From contig JBAIAA010000806.1 of assembly GCA_037893245.1 (NCBI GenBank), positions 558,001 to 622,000 on the forward strand: DNA of 64,000 nt, written 5' to 3'. Below, in pieces: positions 1-64,000 of this stretch. The first letter of the stretch is position 1. Each line of letters begins with the position of its first letter. The notes under the pieces are model-generated. The model was given only the letters and a program-made list of their open reading frames with translations, searched no databases and had not been told where the DNA came from. The stretch is from Crossaster papposus. Lineage: Eukaryota > Echinodermata > Asteroidea > Velatida > Solasteridae. Position numbers and translations under genes: made by a program.

Positions 1-300
1 GCCCTTATTTGTGGGCGGGGATTGTGTGCACAAACCTATGGCGAATTTGAAACGCGTGTGTTAACGTTATAATTTTCAGAAAATCGAAATAAAATACTAA
101 CAAAGCATGCCCCGGGTCAAATTGCTAATTTTGCCATTCCTGGACGCCCCCCTCTATCTCCTAACACCCAGCCCCTTCCCGGGGCATGCTTTCCTTCATG
201 CCCTTATTTGTGGGCGGGGATTGTGTGCACAAACCTATGGCGAATTTGAAACGCGTGTGTTAACGTTACAATTTTCAGAAAATCGAAATAAAATACTAAC

Positions 301-391
301 AAAGCATGCCCCGGGTCAAATTGCTAATTTTGCCATTCCTGGAGGCCCCCCTCTATCTCCTAACACCCAGCCCCTTCCCGGGGCATGCTTT
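301..391. repeat. 15-bp perfect inverted repeat within the monomer
   Basis: Left arm 301-315 (AAAGCATGCCCCGGG) and right arm 377-391 (CCCGGGGCATGCTTT) are exact reverse complements, separated by 61 bp. Each arm also contains the palindrome GCATGC. Most monomers retain the pair, some with one or two changes such as CCAGGG or CCCTGG in the left arm and CCCGGAGC or CCCGCAGC in the right. A 152-bp stem-loop-sized unit would also be possible between the right arm of one monomer and the left arm of the next. Whether either forms a cruciform or binds a protein cannot be told from sequence. Confidence 0.9.
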
Positions 392-504
392 CCTTCATGC
401 CCTTATTTGTGGGCGGGGATTGTGTGCACAAACCTATGGCGAATTTGAAACGCGTGTGTTAACGTTAAAATTTTCAGAAAATCGAAATAAAATACTAACA
501 AAGC
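306..504 (+). repeat. Representative 199-bp monomer
   Basis: One monomer in a convenient phase, given as a map of internal landmarks. It starts at the ATG of GCATGCCCCGGG. In order it has the inner part of the left inverted-repeat arm, an AT-rich segment (AATTGCTAATTTTGCC), GGAGG followed by six C, a C-rich stretch, the right arm CCCGGGGCATGC, the segment TTCATGCCCTTATTTG, a GC-box-like GGGCGGGG, the palindrome TGTGCACA, the segment AACGCGTGTGTTAACGTTA, and an A-rich tail containing AATAAA and TACTAAC. The phase is arbitrary because no biological start is evident. The copy is near consensus, with AAAATTTTC in place of the commoner ACATTTTC after AACGTT. Confidence 0.95.
346..379 (-). other. 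G-rich minus-strand segment, possible G-quadruplex
   Basis: Read on the minus strand this segment has four G-tracts: GGG (379-377), GGGG (374-371), GGG (368-366) and GGGGGG (351-346). The loops are 2, 2 and 14 nt. Three tracts are close together, but the last loop is longer than the usual 7-nt limit, so this is a long-loop candidate only. The plus strand would be the matching C-rich (i-motif) strand. It recurs in nearly every monomer and overlaps the spacer of the 15-bp inverted repeat. Confidence 0.35.
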
Positions 505-609
505 ATGCCCCCGGTCAAATTGCTAATTTTGCCATTCCTGGACGCCCCCCTCTATCTCCTAACACCCAGCCCCTTCCCGGGGCATGCTTTCCTTCATGCC
601 CTTATTTGT

Positions 610-617
610 GGGCGGGG
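610..617 (+). promoter_or_regulatory. GC-box-like motif GGGCGGGG
   Basis: GGGCGGGG matches the core of a Sp1/KLF GC box and recurs once per monomer. It is reported only as a motif match: no TATA element, transcript or gene is linked to it. A few copies alter it, for example GGGCCGGG near 7,642, GGGCTGGG near 17,945 and TTGCGGGG in some 221-bp monomers. Confidence 0.25.
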
Positions 618-621
618 ATTG

Positions 622-629
622 TGTGCACA
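622..629. repeat. 8-bp palindrome TGTGCACA
   Basis: A perfect 8-bp dyad present in almost every monomer, just downstream of the GC-box-like motif. Rare variants break or change it, for example TGCGCACA at about 35,888 and 40,264. Confidence 0.85.
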
Positions 630-656
630 AACCTATGGCGAATTTGAAACGCGTGT

Positions 657-668
657 GTTAACGTTAAC
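657..668. repeat. 12-bp palindrome GTTAACGTTAAC
   Basis: GTTAACGTTAAC is its own reverse complement and is two GTTAAC sites joined head to tail. It occurs in the common monomer class that reads AACGTTAACATTTTC. Classes with AACGTTACAA or AACGTTAAAA lose the last base of the palindrome. The neighbouring ACGCGT (649-654) is a further 6-bp palindrome. Confidence 0.85.
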
Positions 669-1608
669 ATTTTCAGAAAATCGAAATAAAATACTAACAA
701 AGCATGCCCCGGGTCAAATTGCTAATTTTGCCATTCCTGGAGGCCCCCCTCTATCTCCTAACACCCAGCCCCTGCCCGGGGCATGCTTTCCTTTATGCCC
801 TTATTTGTGGGCGGGGATTGTGTGCACAAACCTATGGCGAATTTGAAACGCGTGTGTTAACGTTACAATTTTCAGAAAATCGAAATAAAATACTAACAAA
901 GCATGCCCCGGGTCAAATTGCTAATTTTGCCATTCCTGGAGGCCCCCCTCTATCTTCTAACACCCAGCCCCTTCCCGGGGCATGCTTTCCTTCATGCCCT
1001 TATTTGTGGGCGGGGATTGTGTGCACAAACCTATGGCGAATTTGAAACGCGTGTGTTAACGTTACAATTTTCAGAAAATCGAAATAAAATACTAACAAAG
1101 CATGCCCCGGGTCAAATTGCTAATTTTGCCATTCCTGGAGGCCCCCCTCTATCTCCTAACACCCAGCCCCTTCCCGGGGCATGCTTTCCTTCATGCCCTT
1201 ATTTGTGGGCGGGGATTGTGTGCACAAACCTATGGCGAATTTGAAACGCGTGTGTTAACGTTAACATTTTCAGAAAATCGAAATAAAATACTAACAAAGC
1301 ATGCCCCGGGTCAAATTGCTAATTGTGCCATTCCTGGAGGCCCCCCTCTATCTCCTAACACCCAGCCCCTTCCCGGGGCATGCTTTCCTTCATGCCCTTA
1401 TTTGTGGGCGGGGATTGTGTGCACAAACCTATGGCGAATTTGAAACGCGTGTGTTAACGTTAAAATTTTCAGAAAATCAAAATAAAATACTAACAAAGCA
1501 TGCCCCGGGTCAAATTGCTAATTTTGCCATTCCTGGAGGCCCCCCTCTATCTCCTAACACCCAGCCCCTTCCCGGGGCATGCTTTCCTTCATGCCCTTAT
1601 TTGTGGGC

Positions 1609-1630
1609 CTTCATGCCCTTATTTGTTTGC
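1609..1630 (+). repeat. 22-bp internal duplication (221-bp monomer)
   Basis: The segment CTTCATGCCCTTATTTG plus five bases (22 bp) is present twice in tandem here, lengthening the monomer to 221 bp. The second copy ends TTTGC instead of the usual TGGGC. This is the leftmost of ten such monomers in the window. Confidence 0.95.
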
Positions 1631-2089
1631 GGGGATTGTGTGCACAAACCTATGGCGAATTTGAAACGCGTGTGTTAACGTTAAAAATGTTCAGAAAATC
1701 GAAATAAAATACTAACAAAGCATGCCCCGGGTCAACTTGCTAATTTTGCCATTCCTGGAGGCCCCCCTCTATCTCCTAACACCCAGCCCCTTCCCGGGGC
1801 ATGCTTTCCTTCATGCCCTTATTTGTGGGCGGGGATTGTGTGCACAAACCTATGGCGAATTTGAAACGCGTGTGTTAACGTTAAAATTTTCAGAAAATCG
1901 AAATAAAATACTAACAAAGCATGCCCCGGGTCAAATTGCTAATTTTGCCATTCCTGGACGCCCCCCTCTATCTCCTAACACCCAGCCCCTTCCCGGGGCA
2001 TGCTTTCCTTCATGCCCTTATTTGTGGGCGGGGATTGTGTGCACAAACCTATGGCGAATTTGAAACGCGTGTGTTAACGTTAAAATTTT

Positions 2090-4990
2090 CAGAAAATCGA
2101 AATAAAATACTAACAAAGCATGCCCCGGGTCAAATTGCTAATTTTGCCATTCCTGGAGGCCCCCCTCTATCTCCTAACACCCAGCCCCTGCCCGGGGCAT
2201 GCTTTCCTTCATGCCCTTATTTGTGGGCGGGGATTGTGTGCACAAACCTATGGCGAATTTGAAACGCGTGTGTTAACGTTAACATTTTCAGAAAATCGAA
2301 ATAAAATACTAACAAAGCATGCCCGGGTCAAATTGCTAATTGTGCCATTCCTGGAGGCCCCCCTCTATCTCCTAACACCCAGCCCCTTCCCGGGGCATGC
2401 TTTCCTTCATGCCCTTATTTGTGGGCGGGGATTGTGTGCACAAACCTATGGCGCATTTGAAACGCGTGTGTTAACGTTAACATTTTCAGAAAATCGAAAT
2501 AAAATACTAACAAAGCATGCCCCGGGTCAAATTGCTAATTTTGCCATTCCTGGAGGCCCCCCTCTATCTCCTAACACCCAGCCCCTTCCCGGGGCATGCT
2601 TTCCTTCATGCCCTTATTTGTGGGCGGGGATTGTGTGCACAAACCTATGGCGAATTTGAAACGCGTGTGTTAACGTTACAATTTTCAGAAAATCGAAATA
2701 AAATACTAACAAAGCATGCCCCGGGTCAAATTGCTAATTTTGCCATTCCTGGAGGCCCCCCTCTATCTCCTAACACCCAGCCCCTTCCCGGGGCATGCTT
2801 TCCTTCAGGCCCTTATTTGTGGGCGGGGATTGTGTGCACAAACCTATGGCGAATTTGAAACGCGTGTGTTAACGTTAAAATTTTCAGAAGGTCGAAATAA
2901 AATACTAACAAAGCATGCCCCGGGTCAAATTGCTAATTTTGCCATTCCTGGAGGCCCCCCTCTATCTCCTAACACCCAGCCCCTTCCCGGGGCATGCTTT
3001 CCTTCATGCCCTTATTTGTGGGCGGGGATTGTGTGCACAAACCTATGGCGAATTTGAAACGCGTGTGTTAACGTTAACATTTTCAGAAAATCGAAATAAA
3101 ATACTAACAAAGCATGCCCCTGGTCAAATTGCTAATTTTGCCATTCCTGGAGGCCCCCCTCTATCTCCTAACACCCAGCCCCTTCCCGGGGCATGCTTTC
3201 CTTCATGCCCTTATTTGTGGGCGGGGATTGTGTGCACAAACCTATGGCGAATTTGAAACGCGTGTGTTAACGTTAACATTTTCAGAAAATCGAAATAAAA
3301 TACTAACAAAGCATGCCCAGGGTCAAATTTCTAATTTTGCCATTCCTGGAGGCCCCCCTCTATCTCCTAACACCCAGCCGCTTCCCGCAGCATGCTTTCC
3401 TTCATGCCCTTATTTGTGGGCGGGGATTGTGTGCACAAACCTATGGCGAATTTGAAACGCGTGTGTTAACGTTAAAATTTTCAGAAAATCGAAATAAAAT
3501 ACTAACAAAGCATGCCCCGGGTCAAATTGCTAATTTTGCCATTCCTGGAGGCCCCCCTCTATCTCCTAACACCCAGCCCCTTCCCGGGGCATGCTTTTCT
3601 TCATGCCCTTAATTGTGGGCGGGGATTGTGTGCACAAACCTATGGCGAATTTGAAACGCGTGTGTTAACGTTAAAATTTTCAGAAAATCGAAATAAAATA
3701 CTAACAAAGCATGTCCCTGGTCAAATTGCTAATTTTGCCATTTCTGGAGGCCCCCCTCTATCTCCTAACACCCAGCCCCTTCCCGGGGCATGCTTTCCTT
3801 CATGCCCTTATTTGTGGGCGGGGATTGTGTGCACAAACCTATGGCGAATTTGAAACGCGTGTGTTAACGTTAAAATGTTCAGAAAATCGAAATAAAATAC
3901 TAACAAAGCATGCCAAGGGTCAAATTGCTAATTTTGCCATTCCTGGAGGCCCCCCTCTATCTCCTAACACCCAGCCCCTTCCCGGAGCATGCTTTCCTTC
4001 ATGCCCTTATTTGTGGGCGGGGATTGTGTGCACAAACCTATGGCGAATTTGAAACGCGTGTGTTAACGTTAAAATTTTCAGAAAATCGAAATAAAATACT
4101 AACAAAGCATGCCCCGGGTCAAATTGCTAATGTTGCCATTCCTGGAGGCCCCCCTCTATCTCCTAACACCCAGCCCCTTCCCGGGGCATGCTTTCCTTCA
4201 TGCCCTTATTTGTGGGCGGGATTGTGTGCACAAACCTATGGCGAATTTGAAACGCGTGTGTTAACGTTAACATTTTCAGAAAATCGAAATAAAATACTAA
4301 CAAAGCATGCCCCGGGTCAAATTGCTAATTGTGCCATTCCTGGAGGCCCCCCTCTATCTCCTAACACCCAGCCCCTTCCCGGGGCATGCTTTCCTTCATG
4401 CCCTTATTTGTGGGCGGGGATTGTGTGCACAAACCTATGGCGCATTTGAAACGCGTGTGTTAACGTTAACATTTTCAGAAAATCGAAATAAAATACTAAC
4501 AAAGCATGCCCCGGGTCAAATTGCTAATTTTGCCATTCCTGGAGGCCCCCCTCTATCTCCTAACACCCAGCCCCTTTCCGGGGCATGCTTTCCTTCATGC
4601 CCTTATTTGTGGGCCTTCATGCCCTTATTTGTGGGCGGGGATTGTGTGCACAAACCTATGGCGAATTTGAAACGCGTGTGTTAACGTTAACATTTTCAGA
4701 AAATCGAAATAAAATACTAACAAAGCATGCCCCGGGTCAAATTGCTAATTTTGCCATTCCTGGACGCCCCCCTCTATCTCCTAACACCCAGCCCCTTCCC
4801 GGGGCATGCTTTCCTTCATGCCCTTATTTGTGGGCGGGGATTGTGTGCACAAACCTATGGCGAATTTGAAACGCGTGTGTTAACGTTAACATTTTCAGAA
4901 AATCGAAATAAAATACTAACAAAGCATGCCCCGGGTCAAATTGCTAATTGTGCCATTCCTGGAGGCCCCCCTCTATCTCCTAACACCCAG
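2090..4990. repeat. Higher-order block A, copy 1 (recurs +5,614 bp)
   Basis: A run of monomers with rare variants in fixed order: CCCCTGCCC, a one-base-short GCATGCCCGGGTC, GGCGCATTTG, TTCAGGCCC with AGAAGGTCG, CCGCTTCCCGCAGC, TTAATTGTGG, GCATGTCCC, CCCGGAGC and a 22-bp duplication. The same order recurs 5,614 bp downstream. Only a few substitutions separate the copies, for example AAAATTTT/ACATTTT near 3,471/9,085 and CCTTTCCGG/CCTTCCCGG near 4,577/10,191. Edges are approximate. Confidence 0.85.
4615..4636 (+). repeat. 22-bp internal duplication (221-bp monomer)
   Basis: Same 22-bp tandem duplication, with the second copy ending GTGGGC. It lies in the block that recurs 5,614 bp downstream, where the matching copy is at 10,229. 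Confidence 0.95.
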
Positions 4991-5830
4991 CCCCTTCACG
5001 GGGCATGCTTTCCTTCATGCCCTTATTTGTGGGCGGGGATTGTGTGCACAAACCTATGGCGAATTTGAAACGCGTGTGTTAACGTTACAATTTTCAGAAA
5101 ATCGAAATAAAATACTAACAAAGCATGCCCCGGGTCAAATTGCTAATTGTGCCATTCCTGGAGGCCCCCCTCTATCTCCTAACACCCAGCCCCTTCCCGG
5201 GGCATGCTTTCCTTCATGCCCTTATTTGTGGGCGGGGATTGTGTGCACAAACCTATGGCGAATTTGAAACGCGTGTGTTAACGTTAACATTTTCAGAAAA
5301 TCGAAATAAAATACTAACAAAGCATGCCCCGGGTCAAATTGCTAATTTTGCCATTCCTGGAGGCCCCCCTCTATCTCCTAACACCCAGCCCCTTCCTGGG
5401 GCATGCTTTCCTTCATGCCCTTATTTGTGGGCGGGGATTGTGTGCACAAACCTATGGCGAATTTGAAACGCGTGTGTTAACGTTACAATTTTCAGAAAAT
5501 CGAAATAAAATACTAACAAAGCATGCCCCGGGTCAAATTGCTAATTTTGCCATTCCTGGAGGCCCCCCTCTATCTCCTAACACCCAGCCCCTTCCCGGGG
5601 CATGCTTTCCTTCATGCCCTTATTTGTGGGCGGGGATTGTGTGCACAAACCTATGGCGAATTTGAAACGAGTGTGTTAACGTTAACATTTTCAGAAAATC
5701 GAAATAAAATACAAACAAAGCATGCCCCGGGTCAAATTGCTAATTTTGCCATTCCTGGAGGCCCCCCTCTATCTCCTAACACCCAGCCCCTTCCCGGGGC
5801 ATGCTTTCCTTCATGCCCTTATTTGTGGGC

Positions 5831-5852
5831 CTTCATGCCCTTATTTGTGGGC
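5831..5852 (+). repeat. 22-bp internal duplication (221-bp monomer)
   Basis: Same duplication. It lies 1,216 bp (6 x 199 + 22) after the copy at 4,615, which marks one turn of a six-monomer higher-order unit. Confidence 0.95.
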
Positions 5853-7703
5853 GGGGATTGTGTGCACAAACCTATGGCGAATTTGAAACGCGTGTGTTAA
5901 CGTTAACATTTTCAGAAAATCGAAATAAAATACTAACAAAGCATGCCCCGGGTCAAATTGCTAATTTTGCCATTCCTGGACGCCCCCCTCTATCTCCTAA
6001 CACCCAGCCCCTTCCCGGGGCATGCTTTCCTTCATGCCCTTATTTGTGGGCGGGGATTGTGTGCACAAACCTATGGCGAATTTGAAACGCGTGTGTTAAC
6101 GTTAACATTTTCAGAAAATCGAAATAAAATACTAACAAAGCATGCCCCGGGTCAAATTGCTAATTGTGCCATTCCTGGAGGCCCCCCTCTATCTCCTAAC
6201 ACCCAGCCACTTCACGGGGCATGCTTTCCTTCATGCCCTTATTTGTGGGCGGGGATTGTGTGCACAAACCTATGGCGAATTTGAAACGCGTGTGTTAACG
6301 TTACAATTTTCAGAAAATCGAAATAAAATACTAACAAAGCATGCCCCGGGTCAAATTGCTAATTGTGCCATTCCTGGAGGCCCCCCTCTATCTCCTAACA
6401 CCCAGCCCCTTCACGGGGCATGCTTTCCTTCATGCCCTTATTTGTGGGCGGGGATTGTGTGCACAAACCTATGGCGAATTTGAAACGCGTGTGTTAACGT
6501 TACAATTTTCAGAAAATCGAAATAAAATACTAACAAAGCATGCCCCGGGTCAAATTGCTAATTGTGCCATTCCTGGAGGCCCCCCTCTATCTCCTAACAC
6601 CCAGCCCCTTCCCGGGGCATGCTTTCCTTCATGCCCTTATTTGTGGGCGGGGATTGTGTGCACAAACCTATGGCGAATTTGAAACGCGTGTGTTAACGTT
6701 AACATTTTCAGAAAATCGAAATAAAATACTAACAAAGCATGCCCCGGGTCAAATTGCTAATTTTGCCATTCCTGGAGGCCCCCCTCTATCTCCTAACACC
6801 CAGCCCCTTCCTGGGGCATGCTTTCCTTCATGCCCTTATTTGTGGGCGGGGATTGTGTGCACAAACCTATGGCGAATTTGAAACGCGTGTGTTAACGTTA
6901 CAATTTTCAGAAAATCGAAATAAAATACTAACAAAGCATGCCCCGGGTCAAATTGCTAATTTTGCCATTCCTGGAGGCCCCCCTCTATCTCCTAACACCC
7001 AGCCCCTTCCCGGGGCATGCTTTCCTTCATGCCCTTATTTGTGGGCGGGGATTGTGTGCACAAACCTATGGCGAATTTGAAACGAGTGTGTTAACGTTAA
7101 CATTTTCAGAAAATCGAAATAAAATACAAACAAAGCATGCCCCGGGTCAAATTGCTAATTTTGCCATTCCTGGAGGCCCCCCTCTATCTCCTAACACCCA
7201 GCCCCTTCCCGGGGCATGCTTTCCTTCATGCCCTTATTTGTGGGCGGGGATTGTGTGCACAAACCTATGGCGAATTTGAAACGCGTGTGTTAACGTTACA
7301 ATTTTCAGAAAATCGAAATAAAATACTAACAAAGCATGCCCCGGGTCAAATTGCTAATTTTGCCATTCCTGGAGGCCCCCCTCTATCTCCTAACACCCAG
7401 CCCCTTCCCGGGGCATGCTTTCCTTCATGCCCTTATTTGTGGGCGGGGATTGTGTGCACAAACCTATGGCGAATTTGAAACGCGTGTGTTAACGTTACAA
7501 TTTTCAGAAAATCAAAATAAAATACTAACAAAGCATGCCCCGGGTCAAATTGCTAATTTTGCCATTCCTGGAGGCCCCCCTCTATCTCCTAACACCCAGC
7601 CCCTTCCCGGGGCATGCTTTCCTTCATGCCCTTATTTGTGGGCCGGGATTGTGTGCACAAACCTATGGCGAATTTGAAACGCGTGTGTTAACGTTAACAT
7701 TTT

Positions 7704-10604
7704 CAGAAAATCGAAATAAAATACTAACAAAGCATGCCCCGGGTCAAATTGCTAATTTTGCCATTCCTGGAGGCCCCCCTCTATCTCCTAACACCCAGCC
7801 CCTGCCCGGGGCATGCTTTCCTTCATGCCCTTATTTGTGGGCGGGGATTGTGTGCACAAACCTATGGCGAATTTGAAACGCGTGTGTTAACGTTAACATT
7901 TTCAGAAAATCGAAATAAAATACTAACAAAGCATGCCCGGGTCAAATTGCTAATTGTGCCATTCCTGGAGGCCCCCCTCTATCTCCTAACACCCAGCCCC
8001 TTCCCGGGGCATGCTTTCCTTCATGCCCTTATTTGTGGGCGGGGATTGTGTGCACAAACCTATGGCGCATTTGAAACGCGTGTGTTAACGTTAACATTTT
8101 CAGAAAATCGAAATAAAATACTAACAAAGCATGCCCCGGGTCAAATTGCTAATTTTGCCATTCCTGGAGGCCCCCCTCTATCTCCTAACACCCAGCCCCT
8201 TCCCGGGGCATGCTTTCCTTCATGCCCTTATTTGTGGGCGGGGATTGTGTGCACAAACCTATGGCGAATTTGAAACGCGTGTGTTAACGTTACAATTTTC
8301 AGAAAATCGAAATAAAATACTAACAAAGCATGCCCCGGGTCAAATTGCTAATTTTGCCATTCCTGGAGGCCCCCCTCTATCTCCTAACACCCAGCCCCTT
8401 CCCGGGGCATGCTTTCCTTCAGGCCCTTATTTGTGGGCGGGGATTGTGTGCACAAACCTATGGCGAATTTGAAACGCGTGTGTTAACGTTAAAATTTTCA
8501 GAAGGTCGAAATAAAATACTAACAAAGCATGCCCCGGGTCAAATTGCTAATTTTGCCATTCCTGGAGGCCCCCCTCTATCTCCTAACACCCAGCCCCTTC
8601 CCGGGGCATGCTTTCCTTCATGCCCTTATTTGTGGGCGGGGATTGTGTGCACAAACCTATGGCGAATTTGAAACGCGTGTGTTAACGTTAACATTTTCAG
8701 AAAATCGAAATAAAATACTAACAAAGCATGCCCCTGGTCAAATTGCTAATTTTGCCATTCCTGGAGGCCCCCCTCTATCTCCTAACACCCAGCCCCTTCC
8801 CGGGGCATGCTTTCCTTCATGCCCTTATTTGTGGGCGGGGATTGTGTGCACAAACCTATGGCGAATTTGAAACGCGTGTGTTAACGTTAACATTTTCAGA
8901 AAATCGAAATAAAATACTAACAAAGCATGCCCAGGGTCAAATTTCTAATTTTGCCATTCCTGGAGGCCCCCCTCTATCTCCTAACACCCAGCCGCTTCCC
9001 GCAGCATGCTTTCCTTCATGCCCTTATTTGTGGGCGGGGATTGTGTGCACAAACCTATGGCGAATTTGAAACGCGTGTGTTAACGTTAACATTTTCAGAA
9101 AATCGAAATAAAATACTAACAAAGCATGCCCCGGGTCAAATTGCTAATTTTGCCATTCCTGGAGGCCCCCCTCTATCTCCTAACACCCAGCCCCTTCCCG
9201 GGGCATGCTTTTCTTCATGCCCTTAATTGTGGGCGGGGATTGTGTGCACAAACCTATGGCGAATTTGAAACGCGTGTGTTAACGTTAAAATTTTCAGAAA
9301 ATCGAAATAAAATACTAACAAAGCATGTCCCTGGTCAAATTGCTAATTTTGCCATTTCTGGAGGCCCCCCTCTATCTCCTAACACCCAGCCCCTTCCCGG
9401 GGCATGCTTTCCTTCATGCCCTTATTTGTGGGCGGGGATTGTGTGCACAAACCTATGGCGAATTTGAAACGCGTGTGTTAACGTTAAAATGTTCAGAAAA
9501 TCGAAATAAAATACTAACAAAGCATGCCCAGGGTCAAATTGCTAATTTTGCCATTCCTGGAGGCCCCCCTCTATCTCCTAACACCCAGCCCCTTCCCGGA
9601 GCATGCTTTCCTTCATGCCCTTATTTGTGGGCGGGGATTGTGTGCACAAACCTATGGCGAATTTGAAACGCGTGTGTTAACGTTAAAATTTTCAGAAAAT
9701 CGAAATAAAATACTAACAAAGCATGCCCCGGGTCAAATTGCTAATGTTGCCATTCCTGGAGGCCCCCCTCTATCTCCTAACACCCAGCCCCTTCCCGGGG
9801 CATGCTTTCCTTCATGCCCTTATTTGTGGGCGGGATTGTGTGCACAAACCTATGGCGAATTTGAAACGCGTGTGTTAACGTTAACATTTTCAGAAAATCG
9901 AAATAAAATACTAACAAAGCATGCCCCGGGTCAAATTGCTAATTGTGCCATTCCTGGAGGCCCCCCTCTATCTCCTAACACCCAGCCCCTTCCCGGGGCA
10001 TGCTTTCCTTCATGCCCTTATTTGTGGGCGGGGATTGTGTGCACAAACCTATGGCGCATTTGAAACGCGTGTGTTAACGTTAACATTTTCAGAAAATCGA
10101 AATAAAATACTAACAAAGCATGCCCCGGGTCAAATTGCTAATTTTGCCATTCCTGGAGGCCCCCCTCTATCTCCTAACACCCAGCCCCTTCCCGGGGCAT
10201 GCTTTCCTTCATGCCCTTATTTGTGGGCCTTCATGCCCTTATTTGTGGGCGGGGATTGTGTGCACAAACCTATGGCGAATTTGAAACGCGTGTGTTAACG
10301 TTAACATTTTCAGAAAATCGAAATAAAATACTAACAAAGCATGCCCCGGGTCAAATTGCTAATTTTGCCATTCCTGGACGCCCCCCTCTATCTCCTAACA
10401 CCCAGCCCCTTCCCGGGGCATGCTTTCCTTCATGCCCTTATTTGTGGGCGGGGATTGTGTGCACAAACCTATGGCGAATTTGAAACGCGTGTGTTAACGT
10501 TAACATTTTCAGAAAATCGAAATAAAATACTAACAAAGCATGCCCCGGGTCAAATTGCTAATTGTGCCATTCCTGGAGGCCCCCCTCTATCTCCTAACAC
10601 CCAG
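7704..10604. repeat. Higher-order block A, copy 2
   Basis: Second copy of the block described at 2,090. It stops matching where copy 1 has CTTCACGGGG (about 4,997) and this copy has CTTCCCGGGG. Partial, more diverged versions of the same marker series recur in the 2,587-bp unit at 17.6-22.9 kb and between 23.2 and 24.9 kb. Confidence 0.85.
10229..10250 (+). repeat. 22-bp internal duplication (221-bp monomer)
   Basis: Same duplication, at exactly 5,614 bp from the copy at 4,615. This supports block duplication rather than independent origin. Confidence 0.95.
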
Positions 10605-10847
10605 CCCCTTCCCGGGGCATGCTTTCCTTCATGCCCTTATTTGTGGGCGGGGATTGTGTGCACAAACCTATGGCGCATTTGAAACGCGTGTGTTAACGTT
10701 AACATTTTCAGAAAATCGAAATAAAATACTAACAAAGCATGCCCCGGGTCAAATTGCTAATTTTGCCATTCCTGGAGGCCCCCCTCTATCTCCTAACACC
10801 CAGCCCCTTCCCGGGGCATGCTTTCCTTCATGCCCTTATTTGTGGGC

Positions 10848-10869
10848 CTTCATGCCCTTATTTGTGGGC
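10848..10869 (+). repeat. 22-bp internal duplication (221-bp monomer)
   Basis: Same duplication, 619 bp (3 x 199 + 22) after the previous one. The two 619-bp segments share the GGCGCATTTGAAACG variant before the duplication. Confidence 0.95.
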
Positions 10870-12063
10870 GGGGATTGTGTGCACAAACCTATGGCGAATT
10901 TGAAACGCGTGTGTTAACGTTAACATTTTCAGAAAATCGAAATAAAATACTAACAAAGCATGCCCCGGGTCAAATTGCTAATTTTGCCATTCCTGGACGC
11001 CCCCCTCTATCTCCTAACACCCAGCCCCTTCCCGGGGCATGCTTTCCTTCATGCCCTTATTTGTGGGCGGGGATTGTGTGCACAAACCTATGGCGAATTT
11101 GAAACGCGTGTGTTAACGTTAACATTTTCAGAAAATCGAAATAAAATACTAACAAAGCATGCCCCGGGTCAAATTGCTAATTGTGCCATTCCTGGAGGCC
11201 CCCCTCTATCTCCTAACACCCAGCCCCTTCACGGGGCATGCTTTCCTTCATGCCCTTATTTGTGGGCGGGGATTGTGTGCACAAACCTATGGCGAATTTG
11301 AAACGCGTGTGTTAACGTTACAATTTTCAGAAAATCGAAATAAAATACTAACAAAGCATGCCCCGGGTCAAATTGCTAATTGTGCCATTCCTGGAGGCCC
11401 CCCTCTATCTCCTAACACCCAGCCCCTTCCCGGGGCATGCTTTCCTTCATGCCCTTATTTGTGGGCGGGGATTGTGTGCACAAACCTATGGCGAATTTGA
11501 AACGCGTGTGTTAACGTTAACATTTTCAGAAAATCGAAATAAAATACTAACAAAGCATGCCCCGGGTCAAATTGCTAATTTTGCCATTCCTGGAGGCCCC
11601 CCTCTATCTCCTAACACCCAGCCCCTTCCTGGGGCATGCTTTCCTTCATGCCCTTATTTGTGGGCGGGGATTGTGTGCACAAACCTATGGCGAATTTGAA
11701 ACGCGTGTGTTAACGTTACAATTTTCAGAAAATCGAAATAAAATACTAACAAAGCATGCCCCGGGTCAAATTGCTAATTTTGCCATTCCTGGAGGCCCCC
11801 CTCTATCTCCTAACACCCAGCCCCTTCCCGGGGCATGCTTTCCTTCATGCCCTTATTTGTGGGCGGGGATTGTGTGCACAAACCTATGGCGCATTTGAAA
11901 CGCGTGTGTTAACGTTAACATTTTCAGAAAATCGAAATAAAATACTAACAAAGCATGCCCCGGGTCAAATTGCTAATTTTGCCATTCCTGGAGGCCCCCC
12001 TCTATCTCCTAACACCCAGCCCCTTCCCGGGGCATGCTTTCCTTCATGCCCTTATTTGTGGGC

Positions 12064-12085
12064 CTTCATGCCCTTATTTGTGGGC
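12064..12085 (+). repeat. 22-bp internal duplication (221-bp monomer)
   Basis: Same duplication, 1,216 bp after the copy at 10,848. The monomers between repeat the order seen between 4,615 and 5,831. Confidence 0.95.
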
Positions 12086-13677
12086 GGGGATTGTGTGCAC
12101 AAACCTATGGCGAATTTGAAACGCGTGTGTTAACGTTAACATTTTCAGAAAATCGAAATAAAATACTAACAAAGCATGCCCCGGGTCAAATTGCTAATTT
12201 TGCCATTCCTGGACGCCCCCCTCTATCTCCTAACACCCAGCCCCTTCCCGGGGCATGCTTTCCTTCATGCCCTTATTTGTGGGCGGGGATTGTGTGCACA
12301 AACCTATGGCGAATTTGAAACGCGTGTGTTAACGTTAACATTTTCAGAAAATCGAAATAAAATACTAACAAAGCATGCCCCGGGTCAAATTGCTAATTGT
12401 GCCATTCCTGGAGGCCCCCCTCTATCTCCTAACACCCAGCCCCTTCACGGGGCATGCTTTCCTTCATGCCCTTATTTGTGGGCGGGGATTGTGTGCACAA
12501 ACCTATGGCGAATTTGAAACGCGTGTGTTAACGTTACAATTTTCAGAAAATCGAAATAAAATACTAACAAAGCATGCCCCGGGTCAAATTGCTAATTGTG
12601 CCATTCCTGGAGGCCCCCCTCTATCTCCTAACACCCAGCCCCTTCCCGGGGCATGCTTTCCTTCATGCCCTTATTTGTGGGCGGGGATTGTGTGCACAAA
12701 CCTATGGCGAATTTGAAACGCGTGTGTTAACGTTAACATTTTCAGAAAATCGAAATAAAATACTAACAAAGCATGCCCCGGGTCAAATTGCTAATTTTGC
12801 CATTCCTGGAGGCCCCCCTCTATCTCCTAACACCCAGCCCCTTCCTGGGGCATGCTTTCCTTCATGCCCTTATTTGTGGGCGGGGATTGTGTGCACAAAC
12901 CTATGGCGAATTTGAAACGCGTGTGTTAACGTTACAATTTTCAGAAAATCGAAATAAAATACTAACAAAGCATGCCCCGGGTCAAATTGCTAATTTTGCC
13001 ATTCCTGGAGGCCCCCCTCTATCTCCTAACACCCAGCCCCTTCCCGGGGCATGCTTTCCTTCATGCCCTTATTTGTGGGCGGGGATTGTGTGCACAAACC
13101 TATGGCGAATTTGAAACGAGTGTGTTAACGTTAACATTTTCAGAAAATCGAAATAAAATACAAACAAAGCATGCCCCGGGTCAAATTGCTAATTTTGCCA
13201 TTCCTGGAGGCCCCCCTCTATCTCCTAACACCCAGCCCCTTCCCGGGGCATGCTTTCCTTCATGCCCTTATTTGTGGGCGGGGATTGTGTGCACAAACCT
13301 ATGGCGAATTTGAAACGCGTGTGTTAACGTTACAATTTTCAGAAAATCGAAATAAAATACTAACAAAGCATGCCCCGGGTCAAATTACTAATTTTGCCAT
13401 TCCTGGAGGCCCCCCTCTATCTCCTAACACCCAGCCCCTTCCCGGGGCATGCTTTCCTTCATGCCCTTATTTGTGGGCGGGGATTGTGTGCACAAACCTA
13501 TGGCGCATTTGAAACGCGTGTGTTAACGTTAACATTTTCAGAAAATCGAAATAAAATACTAACAAAGCATGCCCCGGGTCAAATTGCTAATTTTGCCATT
13601 CCTGGAGGCCCCCCTCTATCTCCTAACACCCAGCCCCTTCCCGGGGCATGCTTTCCTTCATGCCCTTATTTGTGGGC

Positions 13678-13699
13678 CTTCATGCCCTTATTTGTGGGC
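13678..13699 (+). repeat. 22-bp internal duplication (221-bp monomer)
   Basis: Same duplication, 1,614 bp (8 x 199 + 22) after the copy at 12,064, so this turn of the higher-order unit has two additional monomers. Confidence 0.95.
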
Positions 13700-15091
13700 G
13701 GGGATTGTGTGCACAAACCTATGGCGAATTTGAAACGCGTGTGTTAACGTTAACATTTTCAGAAAATCGAAATAAAATACTAACAAAGCATGCCCCGGGT
13801 CAAATTGCTAATTTTGCCATTCCTGGACGCCCCCCTCTATCTCCTAACACCCAGCCCCTTCCCGGGGCATGCTTTCCTTCATGCCCTTATTTGTGGGCGG
13901 GGATTGTGTGCACAAACCTATGGCGAATTTGAAACGCGTGTGTTAACGTTAACATTTTCAGAAAATCGAAATAAAATACTAACAAAGCATGCCCCGGGTC
14001 AAATTGCTAATTGTGCCATTCCTGGAGGCCCCCCTCTATCTCCTAACACCCAGCCCCTTCACGGGGCATGCTTTCCTTCATGCCCTTATTTGTGGGCGGG
14101 GATTGTGTGCACAAACCTATGGCGAATTTGAAACGCGTGTGTTAACGTTACAATTTTCAGAAAATCGAAATAAAATACTAACAAAGCATGCCCCGGGTCA
14201 AATTACTAATTTTGCCATTCCTGGAGGCCCCCCTCTATCTCCTAACACCCAGCCCCTTCCCGGGGCATGCTTTCCTTCATGCCCTTATTTGTGGGCGGGG
14301 ATTGTGTGCACAAACCTATGGCGAATTTGAAACGCGTGTGTTAACGTTACAATTTTCAGAAAATCAAAATAAAATACTAACAAAGCATGCCCCGGGTCAA
14401 ATTGCTAATTTTGCCATTCCTGGAGGCCCCCCTCTATCTCCTAACACCCAGCCCCTTCCCGGGGCATGCTTTCCGTCATGCCCTTATTTGTGGGCGGGGA
14501 TTGTGTGCACAAACCTATGGCGAATTTGAAACGCGTGTGTTAACGTTAAAATGTTCAGAAAATCGAAATAAAATACTAACAAAGCATGCCCCGGGTCAAA
14601 TTGCTAATTTTTCCATTCCTGGAGGCCCCCCTCTATCTCCTTACACCCAGCCCCTTCCCGGGGCATGCTTTCCTTCATGCCCTTATTTGTGGGCGGGGAT
14701 TGTGTGCACAAACCTATGGCGAATTTGAAACGCGTGTGTTAACGTTAACATTTTCAGAAAATCGAAATAAAATACTAACAAAGCATGCCCCGGGTCAAAT
14801 TGCTAATTGTGCCATTCCTGGAGGCCCCCCTCTATCTCCTAACACCCAGCCCCTTCCCGGGGCATGCTTTCCTTCATGCCCTTATTTGTGGGCGGGGATT
14901 GTGTGCACAAACCTATGGCGAATTTGAAACGCGTGTGTTAACGTAAACATTTTCAGAAAATCGAAATAAAATACTAACAAAGCATGCCCCGGGTCAAATT
15001 GCTAATTTTGCCATTCCTGGAGGCCCCCTCTATCTCCTAACACCCAGCCCCTTCCCGGGGCATGCTTTCCTTCATGCCCTTATTTGTGGGC

Positions 15092-15113
15092 CTTCATGCC
15101 CTTATTTGTTTGC
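15092..15113 (+). repeat. 22-bp internal duplication, TTTGC subtype
   Basis: Same duplication with the second copy ending TTTGC, as at 1,609. It follows a monomer with a 5-C run, a combination repeated at 16,311 and 17,526. Confidence 0.95.
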
Positions 15114-16310
15114 GGGGATTGTGTGCACAAACCTATGGCGAATTTGAAACGCGTGTGTTAACGTTAAAATGTTCAGAAAATCGAAATAAAATACTAACAA
15201 AGCATGCCCCGGGTCAAATTGCTAATTTTGCCATTCCTGGAGGCCCCCCTCTATCTCCTAACACCCAGCCCCTTCCCGGGGCATGCTTTCCTTCATGCCC
15301 TTATTTGTGGGCGGGGATTGTGTGCACAAACCTATGGCGAATTTGAAACGCGTGTGTTAACGTTAAAATTTTCAGAAAATCGAAATAAAATACTAACAAA
15401 GCATGCCCCGGGTCAAATTGCTAATTTTGCCATTCCTGGACGCCCCCCTCTATCTCCTAACACCCAGCCCCTTCCCGGGGCATGCTTTCCTTCATGCCCT
15501 TATTTGTGGGCGGGGATTGTGTGCACAAACCTATGGCGAATTTGAAACGCGTGTGTTAACGTTAAAATTTTCAGAAAATCGAAATAAAATACTAACAAAG
15601 CATGCCCCGGGTCAAATTGCTAATTTTGCCATTCCTGGAGGCCCCCCCCTCTATCTCCTAACACCCAGCCCCTTCCCGGGGCATGCTTTCCGTCATGCCC
15701 TTATTTGTGGGCGGGGATTGTGTGCACAAACCTATGGCGAATTTGAAACGCGTGTGTTAACGTTAAAATTTTCAGAAAATCGAAATAAAATACTAACAAA
15801 GCATGCCCCGGGTCAAATTGCTAATTTTGCCATTCCTGGAGGCCCCCCCCTCTATCTCCTAACACCCAGCCCCTTCCCGGGGCATGCTTTCCGTCATGCC
15901 CTTATTTGTGGGCGGGGATTGTGTGCACAAACCTATGGCGAATTTGAAACGCGTGTGTTAACGTTAACATTTTCAGAAAATCGAAATAAAATACTAACAA
16001 AGCATGCCCCGGGTCAAATTGCTAATTGTGCCATTCCTGGAGGCCCCCCTCTATCTCCTAACACCCAGCCCCTTCACGGGGCATGCTTTCCTTCATGCCC
16101 TTATTTGTGGGCGGGGATTGTGTGCACAAACCTATGGCGAATTTGAAACGCGTGTGTTAACGTAAACATTTTCAGAAAATCGAAATAAAATACTAACAAA
16201 GCATGCCCCGGGTCAAATTGCTAATTTTGCCATTCCTGGAGGCCCCCTCTATCTCCTAACACCCAGCCCCTTCCCGGGGCATGCTTTCCTTCATGCCCTT
16301 ATTTGTGGGC

Positions 16311-16332
16311 CTTCATGCCCTTATTTGTTTGC
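16311..16332 (+). repeat. 22-bp internal duplication, TTTGC subtype
   Basis: Same subtype as at 15,092 and 1,219 bp downstream. The spacing exceeds 6 x 199 + 22 by 3 bp because of local C-run changes: two monomers have eight C and one has five. Confidence 0.95.
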
Positions 16333-17525
16333 GGGGATTGTGTGCACAAACCTATGGCGAATTTGAAACGCGTGTGTTAACGTTAAAATGTTCAGAAAAT
16401 CGAAATAAAATACTAACAAAGCATGCCCCGGGTCAAATTGCTAATTTTGCCATTCCTGGAGGCCCCCCTCTATCTCCTAACACCCAGCCCCTTCCCGGGG
16501 CATGCTTTCCTTCATGCCCTTATTTGTGGGCGGGGATTGTGTGCACAAACCTATGGCGAATTTGAAACGCGTGTGTTAACGTTAAAATTTTCAGAACATC
16601 GAAATAAAATACTAACAAAGCATGCCCCGGGTCAAATTGCTAATTTTGCCATTCCTGGACGCCCCCCTCTATCTCCTAACACCCAGCCCCTTCCCGGGGC
16701 ATGCTTTCCTTCATGCCCTTATTTGTGGGCGGGGATTGTGTGCACAAACCTATGGCGAATTTGAAACGCGTGTGTTAACGTTAAAATTTTCAGAAAATCG
16801 AAATAAAATACTAACAAAGCATGCCCCGGGTCAAATTGCTAATTTTGCCATTCCTGGAGGCCCCCCTCTATCTCCTAACACCCAGCCCCTGCCCGGGGCA
16901 TGCTTTCCTTCATGCCCTTATTTGTGGGCGGGGATTGTGTGCACAAACCTATGGCGAATTTGAAACGCGTGTGTTAACGTTAAAATGTTCAGAAAATCGA
17001 AATAAAATACTAACAAAGCATGCCCCGGGTCAAATTGCTAATTTTTCCATTCCTGGAGTCCCCCCTCTATCTCCTTACACCCAGCCCCTTCCCGGGGCAT
17101 GCTTTCCTTCATGCCCTTATTTGTGGGCGGGGATTGTGTGCACAAACCTATGGCGAATTTGAAACGCGTGTGTTAACGTTAACATTTTCAGAAAATCGAA
17201 ATAAAATACTAACAAAGCATGCCCCGGGTCAAATTGCTAATTGTGCCATTCCTGGAGGCCCCCCTCTATCTCCTAACACCCAGCCCCTTCCCGGGGCATG
17301 CTTTCCTTCATGCCCTTATTTGTGGGCGGGGATTGTGTGCACAAACCTATGGCGAATTTGAAACGCGTGTGTTAACGTAAACATTTTCAGAAAATCGAAA
17401 TAAAATACTAACAAAGCATGCCCCGGGTCAAATTGCTAATTTTGCCATTCCTGGAGGCCCCCTCTATCTCCTAACACCCAGCCCCTTCCCGGGGCATGCT
17501 TTCCTTCATGCCCTTATTTGTGGGC

Positions 17526-17547
17526 CTTCATGCCCTTATTTGCTTGC
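17526..17547 (+). repeat. 22-bp internal duplication, CTTGC subtype
   Basis: The last 22-bp duplication in the window, 1,215 bp after the previous one, with the second copy ending GCTTGC. The following monomer also has CCTATTGCG in place of CCTATGGCG. No further copy is seen in the remaining 46 kb. Confidence 0.95.
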
Positions 17548-17574
17548 GGGGATTGTGTGCACAAACCTATTGCG

Positions 17575-20500
17575 AATTTGAAACGCGTGTGTTAACGTTA
17601 AAATGTTCAGAAAATCGAAATAAAATACTAACAAAGCATGCCCCGGGTCAAATTGCTAATTTTGCCATTCCTGGAGGCCCCCCTCTATCTCCTAACACCC
17701 AGCCGCTTCCCGGGGCATGCTTTCCTTCATGCCCTTATTTGTGGGCGGGGATTGTGTGCACAAACCTATGGCGAATTTGAAACGCGTGTGTTAACGTTAA
17801 AATTTTCAGAAAATCGAAATAAAATACTAACAAAGCATGCCCCGGGTCAAATTGCTAATTTTGCCATTCCTGGACGCCCCCCTCTATCTCCTATCACCCA
17901 GCCCCTTCCCGGGGCATGCTTTCCTTCATGCCCTTATTTGTGGGCTGGGATTGTGTGCACAAACCTATGGCGAATTTGAAACGCGTGTGTTAACGTTAAA
18001 ATTTTCAGAAAATCGAAATAAAATACTAACAAAGCATGCCCTGGGTCAAATTGCTAATTTTGCCATTCCTGGAGGCCCCCCTCTATCTCCTAACACCCAG
18101 CCCCTGCCCGGGGCATGCTTTCCTTCATGCCCTTATTTGTGGGCGGGGATTGTGTGCACAAACCTATGGCGAATTTGAAACGCGTGTGTTAACGTTAACA
18201 TTTTCAGAAAATCGAAATAAAATACTAACAAAGCATGCCCGGGTCAAATTGCTAATTGTGCCATTCCTGGAGGCCCCCCTCTATCTCCTAACACCCAGCC
18301 CCTTCCCGGGGCATGCTTTCCTTCATGCCCTTATTTGTGGGCGGGGATTGTGTGCACAAACCTATGGCGCATTTGAAACGCGTGTGTTAACGTTAACATT
18401 TTCAGAAAATCGAAATAAAATACTAACAAAGCATGCCCCGGGTCAAATTGCTAATTTTGCCATTCCTGGAGGCCCCCCTCTATCTCCTAACACCCAGCCC
18501 CTTCCCGGGGCATGCTTTCCTTCATGCCCTTATTTGTGGGCGGGGATTGTGTGCACAAACCTATGGCGAATTTGAAACGCGTGTGTTAACGTTACAATTT
18601 TTAGAAAATCGAAATAAAATACTAACAAAGCATGCCCCGGGGTCAAATTGCTAATTTTGCCATTCCTGGAGGCCCCCCTCTATCTCCTAACACCCAGCCC
18701 CTTCCCGGGGCATGCTTTCCTTCAGGCCCTTATTTGTGGGCGGGGATTGTGTGCACAAACCTATGGCGAATTTGAAACGCGTGTGTTAACGTTAACATTT
18801 TCAGAAGGTCGAAATAAAATACTAACAAAGCATGCCCCGGGTCAAATTGCTAATTTTGCCATTCCTGGAGGCCCCCCTCTATCTCCTAACACCCAGCCCC
18901 TTCCCGGGGCATGCTTTCCTTCATGCCCTTATTTGTGGGCGGGGATTGTGTGCACAAACCTATGGCGAATTTGAAACGCGTGTGTTAACGTTAACATTTT
19001 CAGAAAATCGAAATAAAATACTAACAAAGCATGCCCCTGGTCAAATTGCTAATTTTGCCATTCCTGGAGGCCCCCCTCTATCTCCTAACACCCAGCCCCT
19101 TCCCGGGGCATGCTTTCCTTCATGCCCTTATTTGTGGGCGGGGATTGTGTGCACAAACCTATGGCGAATTTGAAACGCGTGTGTTAACGTTAACATTTTC
19201 AGAAAATCGAAATAAAATACTAACAAAGCATGCCCAGGGTCAAATTGCTAATTTTGCCATTCCTGGAGGCCCCCCTCTATCTCCTAACACCCAGCCGCTT
19301 CCCGCAGCATGCTTTCCTTCATGCCCTTATTTGTGGGCGGGGATTGTGTGCACAAACCTATGGCGAATTTGAAACGCGTGTGTTAACGTTAAAATTTTCA
19401 GAAAATCGAAATAAAATACTAACAAAGCATGCCCCGGGTCAAATTGCTAATTTTGCCATTCCTGGAGGCCCCCCTCTATCTCCTAACACCCAGCCCCTTC
19501 CCGGGGCATGCTTTTCTTCATGCCCTTAATTGTGGGCGGGGATTGTGTGCACAAACCTATGGCGAATTTGAAACGCGTGTGTTAACGTTAACATTTTCAG
19601 AAAATCGAAATAAAATACTAACAAAGCATGTCCCTGGTCAAATTGCTAATTTTGCCATTTCTGGAGGCCCCTCTCTATCTCCTAAAACCCAGCCCCTTCC
19701 CGGGGCATGCTTTCCTTCATGCCCTTATTTGTGGGCGGGGATTGTGTGCACAAACCTATGGCGAATTTGAAACGCGTGTGTTAACGTTAAAATGTTCAGA
19801 AAATCGAAATAAAATACTAACAAAGCATGCCCAGGGTCAAATTGCTAATTTTGCCATTCCTGGAGGCCCCCCTCTATCTCCTAACACCCAGCCCCTTCCC
19901 GGAGCATGCTTTCCTTCATGCCCTTATTTGTGGGCGGGGATTGTGTGCACAAACCTATGGCGAATTTGAAACGCGTGTGTTAACGTTAACATTTTCAGAA
20001 AATCGAAATAAAATACTAACAAAGCATGCCCCGGGTCAAATTGCTAATTCTGCCATTCCTGGAGGCCCCCCTCTATCTCCTAACACCCAGCCCCTTCCCG
20101 GGGCATGCTTTCCTTCATTCCCTTATTTGTGGGCGGGGATTGTGTGCACAAACCTATGGCGAATTTGAAACGCGTGTGTTAACGTTAAAATGTTCAGAAA
20201 ATCGAAATAAAATACTAACAAAGCATGCCCCGGGTCAAATTGCTAATTTTGCCATTCCTGGAGGCCCCCCTCTATCTCCTAACACCCAGCCGCTTCCCGG
20301 GGCATGCTTTCCTTCATGCCCTTATTTGTGGGCGGGGATTGTGTGCACAAACCTATGGCGAATTTGAAACGCGTGTGTTAACGTTAAAATTTTCAGAAAA
20401 TCGAAATAAAATACTAACAAAGCATGCCCCGGGTCAAATTGCTAATTTTGCCATTCCTGGACGCCCCCCTCTATCTCCTATCACCCAGCCCCTTCCCGGG

Positions 20501-22877
20501 GCATGCTTTCCTTCATGCCCTTATTTGTGGGCTGGGATTGTGTGCACAAACCTATGGCGAATTTGAAACGCGTGTGTTAACGTTAAAATTTTCAGAAAAT
20601 CGAAATAAAATACTAACAAAGCATGCCCTGGGTCAAATTGCTAATTTTGCCATTCCTGGAGGCCCCCCTCTATCTCCTAACACCCAGCCCCTGCCCGGGG
20701 CATGCTTTCCTTCATGCCCTTATTTGTGGGCGGGGATTGTGTGCACAAACCTATGGCGAATTTGAAACGCGTGTGTTAACGTTAACATTTTCAGAAAATC
20801 GAAATAAAATACTAACAAAGCATGCCCGGGTCAAATTGCTAATTGTGCCATTCCTGGAGGCCCCCCTCTATCTCCTAACACCCAGCCCCTTCCCGGGGCA
20901 TGCTTTCCTTCATGCCCTTATTTGTGGGCGGGGATTGTGTGCACAAACCTATGGCGCATTTGAAACGCGTGTGTTAACGTTAACATTTTCAGAAAATCGA
21001 AATAAAATACTAACAAAGCATGCCCCGGGTCAAATTGCTAATTTTGCCATTCCTGGAGGCCCCCCTCTATCTCCTAACACCCAGCCCCTTCCCGGGGCAT
21101 GCTTTCCTTCATGCCCTTATTTGTGGGCGGGGATTGTGTGCACAAACCTATGGCGAATTTGAAACGCGTGTGTTAACGTTACAATTTTTAGAAAATCGAA
21201 ATAAAATACTAACAAAGCATGCCCCGGGGTCAAATTGCTAATTTTGCCATTCCTGGAGGCCCCCCTCTATCTCCTAACACCCAGCCCCTTCCCGGGGCAT
21301 GCTTTCCTTCAGGCCCTTATTTGTGGGCGGGGATTGTGTGCACAAACCTATGGCGAATTTGAAACGCGTGTGTTAACGTTAACATTTTCAGAAGGTCGAA
21401 ATAAAATACTAACAAAGCATGCCCCGGGTCAAATTGCTAATTTTGCCATTCCTGGAGGCCCCCCTCTATCTCCTAACACCCAGCCCCTTCCCGGGGCATG
21501 CTTTCCTTCATGCCCTTATTTGTGGGCGGGGATTGTGTGCACAAACCTATGGCGAATTTGAAACGCGTGTGTTAACGTTAACATTTTCAGAAAATCGAAA
21601 TAAAATACTAACAAAGCATGCCCCTGGTCAAATTGCTAATTTTGCCATTCCTGGAGGCCCCCCTCTATCTCCTAACACCCAGCCCCTTCCCGGGGCATGC
21701 TTTCCTTCATGCCCTTATTTGTGGGCGGGGATTGTGTGCACAAACCTATGGCGAATTTGAAACGCGTGTGTTAACGTTAACATTTTCAGAAAATCGAAAT
21801 AAAATACTAACAAAGCATGCCCAGGGTCAAATTGCTAATTTTGCCATTCCTGGAGGCCCCCCTCTATCTCCTAACACCCAGCCGCTTCCCGCAGCATGCT
21901 TTCCTTCATGCCCTTATTTGTGGGCGGGGATTGTGTGCACAAACCTATGGCGAATTTGAAACGCGTGTGTTAACGTTAAAATTTTCAGAAAATCGAAATA
22001 AAATACTAACAAAGCATGCCCCGGGTCAAATTGCTAATTTTGCCATTCCTGGAGGCCCCCCTCTATCTCCTAACACCCAGCCCCTTCCCGGGGCATGCTT
22101 TTCTTCATGCCCTTAATTGTGGGCGGGGATTGTGTGCACAAACCTATGGCGAATTTGAAACGCGTGTGTTAACGTTAACATTTTCAGAAAATCGAAATAA
22201 AATACTAACAAAGCATGTCCCTGGTCAAATTGCTAATTTTGCCATTTCTGGAGGCCCCTCTCTATCTCCTAAAACCCAGCCCCTTCCCGGGGCATGCTTT
22301 CCTTCATGCCCTTATTTGTGGGCGGGGATTGTGTGCACAAACCTATGGCGAATTTGAAACGCGTGTGTTAACGTTAAAATGTTCAGAAAATCGAAATAAA
22401 ATACTAACAAAGCATGCCCAGGGTCAAATTGCTAATTTTGCCATTCCTGGAGGCCCCCCTCTATCTCCTAACACCCAGCCCCTTCCCGGAGCATGCTTTC
22501 CTTCATGCCCTTATTTGTGGGCGGGGATTGTGTGCACAAACCTATGGCGAATTTGAAACGCGTGTGTTAACGTTAACATTTTCAGAAAATCGAAATAAAA
22601 TACTAACAAAGCATGCCCCGGGTCAAATTGCTAATTCTGCCATTCCTGGAGGCCCCCCTCTATCTCCTAACACCCAGCCCCTTCCCGGGGCATGCTTTCC
22701 TTCATTCCCTTATTTGTGGGCGGGGATTGTGTGCACAAACCTATGGCGAATTTGAAACGCGTGTGTTAACGTTAAAATGTTCAGAAAATCGAAATAAAAT
22801 ACTAACAAAGCATGCCCCGGGTCAAATTGCTAATTTTGCCATTCCTGGAGGCCCCCCTCTATCTCCTAACACCCAGC
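17575..22877. repeat. 2,587-bp (13-monomer) higher-order repeat, two tandem copies
   Basis: Every variant monomer from about 17.58 kb recurs 2,587 bp later, up to about 22.88 kb. Markers include GGGCTGGG (17,945/20,532), the short GCATGCCCGGGTC (18,236/20,823), the long CCCCGGGGTC (18,631/21,218), AGAAGGTCG, CCCGCAGC and CCTAAAACC. The +1 and -1 length variants cancel, giving exactly 13 x 199. The left limit is set by CCTATTGCG versus CCTATGGCG (about 17,570/20,157) and the right by CCGCTTCCC versus CCCCTTCCC (about 20,291/22,878). I noticed no difference between the copies. Confidence 0.9.
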
Positions 22878-25000
22878 CCCTTCCCGGGGCATGCTTTCCT
22901 TCATTCCCTTATTTGTGGGCGGGGATTGTGTGCACAAACCTATGACGAATTTGAAACGCGTGTGTTAACGTTAAAATGTTCAGAAAATCGAAATAAAATA
23001 CTAACAAAGCATGCCCCGGGTCAAATTGCTAATTTTGCCATTCCTGGAGGCCCCCCTCTATCTCCTAACACCCAGCCCCTTCCCGGGGCATGCTTTCCTT
23101 CATGCCCTTATTTGTGGGCGGGGATTGTGTGCACAAACCTATGGCGAATTTGAAACGCGTGTGTTAACGTTACAATTTTCAGAAAATCGAAATAAAATAC
23201 TAACAAAGCATGCCCCGGGTCAAATTGCTAATTCTGCCATTCCTGGAGGCCCCCCTCTATCTCCTAACACCCAGCCCCTTCCCGGGGCATGCTTTCCTTC
23301 ATGCCCTTATTTGTGGGCGGGGATTGTGTGCACAAACCTATGGCGAATTTGAAACGCGTGTGTTAACGTTAACATTTTCAGAAAATCGAAATAAAATACT
23401 AACAAAGCATGCCCAGGGTCAAATTGCTAATTTTGCCATTCCTGGAGGCCCCCCTCTATCTCCTAACACCCAGCCGCTTCCCGCAGCATGCTTTCCTTCA
23501 TGCCCTTATTTGTGGGCTGGGATTGTGTGCACAAACCTATGGCGAATTTGAAACGCGTGTGTTAACGTTAAAATTTTCAGAAAATCGAAATAAAATACTA
23601 ACAAAGCATGCCCCGGGTAAAATTGCTAATTTTGCCATTCCTGGAGGCCCCCCTCTATCTCCTAACACCCAGCCCCTTCCCGGGGCATGCTTTTCTTCAT
23701 GCCCTTAATTGTGGGCGGGGATTGTGTGCACAAACCTATGGCGAATTTGAAACGCGTGTGTTAACGTTAACATTTTCAGAAAATCGAAATAAAATACTAA
23801 CAAAGCATGTCCCTGGTCAAATTGCTAATTTTGCCATTTCTGGAGGCCCCTCTCTATCTCCTAAAACCCAGCCCCTTCCCGGGGCATGCTTTCCTTCATG
23901 CCCTTATTTGTGGGCGGGGATTGTGTGCACAAACCTATGGCGAATTTGAAACGCGTGTGTTAACGTTAAAATGTTCAGAAAATCGAAATAAAATACTAAC
24001 AAAGCATGCCCAGGGTCAAATTGCTAATTTTGCCATTCCTGGAGGCCCCCCTCTATCTCCTAACACCCAGCCCCTTCCCGGGGCATGCTTTCCTTCATGC
24101 CCTTATTTGTGGGCGGGGATTGTGTGCACAAACCTATGGCGAATTTGAAACGCGTGTGTTAACGTTAACATTTTCAGAAAATCGAAATAAAATACTAACA
24201 AAGCATGCCCAGGGTCAAATTGCTAATTTTGCCATTCCTGGAGGCCACCCTCTATCTCCTAACACCCAGCCGCTTCCCGCAGCATGCTTTCCTTCATGCC
24301 CTTATTTGTGGGCGGGGATTGTGTGCACAAACCTATGGCGAATTTGAAACGCGTGTGTTAACGTTAAAATTTTCAGAAAATCGAAATAAAATACTAACAA
24401 AGCATGCCCCGGGTCAAATTGCTAATTTTGCCATTCCTGGAGGCCCCCCTCTATCTCCTAACACCCAGCCCCTTCCCGGGGCATGCTTTTCTTCATGCCC
24501 TTAATTGTGGGCGGGGATTGTGTGCACAAACCTATGGCGAATTTGAAACGCGTGTGTTAACGTTAACATTTTCAGAAAATCGAAATAAAATACTAACAAA
24601 GCATGTCCCTGGTCAAATTGCTAATTTTGCCATTTCTGGAGGCCCCTCTCTATCTCCTAAAACCCAGCCCCTTCCCGGGGCATGCTTTCCTTCATGCCCT
24701 TATTTGTGGGCGGGGATTGTGTGCACAAACCTATGGCGAATTTGAAACGCGTGTGTTAACGTTAAAATGTTCAGAAAATCGAAATAAAATACTAACAAAG
24801 CATGCCCAGGGTCAAATTGCTAATTTTTCCATTCCTGGAGGCCCCCCTCTATCTCCTAACACCCAGCCCCTTCCCGGAGCATGCTTTCCTTCATGCCCTT
24901 ATTTGTGGGCGGGGATTGTGTGCACAAACCTATGGCGAATTTGAAACGCGTGTGTTAACGTTAACATTTTCAGAAAATCGAAATAAAATACTAACAAAGC

Positions 25001-26195
25001 ATGCCCCGGGTCAAATTGCTAATTCTGCCATTCCTGGAGGCCCCCCTCTATCTCCTAACACCCAGCCCCTTCCCGGGGCATGCTTTCCTTCATTCCCTTA
25101 TTTGTGGGCGGGGATTGTGTGCACAAACCTATGGCGAATTTGAAACGCGTGTGTTAACGTTAAAATGTTCAGAAAATCGAAATAAAATACTAACAAAGCA
25201 TGCCCCGGGTCAAATTGCTAATTTTGCCATTCCTGGAGGCCCCCCTCTATCTCCTAACACCCAGCCCCTTCCCGGGGCATGCTTTCCTTCATTCCCTTAT
25301 TTGTGGGCGGGGATTGTGTGCACAAACCTATGGCGAATTTGAAACGCGTGTGTTAACGTTAAAATGTTCAGAAAATCGAAATAAAATACTAACAAAGCAT
25401 GCCCCGGGTCAAATTGCTAATTTTGCCATTCCTGGAGGCCCCCCTCTATCTCCTAACACCCAGCCCCTTCCCGGGGCATGCTTTCCTTCATGCCCTTATT
25501 TGTGGGCGGGGATTGTGTGCACAAACCTATGGCGAATTTGAAACGCGTGTGTTAACGTTACAATTTTCAGAAAATCGAAATAAAATACTAACAAAGCATG
25601 CCCCGGGTCAAATTGCTAATTCTGCCATTCCTGGAGGCCCCCCTCTATCTCCTAACACCCAGCCCCTTCCCGGGGCATGCTTTCCTTCATTCCCTTATTT
25701 GTGGGCGGGGATTGTGTGCACAAACCTATGGCGAATTTGAAACGCGTGTGTTAACGTTAAAATGTTCAGAAAATCGAAATAAAATACTAACAAAGCATGC
25801 CCCGGGTCAAATTGCTAATTTTGCCATTCCTGGAGGCCCCCCTCTATCTCCTAACACCCAGCCCCTTCCCGGGGCATGCTTTCCTTCATTCCCTTATTTG
25901 TGGGCGGGGATTGTGTGCACAAACCTATGGCGAATTTGAAACGCGTGTGTTAACGTTAAAATGTTCAGAAAATCGAAATAAAATACTAACAAAGCATGCC
26001 CCGGGTCAAATTGCAAATTTTGCCATTCCTGGAGGCCCCCCTCTATCTCCTAACACCCAGCCCCTTCCCGGGGCATGCTTTCCTTCATGCCCTTATTTGT
26101 GGGCGGGGATTGTGTGCACAAACCTATGGCGAATTTGAAACGCGTGTGTTAACGTTACAATTTTCAGAAAATCGAAATAAAATACTAACAAAGCA
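25001..26195. repeat. 597-bp (3-monomer) higher-order pattern
   Basis: Two consecutive three-monomer units share the order: a monomer with TTCATTCCC following AATTCTGCC, a second with TTCATTCCC and AAAATGTTC, then one with TTCATGCCC and TTACAATTTTC. The second unit ends with TTGCAAATTTTGCC, so the pair is not identical. Confidence 0.7.
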
Positions 26196-28859
26196 TGCCC
26201 CGGGTCAAATTGCTAATTTTGCCATTCCTGGAGGCCCCCCTCTATCTCCTAACACCCAGCCCCTTCCCGGGGCATGCTTTCCTTCATGCCCTTATTTGTG
26301 GGCGGGGATTGTGTGCACAAACCTATGGCGAATTTGAAACGCGTGTGTTAACGTTACAATTTTCAGAAGATCGAAATAAAATACTAACAAAGCATGCCCC
26401 GGGTCAAATGGCTAATTTTGCCATTCCTGGAGGCCCCCTTCTATCTCCTAACACCCAGCCCCTTCCCGGGGCATGCTTTCCTTCATGCCCTTATTTGTGG
26501 GCGGGGATTGTGTGCACAAACCTATGGCGAATTTGAAACGCGTGTGTTAACGTTAACATTTTCAGAAAATCGAAATAAAATACTAACAAAGCATGCCCCT
26601 GGTCAAATTGCTAATTTTGCCATTCCTGGAGGCCCCCCTCTATCTCCTAACACCCAGCCCCTTCCCGGGGCATGCTTTCCTTCATGCCCTTATTTGTGGG
26701 CGGGGATTGTGTGCACAAACCTATGGCGAATTTGAAACGCGTGTGTTAACGTTAAAATTTTCAGAAAATCGAAATAAAATACTAACAAAGCATGCCCAGG
26801 GTCAAATTGCTAATTTTGCCATTCCTGGAGGCCCTCCTCTATCTCCTAACACCCAGCCCCTTCCCGGAGCATGCTTTCCTTCATGCCCTTATTTGTGGGC
26901 GGGGATTATGTGCACAAACCTATGGCGAATTTGAAACGCGTGTGTTAATGTTAAAATGTTCAGAAAATCGAAATAAAATACTAACAAAGCATGCCCCGGG
27001 TCAAATTGCTAATTTTGCCATTCCTGGAGGCCCCCCTCTATCTCCTAACACCCAGCCCCTTCCCGGGGCATGCTTTCCTTCATGCCCTTATTTGTGGGCG
27101 GGGATTGTGTGCACAAACCTATGGCGAATTTGAAACGCGTGTGTTAACGTTAACATTTTCAGAAAATCGAAATAAAATACTAACAAAGCATGCCCCGGGT
27201 CAAATTGCTAATTTTGCCATTCCTGGAGGCCCCCCTCTATCTCCTAACACCCAGCCCCTTCCCGGGGCATGCTTTCCTTCATGCCCTTATTTGTGGGCGG
27301 GGATTGTGTTCACACACCTATGGCGAATTTGAAACGCGTGTGTTAACGTTAAAATTTTCAGAAAATCGAAATAAAATACTAACAAAGCATGCCCCGGGTC
27401 AAATTGCTAATTTTGCCATTCCTGGAGGCCCCCCTCTATCTCCTAACACCCAGCCCCTTCCCGGGGCATGCTTTCCTTCATTCCCTTATTTGTGGGCGGG
27501 GATTGTGTGCACAAACCTATGGCGAATTTGAAACGCGTGTGTTAACGTTAAAATGTTCAGAAAATCGAAATAAAATACTAACAAAGCATGCCCCGGGTCA
27601 AATTGCTAATTTTGCCATTCCTGGAGGCCCCCCTCTATCTCCTAACACCCAGCCCCTTCCCGGGGCATGCTTTCCTTCATGCCCTTATTTGTGGGCGGGG
27701 ATTGTGTGCACAAACCTATGGCGAATTTGAAACGCGTGTGTTAACGTTAAAATGTTCAGAAGATCGAAATAAAATACTAACAAAGCATGCCCAGGGTCAA
27801 ATTGCTAATTTTGCCATTCCTGGAGGCTCCCCTCTATCTCCTAACACCCAGCCCCTTCCCGGGGCATGCTTTCCTTCATGCCCTTATTTGTGGGCGGGGA
27901 TTGTGTGCACAAACCTATGGCGAATTTGAAACGCGTGTGTTAACGTTAACATTTTCAGAAAATCGAAATAAAATACTAACAAAGCATGCCCCGGGTCAAA
28001 TTGCTAATTTTGCCATTCCTGGAGGCCCCCCTCTATCTCCTAACACCCAGCCCCTTCCCGGGGCATGCTTTCCTTCATGCCCTTATTTGTGGGCGGGGAT
28101 TGTGTGCACAAACCTATAGCGAATTTGAAACGCGTGTGTTAACGTTAACATTTTCAGAAAATCGAAATAAAATACTAACAAAGCATGCCCAGGGTCAAAT
28201 TGCTAATTTTGCCATTCCTGGAGGCCCCCCTCTATCTCCTAACACCCAGCCCCTTCCCGGAGCATGCTTTCCTTCATGCCCTTATTTGTGGGCGGGGATT
28301 GTGTGCACAAACCTATGGCGAATTTGAAACGCGTGTGTTAACGTAAAAATTTTCAGAAAATTGAAATAAAATACTAACAAAGCATGCTCCGGGTCAAATT
28401 GCTAATTTTGCCATTCCTGGAGGCCCCCCTCTATCTCCTAACACCCAGCCCCTTCCCGGGGCATGCTTTCCTTCATTCCCTTATTTGTGGGCGGGGATTG
28501 TGTGCACAAACCTATGGCGAATTTGAAACGCGTGTGTTAACGTTAAAATGTTCAGAAAATCGAAATAAAATACTAACAAAGCATGCCCCGGGTCAAATTG
28601 CTAATTTTGCCATTCCTGGAGGCCCCCCTCTATCTCCTAACACCCAGCCCCTTCCCGGGGCATGCTTTCCTTCATGCCCTTATTTGTGGGCGGGGATTGT
28701 GTGCACAAACCTATGGCGAATTTGAAACGCGTGTGTTAACGTTAAAATGTTCAGAAGATCGAAATAAAATACTAACAAAGCATGCCCCGGGTCAAATTGC
28801 TAATTTTGCCATTCCTGGAGGCCCCCCTCTATCTCCTAACACCCAGCCCCTTCCCGGGG

Positions 28860-30135
28860 CATGCTTTCCTTCATGCCCTTATTTGTGGGCGGGGATTGTG
28901 TGCACAAACCTATGGCGAATTTGAAACGCGTGTGTTAACGTTAACATTTTCAGAAAATCGAAATAAAATACTAACAAAGCATGCCCCTGGTCAAATTGCT
29001 AATTTTGCCATTCCTGGAGGCCCCCCTCTATCTCCTAACACCCAGCCCCTTCCCGGGGCATGCTTTCCTTCATGCCCTTATTTGTGGGCGGGGATTGTGT
29101 GCACAAACCTATAGCGAATTTGAAACGCGTGTGTTAACGTTAAAATTTTCAGAAAATCGAAATAAAATACTAACAAAGCATGCCCAGGGTCAAATTGCTA
29201 TTTTTGCCATTCCTGGAGGCCCCCCTCTATCTCCTAACACCCAGCCCCTTCCCGGAGCATGCTTTCCTTCATGCCCTTATTTGTGGGCGGGGATTGTGTG
29301 CACAAACCTATGGCGAATTTGAAACGCGTGTGTTAACGTTAAAATTTTCAGAAAATTGAAATAAAATACTAACAAAGCATGCTCCGGGTCAAATTGCTAA
29401 TTTTGCCATTCCTAGAGGCCCCCTCTATCTCCTAACACCCAGCCCCTTCCCGCGGCATGCTTTCCTTCATGCCCTTATTTGTGGGCGGGGATTGTGTGCA
29501 CAAACCTATGGCGAATTTGAAACGCGTGTGTTAACGTTAACATTTTCAGAAAATCGAAATAAAATACTAACAAAGCATGCCCCTGGTCAAATTGCTAATT
29601 TTGCCATTCCTGGAGGCCCCCCTCTATCTCCTAACACCCAGCCCCTTCCCGGGGCATGCTTTCCTTCATGCCCTTATTTGTGGGCGGGGATTGTGTGCAC
29701 AAACCTATAGCGAATTTGAAACGCGTGTGTTAACGTTAAAATTTTCAGAAAATCGAAATAAAATACTAACAAAGCATGCCCAGGGTCAAATTGCTATTTT
29801 TGCCATTCCTGGAGGCCCCCCTCTATCTCCTAACACCCAGCCCCTTCCCGGAGCATGCTTTCCTTCATGCCCTTATTTGTGGGCGGGGATTGTGTGCACA
29901 AACCTATGGCGAATTTGAAACGCGTGTGTTAACGTTAAAATTTTCAGAAAATTGAAATAAAATACTAACAAAGCATGCTCCGGGTCAAATTGCTAATTTT
30001 GCCATTCCTAGAGGCCCCCTCTATCTCCTAACACCCAGCCCCTTCCCGCGGCATGCTTTCCTTCATGCCCTTATTTGTGGGCGGGGATTGTGTGCACAAA
30101 CCTATGGCGAATTTGAAACGCGTGTGTTAACGTTA
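28860..30135. repeat. 596-bp higher-order repeat, about two tandem copies
   Basis: Three monomers, one of them 198 bp because its C-run has five C, repeat with an offset of 596 bp. Shared rare markers are GCATGCCCCTGG, CCTATAGCG, GCTATTTTTGCC, CCCGGAGC, AAAATTGAAAT, GCATGCTCCGGG, CCTAGAGG and CCCGCGGC. The right limit is at about 30,136, where TTACAATTTT replaces TTAACATTTT. Confidence 0.85.
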
Positions 30136-32430
30136 CAATTTTCAGAAAATCGAAATAAAATACTAACAAAGCATGCCCCGGGTCAAATTGCTAATTTTGC
30201 CATTCCTGGAGGCCCCCCTCTATCTCCTAACACACAGCCCCTTCCCGGGGCATGCTTTCCTTCATGCCCTTATTTGTGGGCGGGGATTGTGTGCACAAAC
30301 CTATGGCGAATTTGAAACGCGTGTGTTAACGTTAACATTTTCAGAAAATCGAAATAAAATACTAACAAAGCATGCCCCGGGTCAAATTGCTAATTTTGCA
30401 TTTCCTGGAGGCCCCCCTCTATCTCCTAACACCCAGCCCCTTCCCGGGGCATGCTGTCCTTCATGCCCTTATTTGTGGGCGGGGATTGTGTGCACAAACC
30501 TATGGCGAATTTGAAACGCGTGTGTTAACGTTACAATTTTCAGAAAATCGAAATAAAATACTAACAAAGCATGCCCCGGGTCAAATTGCTAATGTTGCCA
30601 TTCCTGGAGGCCCCCCTCTATCTCCTAACACCCAGCCCCTTCCCGGGGCATGCTTTCCTTCATGCCCTTATTTGTGGGCGGGGATTGTGTGCACAAACCT
30701 ATGGCGAATTTGAAACGCGTGTGTTAACGTTAACATTTTCAGAAGATCGAAATAAAATACTAACAAAGCATGCCCCGGGTCAAATTGCTAATTTTGCCAT
30801 TCCTGGAGGCCCCCCTCTATCTCCTAACACCCAGCCCCTTCCCGGGGCATGCTTTCCTTCATGCCCTTATTTGTGGGCGGGGATTGTGTGCACAAACCTA
30901 TGGCGAATTTGAAACGCGTGTGTTAACGTTAACATTTTCAGAAAATCGAAATAAAATACTAACAAAGCATGCCCCTGGTCAAATTGCTAATTTTGCCATT
31001 CCTGGAGGCCCCCCTCTATCTCCTAACACCCAGCCCCTTCCCGGGGCATGCTTTCCTTCATGCCCTTATTTGTGGGCGGGGATTGTGTGCACAAACCTAT
31101 GGCGAATTTGAAACGCGTGTGTTAACGTTAAATTTTTCAGAAAATCGAAATAAAATACTAACAAAGCATGCCCAGGGTCAAATTGCTAATTTTGCCATTC
31201 CTGGAGGCCCCCCTCTATCTCCTAACACCCAGCCTTTTCCCGGAGCATGCTTTCCTTCATGCCCTTATTTGTGGGCGGGGATTGTGTGCACAAACCTATG
31301 GCGAATTTGAAACGCGAGTGTTAACGTTAAAATTTTCAGAAAATAGAAATAAAATACTAACAAAGCATGCCCCGCGTCAAATTGCTAATGTTGCCATTCC
31401 TGGAGGCCCCCCTCTATCTCCTAACACCCAGCTCCTTCCCGGGGCATGCTTTTCTTCATGCCCTTATTTGTGGGCGGGGATTGTGTGCACAAACCTATGG
31501 CGAATTTGAAACGCGTGTGTTAACGTTAAAATGTTCAGAAAATCGAAATAAAATACTAACAAAGCATGCCCCGGGTTAAATTGCTAATTTTGCCATTCCT
31601 GGAGGCCCCCCTCTATCTCCTAACACCCAGCCCCTTCCCGGGGCATGCTTTCCTTCATGCCCTTATTTGTGGGCGGGGATTGTGTGCACAAACCTATGGC
31701 GAATTTGAAACGCGTGTGTTAACGTTAACATTTTCAGAAAATCGAAATAAAATACTAACAAAGCATGCCCCTGGTCAAATTGCTAATTTTGCCATTCCTG
31801 GAGGCCCCCCTCTTTCTCCTAACACCCAGCCCCTTCCCGGGGCATGCTTTCCTTCATGCCCTTATTTGTGGGCGGGGATTGTGTGCACAAACCTATGGCG
31901 AATTTGAAACGCGTGTGTTAACGTTAAATTTTTCAGAAAATCGAAATAAAATACTAACAAAGCATGCCCCGGGTCAAATTGCTAATGTTGCCATTCCTGG
32001 AGGCCCCCCTCTATCTCCTAACACCCAGCTCCTTCCCGGGGCATGCTTTTCTTCATGCCCTTATTTGTGGGCGGGGATTGTGTGCACAAACCTATGGCGA
32101 ATTTGAAACGCGTGTGTTAACGTTAAAATGTTCAGAAAATCGAAATAAAATACTAACAAAGCATGCCCCGGGTTAAATTGCTAATTTTGCCATTCCTGGA
32201 GGCCCCCCTCTATCTCCTAACACCCAGCCCCTTCCCGGGGCATGCTTTCCTTCATGCCCTTATTTGTGGGCGGGGATTGTGTGCACAAACCTATGGCGAA
32301 TTTGAAACGCGTGTGTTAACGTTAACATTTTCAGAAAATCGAAATAAAATACTAACAAAGCATGCCCCGGGTCAAATTGCTAATTTTGCCATTCCTGGAG
32401 GCCCCCCTCTATCTCCTAACACCCAGCCCC

Positions 32431-32439
32431 TTCCCGGGG
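32431..32439. repeat. Target-site duplication, left copy
   Basis: TTCCCGGGG immediately precedes the inserted element and is repeated just after it at 32,858. An uninterrupted monomer contains this 9-mer only once at this point. The duplication could be read as 10 bp (32,430-32,439 with C) if the terminal C at 32,857 is assigned to the flank. Confidence 0.85.
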
Positions 32440-32469
32440 GCGTGATTTTTTTTCCCAACATGGTAAAGG
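32440..32469 (+). repeat. Left terminal inverted repeat
   Basis: It begins GCGTGATTTTTTTTCCC and continues through ACATGGTAAAGG. It pairs with the reverse complement of 32,828-32,857, with mismatches at positions 4, 5, 14, 19, 20 and 25. Confidence 0.85.
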
Positions 32470-32483
32470 CCAATTATCATAAC

Positions 32484-32499
32484 TGGGCGTGTCTAGACC
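32484..32499 (+). repeat. Subterminal inverted repeat, left
   Basis: TGGGCGTGTCTAGACC matches the reverse complement of 32,807-32,822 at 14 of 16 positions. It lies 14 bp inside the left terminal repeat, against 5 bp on the right, so the full terminal repeat is about 60 bp with one indel. It contains the palindrome GTCTAGAC. Confidence 0.8.
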
Positions 32500-32519
32500 A
32501 CACTGAATGGAAGACACTT

Positions 32520-32534
32520 AGGTTCTTAGAACCT
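32520..32534. repeat. Short hairpin in the element
   Basis: AGGTTC-TTA-GAACCT is a 6-bp inverted repeat with a 3-nt loop. No role is evident. Confidence 0.5.
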
Positions 32535-32619
32535 TGCTTCCCCTCAAATTAAACTCATCCCACAATAAACTTACAATACAAAAATAGTCAATGAAAAATG
32601 AGCACAATCGAACCGATGA

Positions 32620-32630
32620 GAACTCGAACC
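32620..32630 (-). promoter_or_regulatory. B-box-like Pol III promoter element
   Basis: Read on the minus strand it is GGTTCGAGTTC, one mismatch from the B-box pattern GGTTCGANTCC. It corresponds to the T-arm of a tRNA. Confidence 0.65.
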
Positions 32631-32662
32631 CCAATCTTACGATCTATAACCTAACCCATTAT

Positions 32663-32673
32663 CTACTTGACTA
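32663..32673 (-). promoter_or_regulatory. A-box-like Pol III promoter element
   Basis: Read on the minus strand it is TAGTCAAGTAG, which fits the eukaryotic A-box pattern TRGYNNARYGG at all positions but one (A for the first G of the final GG). Confidence 0.6.
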
Positions 32674-32753
32674 CTGGGAGAGGTCGACAGAAGCCGTTTT
32701 TCTAAGTGCTTTAATGTATCTCTGGCCTACGTGTAACTAGTTGACTGAGCAAT

Positions 32754-32778
32754 AACAATATATTTTAGTATTATTGTT
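32754..32778. repeat. AT-rich hairpin in the element
   Basis: AACAATA (32,754-32,760) and TATTGTT (32,772-32,778) are exact reverse complements around an 11-nt AT-rich loop. No function is inferred. Confidence 0.55.
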
Positions 32779-32806
32779 GAAACTACTGAATAATCATGAC
32801 GCGAGG

Positions 32807-32822
32807 GGTGTAGAAACGCCCA
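32807..32822 (-). repeat. Subterminal inverted repeat, right
   Basis: The reverse complement reads TGGGCGTTTCTACACC and pairs with 32,484-32,499 at 14 of 16 positions. Confidence 0.8.
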
Positions 32823-32827
32823 TTTAC

Positions 32828-32857
32828 CCTTTCCCATAGTGGGGAAAAAAATTTCGC
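32828..32857 (-). repeat. Right terminal inverted repeat
   Basis: Its reverse complement starts GCGAAATTTTTTTCCCC and continues ACTATGGGAAAGG, matching the left end at 24 of 30 positions. Confidence 0.85.
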
Positions 32858-32866
32858 TTCCCGGGG
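32858..32866. repeat. Target-site duplication, right copy
   Basis: Second TTCCCGGGG, from which the monomer continues into CATGCTTTCC. A paralogous uninterrupted site is at 29,646-29,654, in a block that otherwise matches the right flank at an offset of 3,212 bp. Confidence 0.85.
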
Positions 32867-34024
32867 CATGCTTTCCTTCATGCCCTTATTTGTGGGCGGG
32901 GATTGTGTGCACAAACCTATAGCGAATTTGAAACGCGTGTGTTAACGTTAAAATTTTCAGAAAATCGAAATAAAATACTAACAAAGCATGCCCAGGGTCA
33001 AATTGCTAATTTTGCCATTCCTGGAGGCCCCCCTCTATCTCCTAACACCCAGCCCCTTCCCGGAGCATGCTTTCCGTCATGCCCTTATTTGTGGGCGGGG
33101 ATTGTGTGCACAAACCTATGGCGAATTTGAAACGCGTGTGTTAACGTTAAAATTTTCAGAAAATTGAAATAAAATACTAACAAAGCATGCTCCGGGTCAA
33201 ATTGCTAATTTTGCCATTCCTGGAGGCCCCCTCTATCTCCTAACACCCAGTCCCTTCCCGCGGCATGCTTTCCTTCATGCCCTTATTTGTGGGCGGGGAT
33301 TGTGTGCACAAACCTATGGCGAATTTGAAACGCGTGTGTTAACGTTACAATTTTCAGAAAATCGAAATAAAATACTAACAAAGCATGCCCCGGGTCAAAT
33401 TGCTAATTTTGCCATTCCTGGAGGCCCCCCTCTATCTCCTAACACACAGCCCCTTCCCGGGGCATGCTTTCCTTCATGCCCTTATTTGTGGGCGGGGATT
33501 GTGTGCACAAACCTATGGCGAATTTGAAACGCGTGTGTTAACGTTAACATTTTCAGAAAATCGAAATAAAATACTAACAAAGCATGCCCCGGGTCAAATT
33601 GCTAATTTTGCATTTCCTGGAGGCCCCCCTCTATCTCCTAACACCCAGCCCCTTCCCGGGGCATGCTTTCCTTCATGCCCTTATTTGTGGGCGGGGATTG
33701 TGTGCACAAACCTATGGCGAATTTGAAACGCGTGTGTTAACGTTACAATTTTCAGAAAATCGAAATAAAATACTAACAAAGCATGCCCCGGGTCAAATTG
33801 CTAATGTTGCCATTCCTGGAGGCCCCCCTCTATCTCCTAACACCCAGCCCCTTCCCGGGGCATGCTTTCCTTCATGCCCTTATTTGTGGGCGGGGATTGT
33901 GTGCACAAACCTATGGCAAATTTGAAACGCGTGTGTTAACGTTAACATTTTCAGAAGATCGAAATAAAATACTAACAAAGCATGCCCCGGGTCAAATTGC
34001 TAATTTTGCCATTCCTGGAGGCAC

Positions 34025-36235
34025 CCCTCTATCTCCTAACACCCAGCCCCTTCCCGGGGCATGCTTTCCTTCATGCCCTTATTTGTGGGCGGGGATTGTG
34101 TGCACAAACCTATGGCGAATTTGAAACGCGTGTGTTAACGTTAACATTTTCAGAAAATCGAAATAAAATACTAACAAAGCATGCCCCTGGTCAAATTGCA
34201 AATTTTGCCATTCCTGGAGGCCCCCCTCTATCTCCTAACACCCAGCCCCTTCCCGGGGCATGCTTTCCTTCATGCCCTTATTTGTGGGCGGGGATTGTGT
34301 GCACAAACCTATGGCGAATTTGAAACGCGTGTGTTAACGTTAAATTTTTCAGAAAATCGAAATAAAATACTAACAAAGCATGCCCAGGGTCAAATTGCTA
34401 ATTTTGCCATTCCTGGAGGCCCCCCTCTATCTCCTAACACCCAGCCTTTTCCCGGAGCATGCTTTCCTTCATGCCCTTATTTGTGGGCGGGGATTGTGTG
34501 CACAAACCTATGGCGAATTTGAAACGCGTGTGTTAACGTTAAAATTTTCAGAAAATTGAAATAAAATACTAACAAAGCATGCTCCGGGTCAAATTGCTAA
34601 TTTTGCCATTCCTGGAGGCCCCCTCTATCTCCTAACACCCAGCCCCTTCCCGCGGCATGCTTTCCTTCATGCCCTTATTTGTGGGCGGGGATTGTGTGCA
34701 CAAACCTATGGCGAATTTGAAACGCGTGTGTTAACGTTACAATTTTCAGAAAATCGAAATAAAATACTAACAAAGCATGCCCCGGGTCAAATTGCTAATT
34801 TTGCCATTCCTGGAGGCCCCCCTCTATCTCCTAACACACAGCCCCTTCCCGGGGCATGCTTTCCTTCATGCCCTTATTTGTGGGCGGGGATTGTGTGCAC
34901 AAACCTATGGCGAATTTGAAACGCGTGTGTTAACGTTAACATTTTCAGAAAATCGAAATAAAATACTAACAAAGCATGCCCCGGGTCAAATTGCTAATTT
35001 TGCATTTCCTGGAGGCCCCCCTATATCTCCTAACACCCAGCCCCTTCCCGGGGCATGCTTTCCTTCATGCCCTTATTTGTGGGCGGGGATTGTGTGCACA
35101 AACCTATGGCGAATTTGAAACGCGTGTGTTAACGTTACAATTTTCAGAAAATCGAAATAAAATACTAACAAAGCATGCCCCGGGTCAAATTGCTAATGTT
35201 GCCATTCCTGGAGGCCCCCCTCTATCTCCTAACACGCAGCCCCTTTCCGGGGCATGCTTTCCTTCATGCCCTTATTTGTGGGCGGGGATTGTGTGCACAA
35301 ACCTATGGCGAATTTGAAACGCGTGTGTTAACGTTAACATTTTCAGAAGATCGAAATAAAATACTAACAAAGCATGCCCCGGGTCAAATTGCTAATTTTG
35401 CCATTCCTGGAGGCCCCCCTCTATCTCCTAACACCCAGCCCCTTCCCGGGGCATGCTTTCCTTCATGCCCTTATTTGTGGGCGGGGATTGTGTGCACAGA
35501 CCTATGGCGAATTTGAAACGCGTGTGTTAACGTTAACATTTTCAGAAAATCGAAATAAAATACTAACAAAGCATGCCCCTGGTCAAATTGCTAATTTTGC
35601 CATTCCTGGAGGCCCCCCTCTATCTCCTAACACCCAGCCCCTTCCCGGGGCATGCTTTCCTTCATGCCCTTATTTGTGGGCGGGGATTGTGTGCACAAAC
35701 CTATGGCAAATTTGAAACGCGTGTGTTAACGTTAAATTTTTCAGAAAATCGAAATAAAATACTAACAAAGCATTCCCAGGGTCAAATTGCTAATTTTGCC
35801 ATTCCTGGAGGCCCCCATCTATCTCCTAACACCCAGCCTTTTCCCGGAGCATGCTTTCCTTCATGCCCTTATTTGTGGGCGGGGATTGTGCGCACAAACC
35901 TATGGCGAATTTGAAACGCGAGTGTTAACGTTAACATTTTCAGAAAATCGAAATAAAATACTAACAAAGCATGCCCCGGGTCAAATTGCTAATGTTGCCA
36001 TTCCTGGAGGCCCCCCTCTATCTCCTAACACCCAGCCCCTTCCCGGGGCATGCTTTTCTTCATGCCCTTATTTGTGGGCGGGGATTGTGTGCACAAACCT
36101 ATGGCGAATTTGAAACGCGTGTGTTAACGTTAAAATGTTCAGAAAATCGAAATAAAATACTAACAAAGCATGCCCCGGGTTAAATTGCTAATTTTGCCAT
36201 TCCTGGAGGCCCCCCTCTATCTCCTAACACCCAGC
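34025..36235. repeat. Higher-order block B, copy 1 (recurs +4,376 bp)
   Basis: Variant monomers recur 4,376 bp downstream (22 x 199 minus 2). Markers are GCCCCTGGTCAAATTGCAAA, AAATTTTTCAG, CCTTTTCCCGGAGC, GCATGCTCCGGG, ACACACAGC, TTGCATTTCC, ACACGCAGC, CACAGACC, GCATTCCCAGGG and CGGGTTAAATT. The two base differences noticed are CTATATCTCC near 35,032 and GCGTGTG versus GCGAGTG at 36,120/40,496. Confidence 0.85.
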
Positions 36236-38400
36236 CCCTTCCCGGGGCATGCTTTCCTTCATGCCCTTATTTGTGGGCGGGGATTGTGTGCACAAACCTA
36301 TGGCGAATTTGAAACGCGTGTGTTAACGTTAACATTTTCAGAAAATCGAAATAAAATACTAACAAAGCATGCCCCGGGTCAAATTGCTAATTTTGCCATT
36401 CCTGGAGGCCCCCCTCTATCTCCTAACACCCAGCCCCTTCCCGGGGCATGCTTTCCTTCATGCCCTTATTTGTGGGCGGGGATTGTGTGCACAAACCTAT
36501 GGCGAATTTGAAACGCGTGTGTTAACGTTAACATTTTCAGAAGATCGAAATAAAATACTAACAAAGCATGCCCCGGGTCAAATTGCTAATTTTGCCATTC
36601 CTGGAGGCCCCCCTCTATCTCCTAACACCCAGCCCCTTCCCGGGGCATGCTTTCCTTCATGCCCTTATTTGTGGGCGGGGATTGTGTGCACAAACCTATG
36701 GCGAATTTGAAACGCGTGTGTTAACGTTAACATTTTCAGAAAATCGAAATAAAATACTAACAAAGCATGCCCCTGGTCAAATTGCTAATTTTGCCATTCC
36801 TGGAGGACCCCTCTATCTCCTAACACCCAGCCCCTTCCCGGGGCATGCTTTCCTTCATGCCCTTATTTGTGGGCTGGGATTGTGTGCACAAACCTATGGC
36901 GAATTTGAAACGCGTGTGTTAACGTTAAATTTTTCAGAAAATCGAAATAAAATACTAACAAAGCATGCCCAGGGTCAAATTGCTAATTTTGCCATTCCTG
37001 GAGGCCCCCCTCTATCTCCTAACACCCAGCCTTTTCCCGGAGCATGCTTTCCTTCATGCCCTTATTTGTGGGCGGGGATTGTGTGCACAAACCTATGGCG
37101 AATTTGAAACGCGAGTGTTAACGTTACAATTTTCAGAAAATCGAAATAAAATACTAACAAATCATGCCCCGGGTCAAATTGCTAATGTTGCCATTCCTGG
37201 AGGCCCCCCTCTATCTCCTAACACCCAGCCCCTTCCCGGAGCATGCTTTCCTTCATGCCCTTATTTGTGGGCGGGGATTGTGTGCACAAACCTATGGCGA
37301 ATTTGAAACGCGAGTGTTAACGTTAAAATTTTCAGAAAATCGAAATAAAATACTAACAAAGCATGACCCGGGTCAAATTGCTAATTTTGCCATTCCAGGA
37401 GGCCCCCCTCTATCTCCTAACACCCAGCCCCTTCCCGGAGCATGCTTTTCTTCATGCCCTTATTTGTGGGCGGGGATTGTGTGCACAAACCTATGGCGAA
37501 TTTGAAACGCGTGTGTTAACGTTAAAATGTTCAGAAAATCGAAATAAAATACTAACAAAGCATGCCACGGGTCAAATTGCTAATTTTGCCATTCCTGGAG
37601 GCCCCCCTCTATCTCCTAACACCCAGCCCCTTCCCGGGGCATGCTTTCCTTCATGCCCTTATTTGTGGGCGGGGATTGTGTGCACAAACCTATGGCGAAT
37701 TTGAAACGCGTGTGTTAACGTTAACATTTTCAGAAAATCGAAATAAAATACTAACAAAGCATGCCCCGGGTCAAATTGCTAATTTTGCCATTCCTGGAGG
37801 CCCCCCTCTATCTCCTAACACCCAGCCCTTTCCCGGGGCATGCTTTCCTTCATGCCCTTATTTGTGGGCGGGGATTGTGTGCACAAACCTATGGCGAATT
37901 TGAAACGCGTGTGTTAACGTTACAATTTTCAGAAAATCGAAATAAAATACTAACAAAGCATGCCCCGGGTCAAATTGCTAATTTTGCCATTCCTGAAGGC
38001 CCCCCTCTATCTCCTAACACCCAGCCCCTTCCCGGGGCATGCTTTCCTTCATGCCCTTATTTGTGGGCGGGGATTGTGTGCACAAACCTATGGCGAATTT
38101 GAAACGCGTGTGTTAACGTTAACATTTTCAGAAAATCGAAATAAAATACTAACAAAGCATGCCCCGGGTCAAATTGCTAATTTTGCCATTCCTGGAGGCC
38201 CCCCTCTATCTCCTAACACCCAGCCCCTTCCCGGGGCATGCTTTCCTTCATTCCCTTATTTGTGGGCGGGGATTGTGTGCACAAACCTATGGCGAATTTG
38301 AAACGCGTGTGTTAACGTTAAAATGTTCAGAAAATCGAAATAAAATACTAACAAAGCATGCCCCGGGTCAAATTGCTAATTTTGCCATTCCTGGAGGCCC

Positions 38401-40611
38401 CCCTCTATCTCCTAACACCCAGCCCCTTCCCGGGGCATGCTTTCCTTCATGCCCTTATTTGTGGGCGGGGATTGTGTGCACAAACCTATGGCGAATTTGA
38501 AACGCGTGTGTTAACGTTAACATTTTCAGAAAATCGAAATAAAATACTAACAAAGCATGCCCCTGGTCAAATTGCAAATTTTGCCATTCCTGGAGGCCCC
38601 CCTCTATCTCCTAACACCCAGCCCCTTCCCGGGGCATGCTTTCCTTCATGCCCTTATTTGTGGGCGGGGATTGTGTGCACAAACCTATGGCGAATTTGAA
38701 ACGCGTGTGTTAACGTTAAATTTTTCAGAAAATCGAAATAAAATACTAACAAAGCATGCCCAGGGTCAAATTGCTAATTTTGCCATTCCTGGAGGCCCCC
38801 CTCTATCTCCTAACACCCAGCCTTTTCCCGGAGCATGCTTTCCTTCATGCCCTTATTTGTGGGCGGGGATTGTGTGCACAAACCTATGGCGAATTTGAAA
38901 CGCGTGTGTTAACGTTAAAATTTTCAGAAAATTGAAATAAAATACTAACAAAGCATGCTCCGGGTCAAATTGCTAATTTTGCCATTCCTGGAGGCCCCCT
39001 CTATCTCCTAACACCCAGCCCCTTCCCGCGGCATGCTTTCCTTCATGCCCTTATTTGTGGGCGGGGATTGTGTGCACAAACCTATGGCGAATTTGAAACG
39101 CGTGTGTTAACGTTACAATTTTCAGAAAATCGAAATAAAATACTAACAAAGCATGCCCCGGGTCAAATTGCTAATTTTGCCATTCCTGGAGGCCCCCCTC
39201 TATCTCCTAACACACAGCCCCTTCCCGGGGCATGCTTTCCTTCATGCCCTTATTTGTGGGCGGGGATTGTGTGCACAAACCTATGGCGAATTTGAAACGC
39301 GTGTGTTAACGTTAACATTTTCAGAAAATCGAAATAAAATACTAACAAAGCATGCCCCGGGTCAAATTGCTAATTTTGCATTTCCTGGAGGCCCCCCTCT
39401 ATCTCCTAACACCCAGCCCCTTCCCGGGGCATGCTTTCCTTCATGCCCTTATTTGTGGGCGGGGATTGTGTGCACAAACCTATGGCGAATTTGAAACGCG
39501 TGTGTTAACGTTACAATTTTCAGAAAATCGAAATAAAATACTAACAAAGCATGCCCCGGGTCAAATTGCTAATGTTGCCATTCCTGGAGGCCCCCCTCTA
39601 TCTCCTAACACGCAGCCCCTTTCCGGGGCATGCTTTCCTTCATGCCCTTATTTGTGGGCGGGGATTGTGTGCACAAACCTATGGCGAATTTGAAACGCGT
39701 GTGTTAACGTTAACATTTTCAGAAGATCGAAATAAAATACTAACAAAGCATGCCCCGGGTCAAATTGCTAATTTTGCCATTCCTGGAGGCCCCCCTCTAT
39801 CTCCTAACACCCAGCCCCTTCCCGGGGCATGCTTTCCTTCATGCCCTTATTTGTGGGCGGGGATTGTGTGCACAGACCTATGGCGAATTTGAAACGCGTG
39901 TGTTAACGTTAACATTTTCAGAAAATCGAAATAAAATACTAACAAAGCATGCCCCTGGTCAAATTGCTAATTTTGCCATTCCTGGAGGCCCCCCTCTATC
40001 TCCTAACACCCAGCCCCTTCCCGGGGCATGCTTTCCTTCATGCCCTTATTTGTGGGCGGGGATTGTGTGCACAAACCTATGGCAAATTTGAAACGCGTGT
40101 GTTAACGTTAAATTTTTCAGAAAATCGAAATAAAATACTAACAAAGCATTCCCAGGGTCAAATTGCTAATTTTGCCATTCCTGGAGGCCCCCATCTATCT
40201 CCTAACACCCAGCCTTTTCCCGGAGCATGCTTTCCTTCATGCCCTTATTTGTGGGCGGGGATTGTGCGCACAAACCTATGGCGAATTTGAAACGCGAGTG
40301 TTAACGTTAACATTTTCAGAAAATCGAAATAAAATACTAACAAAGCATGCCCCGGGTCAAATTGCTAATGTTGCCATTCCTGGAGGCCCCCCTCTATCTC
40401 CTAACACCCAGCCCCTTCCCGGGGCATGCTTTTCTTCATGCCCTTATTTGTGGGCGGGGATTGTGTGCACAAACCTATGGCGAATTTGAAACGCGAGTGT
40501 TAACGTTAAAATGTTCAGAAAATCGAAATAAAATACTAACAAAGCATGCCCCGGGTTAAATTGCTAATTTTGCCATTCCTGGAGGCCCCCCTCTATCTCC
40601 TAACACCCAGC
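38401..40611. repeat. Higher-order block B, copy 2
   Basis: Second copy of the block at 34,025. Beyond about 40,611 it departs (CCCGGAGCATGCTTTTC here, CCCGGGGCATGCTTTCC in copy 1). Confidence 0.85.
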
Positions 40612-40943
40612 CCCTTCCCGGAGCATGCTTTTCTTCATGCCCTTATTTGTGGGCGGGGATTGTGTGCACAAACCTATGGCGAATTTGAAACGCGTGTGTT
40701 AACGTTAAAATGTTCAGAAAATCGAAATAAAATACTAACAAAGCATGCCCCGGGTCAAATTGCTAATTTTGCCATTCCTGGAGGCCCCCCTCTATCTCCT
40801 AACACCCAGCCCCTTCCCGGGGCATGCTTTCCTTCATGCCCTTATTTGTGGGCGGGGATTGTGTGCACAAACCTATGGCGAATTTGAAACGCGTGTGTTA
40901 ACGTTACAATTTTCAGAAAATCGAAATAAAATACTAACAAAGC

Positions 40944-43900
40944 ATGCCCCGGGTCAAATTGCTAATTCTGCCATTCCTGGAGGCCCCCCTCTATCTCCTA
41001 ACACCCAGCCCCTTCCCGGGGCATGCTTTCCTTCATGCCCTTATTTGTGGGCGGGGATTGTGTGCACAAACCTATGGCGAATTTGAAACGCGTGTGTTAA
41101 CGTTAACATTTTCAGAAAATCGAAATAAAATACTAACAAAGCATGCCCCGGGTCAAATTGCTAATTTTGCCATTCCTGGAGGCCCCCCTCTATCTCCTAA
41201 CACCCAGCCCCTTCCCGGGGCATGCTTTCCTTCATTCCCTTATTTGTGGGCGGGGATTGTGTGCACAAACCTATGGCGAATTTGAAACGCGTGTGTTAAC
41301 GTTAAAATGTTCAGAAAATCGAAATAAAATACTAACAAAGCATGCCCCGGGTCAAATTGCTAATTTTGCCATTCCTGGAGGCCCCCCTCTATCTCCTAAC
41401 ACCCAGCCCCTTCCCGGGGCATGCTTTCCTTCATGCCCTTATTTGTGGGCGGGGATTGTGTGCACAAACCTATGGCGAATTTGAAACGCGTGTGTTAACG
41501 TTACAATTTTCAGAAAATCGAAATAAAATACTAACAAAGCATGCCCGGGTCAAATTGCTAATTTTGCCATTCCTGGAGGCCCCCCTCTATCTCCTAACAC
41601 CCAGCCCCTTCCCGGGGCATGCTTTCCTTCATGCCCTTATTTGTGGGCGGGGATTGTGTGCACAAACCTATGGCGAATTTGAAACGCGTGTGTTAACGTT
41701 AACATTTTCAGAAAATCGAAATAAAATACTAACAAAGCATGCCCGGGGTCAAATTGCTAATTTTGCCATTCCTGGAGGCCCCCCTCTATCTCCTAACACC
41801 CAGCCCCTTCCCGGGGCATGCTTTCCTTCATGCCCTTATTTGTGGGCGGGGATTGTGTGCACAAACCTATGGCGAATTTGAAACGCGTGTGTTAACGTTA
41901 AAATTTTCAGAAAATCGAAATAAAATACTAACAAAGCATGCCCCGGGTCAAATTGCTAATTTTGCCATTTTTGGAGGCCCCCCTCTATCTCCTAACACCC
42001 AGCCCCTTCCCGGGGCATGCTTTCCTTCATGCCTTTATTTGTGGGCGGGGATTGTGTGTACAAACCTATGGCGAAATTGAAACGCGTGTGTTAACGTTAA
42101 CATTTTCAGAAAATCGAAATAAAATACTAACAAAGCATGCCCCGGGTCAAATTGCTAATTTTGCCATTCCTGGAGGCCCCCCTCTATCTCCTAACACCCA
42201 GCCCCTTCCCGGGGCATGCTTTCCTTCATGCCCTTATTTGTGGGCGGGGATTGTGTGCACAAACCTATGGCGAATTTGAAACGCGTGTGTTAACGTTACA
42301 ATTTTCAGAAAATCGAAATAAAATACTAACAAAGCATGCCCTGGGTCAAATTGCTACTTTTGCCATTCCTGGAGGCCCCCCTCTATCTCCTAACACCCAG
42401 CCCCTTCCCGGGGCATGCTTTCCTTCATGCCCTTATTTGTGGGCGGGGGTTGTGTGCACAAACCTATGGCGAATTTGAAACGCGTGTGTTAACGTTAACA
42501 TTTTCAGAAGATCGAAATAAAATACTAACAAAGCATGCCCCGGGTCAAATTGCTAATTTTGCCATTCCTGGAGGCCCCCCTCTATCTCCTAACACCCAGC
42601 CCCTTCCCGGGGCATGCTTTCCTTCATGCCCTTATTTGTGGGCGGGGATTGTGTGCACAAACCTATGGCGAATTTGAAACGCGTGTGTTAACGTTAACAT
42701 TTTCAGAAAATCGAAATAAAATACTAACAAAGCATGCCCCGGGTCAAATTGCTAATTTTGCCATTCCTGGAGGCCCCCCTCTATCTCCTAACACCCAGCC
42801 CCTTCCCGGGGCATGCTTTCCTTCATGCCCTTATTTGTGGGCGGGGATTGTGTGCACAAACCTATGGCGAATTTGAAACGCGTGTGTTAACGTTAACATT
42901 TTCAGAAAATCGAAATAAAATACTAACAAAGCATGCCCCGGGTCAAATTGCAAATTTTGCCATTCCTGGAGGCCCCCCCTCTATCTCCTAACACCCAGCC
43001 CCTTCCCGGCGCATGCTTTCCTTTATGCCCTTATTTGTGGGCGGGGATTGTGTGCACAAACCTATGGCGAATTTGAAACGCGTGTGTTAACGTTAAAATT
43101 TTCAGAAAATCGAAATAAAATACTAACAAAGCATGCCCCGGGTCAAATTGCTAATTTTGCCATTCCTGGAGGCCCCCCTCTATCTCCTAACACCCAGCCC
43201 CTTCCCGGGGCATGCTTTCCTTCATGCCCTTATTTGTGGGCGGGGATTGTGTGCACAAACCTATGGCGAATTTGAAACGCGTGTGTTAACGTTAACATTT
43301 TCAGAAAATCGAAATAAAATACTAACAAAGCATGCCCCGGGTCAAATTGCTAATTTTGCCATTCCTGGAGGCCCCCCTCTATCTCCTAACACCCAGCCCC
43401 TTCCCGGGGCATGCTTTCCTTCATTCCCTTATTTGTGGGCGGGGATTGTGTGCACAAACCTATGGCGAATTTGAAACGCGTGTGTTAACGTTAAAATGTT
43501 CAGAAAATCGAAATAAAATACTAACAAAGCATGCCCCGGGTCAAATTGCTAATTTTGCCATTCCTGGAGGCCCCCCTCTATCTCCTAACACCCAGCCCCT
43601 TCCCGGGGCATGCTTTCCTTCATGCCCTTATTTGTGGGCGGGGATTGTGTGCACAAACCTATGGCGAATTTGAAACGCGTGTGTTAACGTTACAATTTTC
43701 AGAAAATCGAAATAAAATACTAACAAAGCATGCCCGGGTCAAATTGCTAATTTTGCCATTCCTGGAGGCCCCCCTCTATCTCCTAACACCCAGCCCCTTC
43801 CCGGGGCATGCTTTCCTTCATGCCCTTATTTGTGGGCGGGGATTGTGTGCACAAACCTATGGCGAATTTGAAACGCGTGTGTTAACGTTAACATTTTCAG

Positions 43901-46000
43901 AAAATCGAAATAAAATACTAACAAAGCATGCCCGGGGTCAAATTGCTAATTTTGCCATTCCTGGAGGCCCCCCTCTATCTCCTAACACCCAGCCCCTTCC
44001 CGGGGCATGCTTTCCTTCATGCCCTTATTTGTGGGCGGGGATTGTGTGCACAAACCTATGGCGAATTTGAAACGCGTGTGTTAACGTTAAAATTTTCAGA
44101 AAATCGAAATAAAATACTAACAAAGCATGCCCCCGGTCAAATTGCTAATTTTGCCATTTTTGGAGGCCCCCCTCTATCTCCTAACACCCAGCCCCTTCCC
44201 GGGGCATGCTTTCCTTCATGCCTTTATTTGTGGGCGGGGATTGTGTGTACAAACCTATGGCGAAATTGAAACGCGTGTGTTAACGTTAACATTTTCAGAA
44301 AATCGAAATAAAATACTAACAAAGCATGCCCCGGGTCAAATTGCTAATTTTGCCATTCCTGGAGGCCCCCCTCTATCTCCTAACACCCAGCCCCTTCCCG
44401 GGGCATGCTTTCCTTCATGCCCTTATTTGTGGGCGGGGATTGTGTGCACAAACCTATGGCGAATTTGAAACGCGTGTGTTAACGTTAACATTTTCAGAAA
44501 ATCGAAATAAAATACTAACAAAGCATGCCCCGGGTCAAATTGCTAATTTTGCCATTCCTGGAGGCCCCCCTCTATCTCCTAACACCCAGCCCCTTCCCGG
44601 GGCATGCTTTCCTTCATGCCCTTATTTGTGGGCGGGGATTGTGTGCACAAACCTATGGCGAATTTGAAACGCGTGTGTTAACGTTAACATTTTCAGAAAA
44701 TCGAAATAAAATACTAACAAAGCATGCCCCGGGTCAAATTGCAAATTTTGCCATTCCTGGAGGCCCCCCCTCTATCTCCTAACACCCAGCCCCTTCCCGG
44801 CGCATGCTTTCCTTCAAGCCCTTATTTGTGGGCGGGGATTGTGTGCACAAACCTATGGCGAATTTGAAACGCGTGTGTTAACGTTAAAATTTTCAGAAAA
44901 TCGAAATAAAATACTAACAAAGCATGCCCCGGGTCAAATTGCTAATTTTGCCATTCCTGGAGGCCCCCCTCTATCTCCTAACACCCAGCCCCTTCCCGGG
45001 GCATGCTTTCCTTCATGCCCTTATTTGTGGGCGGGGATTGTGTGCACAAACCTATGGCGAATTTGAAACGCGTGTGTTAACGTTAACATTTTCAGAAAAT
45101 CGAAATAAAATACTAACAAAGCATGCCCCGGGTCAAATTGCTAATTTTGCCATTCCTGGAGGCCCCCCTCTATCTCCTAACACCCAGCCCCTTCCCGGGG
45201 CATGCTTTCCTTCATTCCCTTATTTGTGGGCGGGGATTGTGTGCACAAACCTATGGCGAATTTGAAACGCGTGTGTTAACGTTAAAATGTTCAGAAAATC
45301 GAAATAAAATACTAACAAAGCATGCCCCGGGTCAAATTGCTAAGTTTGCCATTCCTGGAGGCCCCCCTCTATCTCCTAACACCCAGCCCCTTCCCGGGGC
45401 ATGCTTTCCTTCATGCCCTTATTTGTGGGCGGGGATTGTGTGCACAAACCTATGGCGAATTTGAAACGCGTGTGTTAACGTTACAATTTTCAGAAAATCG
45501 AAATAAAATACTAACAAAGCATGCCCGGGTCAAATTGCTAATTTTGCCATTCCTGGAGGCCCCCCTCTATCTCCTAACACCCAGCCCCTTCCCGGGGCAT
45601 GCTTTCCTTCATGCCCTTATTTGTGGGCGGGGATTGTGTGCACAAACCTATGGCGAATTTGAAACGCGTGTGTTAACGTTAACATTTTCAGAAAATCGAA
45701 ATAAAATACTAACAAAGCATGCCCGGGGTCAAATTGCTAATTTTGCCATTCCTGGAGGCCCCCCTCTATCTCCTAACACCCAGCCCCTTCCCGGGGCATG
45801 CTTTCCTTCATGCCCTTATTTGTGGGCGGGGATTGTGTGCACAAACCTATGGCGAATTTGAAACGCGTGTGTTAACGTAAAAATTTTCAGAAAATCGAAA
45901 TAAAATACTAACAAAGCATGCCCCGGGTCAAATTGCTAATTTTGCCATTTTTGGAGGCCCCCCTCTATCTCCTAACACCCAGCCCCTTCCCGGGGCATGC
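40944..46000. repeat. Higher-order block C, three copies at 2,189 and 1,791 bp
   Basis: The ordered markers TTCATTCCC, AAAATGTTC, the short GCATGCCCGGGTC, GCATGCCCGGGGTC, CCATTTTTGGAGG, GTGTGTACAAACC and GGCGAAATTG occur from about 41.14, 43.33 and 45.12 kb. Offsets of 2,189 (11 x 199) and 1,791 bp (9 x 199) show that the later copy lost two monomers relative to the first. Confidence 0.8.
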
Positions 46001-46116
46001 TTTCCTTCATGCCTTTATTTGTGGGCGGGGATTGTGTGTACAAACCTATGGCGAAATTGAAACGCGTGTGTTAACGTTAACATTTTCAGAAAATCGAAAT
46101 AAAATACTAACAAAGC

Positions 46117-49100
46117 ATGCCCCGGGTCAAATTGCTAATTTTGCCATTCCTGGAGGCCCCCCTCTATCTCCTAACACCCAGCCCCTTCCCGGGGCATGCT
46201 TTCCTTCATGCCCTTATTTGTGGGCGGGGATTGTGTGCACAAACCTATGGCGAATTTGAAACGCGTGTGTTAACGTTACAATTTTCAGAAAATCGAAATA
46301 AAATACTAACAAAGCATGCCCTGGGTCAAATTGCTAATTTTGCCATTCCTGGAGGCCCCCCTCTATCTCCTAACACCCAGCCCCTACCCGGGGCATGCTT
46401 TCCTTCATGCCCTTATTTGTGGGCGGGGGTTGTGTGCACAAACCTATGGCGAATTTGAAACGCGTGTGTTAACGTTAACATTTTCAGAAGATCGAAATAA
46501 AATACTAACAAAGCATGCCCCGGGTCAAATTGCTAATTTTGCCATTCCTGGAGGCCCCCCTCTATCTCCTAACACCCAGCCCCTTCCCGGGGCATGCCTT
46601 CCTTCATGCCCTTATTTGTGGGCGGGGATTGTGTGCACAAACCTATGGCGAATTTGAAACGCGTGTGTTAACGTTAACATTTTCAGAAAATCGAAATAAA
46701 ATACTAACAAAGCATGCCCCGGGTCAAATTGCTAATTTTGCCATTCCTGGAGGCCCCCCTCTATCTCCTAACACCCAGCCCCTTCCCGGGGCATGCTTTC
46801 CTTCATGCCCTTATTTGTGGGCGGGGATTGTGTGCACAAACCTATGGCGAATTTGAAACGCGTGTGTTAACGTTAACATTTTCAGAAAATCGAAATAAAA
46901 TACTAACAAAGCATGCCCCGGGTCAAATTGCAAATTTTGCCATTCCTGGAGGCCCCCCCTCTATCTCCTAACACCCAGCCCCTTCCCGGCGCATGCTTTC
47001 CTTCATGCCCTTATTTGTGGGCGGGGATTGTGTGCACAAACCTATGGCGAATTTGAAACGCGTGTGTTAACGTTAAAATTTTCAGAAAATCGAAATAAAA
47101 TACTAACAAAGCATGCCCCGGGTCAAATTGCTAATTTTGCCATTCCTGGAGGCCCCCCTCTATCTCCTAACACCCAGCCCCTTCCCGGGGCATGTTTTCC
47201 TTCATGCCCTTATTTGTGGGCGGGGATTGTGTGCACAAACCTATGGCGAATTTGAAACGCGTGTGTTAACGTTAAAATTTACAGAAAATCGAAATAAAAT
47301 ACTAACAAAGCATGCCCCGGGTCAAATTGCTAATTTTGCCATTCCTGGAGGCCGCCCTCTATCTCCTAACACCCAGCCCCTTCCCGGGGAATGCTTTCCT
47401 TCATGCCCTTATTGGTGGGCGGGGATTGTGTGCACAAACCTATGGCGAATTTGAAACGCGTGTGTTAACGTTAACATTTTCAGAAAATCGAAATAAAATA
47501 CTAACAAAGCATGCCCCGGGTCAAATTGCTAATTTTGCCATTCGTGGAGGCCCCCCCTCTATCTCCTAACACCCAGCCCCTTCCCGGGGCATGCTTTCCT
47601 TCATGTCCTTATTTGTGGGCGGGGATTGTGTGCACAAACCTATGGCGAATTTGAAACGCGTGTGTTAACGTTAACATTTTCAGAAAATCGAAATAAAATA
47701 CTAACAAAGCATGCCCGGGGTCAAATTGCTAATTTTGCCATTCCTGGAGGCCCCCCTCTATCTCCTAACACCCAGCCCCTTCCCGGGGCATGCTTTCCTT
47801 CATGCCCTTATTTGTGGGCGGGGATTGTGTGCACAAACCTATGGCGAATTTGAAACGCGTGTGTTAACGTTAACATTTTCAGAAAATCGAAATAAAATAC
47901 TAACAAAGCATGCCCCGGGTCAAATTGCTAATTTTGCCATTTTTGGAGGCCCCCCTCTATCTCCTAACACCCAGCCCCTTCCCGGGGCATGCTTTCCTTC
48001 ATGCCTTTATTTGTGGGCGGGGATTGTGTGTACAAACCTATGGCGAAATTGAAACGCGTGTGTTAACGTTAACATTTTCAGAAAATCGAAATAAAATACT
48101 AACAAAGCATGCCCCGGGTCAAATTGCTAATTTTGCCATTCCTGGAGGCCCCCCTCTATCTCCTAACACCCAGCCCCTTCCCGGGGCATGCTTTCCTTCA
48201 TGCCCTTATTTGTGGGCGGGGATTGTGTGCACAAACCTATGGCGAATTTGAAACGCGTGTGTTAACGTTACAATTTTCAGAAAATCGAAATAAAATACTA
48301 ACAAAGCATGCCCTGGGTCAAATTGCTAATTTTGCCATTCCTGGAGGCCCCCCTCTATCTCCTAACACCCAGCCCCTTCCCGGGGCATGCTTTCCTTCAT
48401 GCCCTTATTTGTGGGCGGGGGTTGTGTGCACAAACCTATGGCGAATTTGAAACGCGTGTGTTAACGTTAACATTTTCAGAAGATCGAAATAAAATACTAA
48501 CAAAGCATGCCCCGGGTCAAATTGCTAATTTTGCCATTCCTGGAGGCCCCCCTCTATCTCCTAACACCCAGCCCCTTCCCGGGGCATGCCTTCCTTCATG
48601 CCCTTATTTGTGGGCGGGGATTGTGTGCACAAACCTATGGCGAATTTGAAACGCGTGTGTTAACGTTAACATTTTCAGAAAATCGAAATAAAATACTAAC
48701 AAAGCATGCCCCGGGTCAAATTGCTAATTTTGCCATTCCTGGAGGCCCCCCTCTATCTCCTAACACCCAGCCCCTTCCCGGGGCATGCTTTCCTTCATGC
48801 CCTTATTTGTGGGCGGGGATTGTGTGCACAAACCTATGGCGAATTTGAAACGCGTGTGTTAACGTTAACATTTTCAGAAAATCGAAATAAAATACTAACA
48901 AAGCATGCCCCGGGTCAAATTGCAAATTTTGCCATTCCTGGAGGCCCCCCCTCTATCTCCTAACACCCAGCCCCTTCCCGGCGCATGCTTTCCTTCATGC
49001 CCTTATTTGTGGGCGGGGATTGTGTGCACAAACCTATGGCGAATTTGAAACGCGTGTGTTAACGTTAAAATTTTCAGAAAATCGAAATAAAATACTAACA

Positions 49101-49580
49101 AAGCATGCCCCGGGTCAAATTGCTAATTTTGCCATTCCTGGAGGCCCCCCTCTATCTCCTAACACCCAGCCCCTTCCCGGGGCATGCTTTCCTTCATGCC
49201 CTTATTTGTGGGCGGGGATTGTGTGCACAAACCTATGGCGAATTTGAAACGCGTGTGTTAACGTTAAAATTTACAGAAAATCGAAATAAAATACTAACAA
49301 AGCATGCCCCGGGTCAAATTGCTAATTTTGCCATTCCTGGAGGCCGCCCTCTATCTCCTAACACCCAGCCCCTTCCCGGGGCATGCTTTCCTTCATGCCC
49401 TTATTGGTGGGCGGGGATTGTGTGCACAAACCTATGGCGAATTTGAAACGCGTGTGTTAACGTTAACATTTTCAGAAAATCGAAATAAAATACTAACAAA
49501 GCATGCCCCGGGTCAAATTGCTAATTTTGCCATTCGTGGAGGCCCCCCCTCTATCTCCTAACACCCAGCCCCTTCCCGGG
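46117..49580. repeat. 1,992-bp higher-order block, two copies
   Basis: Markers GCCCTGGGTC, GCGGGGGTTG, GGCATGCCTTCC, TTGCAAATTTTGCC with a 7-C run, GGCGCATGC, AATTTACAG, GGCCGCCC, TTATTGGTGGG and CATTCGTGGAGG recur with an offset of 1,992 bp (10 x 199 + 2, from two 7-C monomers). The copies differ at a few bases, for example GGGGAATGC near 47,390 versus GGGGCATGC. Confidence 0.8.
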
Positions 49581-50540
49581 GCATGCTTTCCTTCATGTCC
49601 TTATTTGTGGGCGGGGATTGTGTGCACAAACCTATGGCGAATTTGAAACGCGTGTGTTAACGTTAACATTTTCAGAAGATCGAAATAAAATACTAACAAA
49701 GCATGCCCCGGGTCAAATTGCTAATTTTTCCATTCCTGGAGGCCCCCCTCTATCTCCTAACACCCAGCCCCTTCCCGGGGCATGCTTTCCTTCCTGCCCT
49801 TATTTGTGGGCGGGGATTGTGTGCACAAACCTATGGCGAATTTGAAACGCGTGTGTTAACGTAAAAATTTTCAGAAAATCGAAATAAAATACTAACAAAG
49901 CATGCCCTGGGTCAAATTGCTAATTTTGCCATTCCTGGAGGCCCCCCTCTATCTCCTAACACCCAACCCCTTCCCGGGGCATGCTTTCCTTCATGCCCTT
50001 ATTTGTGGGCGGGGATTGTGTGCACAAACCTATGGCGAATTTGAAACGCGTGTGTTAACGTTAACATTTTCAGAAATTCGAAATAAAATACTAACAAAGC
50101 ATGCCCCGGGTCAAATTGCAAATTTTGCCATTCCTGGAGGCCCCCCTCTATCTCCTAACACCCAGCCCCTTCCCGGGGCATGCTTTTCTTCATGCCCTTA
50201 TTTGTGGGCGGGGATTGTGTGCACAAACCTATGGCGAATTTGAAACGCGTGTGTTAACGTTAACATTTTCAGAAAATCGAAATAAAATACTAACAAAGCA
50301 TGCCCCGGGTCAAATTGCTAATTTTGCCATTCCTGGAGGCCCCCCTCTATCTCCTAACACCCAGCCCCTTCCCGGGGCATGCTTTCCTTCATGCCCTTAT
50401 TTGTGGGCGGGGATTGTGTGCACAAACCTATGGCGAAATTGAAACGCGTGTGTTAACGTTAACATTTTCAGAAAATCGAAATAAAATACTAACAAAGCAT
50501 GCCCCGGGTCAAATTGCTAATTTTGCCATTCCTGGAGGCC

Positions 50541-50577
50541 CTGGGTCAAATTGCTAATTTTGCCATTCCTGGAGGCC
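50541..50577 (+). repeat. 37-bp partial duplication at an out-of-register junction
   Basis: CTGGGTCAAATTGC and the bases through GGAGGCC occur a second time directly after GGAGGCC at 50,540, so this monomer is 236 bp. The sequence from 50,541 onward matches that from 48,313 onward (offset 2,228 bp), including GGGGGTTG and GGCATGCCTTCC. Two different monomers were therefore joined at the shared GCC, 37 bp out of register. Confidence 0.9.
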
Positions 50578-50976
50578 CCCCTCTATCTCCTAACACCCAG
50601 CCCCTTCCCGGGGCATGCTTTCCTTCATGCCCTTATTTGTGGGCGGGGGTTGTGTGCACAAACCTATGGCGAATTTGAAACGCGTGTGTTAACGTTAACA
50701 TTTTCAGAAGATCGAAATAAAATACTAACAAAGCATGCCCCGGGTCAAATTGCTAATTTTGCCATTCCTGGAGGCCCCCCTCTATCTCCTAACACCCAGC
50801 CCCTTCCCGGGGCATGCCTTCCTTCATGCCCTTATTTGTGGGCGGGGATTGTGTGCACAAACCTATGGCGAATTTGAAACGCGTGTGTTAACGTTAACAT
50901 TTTCAGAAAATCGAAATAAAATACTAACAAAGCATGCCCCGGGTCAAATTGCTAATTTTGCCATTCCTGGAGGCCC

Positions 50977-53900
50977 CCCTCTATCTCCTAACACCCAGCC
51001 CCTTCCCGGGGCATGCTTTCCTTCATGCCCTTATTTGTGGGCGGGGATTGTGTGCACAAACCTATGGCGAATTTGAAACGCGTGTGTTAACGTTAACATT
51101 TTCAGAAAATCGAAATAAAATACTAACAAAGCATGCCCCGGGTCAAATTGCAAATTTTGCCATTCCTGGAGGCCCCCCCTCTATCTCCTAACACCCAACC
51201 CCTTCCCGGCGCATGCTTTCCTTCATGCCCTTATTTGTGGGCGGGGATTGTGTGCACAAACCTATGGCGAATTTGAAACGCGTGTGTTAACGTTAAAATT
51301 TACAGAAAATCGAAATAAAATACTAACAAAGCATGCCCCGGGTCAAATTGCTAATTTTGCCATTCCTGGAGGCCGCCCTCTATCTCCTAACACCCAGCCC
51401 CTTCCCGGGGCATGCTTTCCTTCATGCCCTTATTGGTGGGCGGGGATTGTGTGCACAAACCTATGGCGAATTTGAAACGCGTGTGTTAACGTTAACATTT
51501 TCAGAAAATCGAAATAAAATACTAACAAAGCATGCCCCGGGTCAAATTGCTAATTTTGCCATTCGTGGAGGCCCCCCCTCTATCTCCTAACACCCAGCCC
51601 CTTCCCGGGGCATGCTTTCCTTCATGTCCTTATTTGTGGGCGGGGATTGTGTGCACAAACCTATGGCGAATTTGAAACGCGTGTGTTAACGTTAACATTT
51701 TCAGAAGATCGAAATAAAATACTAACAAAGCATGCCCCGGGTCAAATTGCTAATTTTTCCATTCCTGGAGGCCCCCCTCTATCTCCTAACACCCAGCCCC
51801 TTCCCGGGGCATGCTTTCCTTCCTGCCCTTATTTGTGGGCGGGGATTGTGTGCACAAACCTATGGCGAATTTGAAACGCGTGTGTTAACGTAAAAATTTT
51901 CAGAAAATCGAAATAAAATACTAACAAAGCATGCCCCGGGTCAAATTGCTAATTTTGCCATTCCTGGAGGCCCCCCTCTATCTCCTAACACCCAACCCCT
52001 TCCCGGGGCATGCTTTCCTTCATGCCCTTATTTGTGGGCGGGGATTGTGTGCACAAACCTATGGCGAATTTGAAACGCGTGTGTTAACGTTAACATTTTC
52101 AGAAATTCGAAATAAAATACTAACAAAGCATGCCCCGGGTCAAATTGCTAATTTTGCCATTCCTGGAGGCCCCCCTCTATCTCCTAACACCCAGCCCCTT
52201 CACGGGGCATGCTTTCCTTCATGTCCTTATTTGTGGGCGGGGATTTTGTGCACAAACCTATGGCGAATTTGAAACGCGTGTGTTAACGTTACAATTTTCA
52301 GAAAATCGAAATAAAATACTAACAAAGCATGCCCCGGGTCAAATTGCTAATTTTGCCATTCCTGGAGGCCCCCCTCTATCTGCTAACACCCAGCCCCTTC
52401 CCGGGGCATGCTTTCCTTCATGCCCTTATTTGTGGGCGGGGATTGTGTGCACAAACCTATGGCGAATTTGAAACGCGTGTGTTAACGTTAAAATTTTCAG
52501 AAAATCGAAATAAAATACTAACAAAGCATGCCCCGGGTCAAATTGCAAATTTTGCCATTCCTGGAGGCCCCCCTCTATCTCCTAACACCCAGCCCCTTCC
52601 CGGGGCATGCTTTTCTTCATGCCCTTATTTGTGGGCGGGGATTGTGTGCACAAACCTATGGCGAATTTGAAACGCGTGTGTTAACGTTAACATTTTCAGA
52701 AAATCGAAATAAAATACTAACAAAGCATGCCCCAGGTCAAATTGCTAATTTTGCCATTCCTGGAGGCCCCCCTCTATCTCCTAACACCCAGCCCCTTCCC
52801 GGGGCATGCTTTCCTTCATGCCCTTATTTGTGGGCGGGGATTGTGTGCACAAACCTATGGCGAAATTGAAACGCGTGTGTTAACGTTAACATTTTCAGAA
52901 AATCGAAATAAAATACTAACAAAGCATGCCCCGGGTCAAATTGCTAATTTTGCCATTCCTGGAGGCCCCCCTCTATCTCCTAACACCCAGCCCCTTCCCG
53001 GGGCATGCTTTCCTTCATGCCCTTATTTGTGGGCGGGGATTGTGTGCACAAACCTATGGCGAATTTGAAACGCGTGTGTTAACGTTAACATTTTCAGAAA
53101 ATCGAAATAAAATACTAACAAAGCATGCCCCGGGTGAAATTGCTAATTTTGCCATTCCTGGAGGCCCCCCTCTATCTCCTAACACCCAGCCCCTTCCCGG
53201 GGCATGCTTTCCTTCATGCCCTTATTTGTGGGCGGGGATTGTGTGCACAAACCTATGGCGAATTTGAAACGCGTGTGTTAACGTTAACATTTACAGAAAA
53301 TCGAAATAAAATACTAACAAAGCATGCCCCGGGTCAAATTGCTAATTTTGCCATTCCTGGAGGCCGCCCTCTATCTCCTAACACCCAGCCCCTTCCCGGG
53401 GCATGCTTTCCTTCATGCCCTTATTGGTGGGCGGGGATTGTGTGCACAAATCTATGGCGAATTTGAAACGCGTGTGTTAACGTTAACATTTTCAGAAAAT
53501 CGAAATAAAATACTAACAAAGCATGCCCCGGGTCAAATTGCTAATTTTGCCATTCCTGGAGGCCCCCCTCTATCTCCTAACACCCAGCCCCTTCCCGGGG
53601 CATGCTTTCCTTCATGTCCTTATTTGTGGGCGGGGATTGTGTGCACAAACCTATGGCGAATTTGAAACGCGTGTGTTAACGTTAACATTTTCCGAAGATC
53701 GAAATAAAATACTAACAAAGCATGCCTCGGGTCAAATTGCTAATTTTTCCATTCCTGGAGGCCACCCTCTATCTCCTAACACCCAGCCCCTTCCCGGGGC
53801 ATGCTTTCCTTCATGCCCTTATTTGTTGTCGGGGATTGTGTGCACAAACCTATGGCGAATTTGAAACGCGTGTGTTAACGTAAAAACTTTCAGAAGATCG

Positions 53901-56900
53901 AAATAAAATACTAACAAAGCATGCCCCGGGTCAAATTTCTAATTTTGCCATTCCTGGAGGCCCCCCTCTATCTCCTAACACCCAGCCCCTTCCCGGGGAA
54001 TGCTTTCCTTCATGCCCTTATTTGTGGGCGGGGATTGTGTGCACAAACCTATGGCGAATTTGAAACGCGTGTGTTAACGTTAACATTTTCAGAAAATCGA
54101 AATCAAATACTAACAAAGCATGCCCCGGGTCAAATTGCTAATTTTGCCATTCCTGGAGGCCCCCCTCTATCTCCTAACACCCAGCCCCTTCCCGGGGCAT
54201 GCTTTCCTTCATGCCCTTATTTGTGGGCGGGGATTGTGTGCACAAACCTATGGCGAATTTGAAACGCGTGTGTTAACGTTAAAATTTTCAGAAAATCGAA
54301 ATAAAATACTAACAAAGCATGCCCCGGGTCAAATTGCTAATTTTGCCATTCCTGGAGGCCCCCCTCTATCTCCTAACACCCAGCCCCTTCCCGGGGCATG
54401 CTTTCCTTCATGCCCTTATTTGTGGGCGGGGATTGTGTGCACAAACCTATGGCGAATTTGAAACGCGTGTGTTAACGTTAACATTTTCAGAAAATCGAAA
54501 TAAAATACTAACAAAGCATGCCCCGGGTCAAATTGCTAATTTTGCCCATCCTGGAGGCCCCCCTCTATCTCCTAACACCCAGCCCCTTCCCGGGGCATGC
54601 TTTCCTTCATGTCCTTATTTGTGGGCGGGGATTGTGTGCACAAACCTATGGCGAATTTGAAACGCGTGTGTTAACGTTAACATTTTCAGAAGATCGAAAT
54701 AAAATACTAACAAAGCATGCCCCGGGTCAAATTGCTAATTTTTCCATTCCTGGAGGCCCCCCTCTATCTCCTAACACCCAGCCCCTTCCCGGGGAATGCT
54801 TTCCTTCATGCCCTTATTTGTGGGCGGGGATTGTGTGCACAAACCTATGGCGAATTTGAAACGCGTGTGTTAACGTTAACATTTTCAGAAAATCGAAATA
54901 AAATACTAACAAAGAATGCCCCGGGTCAAATTGCTAATTTTGCCATTCCTGGAGGCCCCCCTCTATCTCCTAACACCCAGCCCCTTCCCGGGGCATGCTT
55001 TCCTTCATGCCCTTATTTGTGGGCGGGGATTGTGTGCACAAACCTATGGCGAATTTGAAACGCGTGTGTTAACGTTAACATTTTCAGAAAATCGAAATAA
55101 AATACTAACAAAGCATGCCCCGGGTCAAATTGCTAATTTTGCCATTCCTGGAGGCCCCCCTCTATCTCCTAACACCCAGCCCCTTCCCGGGGCATGCTTT
55201 CCTTCATGCCCTTATTTGTGGGCGGGGATTGTGTGCACAAACCTATGGCGAATTTGAAACGCGTGTGTTAACGTTAAAAGTTTCAGAAAATCGAAATAAA
55301 ATACTAACAAAGCATGCCCCGGGTCAAATTGCTAATTTTGCCATTCCTGGAGGCCCCCCTCTATCTCCTAACACCCAGCCCCTTCCCGGGGCATGCTTTC
55401 CTTCATGCCCTTATTTGTGGGCGGGGATTGTGTGCACAAACCTATGGCGAATTTGAAACGCGTGTGTTAACGTTAACATTTTCAGAAAATCGAAATAAAA
55501 TACTAACAAAGCATGCCCCGGGTCAAATTGCTAATTTTGCCATTCCTGGAGGCCCCCCTCTATCTCCTAACACCCAGCCCCTTCCCGGGGCATGCTTTCC
55601 TTCATGCCCTTATTTGTGGGCGGGGATTGTGTGCACAAACCTATGGCGAATTTGAAACGCGTGTGTTAACGTTAACATTTTCAGAAAATCGAAATAAAAT
55701 ACTAACAAAGCATGCCCCGGGTCAAATTGCAAATTTTGCCATTCCTGGAGGCCCCCCCTCTATCTCCTAACACCCAGCCCCTTCCCGGCGCATGCTTTCC
55801 TTCATGCCGTTATTTGTGGGCGGGGATTGTGTGCACAAACCTATGGCGAATTTGAAACGCGTGTGTTAACGTTTAAATTTTCAGAAAATCGAAATAAAAT
55901 ACTAACAAAGCATGCCCCGGGTCAAATTGCTAATTTTGCCATTCCTGGAGGCCCCCCTCTATCTCCTAACACCCAGCCCCTTCCCGGGGCATGCTTTCCT
56001 TCATGCCCTTATTTGTGGGCGGGGATTGTGTGCACAAACCTATGGCGAATTTGAAACGCGTGTGTTAACGTTAAAATTTACAGAAAATCGAAATAAAATA
56101 CTAACAAAGCATGCCCCGGGTCAAATTGCTAATTTTGCCATTCCTGGAGGCCGCCCTCTATCTCCTAACACCCAGCCCCTTCCCGGGGCATGCTTTCCTT
56201 CATGCCCTTATTTGTGGGCGGGGATTGTGTGCACAAACCTATGGCGAATTTGAAACGCGTGTGTTAACGTTAACATTTTCAGAAAATCGAAATAAAATAC
56301 TAACAAAGCATGCCCCGGGTCAAATTGCAAATTTTGCCATTCCTGGAGGCCCCCCCTCTATCTCCTAACACCCAACCCCTTCCCGGCGCATGCTTTCCTT
56401 CATGCCCTTATTTGTGGGCGGGGATTGTGTGCACAAACCTATGGCGAATTTGAAACGCGTGTGTTAACGTTAAAATTTACAGAAAATCGAAATAAAATAC
56501 TAACAAAGCATGCCCCGGGTCAAATTGCTAATTTTGCCATTCCTGGAGGCCGCCCTCTATCTCCTAACACCCAGCCCCTTCCCGGGGCATGCTTTCCTTC
56601 ATGCCCTTATTGGTGGGCGGGGATTGTGTGCACAAACCTATGGCGAATTTGAAACGCGTGTGTTAACGTTAACATTTTCAGAAAATCGAAATAAAATACT
56701 AACAAAGCATGCCCCGGGTCAAATTGCTAATTTTGCCATTCGTGGAGGCCCCCCCTCTATCTCCTAACACCCAGCCCCTTCCCGGGGCATGCTTTCCTTC
56801 ATGTCCTTATTTGTGGGCGGGGATTGTGTGCACAAACCTATGGCGAATTTGAAACGCGTGTGTTAACGTTAACATTTTCAGAAGATCGAAATAAAATACT

Positions 56901-59900
56901 AACAAAGCATGCCCCGGGTCAAATTGCTAATTTTTCCATTCCTGGAGGCCCCCCTCTATCTCCTAACACCCAGCCCCTTCCCGGGGCATGCTTTCCTTCC
57001 TGCCCTTATTTGTGGGCGGGGATTGTGTGCACAAACCTATGGCGAATTTGAAACGCGTGTGTTAACGTAAAAATTTTCAGAAAATCGAAATAAAATACTA
57101 ACAAAGCATGCCCCGGGTCAAATTGCTAATTTTGCCATTCCTGGAGGCCCCCCTCTATCTCCTAACACCCAACCCCTTCCCGGGGCATGCTTTCCTTCAT
57201 GCCCTTATTTGTGGGCGGGGATTGTGTGCACAAACCTATGGCGAATTTGAAACGCGTGTGTTAACGTTAACATTTTCAGAAATTCGAAATAAAATACTAA
57301 CAAAGCATGCCCCGGGTCAAATTGCTAATTTTGCCATTCCTGGAGGCCCCCCTCTATCTCCTAACACCCAGCCCCTTCACGGGGCATGCTTTCCTTCATG
57401 TCCTTATTTGTGGGCGGGGATTTTGTGCACAAACCTATGGCGAATTTGAAACGCGTGTGTTAACGTTACAATTTTCAGAAAATCGAAATAAAATACTAAC
57501 AAAGCATGCCCCGGGTCAAATTGCTAATTTTGCCATTCCTGGAGGCCCCCCTCTATCTGCTAACACCCAGCCCCTTCCCGGGGCATGCTTTCCTTCATGC
57601 CCTTATTTGTGGGCGGGGATTGTGTGCACAAACCTATGGCGAATTTGAAACGCGTGTGTTAACGTTAAAATTTTCAGAAAATCGAAATAAAATACTAACA
57701 AAGCATGCCCCGGGTCAAATTGCAAATTTTGCCATTCCTGGAGGCCCCCCTCTATCTCCTAACACCCAGCCCCTTCCCGGGGCATGCTTTTCTTCATGCC
57801 CTTATTTGTGGGCGGGGATTGTGTGCACAAACCTATGGCGAATTTGAAACGCGTGTGTTAACGTTAACATTTTCAGAAAATCGAAATAAAATACTAACAA
57901 AGCATGCCCCAGGTCAAATTGCTAATTTTGCCATTCCTGGAGGCCCCCCTCTATCTCCTAACACCCAGCCCCTTCCCGGGGCATGCTTTCCTTCATGCCC
58001 TTATTTGTGGGCGGGGATTGTGTGCACAAACCTATGGCGAAATTGAAACGCGTGTGTTAACGTTAACATTTTCAGAAAATCGAAATAAAATACTAACAAA
58101 GCATGCCCCGGGTCAAATTGCTAATTTTGCCATTCCTGGAGGCCCCCCTCTATCTCCTAACACCCAGCCCCTTCCCGGGGCATGCTTTCCTTCATGCCCT
58201 TATTTGTGGGCGGGGATTGTGTGCACAAACCTATGGCGAATTTGAAACGCGTGTGTTAACGTTAACATTTTCAGAAAATCGAAATAAAATACTAACAAAG
58301 CATGCCCCGGGTGAAATTGCTAATTTTGCCATTCCTGGAGGCCCCCCTCTATCTCCTAACACCCAGCCCCTTCCCGGGGCATGCTTTCCTTCATGCCCTT
58401 ATTTGTGGGCGGGGATTGTGTGCACAAACCTATGGCGAATTTGAAACGCGTGTGTTAACGTTAACATTTACAGAAAATCGAAATAAAATACTAACAAAGC
58501 ATGCCCCGGGTCAAATTGCTAATTTTGCCATTCCTGGAGGCCGCCCTCTATCTCCTAACACCCAGCCCCTTCCCGGGGCATGCTTTCCTTCATGCCCTTA
58601 TTGGTGGGCGGGGATTGTGTGCACAAATCTATGGCGAATTTGAAACGCGTGTGTTAACGTTAACATTTTCAGAAAATCGAAATAAAATACTAACAAAGCA
58701 TGCCCCGGGTCAAATTGCTAATTTTGCCATTCCTGGAGGCCCCCCTCTATCTCCTAACACCCAGCCCCTTCCCGGGGCATGCTTTCCTTCATGTCCTTAT
58801 TTGTGGGCGGGGATTGTGTGCACAAACCTATGGCGAATTTGAAACGCGTGTGTTAACGTTAACATTTTCCGAAGATCGAAATAAAATACTAACAAAGCAT
58901 GCCTCGGGTCAAATTGCTAATTTTTCCATTCCTGGAGGCCACCCTCTATCTCCTAACACCCAGCCCCTTCCCGGGGCATGCTTTCCTTCATGCCCTTATT
59001 TGTTGTCGGGGATTGTGTGCACAAACCTATGGCGAATTTGAAACGCGTGTGTTAACGTAAAAACTTTCAGAAGATCGAAATAAAATACTAACAAAGCATG
59101 CCCCGGGTCAAATTTCTAATTTTGCCATTCCTGGAGGCCCCCCTCTATCTCCTAACACCCAGCCCCTTCCCGGGGAATGCTTTCCTTCATGCCCTTATTT
59201 GTGGGCGGGGATTGTGTGCACAAACCTATGGCGAATTTGAAACGCGTGTGTTAACGTTAACATTTTCAGAAAATCGAAATCAAATACTAACAAAGCATGC
59301 CCCGGGTCAAATTGCTAATTTTGCCATTCCTGGAGGCCCCCCTCTATCTCCTAACACCCAGCCCCTTCCCGGGGCATGCTTTCCTTCATGCCCTTATTTG
59401 TGGGCGGGGATTGTGTGCACAAACCTATGGCGAATTTGAAACGCGTGTGTTAACGTTAAAATTTTCAGAAAATCGAAATAAAATACTAACAAAGCATGCC
59501 CCGGGTCAAATTGCTAATTTTGCCATTCCTGGAGGCCCCCCTCTATCTCCTAACACCCAGCCCCTTCCCGGGGCATGCTTTCCTTCATGCCCTTATTTGT
59601 GGGCGGGGATTGTGTGCACAAACCTATGGCGAATTTGAAACGCGTGTGTTAACGTTAACATTTTCAGAAAATCGAAATAAAATACTAACAAAGCATGCCC
59701 CGGGTCAAATTGCTAATTTTGCCCATCCTGGAGGCCCCCCTCTATCTCCTAACACCCAGCCCCTTCCCGGGGCATGCTTTCCTTCATGTCCTTATTTGTG
59801 GGCGGGGATTGTGTGCACAAACCTATGGCGAATTTGAAACGCGTGTGTTAACGTTAACATTTTCAGAAGATCGAAATAAAATACTAACAAAGCATGCCCC

Positions 59901-61389
59901 GGGTCAAATTGCTAATTTTTCCATTCCTGGAGGCCCCCCTCTATCTCCTAACACCCAGCCCCTTCCCGGGGAATGCTTTCCTTCATGCCCTTATTTGTGG
60001 GCGGGGATTGTGTGCACAAACCTATGGCGAATTTGAAACGCGTGTGTTAACGTTAACATTTTCAGAAAATCGAAATAAAATACTAACAAAGAATGCCCCG
60101 GGTCAAATTGCTAATTTTGCCATTCCTGGAGGCCCCCCTCTATCTCCTAACACCCAGCCCCTTCCCGGGGCATGCTTTCCTTCATGCCCTTATTTGTGGG
60201 CGGGGATTGTGTGCACAAACCTATGGCGAATTTGAAACGCGTGTGTTAACGTTAACATTTTCAGAAAATCGAAATAAAATACTAACAAAGCATGCCCCGG
60301 GTCAAATTGCTAATTTTGCCATTCCTGGAGGCCCCCCTCTATCTCCTAACACCCAGCCCCTTCCCGGGGCATGCTTTCCTTCATGCCCTTATTTGTGGGC
60401 GGGGATTGTGTGCACAAACCTATGGCGAATTTGAAACGCGTGTGTTAACGTTAAAAGTTTCAGAAAATCGAAATAAAATACTAACAAAGCATGCCCCGGG
60501 TCAAATTGCTAATTTTGCCATTCCTGGAGGCCCCCCTCTATCTCCTAACACCCAGCCCCTTCCCGGGGCATGCTTTCCTTCATGCCCTTATTTGTGGGCG
60601 GGGATTGTGTGCACAAACCTATGGCGAATTTGAAACGCGTGTGTTAACGTTAACATTTTCAGAAAATCGAAATAAAATACTAACAAAGCATGCCCCGGGT
60701 CAAATTGCTAATTTTGCCATTCCTGGAGGCCCCCCTCTATCTCCTAACACCCAGCCCCTTCCCGGGGCATGCTTTCCTTCATGCCCTTATTTGTGGGCGG
60801 GGATTGTGTGCACAAACCTATGGCGAATTTGAAACGCGTGTGTTAACGTTAACATTTTCAGAAAATCGAAATAAAATACTAACAAAGCATGCCCCGGGTC
60901 AAATTGCAAATTTTGCCATTCCTGGAGGCCCCCCCTCTATCTCCTAACACCCAGCCCCTTCCCGGCGCATGCTTTCCTTCATGCCGTTATTTGTGGGCGG
61001 GGATTGTGTGCACAAACCTATGGCGAATTTGAAACGCGTGTGTTAACGTTTAAATTTTCAGAAAATCGAAATAAAATACTAACAAAGCATGCCCCGGGTC
61101 AAATTGCTAATTTTGCCATTCCTGGAGGCCCCCCTCTATCTCCTAACACCCAGCCCCTTCCCGGGGCATGCTTTCCTTCATGCCCTTATTTGTGGGCGGG
61201 GATTGTGTGCACAAACCTATGGCGAATTTGAAACGCGTGTGTTAACGTTAAAATTTACAGAAAATCGAAATAAAATACTAACAAAGCATGCCCCGGGTCA
61301 AATTGCTAATTTTGCCATTCCTGGAGGCCGCCCTCTATCTCCTAACACCCAGCCCCTTCCCGGGGCATGCTTTCCTTCATGCCCTTATT
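50977..61389. repeat. 5,177-bp higher-order duplication, two tandem copies
   Basis: Every variant marker between 50,977 and 56,212 recurs 5,177 bp later. Examples are CACCCAACCCC (51,197), AATTTACAG, CATTCGTGGAGG, TTCCTGCCC, CAGAAATTCG, CTATCTGCTAAC, GGATTTTGTG, CCCCAGGTC, GGGTGAAATT, TCCGAAGATCG, GCCCATCCTGG and CGTTTAAATTTTC. The period is 26 x 199 + 3, explained by three 7-C monomers per copy. The flanking mismatches C/G at 50,976/56,153 and T/G at 56,213/61,390 bound it. No internal difference was noticed, so it is probably recent. Confidence 0.92.
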
Positions 61390-64000
61390 GGTGGGCGGGG
61401 ATTGTGTGCACAAACCTATGGCGAATTTGAAACGCGTGTGTTAACGTTAACATTTTCAGAAAATCGAAATAAAATACTAACAAAGCATGCCCCGGGTCAA
61501 ATTGCTAAATTTGCCATTCCTGGAGGCCCCCCTCTATCTCCTAACACCCAGCCCCTTCCCGGGGCATGCTTTCCTCCATGTCCTTATTTGTGGGCGGGGA
61601 TTGTGTGCACAAACCTATGGCGAATTTGAAACGCGTGTGTTAACGTTAACATTTTCAGAAGATCGAAATAAAATACTAACAAAGCATGCCCCGGGTCAAA
61701 TTGCTAATTTTTCCATTCCTGGAGGCCCCCCTCTATCTCCTAACACCCAGCCCCTTCCCGGGGCATGCTTTCCTTCATGCCCTTATTTGTGGGCGGGGAT
61801 TGTGTGCACAAACCTATGGCGAATTTGAAACGCGTGTGTTAACGTAAACATTTTCAGAAAATCGAAATAAAATACTAACAAAGCATGCCCTGGGTCAAAT
61901 TGCTAATTGTTCCATTCCTGGAGGCCCCCCTCTATCTCCTAACACCCAACCCCTTCCCGGGGCTTGCTTTCCTTCATGCCCTTATTTGTGGGCGGGGATT
62001 GTGTGCACAAACCTATGGCGAATTTGAAACGCGTGTGTTAACGTTAACATTTTCAGAAATTCGAAATAAAATACTAACAAAGCATGCCCCGGGTCAAATT
62101 GCTAATTTTGCCATTCCTAGAGGCCCCCCTCTATCTCCTAACACCCAGCCCCTTCACGGGGCATGCTTTCCTTCATGCCCTTATTTGTGGGCGGGGATTT
62201 TGTGCACAAACCTATGGCGAATTTGAAACGCGTGTGTTAACGTTACAATTTTCAGAAAATCGAAATAAAATACTAACAAAGCATGCCCCGGGTCAAATTG
62301 CTAATTTTGCCATTCCTGGAGGCCGCCCTCTATCTCCTAACACCCAGCCCCTTCCCGGGGCATGCTTTCCTTCATGCCCTTATTGGTGGGCGGGGATTGT
62401 GTGCACAAACCTATGGCGAATTTGAAACGCGTGTGTTAACGTTAAAACTTTCAGAAGATTGAAATAAAATACTAACAAAGCATGCCCCGGGTCAAATTTC
62501 TAATTTTGCCATTCCTGGAGGCCCCCCTCTATCTCCTAACACCCAGCCCCTTCCCGGGGAATGCTTTCCTTCATGCCCTTATTTGTGGGCGGGGATTGTG
62601 TGCACAAACCTATGGCGAATTTGAAACGCGTGTGTTAACGTTAACATTTTCAGAAAATCGAAATAAAATACTAACAAAGCATGCCCCGGGTCAAATTGCT
62701 AATTTTGCCATTCCTGGAGGCCCCCCTCTATCTCCTAACACCCAGCCCCTTCCCGGGGCATGCTTTCCTTCATGCCCTTATTTGTGGGCGGGGATTGTGT
62801 GCACAAACCTATGGCGAATTTGAAACGCGTGTGTTAACGTTAACATTTTCAGAAAATCGAAATAAAATACTAACAAAGCATGCCCCGGGTCAAATTGCTA
62901 ATTTTGCCATTCCTGGAGGCCCCCCTCTATCTTCTAACACCCAGCCCCTTCCCGGGGCATGCTTTCCTTCATGCCCTTATTTGTGGGCGGGGATTGTGTG
63001 CACAAACCTATGGCGAATTTGAAACGCGTGTGTTAACGTTAAAATTTTCAGAAAATCGAAATAAAATACTAACAAAGCATGCCCCGGGTCAAATTGCTAA
63101 TTTTGCCATTCCTGGAGGCCCCCCTCTATCTCCTAACACCCAGCCCCTTCCCGGGGCATGCTTTCCTCCATGCCCTTATTTGTGGGCGGGGATTGTGTGC
63201 ACAAACCTATGGCGAATTTGAAACGCGTGTGTTAACGTTAACATTTCAGAAAATCGAAATAAAATACTAACAAAGCATGCCCCGGGTCAAATTGCTAATT
63301 TTGCCAAGCCTGGAGGCCCCCCTCTATCTCCTAACACCCAGCCCCTTCCCGGGGCATGCTTTCCTTCATGTCCTTATTTGTGGGAGGGGATTGTGTGCAC
63401 AAACCTATGGCGAATTTGAAACGCGTGTGTTAACGTTAACATTTTCAGAAGATCGAAATAAAATACTAACAAAGCATGCCCCTGGTCAAATTGCTAATTT
63501 GTCCATTCCTGAAGGCCCCCCTCTATCTCCTAACACCCAGCCCCTTCCCGGGTTATGCTTTCCTTCATGCCCTTATTTGTGGGCGGGGATTGTGTGCACA
63601 AACCTATGGCGAATTTGAAACGCGTGTGTTAACGTTAACATTTTCAGAAAATCGAAATAAAATACTAACAAAGCATGCCCCGGGTCAAATTGCTAATTTT
63701 GCCATTCCTGGAGGCCCCCCTCTATCTCCTAACACCCAGCCCCTTCCCGGGGCATGCTTTCCTTCATGCCCTTATTTGTGGGCGGGGATTGTGTGCACAA
63801 ACCTATGGCGAATTTGAAACGCGTGTGTTAACGTTAACATTTTCAGAAAATCGAAATAAAATACTAACAAAGCATGCCCCGGGTCAAATTGCTAATTTTG
63901 CCATTCCTGGAGGCCCCCCTCTATCTCCTAACACCCAGCCCCTTCCCGGGGCATGCTTTCCTTCATGCCCTTATTTGTGGGCGGGGATTGTGTGCACAAA

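What the first reader, a model, noticed from the sequence alone, without database searches (positions are those of the whole stretch)
32440..32857. MITE-like transposon inserted once into a satellite monomer, with the insertion length exactly accounted for
The monomer is interrupted by exactly 427 bp, equal to a 418-bp element plus a 9-bp target duplication (TTCCCGGGG). Terminal repeats match at 24 of 30 and subterminal repeats at 14 of 16. No transposase is encoded. I do not recognise the family. It is a single-copy landmark in 64 kb of tandem repeat and postdates this part of the array.
Basis: partly seen in the sequence, partly recalled or inferred. Interest (0 to 1): 0.7.

Follow-up and report, generated by a model that had tools for sequence, protein, structure and literature searches.

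The report
Young MULE-type MITE hitting satellite hotspot
A 418-base 'hitchhiker' piece of jumping DNA sits in a long tandem-repeat array; it belongs to a young family, shares its ends with an 8.2-kb element that carries a Mutator-like transposase exon, and members of the family have jumped repeatedly into the very same spot of this repeat.

Summary
In the host genome (1.02 Gb) it is a young, multi-copy MITE family. The 40 copies scored are full length and about 99-100% identical; 38 of 40 have a perfect 9-bp target duplication. The target is strict: positions 4 and 6 of the 9-mer are C and G in 40 of 40 (31 of 31 distinct sites; background 5%). Three 8.2-kb elements with nearly the same ends were located. 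The two read in full hold a long open exon resembling MULE/IS256 transposases (scores at the Pfam cut-off). Two of the three have perfect 9-bp duplications obeying the C-N-G rule, both inside this same satellite, one at the monomer position of the window's copy. Six of eight MITE copies found in the satellite sit at the identical 9-mer, in both orientations; the five compared fall in several subfamilies, so this is recurrent insertion, not array amplification. 'Single-copy landmark' holds only for the window. Mobilisation itself is inferred, not assayed.

The parts
32440..32857 (+). 418-bp non-autonomous element (MITE), oriented with the GCGTGATTTT end on the left
32431..32439 (.). left copy of the 9-bp target duplication TTCCCGGGG
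32858..32866 (.). right copy of the 9-bp target duplication TTCCCGGGG
32440..32469 (+). left terminal inverted repeat; the family's left end is 25 of 30 identical to the end of the 8.2-kb element
32828..32857 (-). right terminal inverted repeat; the family's right end is 29 of 30 identical to the end of the 8.2-kb element
32484..32499 (+). left subterminal repeat TGGGCGTGTCTAGACC
   Evidence: read by eye
32807..32822 (-). right subterminal repeat TGGGCGTTTCTACACC, 14 of 16 with the left one
   Evidence: read by eye
32620..32673 (-). weak lead: A-box-like (32663-32673) and B-box-like (32620-32630) RNA polymerase III promoter motifs at tRNA-like spacing
   Evidence: 10 of 6000 shuffles do as well; no tRNA found by ARAGORN or Rfam
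1..64000 (+). 199-bp satellite array, the insertion target; 8 C-N-G 9-mers in the consensus monomer, of which TTCCCGGGG is used here

Best explanation
The feature is a recently moved MITE mobilised by a Mutator-like (MULE, IS256-related) transposase. An 8.2-kb element with nearly the same ends supplies, or supplied, the transposase. The enzyme binds the roughly 30-bp ends, cuts the element out and joins it to target DNA with a 9-base stagger centred on a C-N-G trinucleotide; repair of the gaps makes the 9-bp duplication. The satellite offers such sites in every monomer and one of them is a hotspot. Shown: ends, target duplications, C-N-G rule in the copies examined, shared ends and shared satellite position with the transposase-bearing element, several sequence subfamilies at one site. 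Inferred: that this transposase moves the MITE in trans, and the cut-and-paste chemistry.
For: 40 of 40 scored copies full length, about 99-100% identical. 38 of 40 perfect 9-bp duplications, the other two 7 of 9 and 8 of 9. C at position 4 and G at position 6 in 40 of 40 left-flank 9-mers, and in 31 of 31 distinct sites, against 5.1% C-N-G in flanks. A plain terminal-repeat pattern matches 77 + 82 times, reversed control 0. A 34-base end pattern of the long element matches 11 times: three inverted pairs, 8202, 8254 and 8267 bp long, and five unpaired ends. The family's right end is 29 of 30 identical to these ends. The long element's exon matches Pfam MULE at 27.8 bits in C489 (cut-off 27.6, E 3.5e-6) and 27.4 bits in C337 (E 4.6e-6, just under the cut-off), and IS256 transposase at E 2.9e-6 and 4e-6. 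Long copies lie in this satellite with perfect duplications GCCCCGGGT (C337) and TTCCCGGAG (C653), the latter at the same monomer position as the window's MITE.
Against: Beyond about 30-34 terminal bases the MITE shares nothing detectable with the 8.2-kb element, so it is not a simple internal deletion of it; another related element could be the true partner. The left MITE end is only 25 of 30 identical. The MULE match is at the cut-off (one copy just over, one just under), the IS256 matches are far below that model's cut-off of 150 bits, and the three loci are not among the 79 listed MULE hits of the genome search (150 of 225 candidates scored). The C489 copy lacks a matching duplication; its right-hand 9-mer fits C-N-G, its left-hand one does not. 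Its exon stops earlier than that of C337 (316 against 373 codons). The third long copy, C653, was read only at its ends, so its transposase is assumed. Five of 11 long-element ends are unpaired.
Confidence: 0.9

Rival explanations
1. A MITE of another superfamily that makes long target duplications (Merlin, 8-9 bp; P or hAT, about 8 bp, the latter two from recall).
For: Merlin also gives 8- or 9-bp duplications (passages of PMC8101967). The MULE score of the partner is marginal.
Against: Merlin ends begin 5'-GG, these begin GCG; duplications are 9 bp in the 38 of 40 copies with a perfect one; the longer element's exon matches MULE and IS256 best, and no Merlin, P or hAT family is listed for it. 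The Merlin-domain search of the genome did not complete.
Confidence: 0.05
2. The copies at the same satellite site arose from one insertion that was amplified with the array.
For: Satellite blocks of 2 kb have partners elsewhere in the window at up to 100% identity; on C271 two ends of one rare variant lie 9016 bp apart on the same strand; and a different 263-bp element in L054 lies twice at the same monomer site.
Against: The six MITE copies at the 9-mer include both orientations relative to the satellite (L001, L016, L028, L038, L054 one way, L035 the other). The five compared carry different diagnostic substitutions (L001 280T; L016 363T; L028 and L038 231G+410T; L035 387G+388G), and L028 and L038 each share further marks with a copy outside the satellite (L029, L040). 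L054 was not in that comparison. The long element hit the same monomer position.
Confidence: 0.05
3. A SINE-like retroposon (RNA polymerase III boxes) that happens to have inverted ends.
For: A- and B-box-like motifs on the minus strand.
Against: Precise full-length copies, fixed 9-bp duplications, paired inverted ends shared with a transposase-bearing element, no A-rich tail in the sequence; no tRNA match.
Confidence: 0.02

Closest known systems
Mutator-like elements (MULE/MuDR superfamily), e.g. maize Mu and mosquito Muta1
   Same: 9-bp target duplications, terminal inverted repeats, non-autonomous derivatives (passages of PMC2774946; PMC5225508); MULE-like transposase exon in the long partner.
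   Different: Mu has only a weak target pattern with the five central bases unspecified, and 61 of 2,127 sites fit it exactly (passage); Muta1 shows little or no sequence preference and both 8- and 9-bp duplications (passage). Here the central C-N-G is present in 40 of 40 copies and the 38 perfect duplications are all 9 bp.
Dada DNA transposons
   Same: DDE transposase distantly similar to those of MuDR, hAT, P and Kolobok and to IS256; repeated insertion into one position of a multicopy sequence (passages of PMC3706591).
   Different: 6-7-bp duplications, no terminal inverted repeats, RNA genes as target; here 9 bp, clear terminal repeats, a satellite and dispersed C-N-G sites.
Merlin (IS1016-like) transposons
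   Same: 8- or 9-bp duplications (passages).
   Different: 5'-GG ends and a DDE_Tnp_IS1595 domain; the ends here begin GCG and the partner's exon shows no such domain.

Membership tests
MITE (non-autonomous DNA transposon) | short, no transposase, terminal inverted repeats, many near-identical copies with fixed ends | tested here: met
MITE (non-autonomous DNA transposon) | fixed-length target duplication at copies | tested here: met
   38 of 40 perfect at 9 bp
MITE (non-autonomous DNA transposon) | moved in trans by an autonomous element | not testable with these tools
   only shared ends and shared target sites shown
MULE superfamily | partner encodes MULE/IS256-type transposase | tested here: inconclusive
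   Pfam MULE is the best family for both exons, but at the cut-off of 27.6: 27.8 bits and 27.4 bits; IS256 E 2.9e-6 and 4e-6, below that model's cut-off. Favours membership; C653 not read inside
MULE superfamily | D, D, C-x2-H and E motifs of the catalytic domain | tested here: inconclusive
   FMDSSGTMD, MTDD, CTFH and NNYAEA present in this order; that these are the catalytic residues is from recall, no structure obtained
MULE superfamily | target duplication of 8-9 bp or near it | tested here: met
   9 bp in 38 of 40 MITE copies and 2 of 3 long copies
Merlin | ends begin 5'-GG | tested here: not met
   ends begin GCG in 40 of 40 copies
Dada | 6-7-bp duplication, no terminal inverted repeats | tested here: not met

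The most novel reading that the evidence does not exclude
A Mutator-like transposon system whose transposase reads a strict palindromic C-N-G core and which has taken an abundant satellite as a recurrent landing site, parent element and MITE alike hitting the same base of the monomer; that is, a MULE evolving towards target specificity, with the satellite as a safe haven.
Probability: 0.3. Interest if true: 0.7.

Novelty: new variant of a known kind. Interest (0 to 1): 0.5.

Why it matters
In the two MULEs whose target choice I could read about, it is weak (Mu) or nearly absent (Muta1). A family with an invariant C-N-G core and a single-base hotspot in a satellite gives a clear handle on how a MULE transposase reads its target, and, as C-N-G is also a DNA-methylation context in some organisms (recalled), on whether chromatin or base reading decides. 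Independent insertions at one base of a tandem repeat also give datable, single-position markers for how satellite arrays turn over.

Tried and rejected
tRNA or SINE origin: A/B-box-like motifs occur on the minus strand (10 of 6000 dinucleotide shuffles do as well), but ARAGORN and Rfam at permissive cut-offs find no tRNA, and the older relative fails the same strict box test. Kept as a lead only. The Rfam match MIR2670 in L040 (56 bits against a gathering score of 117) spans the junction of a young and an old copy: taken as a hairpin artefact of two inverted copies.

Base-preference model from 29 non-satellite sites (11 of 40 dropped: 7 satellite copies, one locus with identical flanks, three of four copies in another repeat): it explains why C-N-G sites are used but ranks TCCCGGGGC above TTCCCGGGG, and on the 9-mer alone ranks TTCCCGGGG fifth. 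This counts against a purely sequence-based account of the hotspot.

Viral-contig scans for a satellite 24-mer and a MITE core found 0; an 18-base subterminal pattern found 2 contigs, not examined; I take them for chance, by rough reckoning only. The phage search gave 12 records with short weak matches. Nine paper searches; those bearing on target choice were 28, 36, 56, 101 and 102, and none listed a MULE with an invariant C-N-G target. One more paper was looked at in passages and not used (PMC10294476). The organism was not identified. An older-relative end query (asked from then on), a Merlin-domain search and a search with the transposase exon did not complete.

On checking, the two exons were compared with Pfam and NCBIfam separately (searches added to 118, 121); C337 falls just under the MULE cut-off, so that membership row became inconclusive and confidence went from 0.92 to 0.90 (and the first rival from 0.04 to 0.05).

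Full report
What is there. The window is a 199-bp satellite array from end to end (about 320 copies). One monomer is interrupted by 427 bp: a 418-bp element at 32440-32857 plus a second copy of TTCCCGGGG. Deleting the element and one 9-mer restores the monomer. Terminal repeats match at 24 of 30, subterminal ones at 14 of 16 (by eye). It encodes no transposase. Folded as single-stranded DNA it is more stable than shuffles (z -2.97, 2 of 100 shuffles as good), as expected from the inverted ends.

It is a family. The window lies in a 1.02-Gb assembly (G000:C806). A DNA search gave 1854 first-look candidates, of which 40 were scored, giving 43 matches: 40 full-length copies at about 99-100% identity and three partial ones. 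The 1854 are candidates, not confirmed copies. A plain terminal-repeat pattern matched 77 times forward and 82 reverse, 0 in the reversed control. I fetched the 40 copies. All 40 keep the same ends; 38 of 40 have perfect 9-bp duplications, L008 has 7 of 9 and L039 8 of 9. L012 and L013 have identical flanks, so they are one insertion present twice. Mean pairwise difference is 0.93%, but these are the best-scoring copies, so the family's true age is underestimated; L054, met without selection by score, is 97.9% identical over 421 bp. The window's copy differs from the 40-copy majority at two positions.

The target is strict. In the 9-bp target (left-hand copy), position 4 is C and position 6 is G in 40 of 40, position 5 is C or G in 37 of 40, position 3 is never T and position 7 never A: a palindromic NNVCSGBNN-like core. 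Collapsed to distinct 9-mers regardless of strand, 31 of 31 have it, against 5.1% C-N-G in the flanks. In a strand-symmetric model of 29 non-satellite sites most of the information, roughly two thirds, lies in the three central bases, with a weaker signal two bases either side. An older relative next to one copy (about 83% identical, L040) ends in ..TTACGC followed by GAACCGGCC, which fits the rule too, on the one side preserved.

One satellite site is hit again and again. Seven of the 40 scored copies lie in this satellite; an eighth turned up in 200 kb (20 stretches) of satellite read from contig C606, as the only copy found there. Six of these eight sit at TTCCCGGGG (L001 = window, L016, L028, L038, L054, and L035 in the opposite orientation), two at TTCCTGGAG (L015, L036, in opposite orientations). 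If insertions fell evenly on the C-N-G sites of the window's array, six or more of eight at this site has probability 2.6e-5, about 2e-4 after allowing for the eight common sites, since the site was picked after the fact. Diagnostic substitutions differ among the five compared: L001 has 280T (shared by 12 of 40 copies), L016 has 363T (shared only with L015), L028 and L038 have 231G+410T, L035 has 387G+388G; L028 and L038 moreover each share further marks with a copy outside the satellite (L029, L040). So these are separate insertions, not copies of one. L054 was not compared. In the window itself the blocks most like the insertion site (98.75% and less over 2 kb) are empty, so this insertion postdates their duplication. 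Another dispersed repeat carries four copies at GCGCGGCCC (L004, L009, L019, L023).

The partner. Among the places listed by the pattern search (only part of the 159 are listed), seven had a variant end, GCGAAATTTTTTTTCCCACTATGG, and two pairs faced each other about 8.2 kb apart. A 34-base version matches 11 times in the genome: three facing pairs, C489 (8202 bp), C653 (8254 bp), C337 (8267 bp), and five unpaired ends. I read C489 and C337 in full: 97.9% identical to each other, with 62-bp terminal repeats matching at 58 of 62. The MITE family's right end matches theirs at 29 of 30 and its left end at 25 of 30; beyond about 34 bases there is no clear similarity. Both contain an open stretch, counted stop to stop (316 codons in C489, 373 in C337), with the order FMDSSGTMD, MTDD, CTFH, NNYAEA, which I read as the D, D, C-x2-H, E pattern of MULE transposases (recalled). 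Pfam's best family is MULE for both: 27.8 bits for C489, just over the cut-off of 27.6, and 27.4 for C337, just under it; ZSWIM1-3 RNaseH-like follows below its cut-off in both. NCBIfam gives IS256 transposase at E 2.9e-6 and 4e-6, far below that model's cut-off. Two further open stretches of C489 have only weak matches below cut-off; the gene is probably split by introns (inference). Six chains of solved structures came up for the C489 exon, all at E 0.68 or worse, so no relative by sequence. None of the three loci is among the 79 matches listed in the genome-wide MULE search.

The partner lands in the same place. The C337 copy is flanked by GCCCCGGGT on both sides, inside this satellite. The C653 copy, read only at its ends, is flanked by TTCCCGGAG on both sides, inside this satellite, at exactly the monomer position used by the window's MITE; TTCCCGGAG is a monomer variant also seen in the window (19 times). 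Both obey C-N-G. The C489 copy lies in a GGACGGAA-type simple repeat and has no matching duplication; its right 9-mer GGACGGAAG fits the rule, its left one CGGAAGACG does not.

How it works. Most likely a MULE transposase recognises the roughly 30-bp ends, excises the element, and inserts it with a 9-base stagger centred on C-N-G; the MITE is carried in trans. The common ends, target rule and shared hotspot are shown; binding, excision and trans-mobilisation are inferred. Why TTCCCGGGG is preferred among the monomer's C-N-G sites is not explained by the base preferences of the other sites.

Compared with what is known (passages only were read in each paper). For maize Mu the pattern is weak and leaves the five central bases free (PMC2774946); Muta1 of Aedes shows little or no preference (PMC5225508). 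Dada is target-specific but lacks terminal inverted repeats and makes 6-7-bp duplications (PMC3706591). Merlin begins with GG (PMC8101967). Zisupton and a Dileera lineage give 8-bp duplications (PMC12730594). My nine paper searches, in an open-access library only, listed no MULE with such a target; Repbase and Dfam could not be searched, so the family may be catalogued there. I therefore call it a new variant of a known kind.

Limits. The 40 copies were chosen by score; the satellite's share of the genome is unknown, so enrichment in the satellite is not shown, only the recurrence at one of its sites. The MULE assignment rests on scores at the cut-off plus ends, duplication length and motif order.

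Noticed in passing
L054:3728-3990 and L054:4794-5056: A different 263-bp element with CACTGACCTC...GAGGTCAGTG ends lies twice in the same satellite 1066 bp apart, each flanked by GTTAACAC (8 bp, hAT-like by recall); same monomer site, so probably one insertion duplicated with the array.
   Followed up: partly
G000:C271:163516 and C271:172532: Two ends of a rare MITE variant, same strand, 9016 bp apart on the contig of satellite copy L038: perhaps one insertion duplicated with a 9-kb array segment.
   Followed up: no
window, about 52400-60400: 2-kb array blocks repeat at 99.6-100% identity with an offset of about 5177 bp: very recent multi-monomer duplication.
   Followed up: partly
window 4592, 5808, 10206, 10825, 12041, 13655: Six places carry an exact 22-bp tandem duplication (CCTTCATGCCCTTATTTGTGGG), a variant spread within the first 14 kb; a separate 37-bp duplication lies at 50501.
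   Followed up: no
L004, L009, L019, L023: Four MITE copies sit at the same 9-mer GCGCGGCCC of another dispersed repeat, L023 in the opposite orientation: a possible second recurrent site.
   Followed up: partly
L040:1029-1428 and L032: Older relatives (about 83% identical) whose right end has a longer subterminal repeat lie beside young copies; in L040 a young MITE inserted directly next to or into the older one.
   Followed up: partly
window 32620-32673, minus strand: A- and B-box-like polymerase III motifs at tRNA-like spacing inside the MITE.
   Followed up: partly
G000, whole genome: The genome search lists 79 MULE-domain matches, many in long open frames: several other MULE families may be active.
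   Followed up: no
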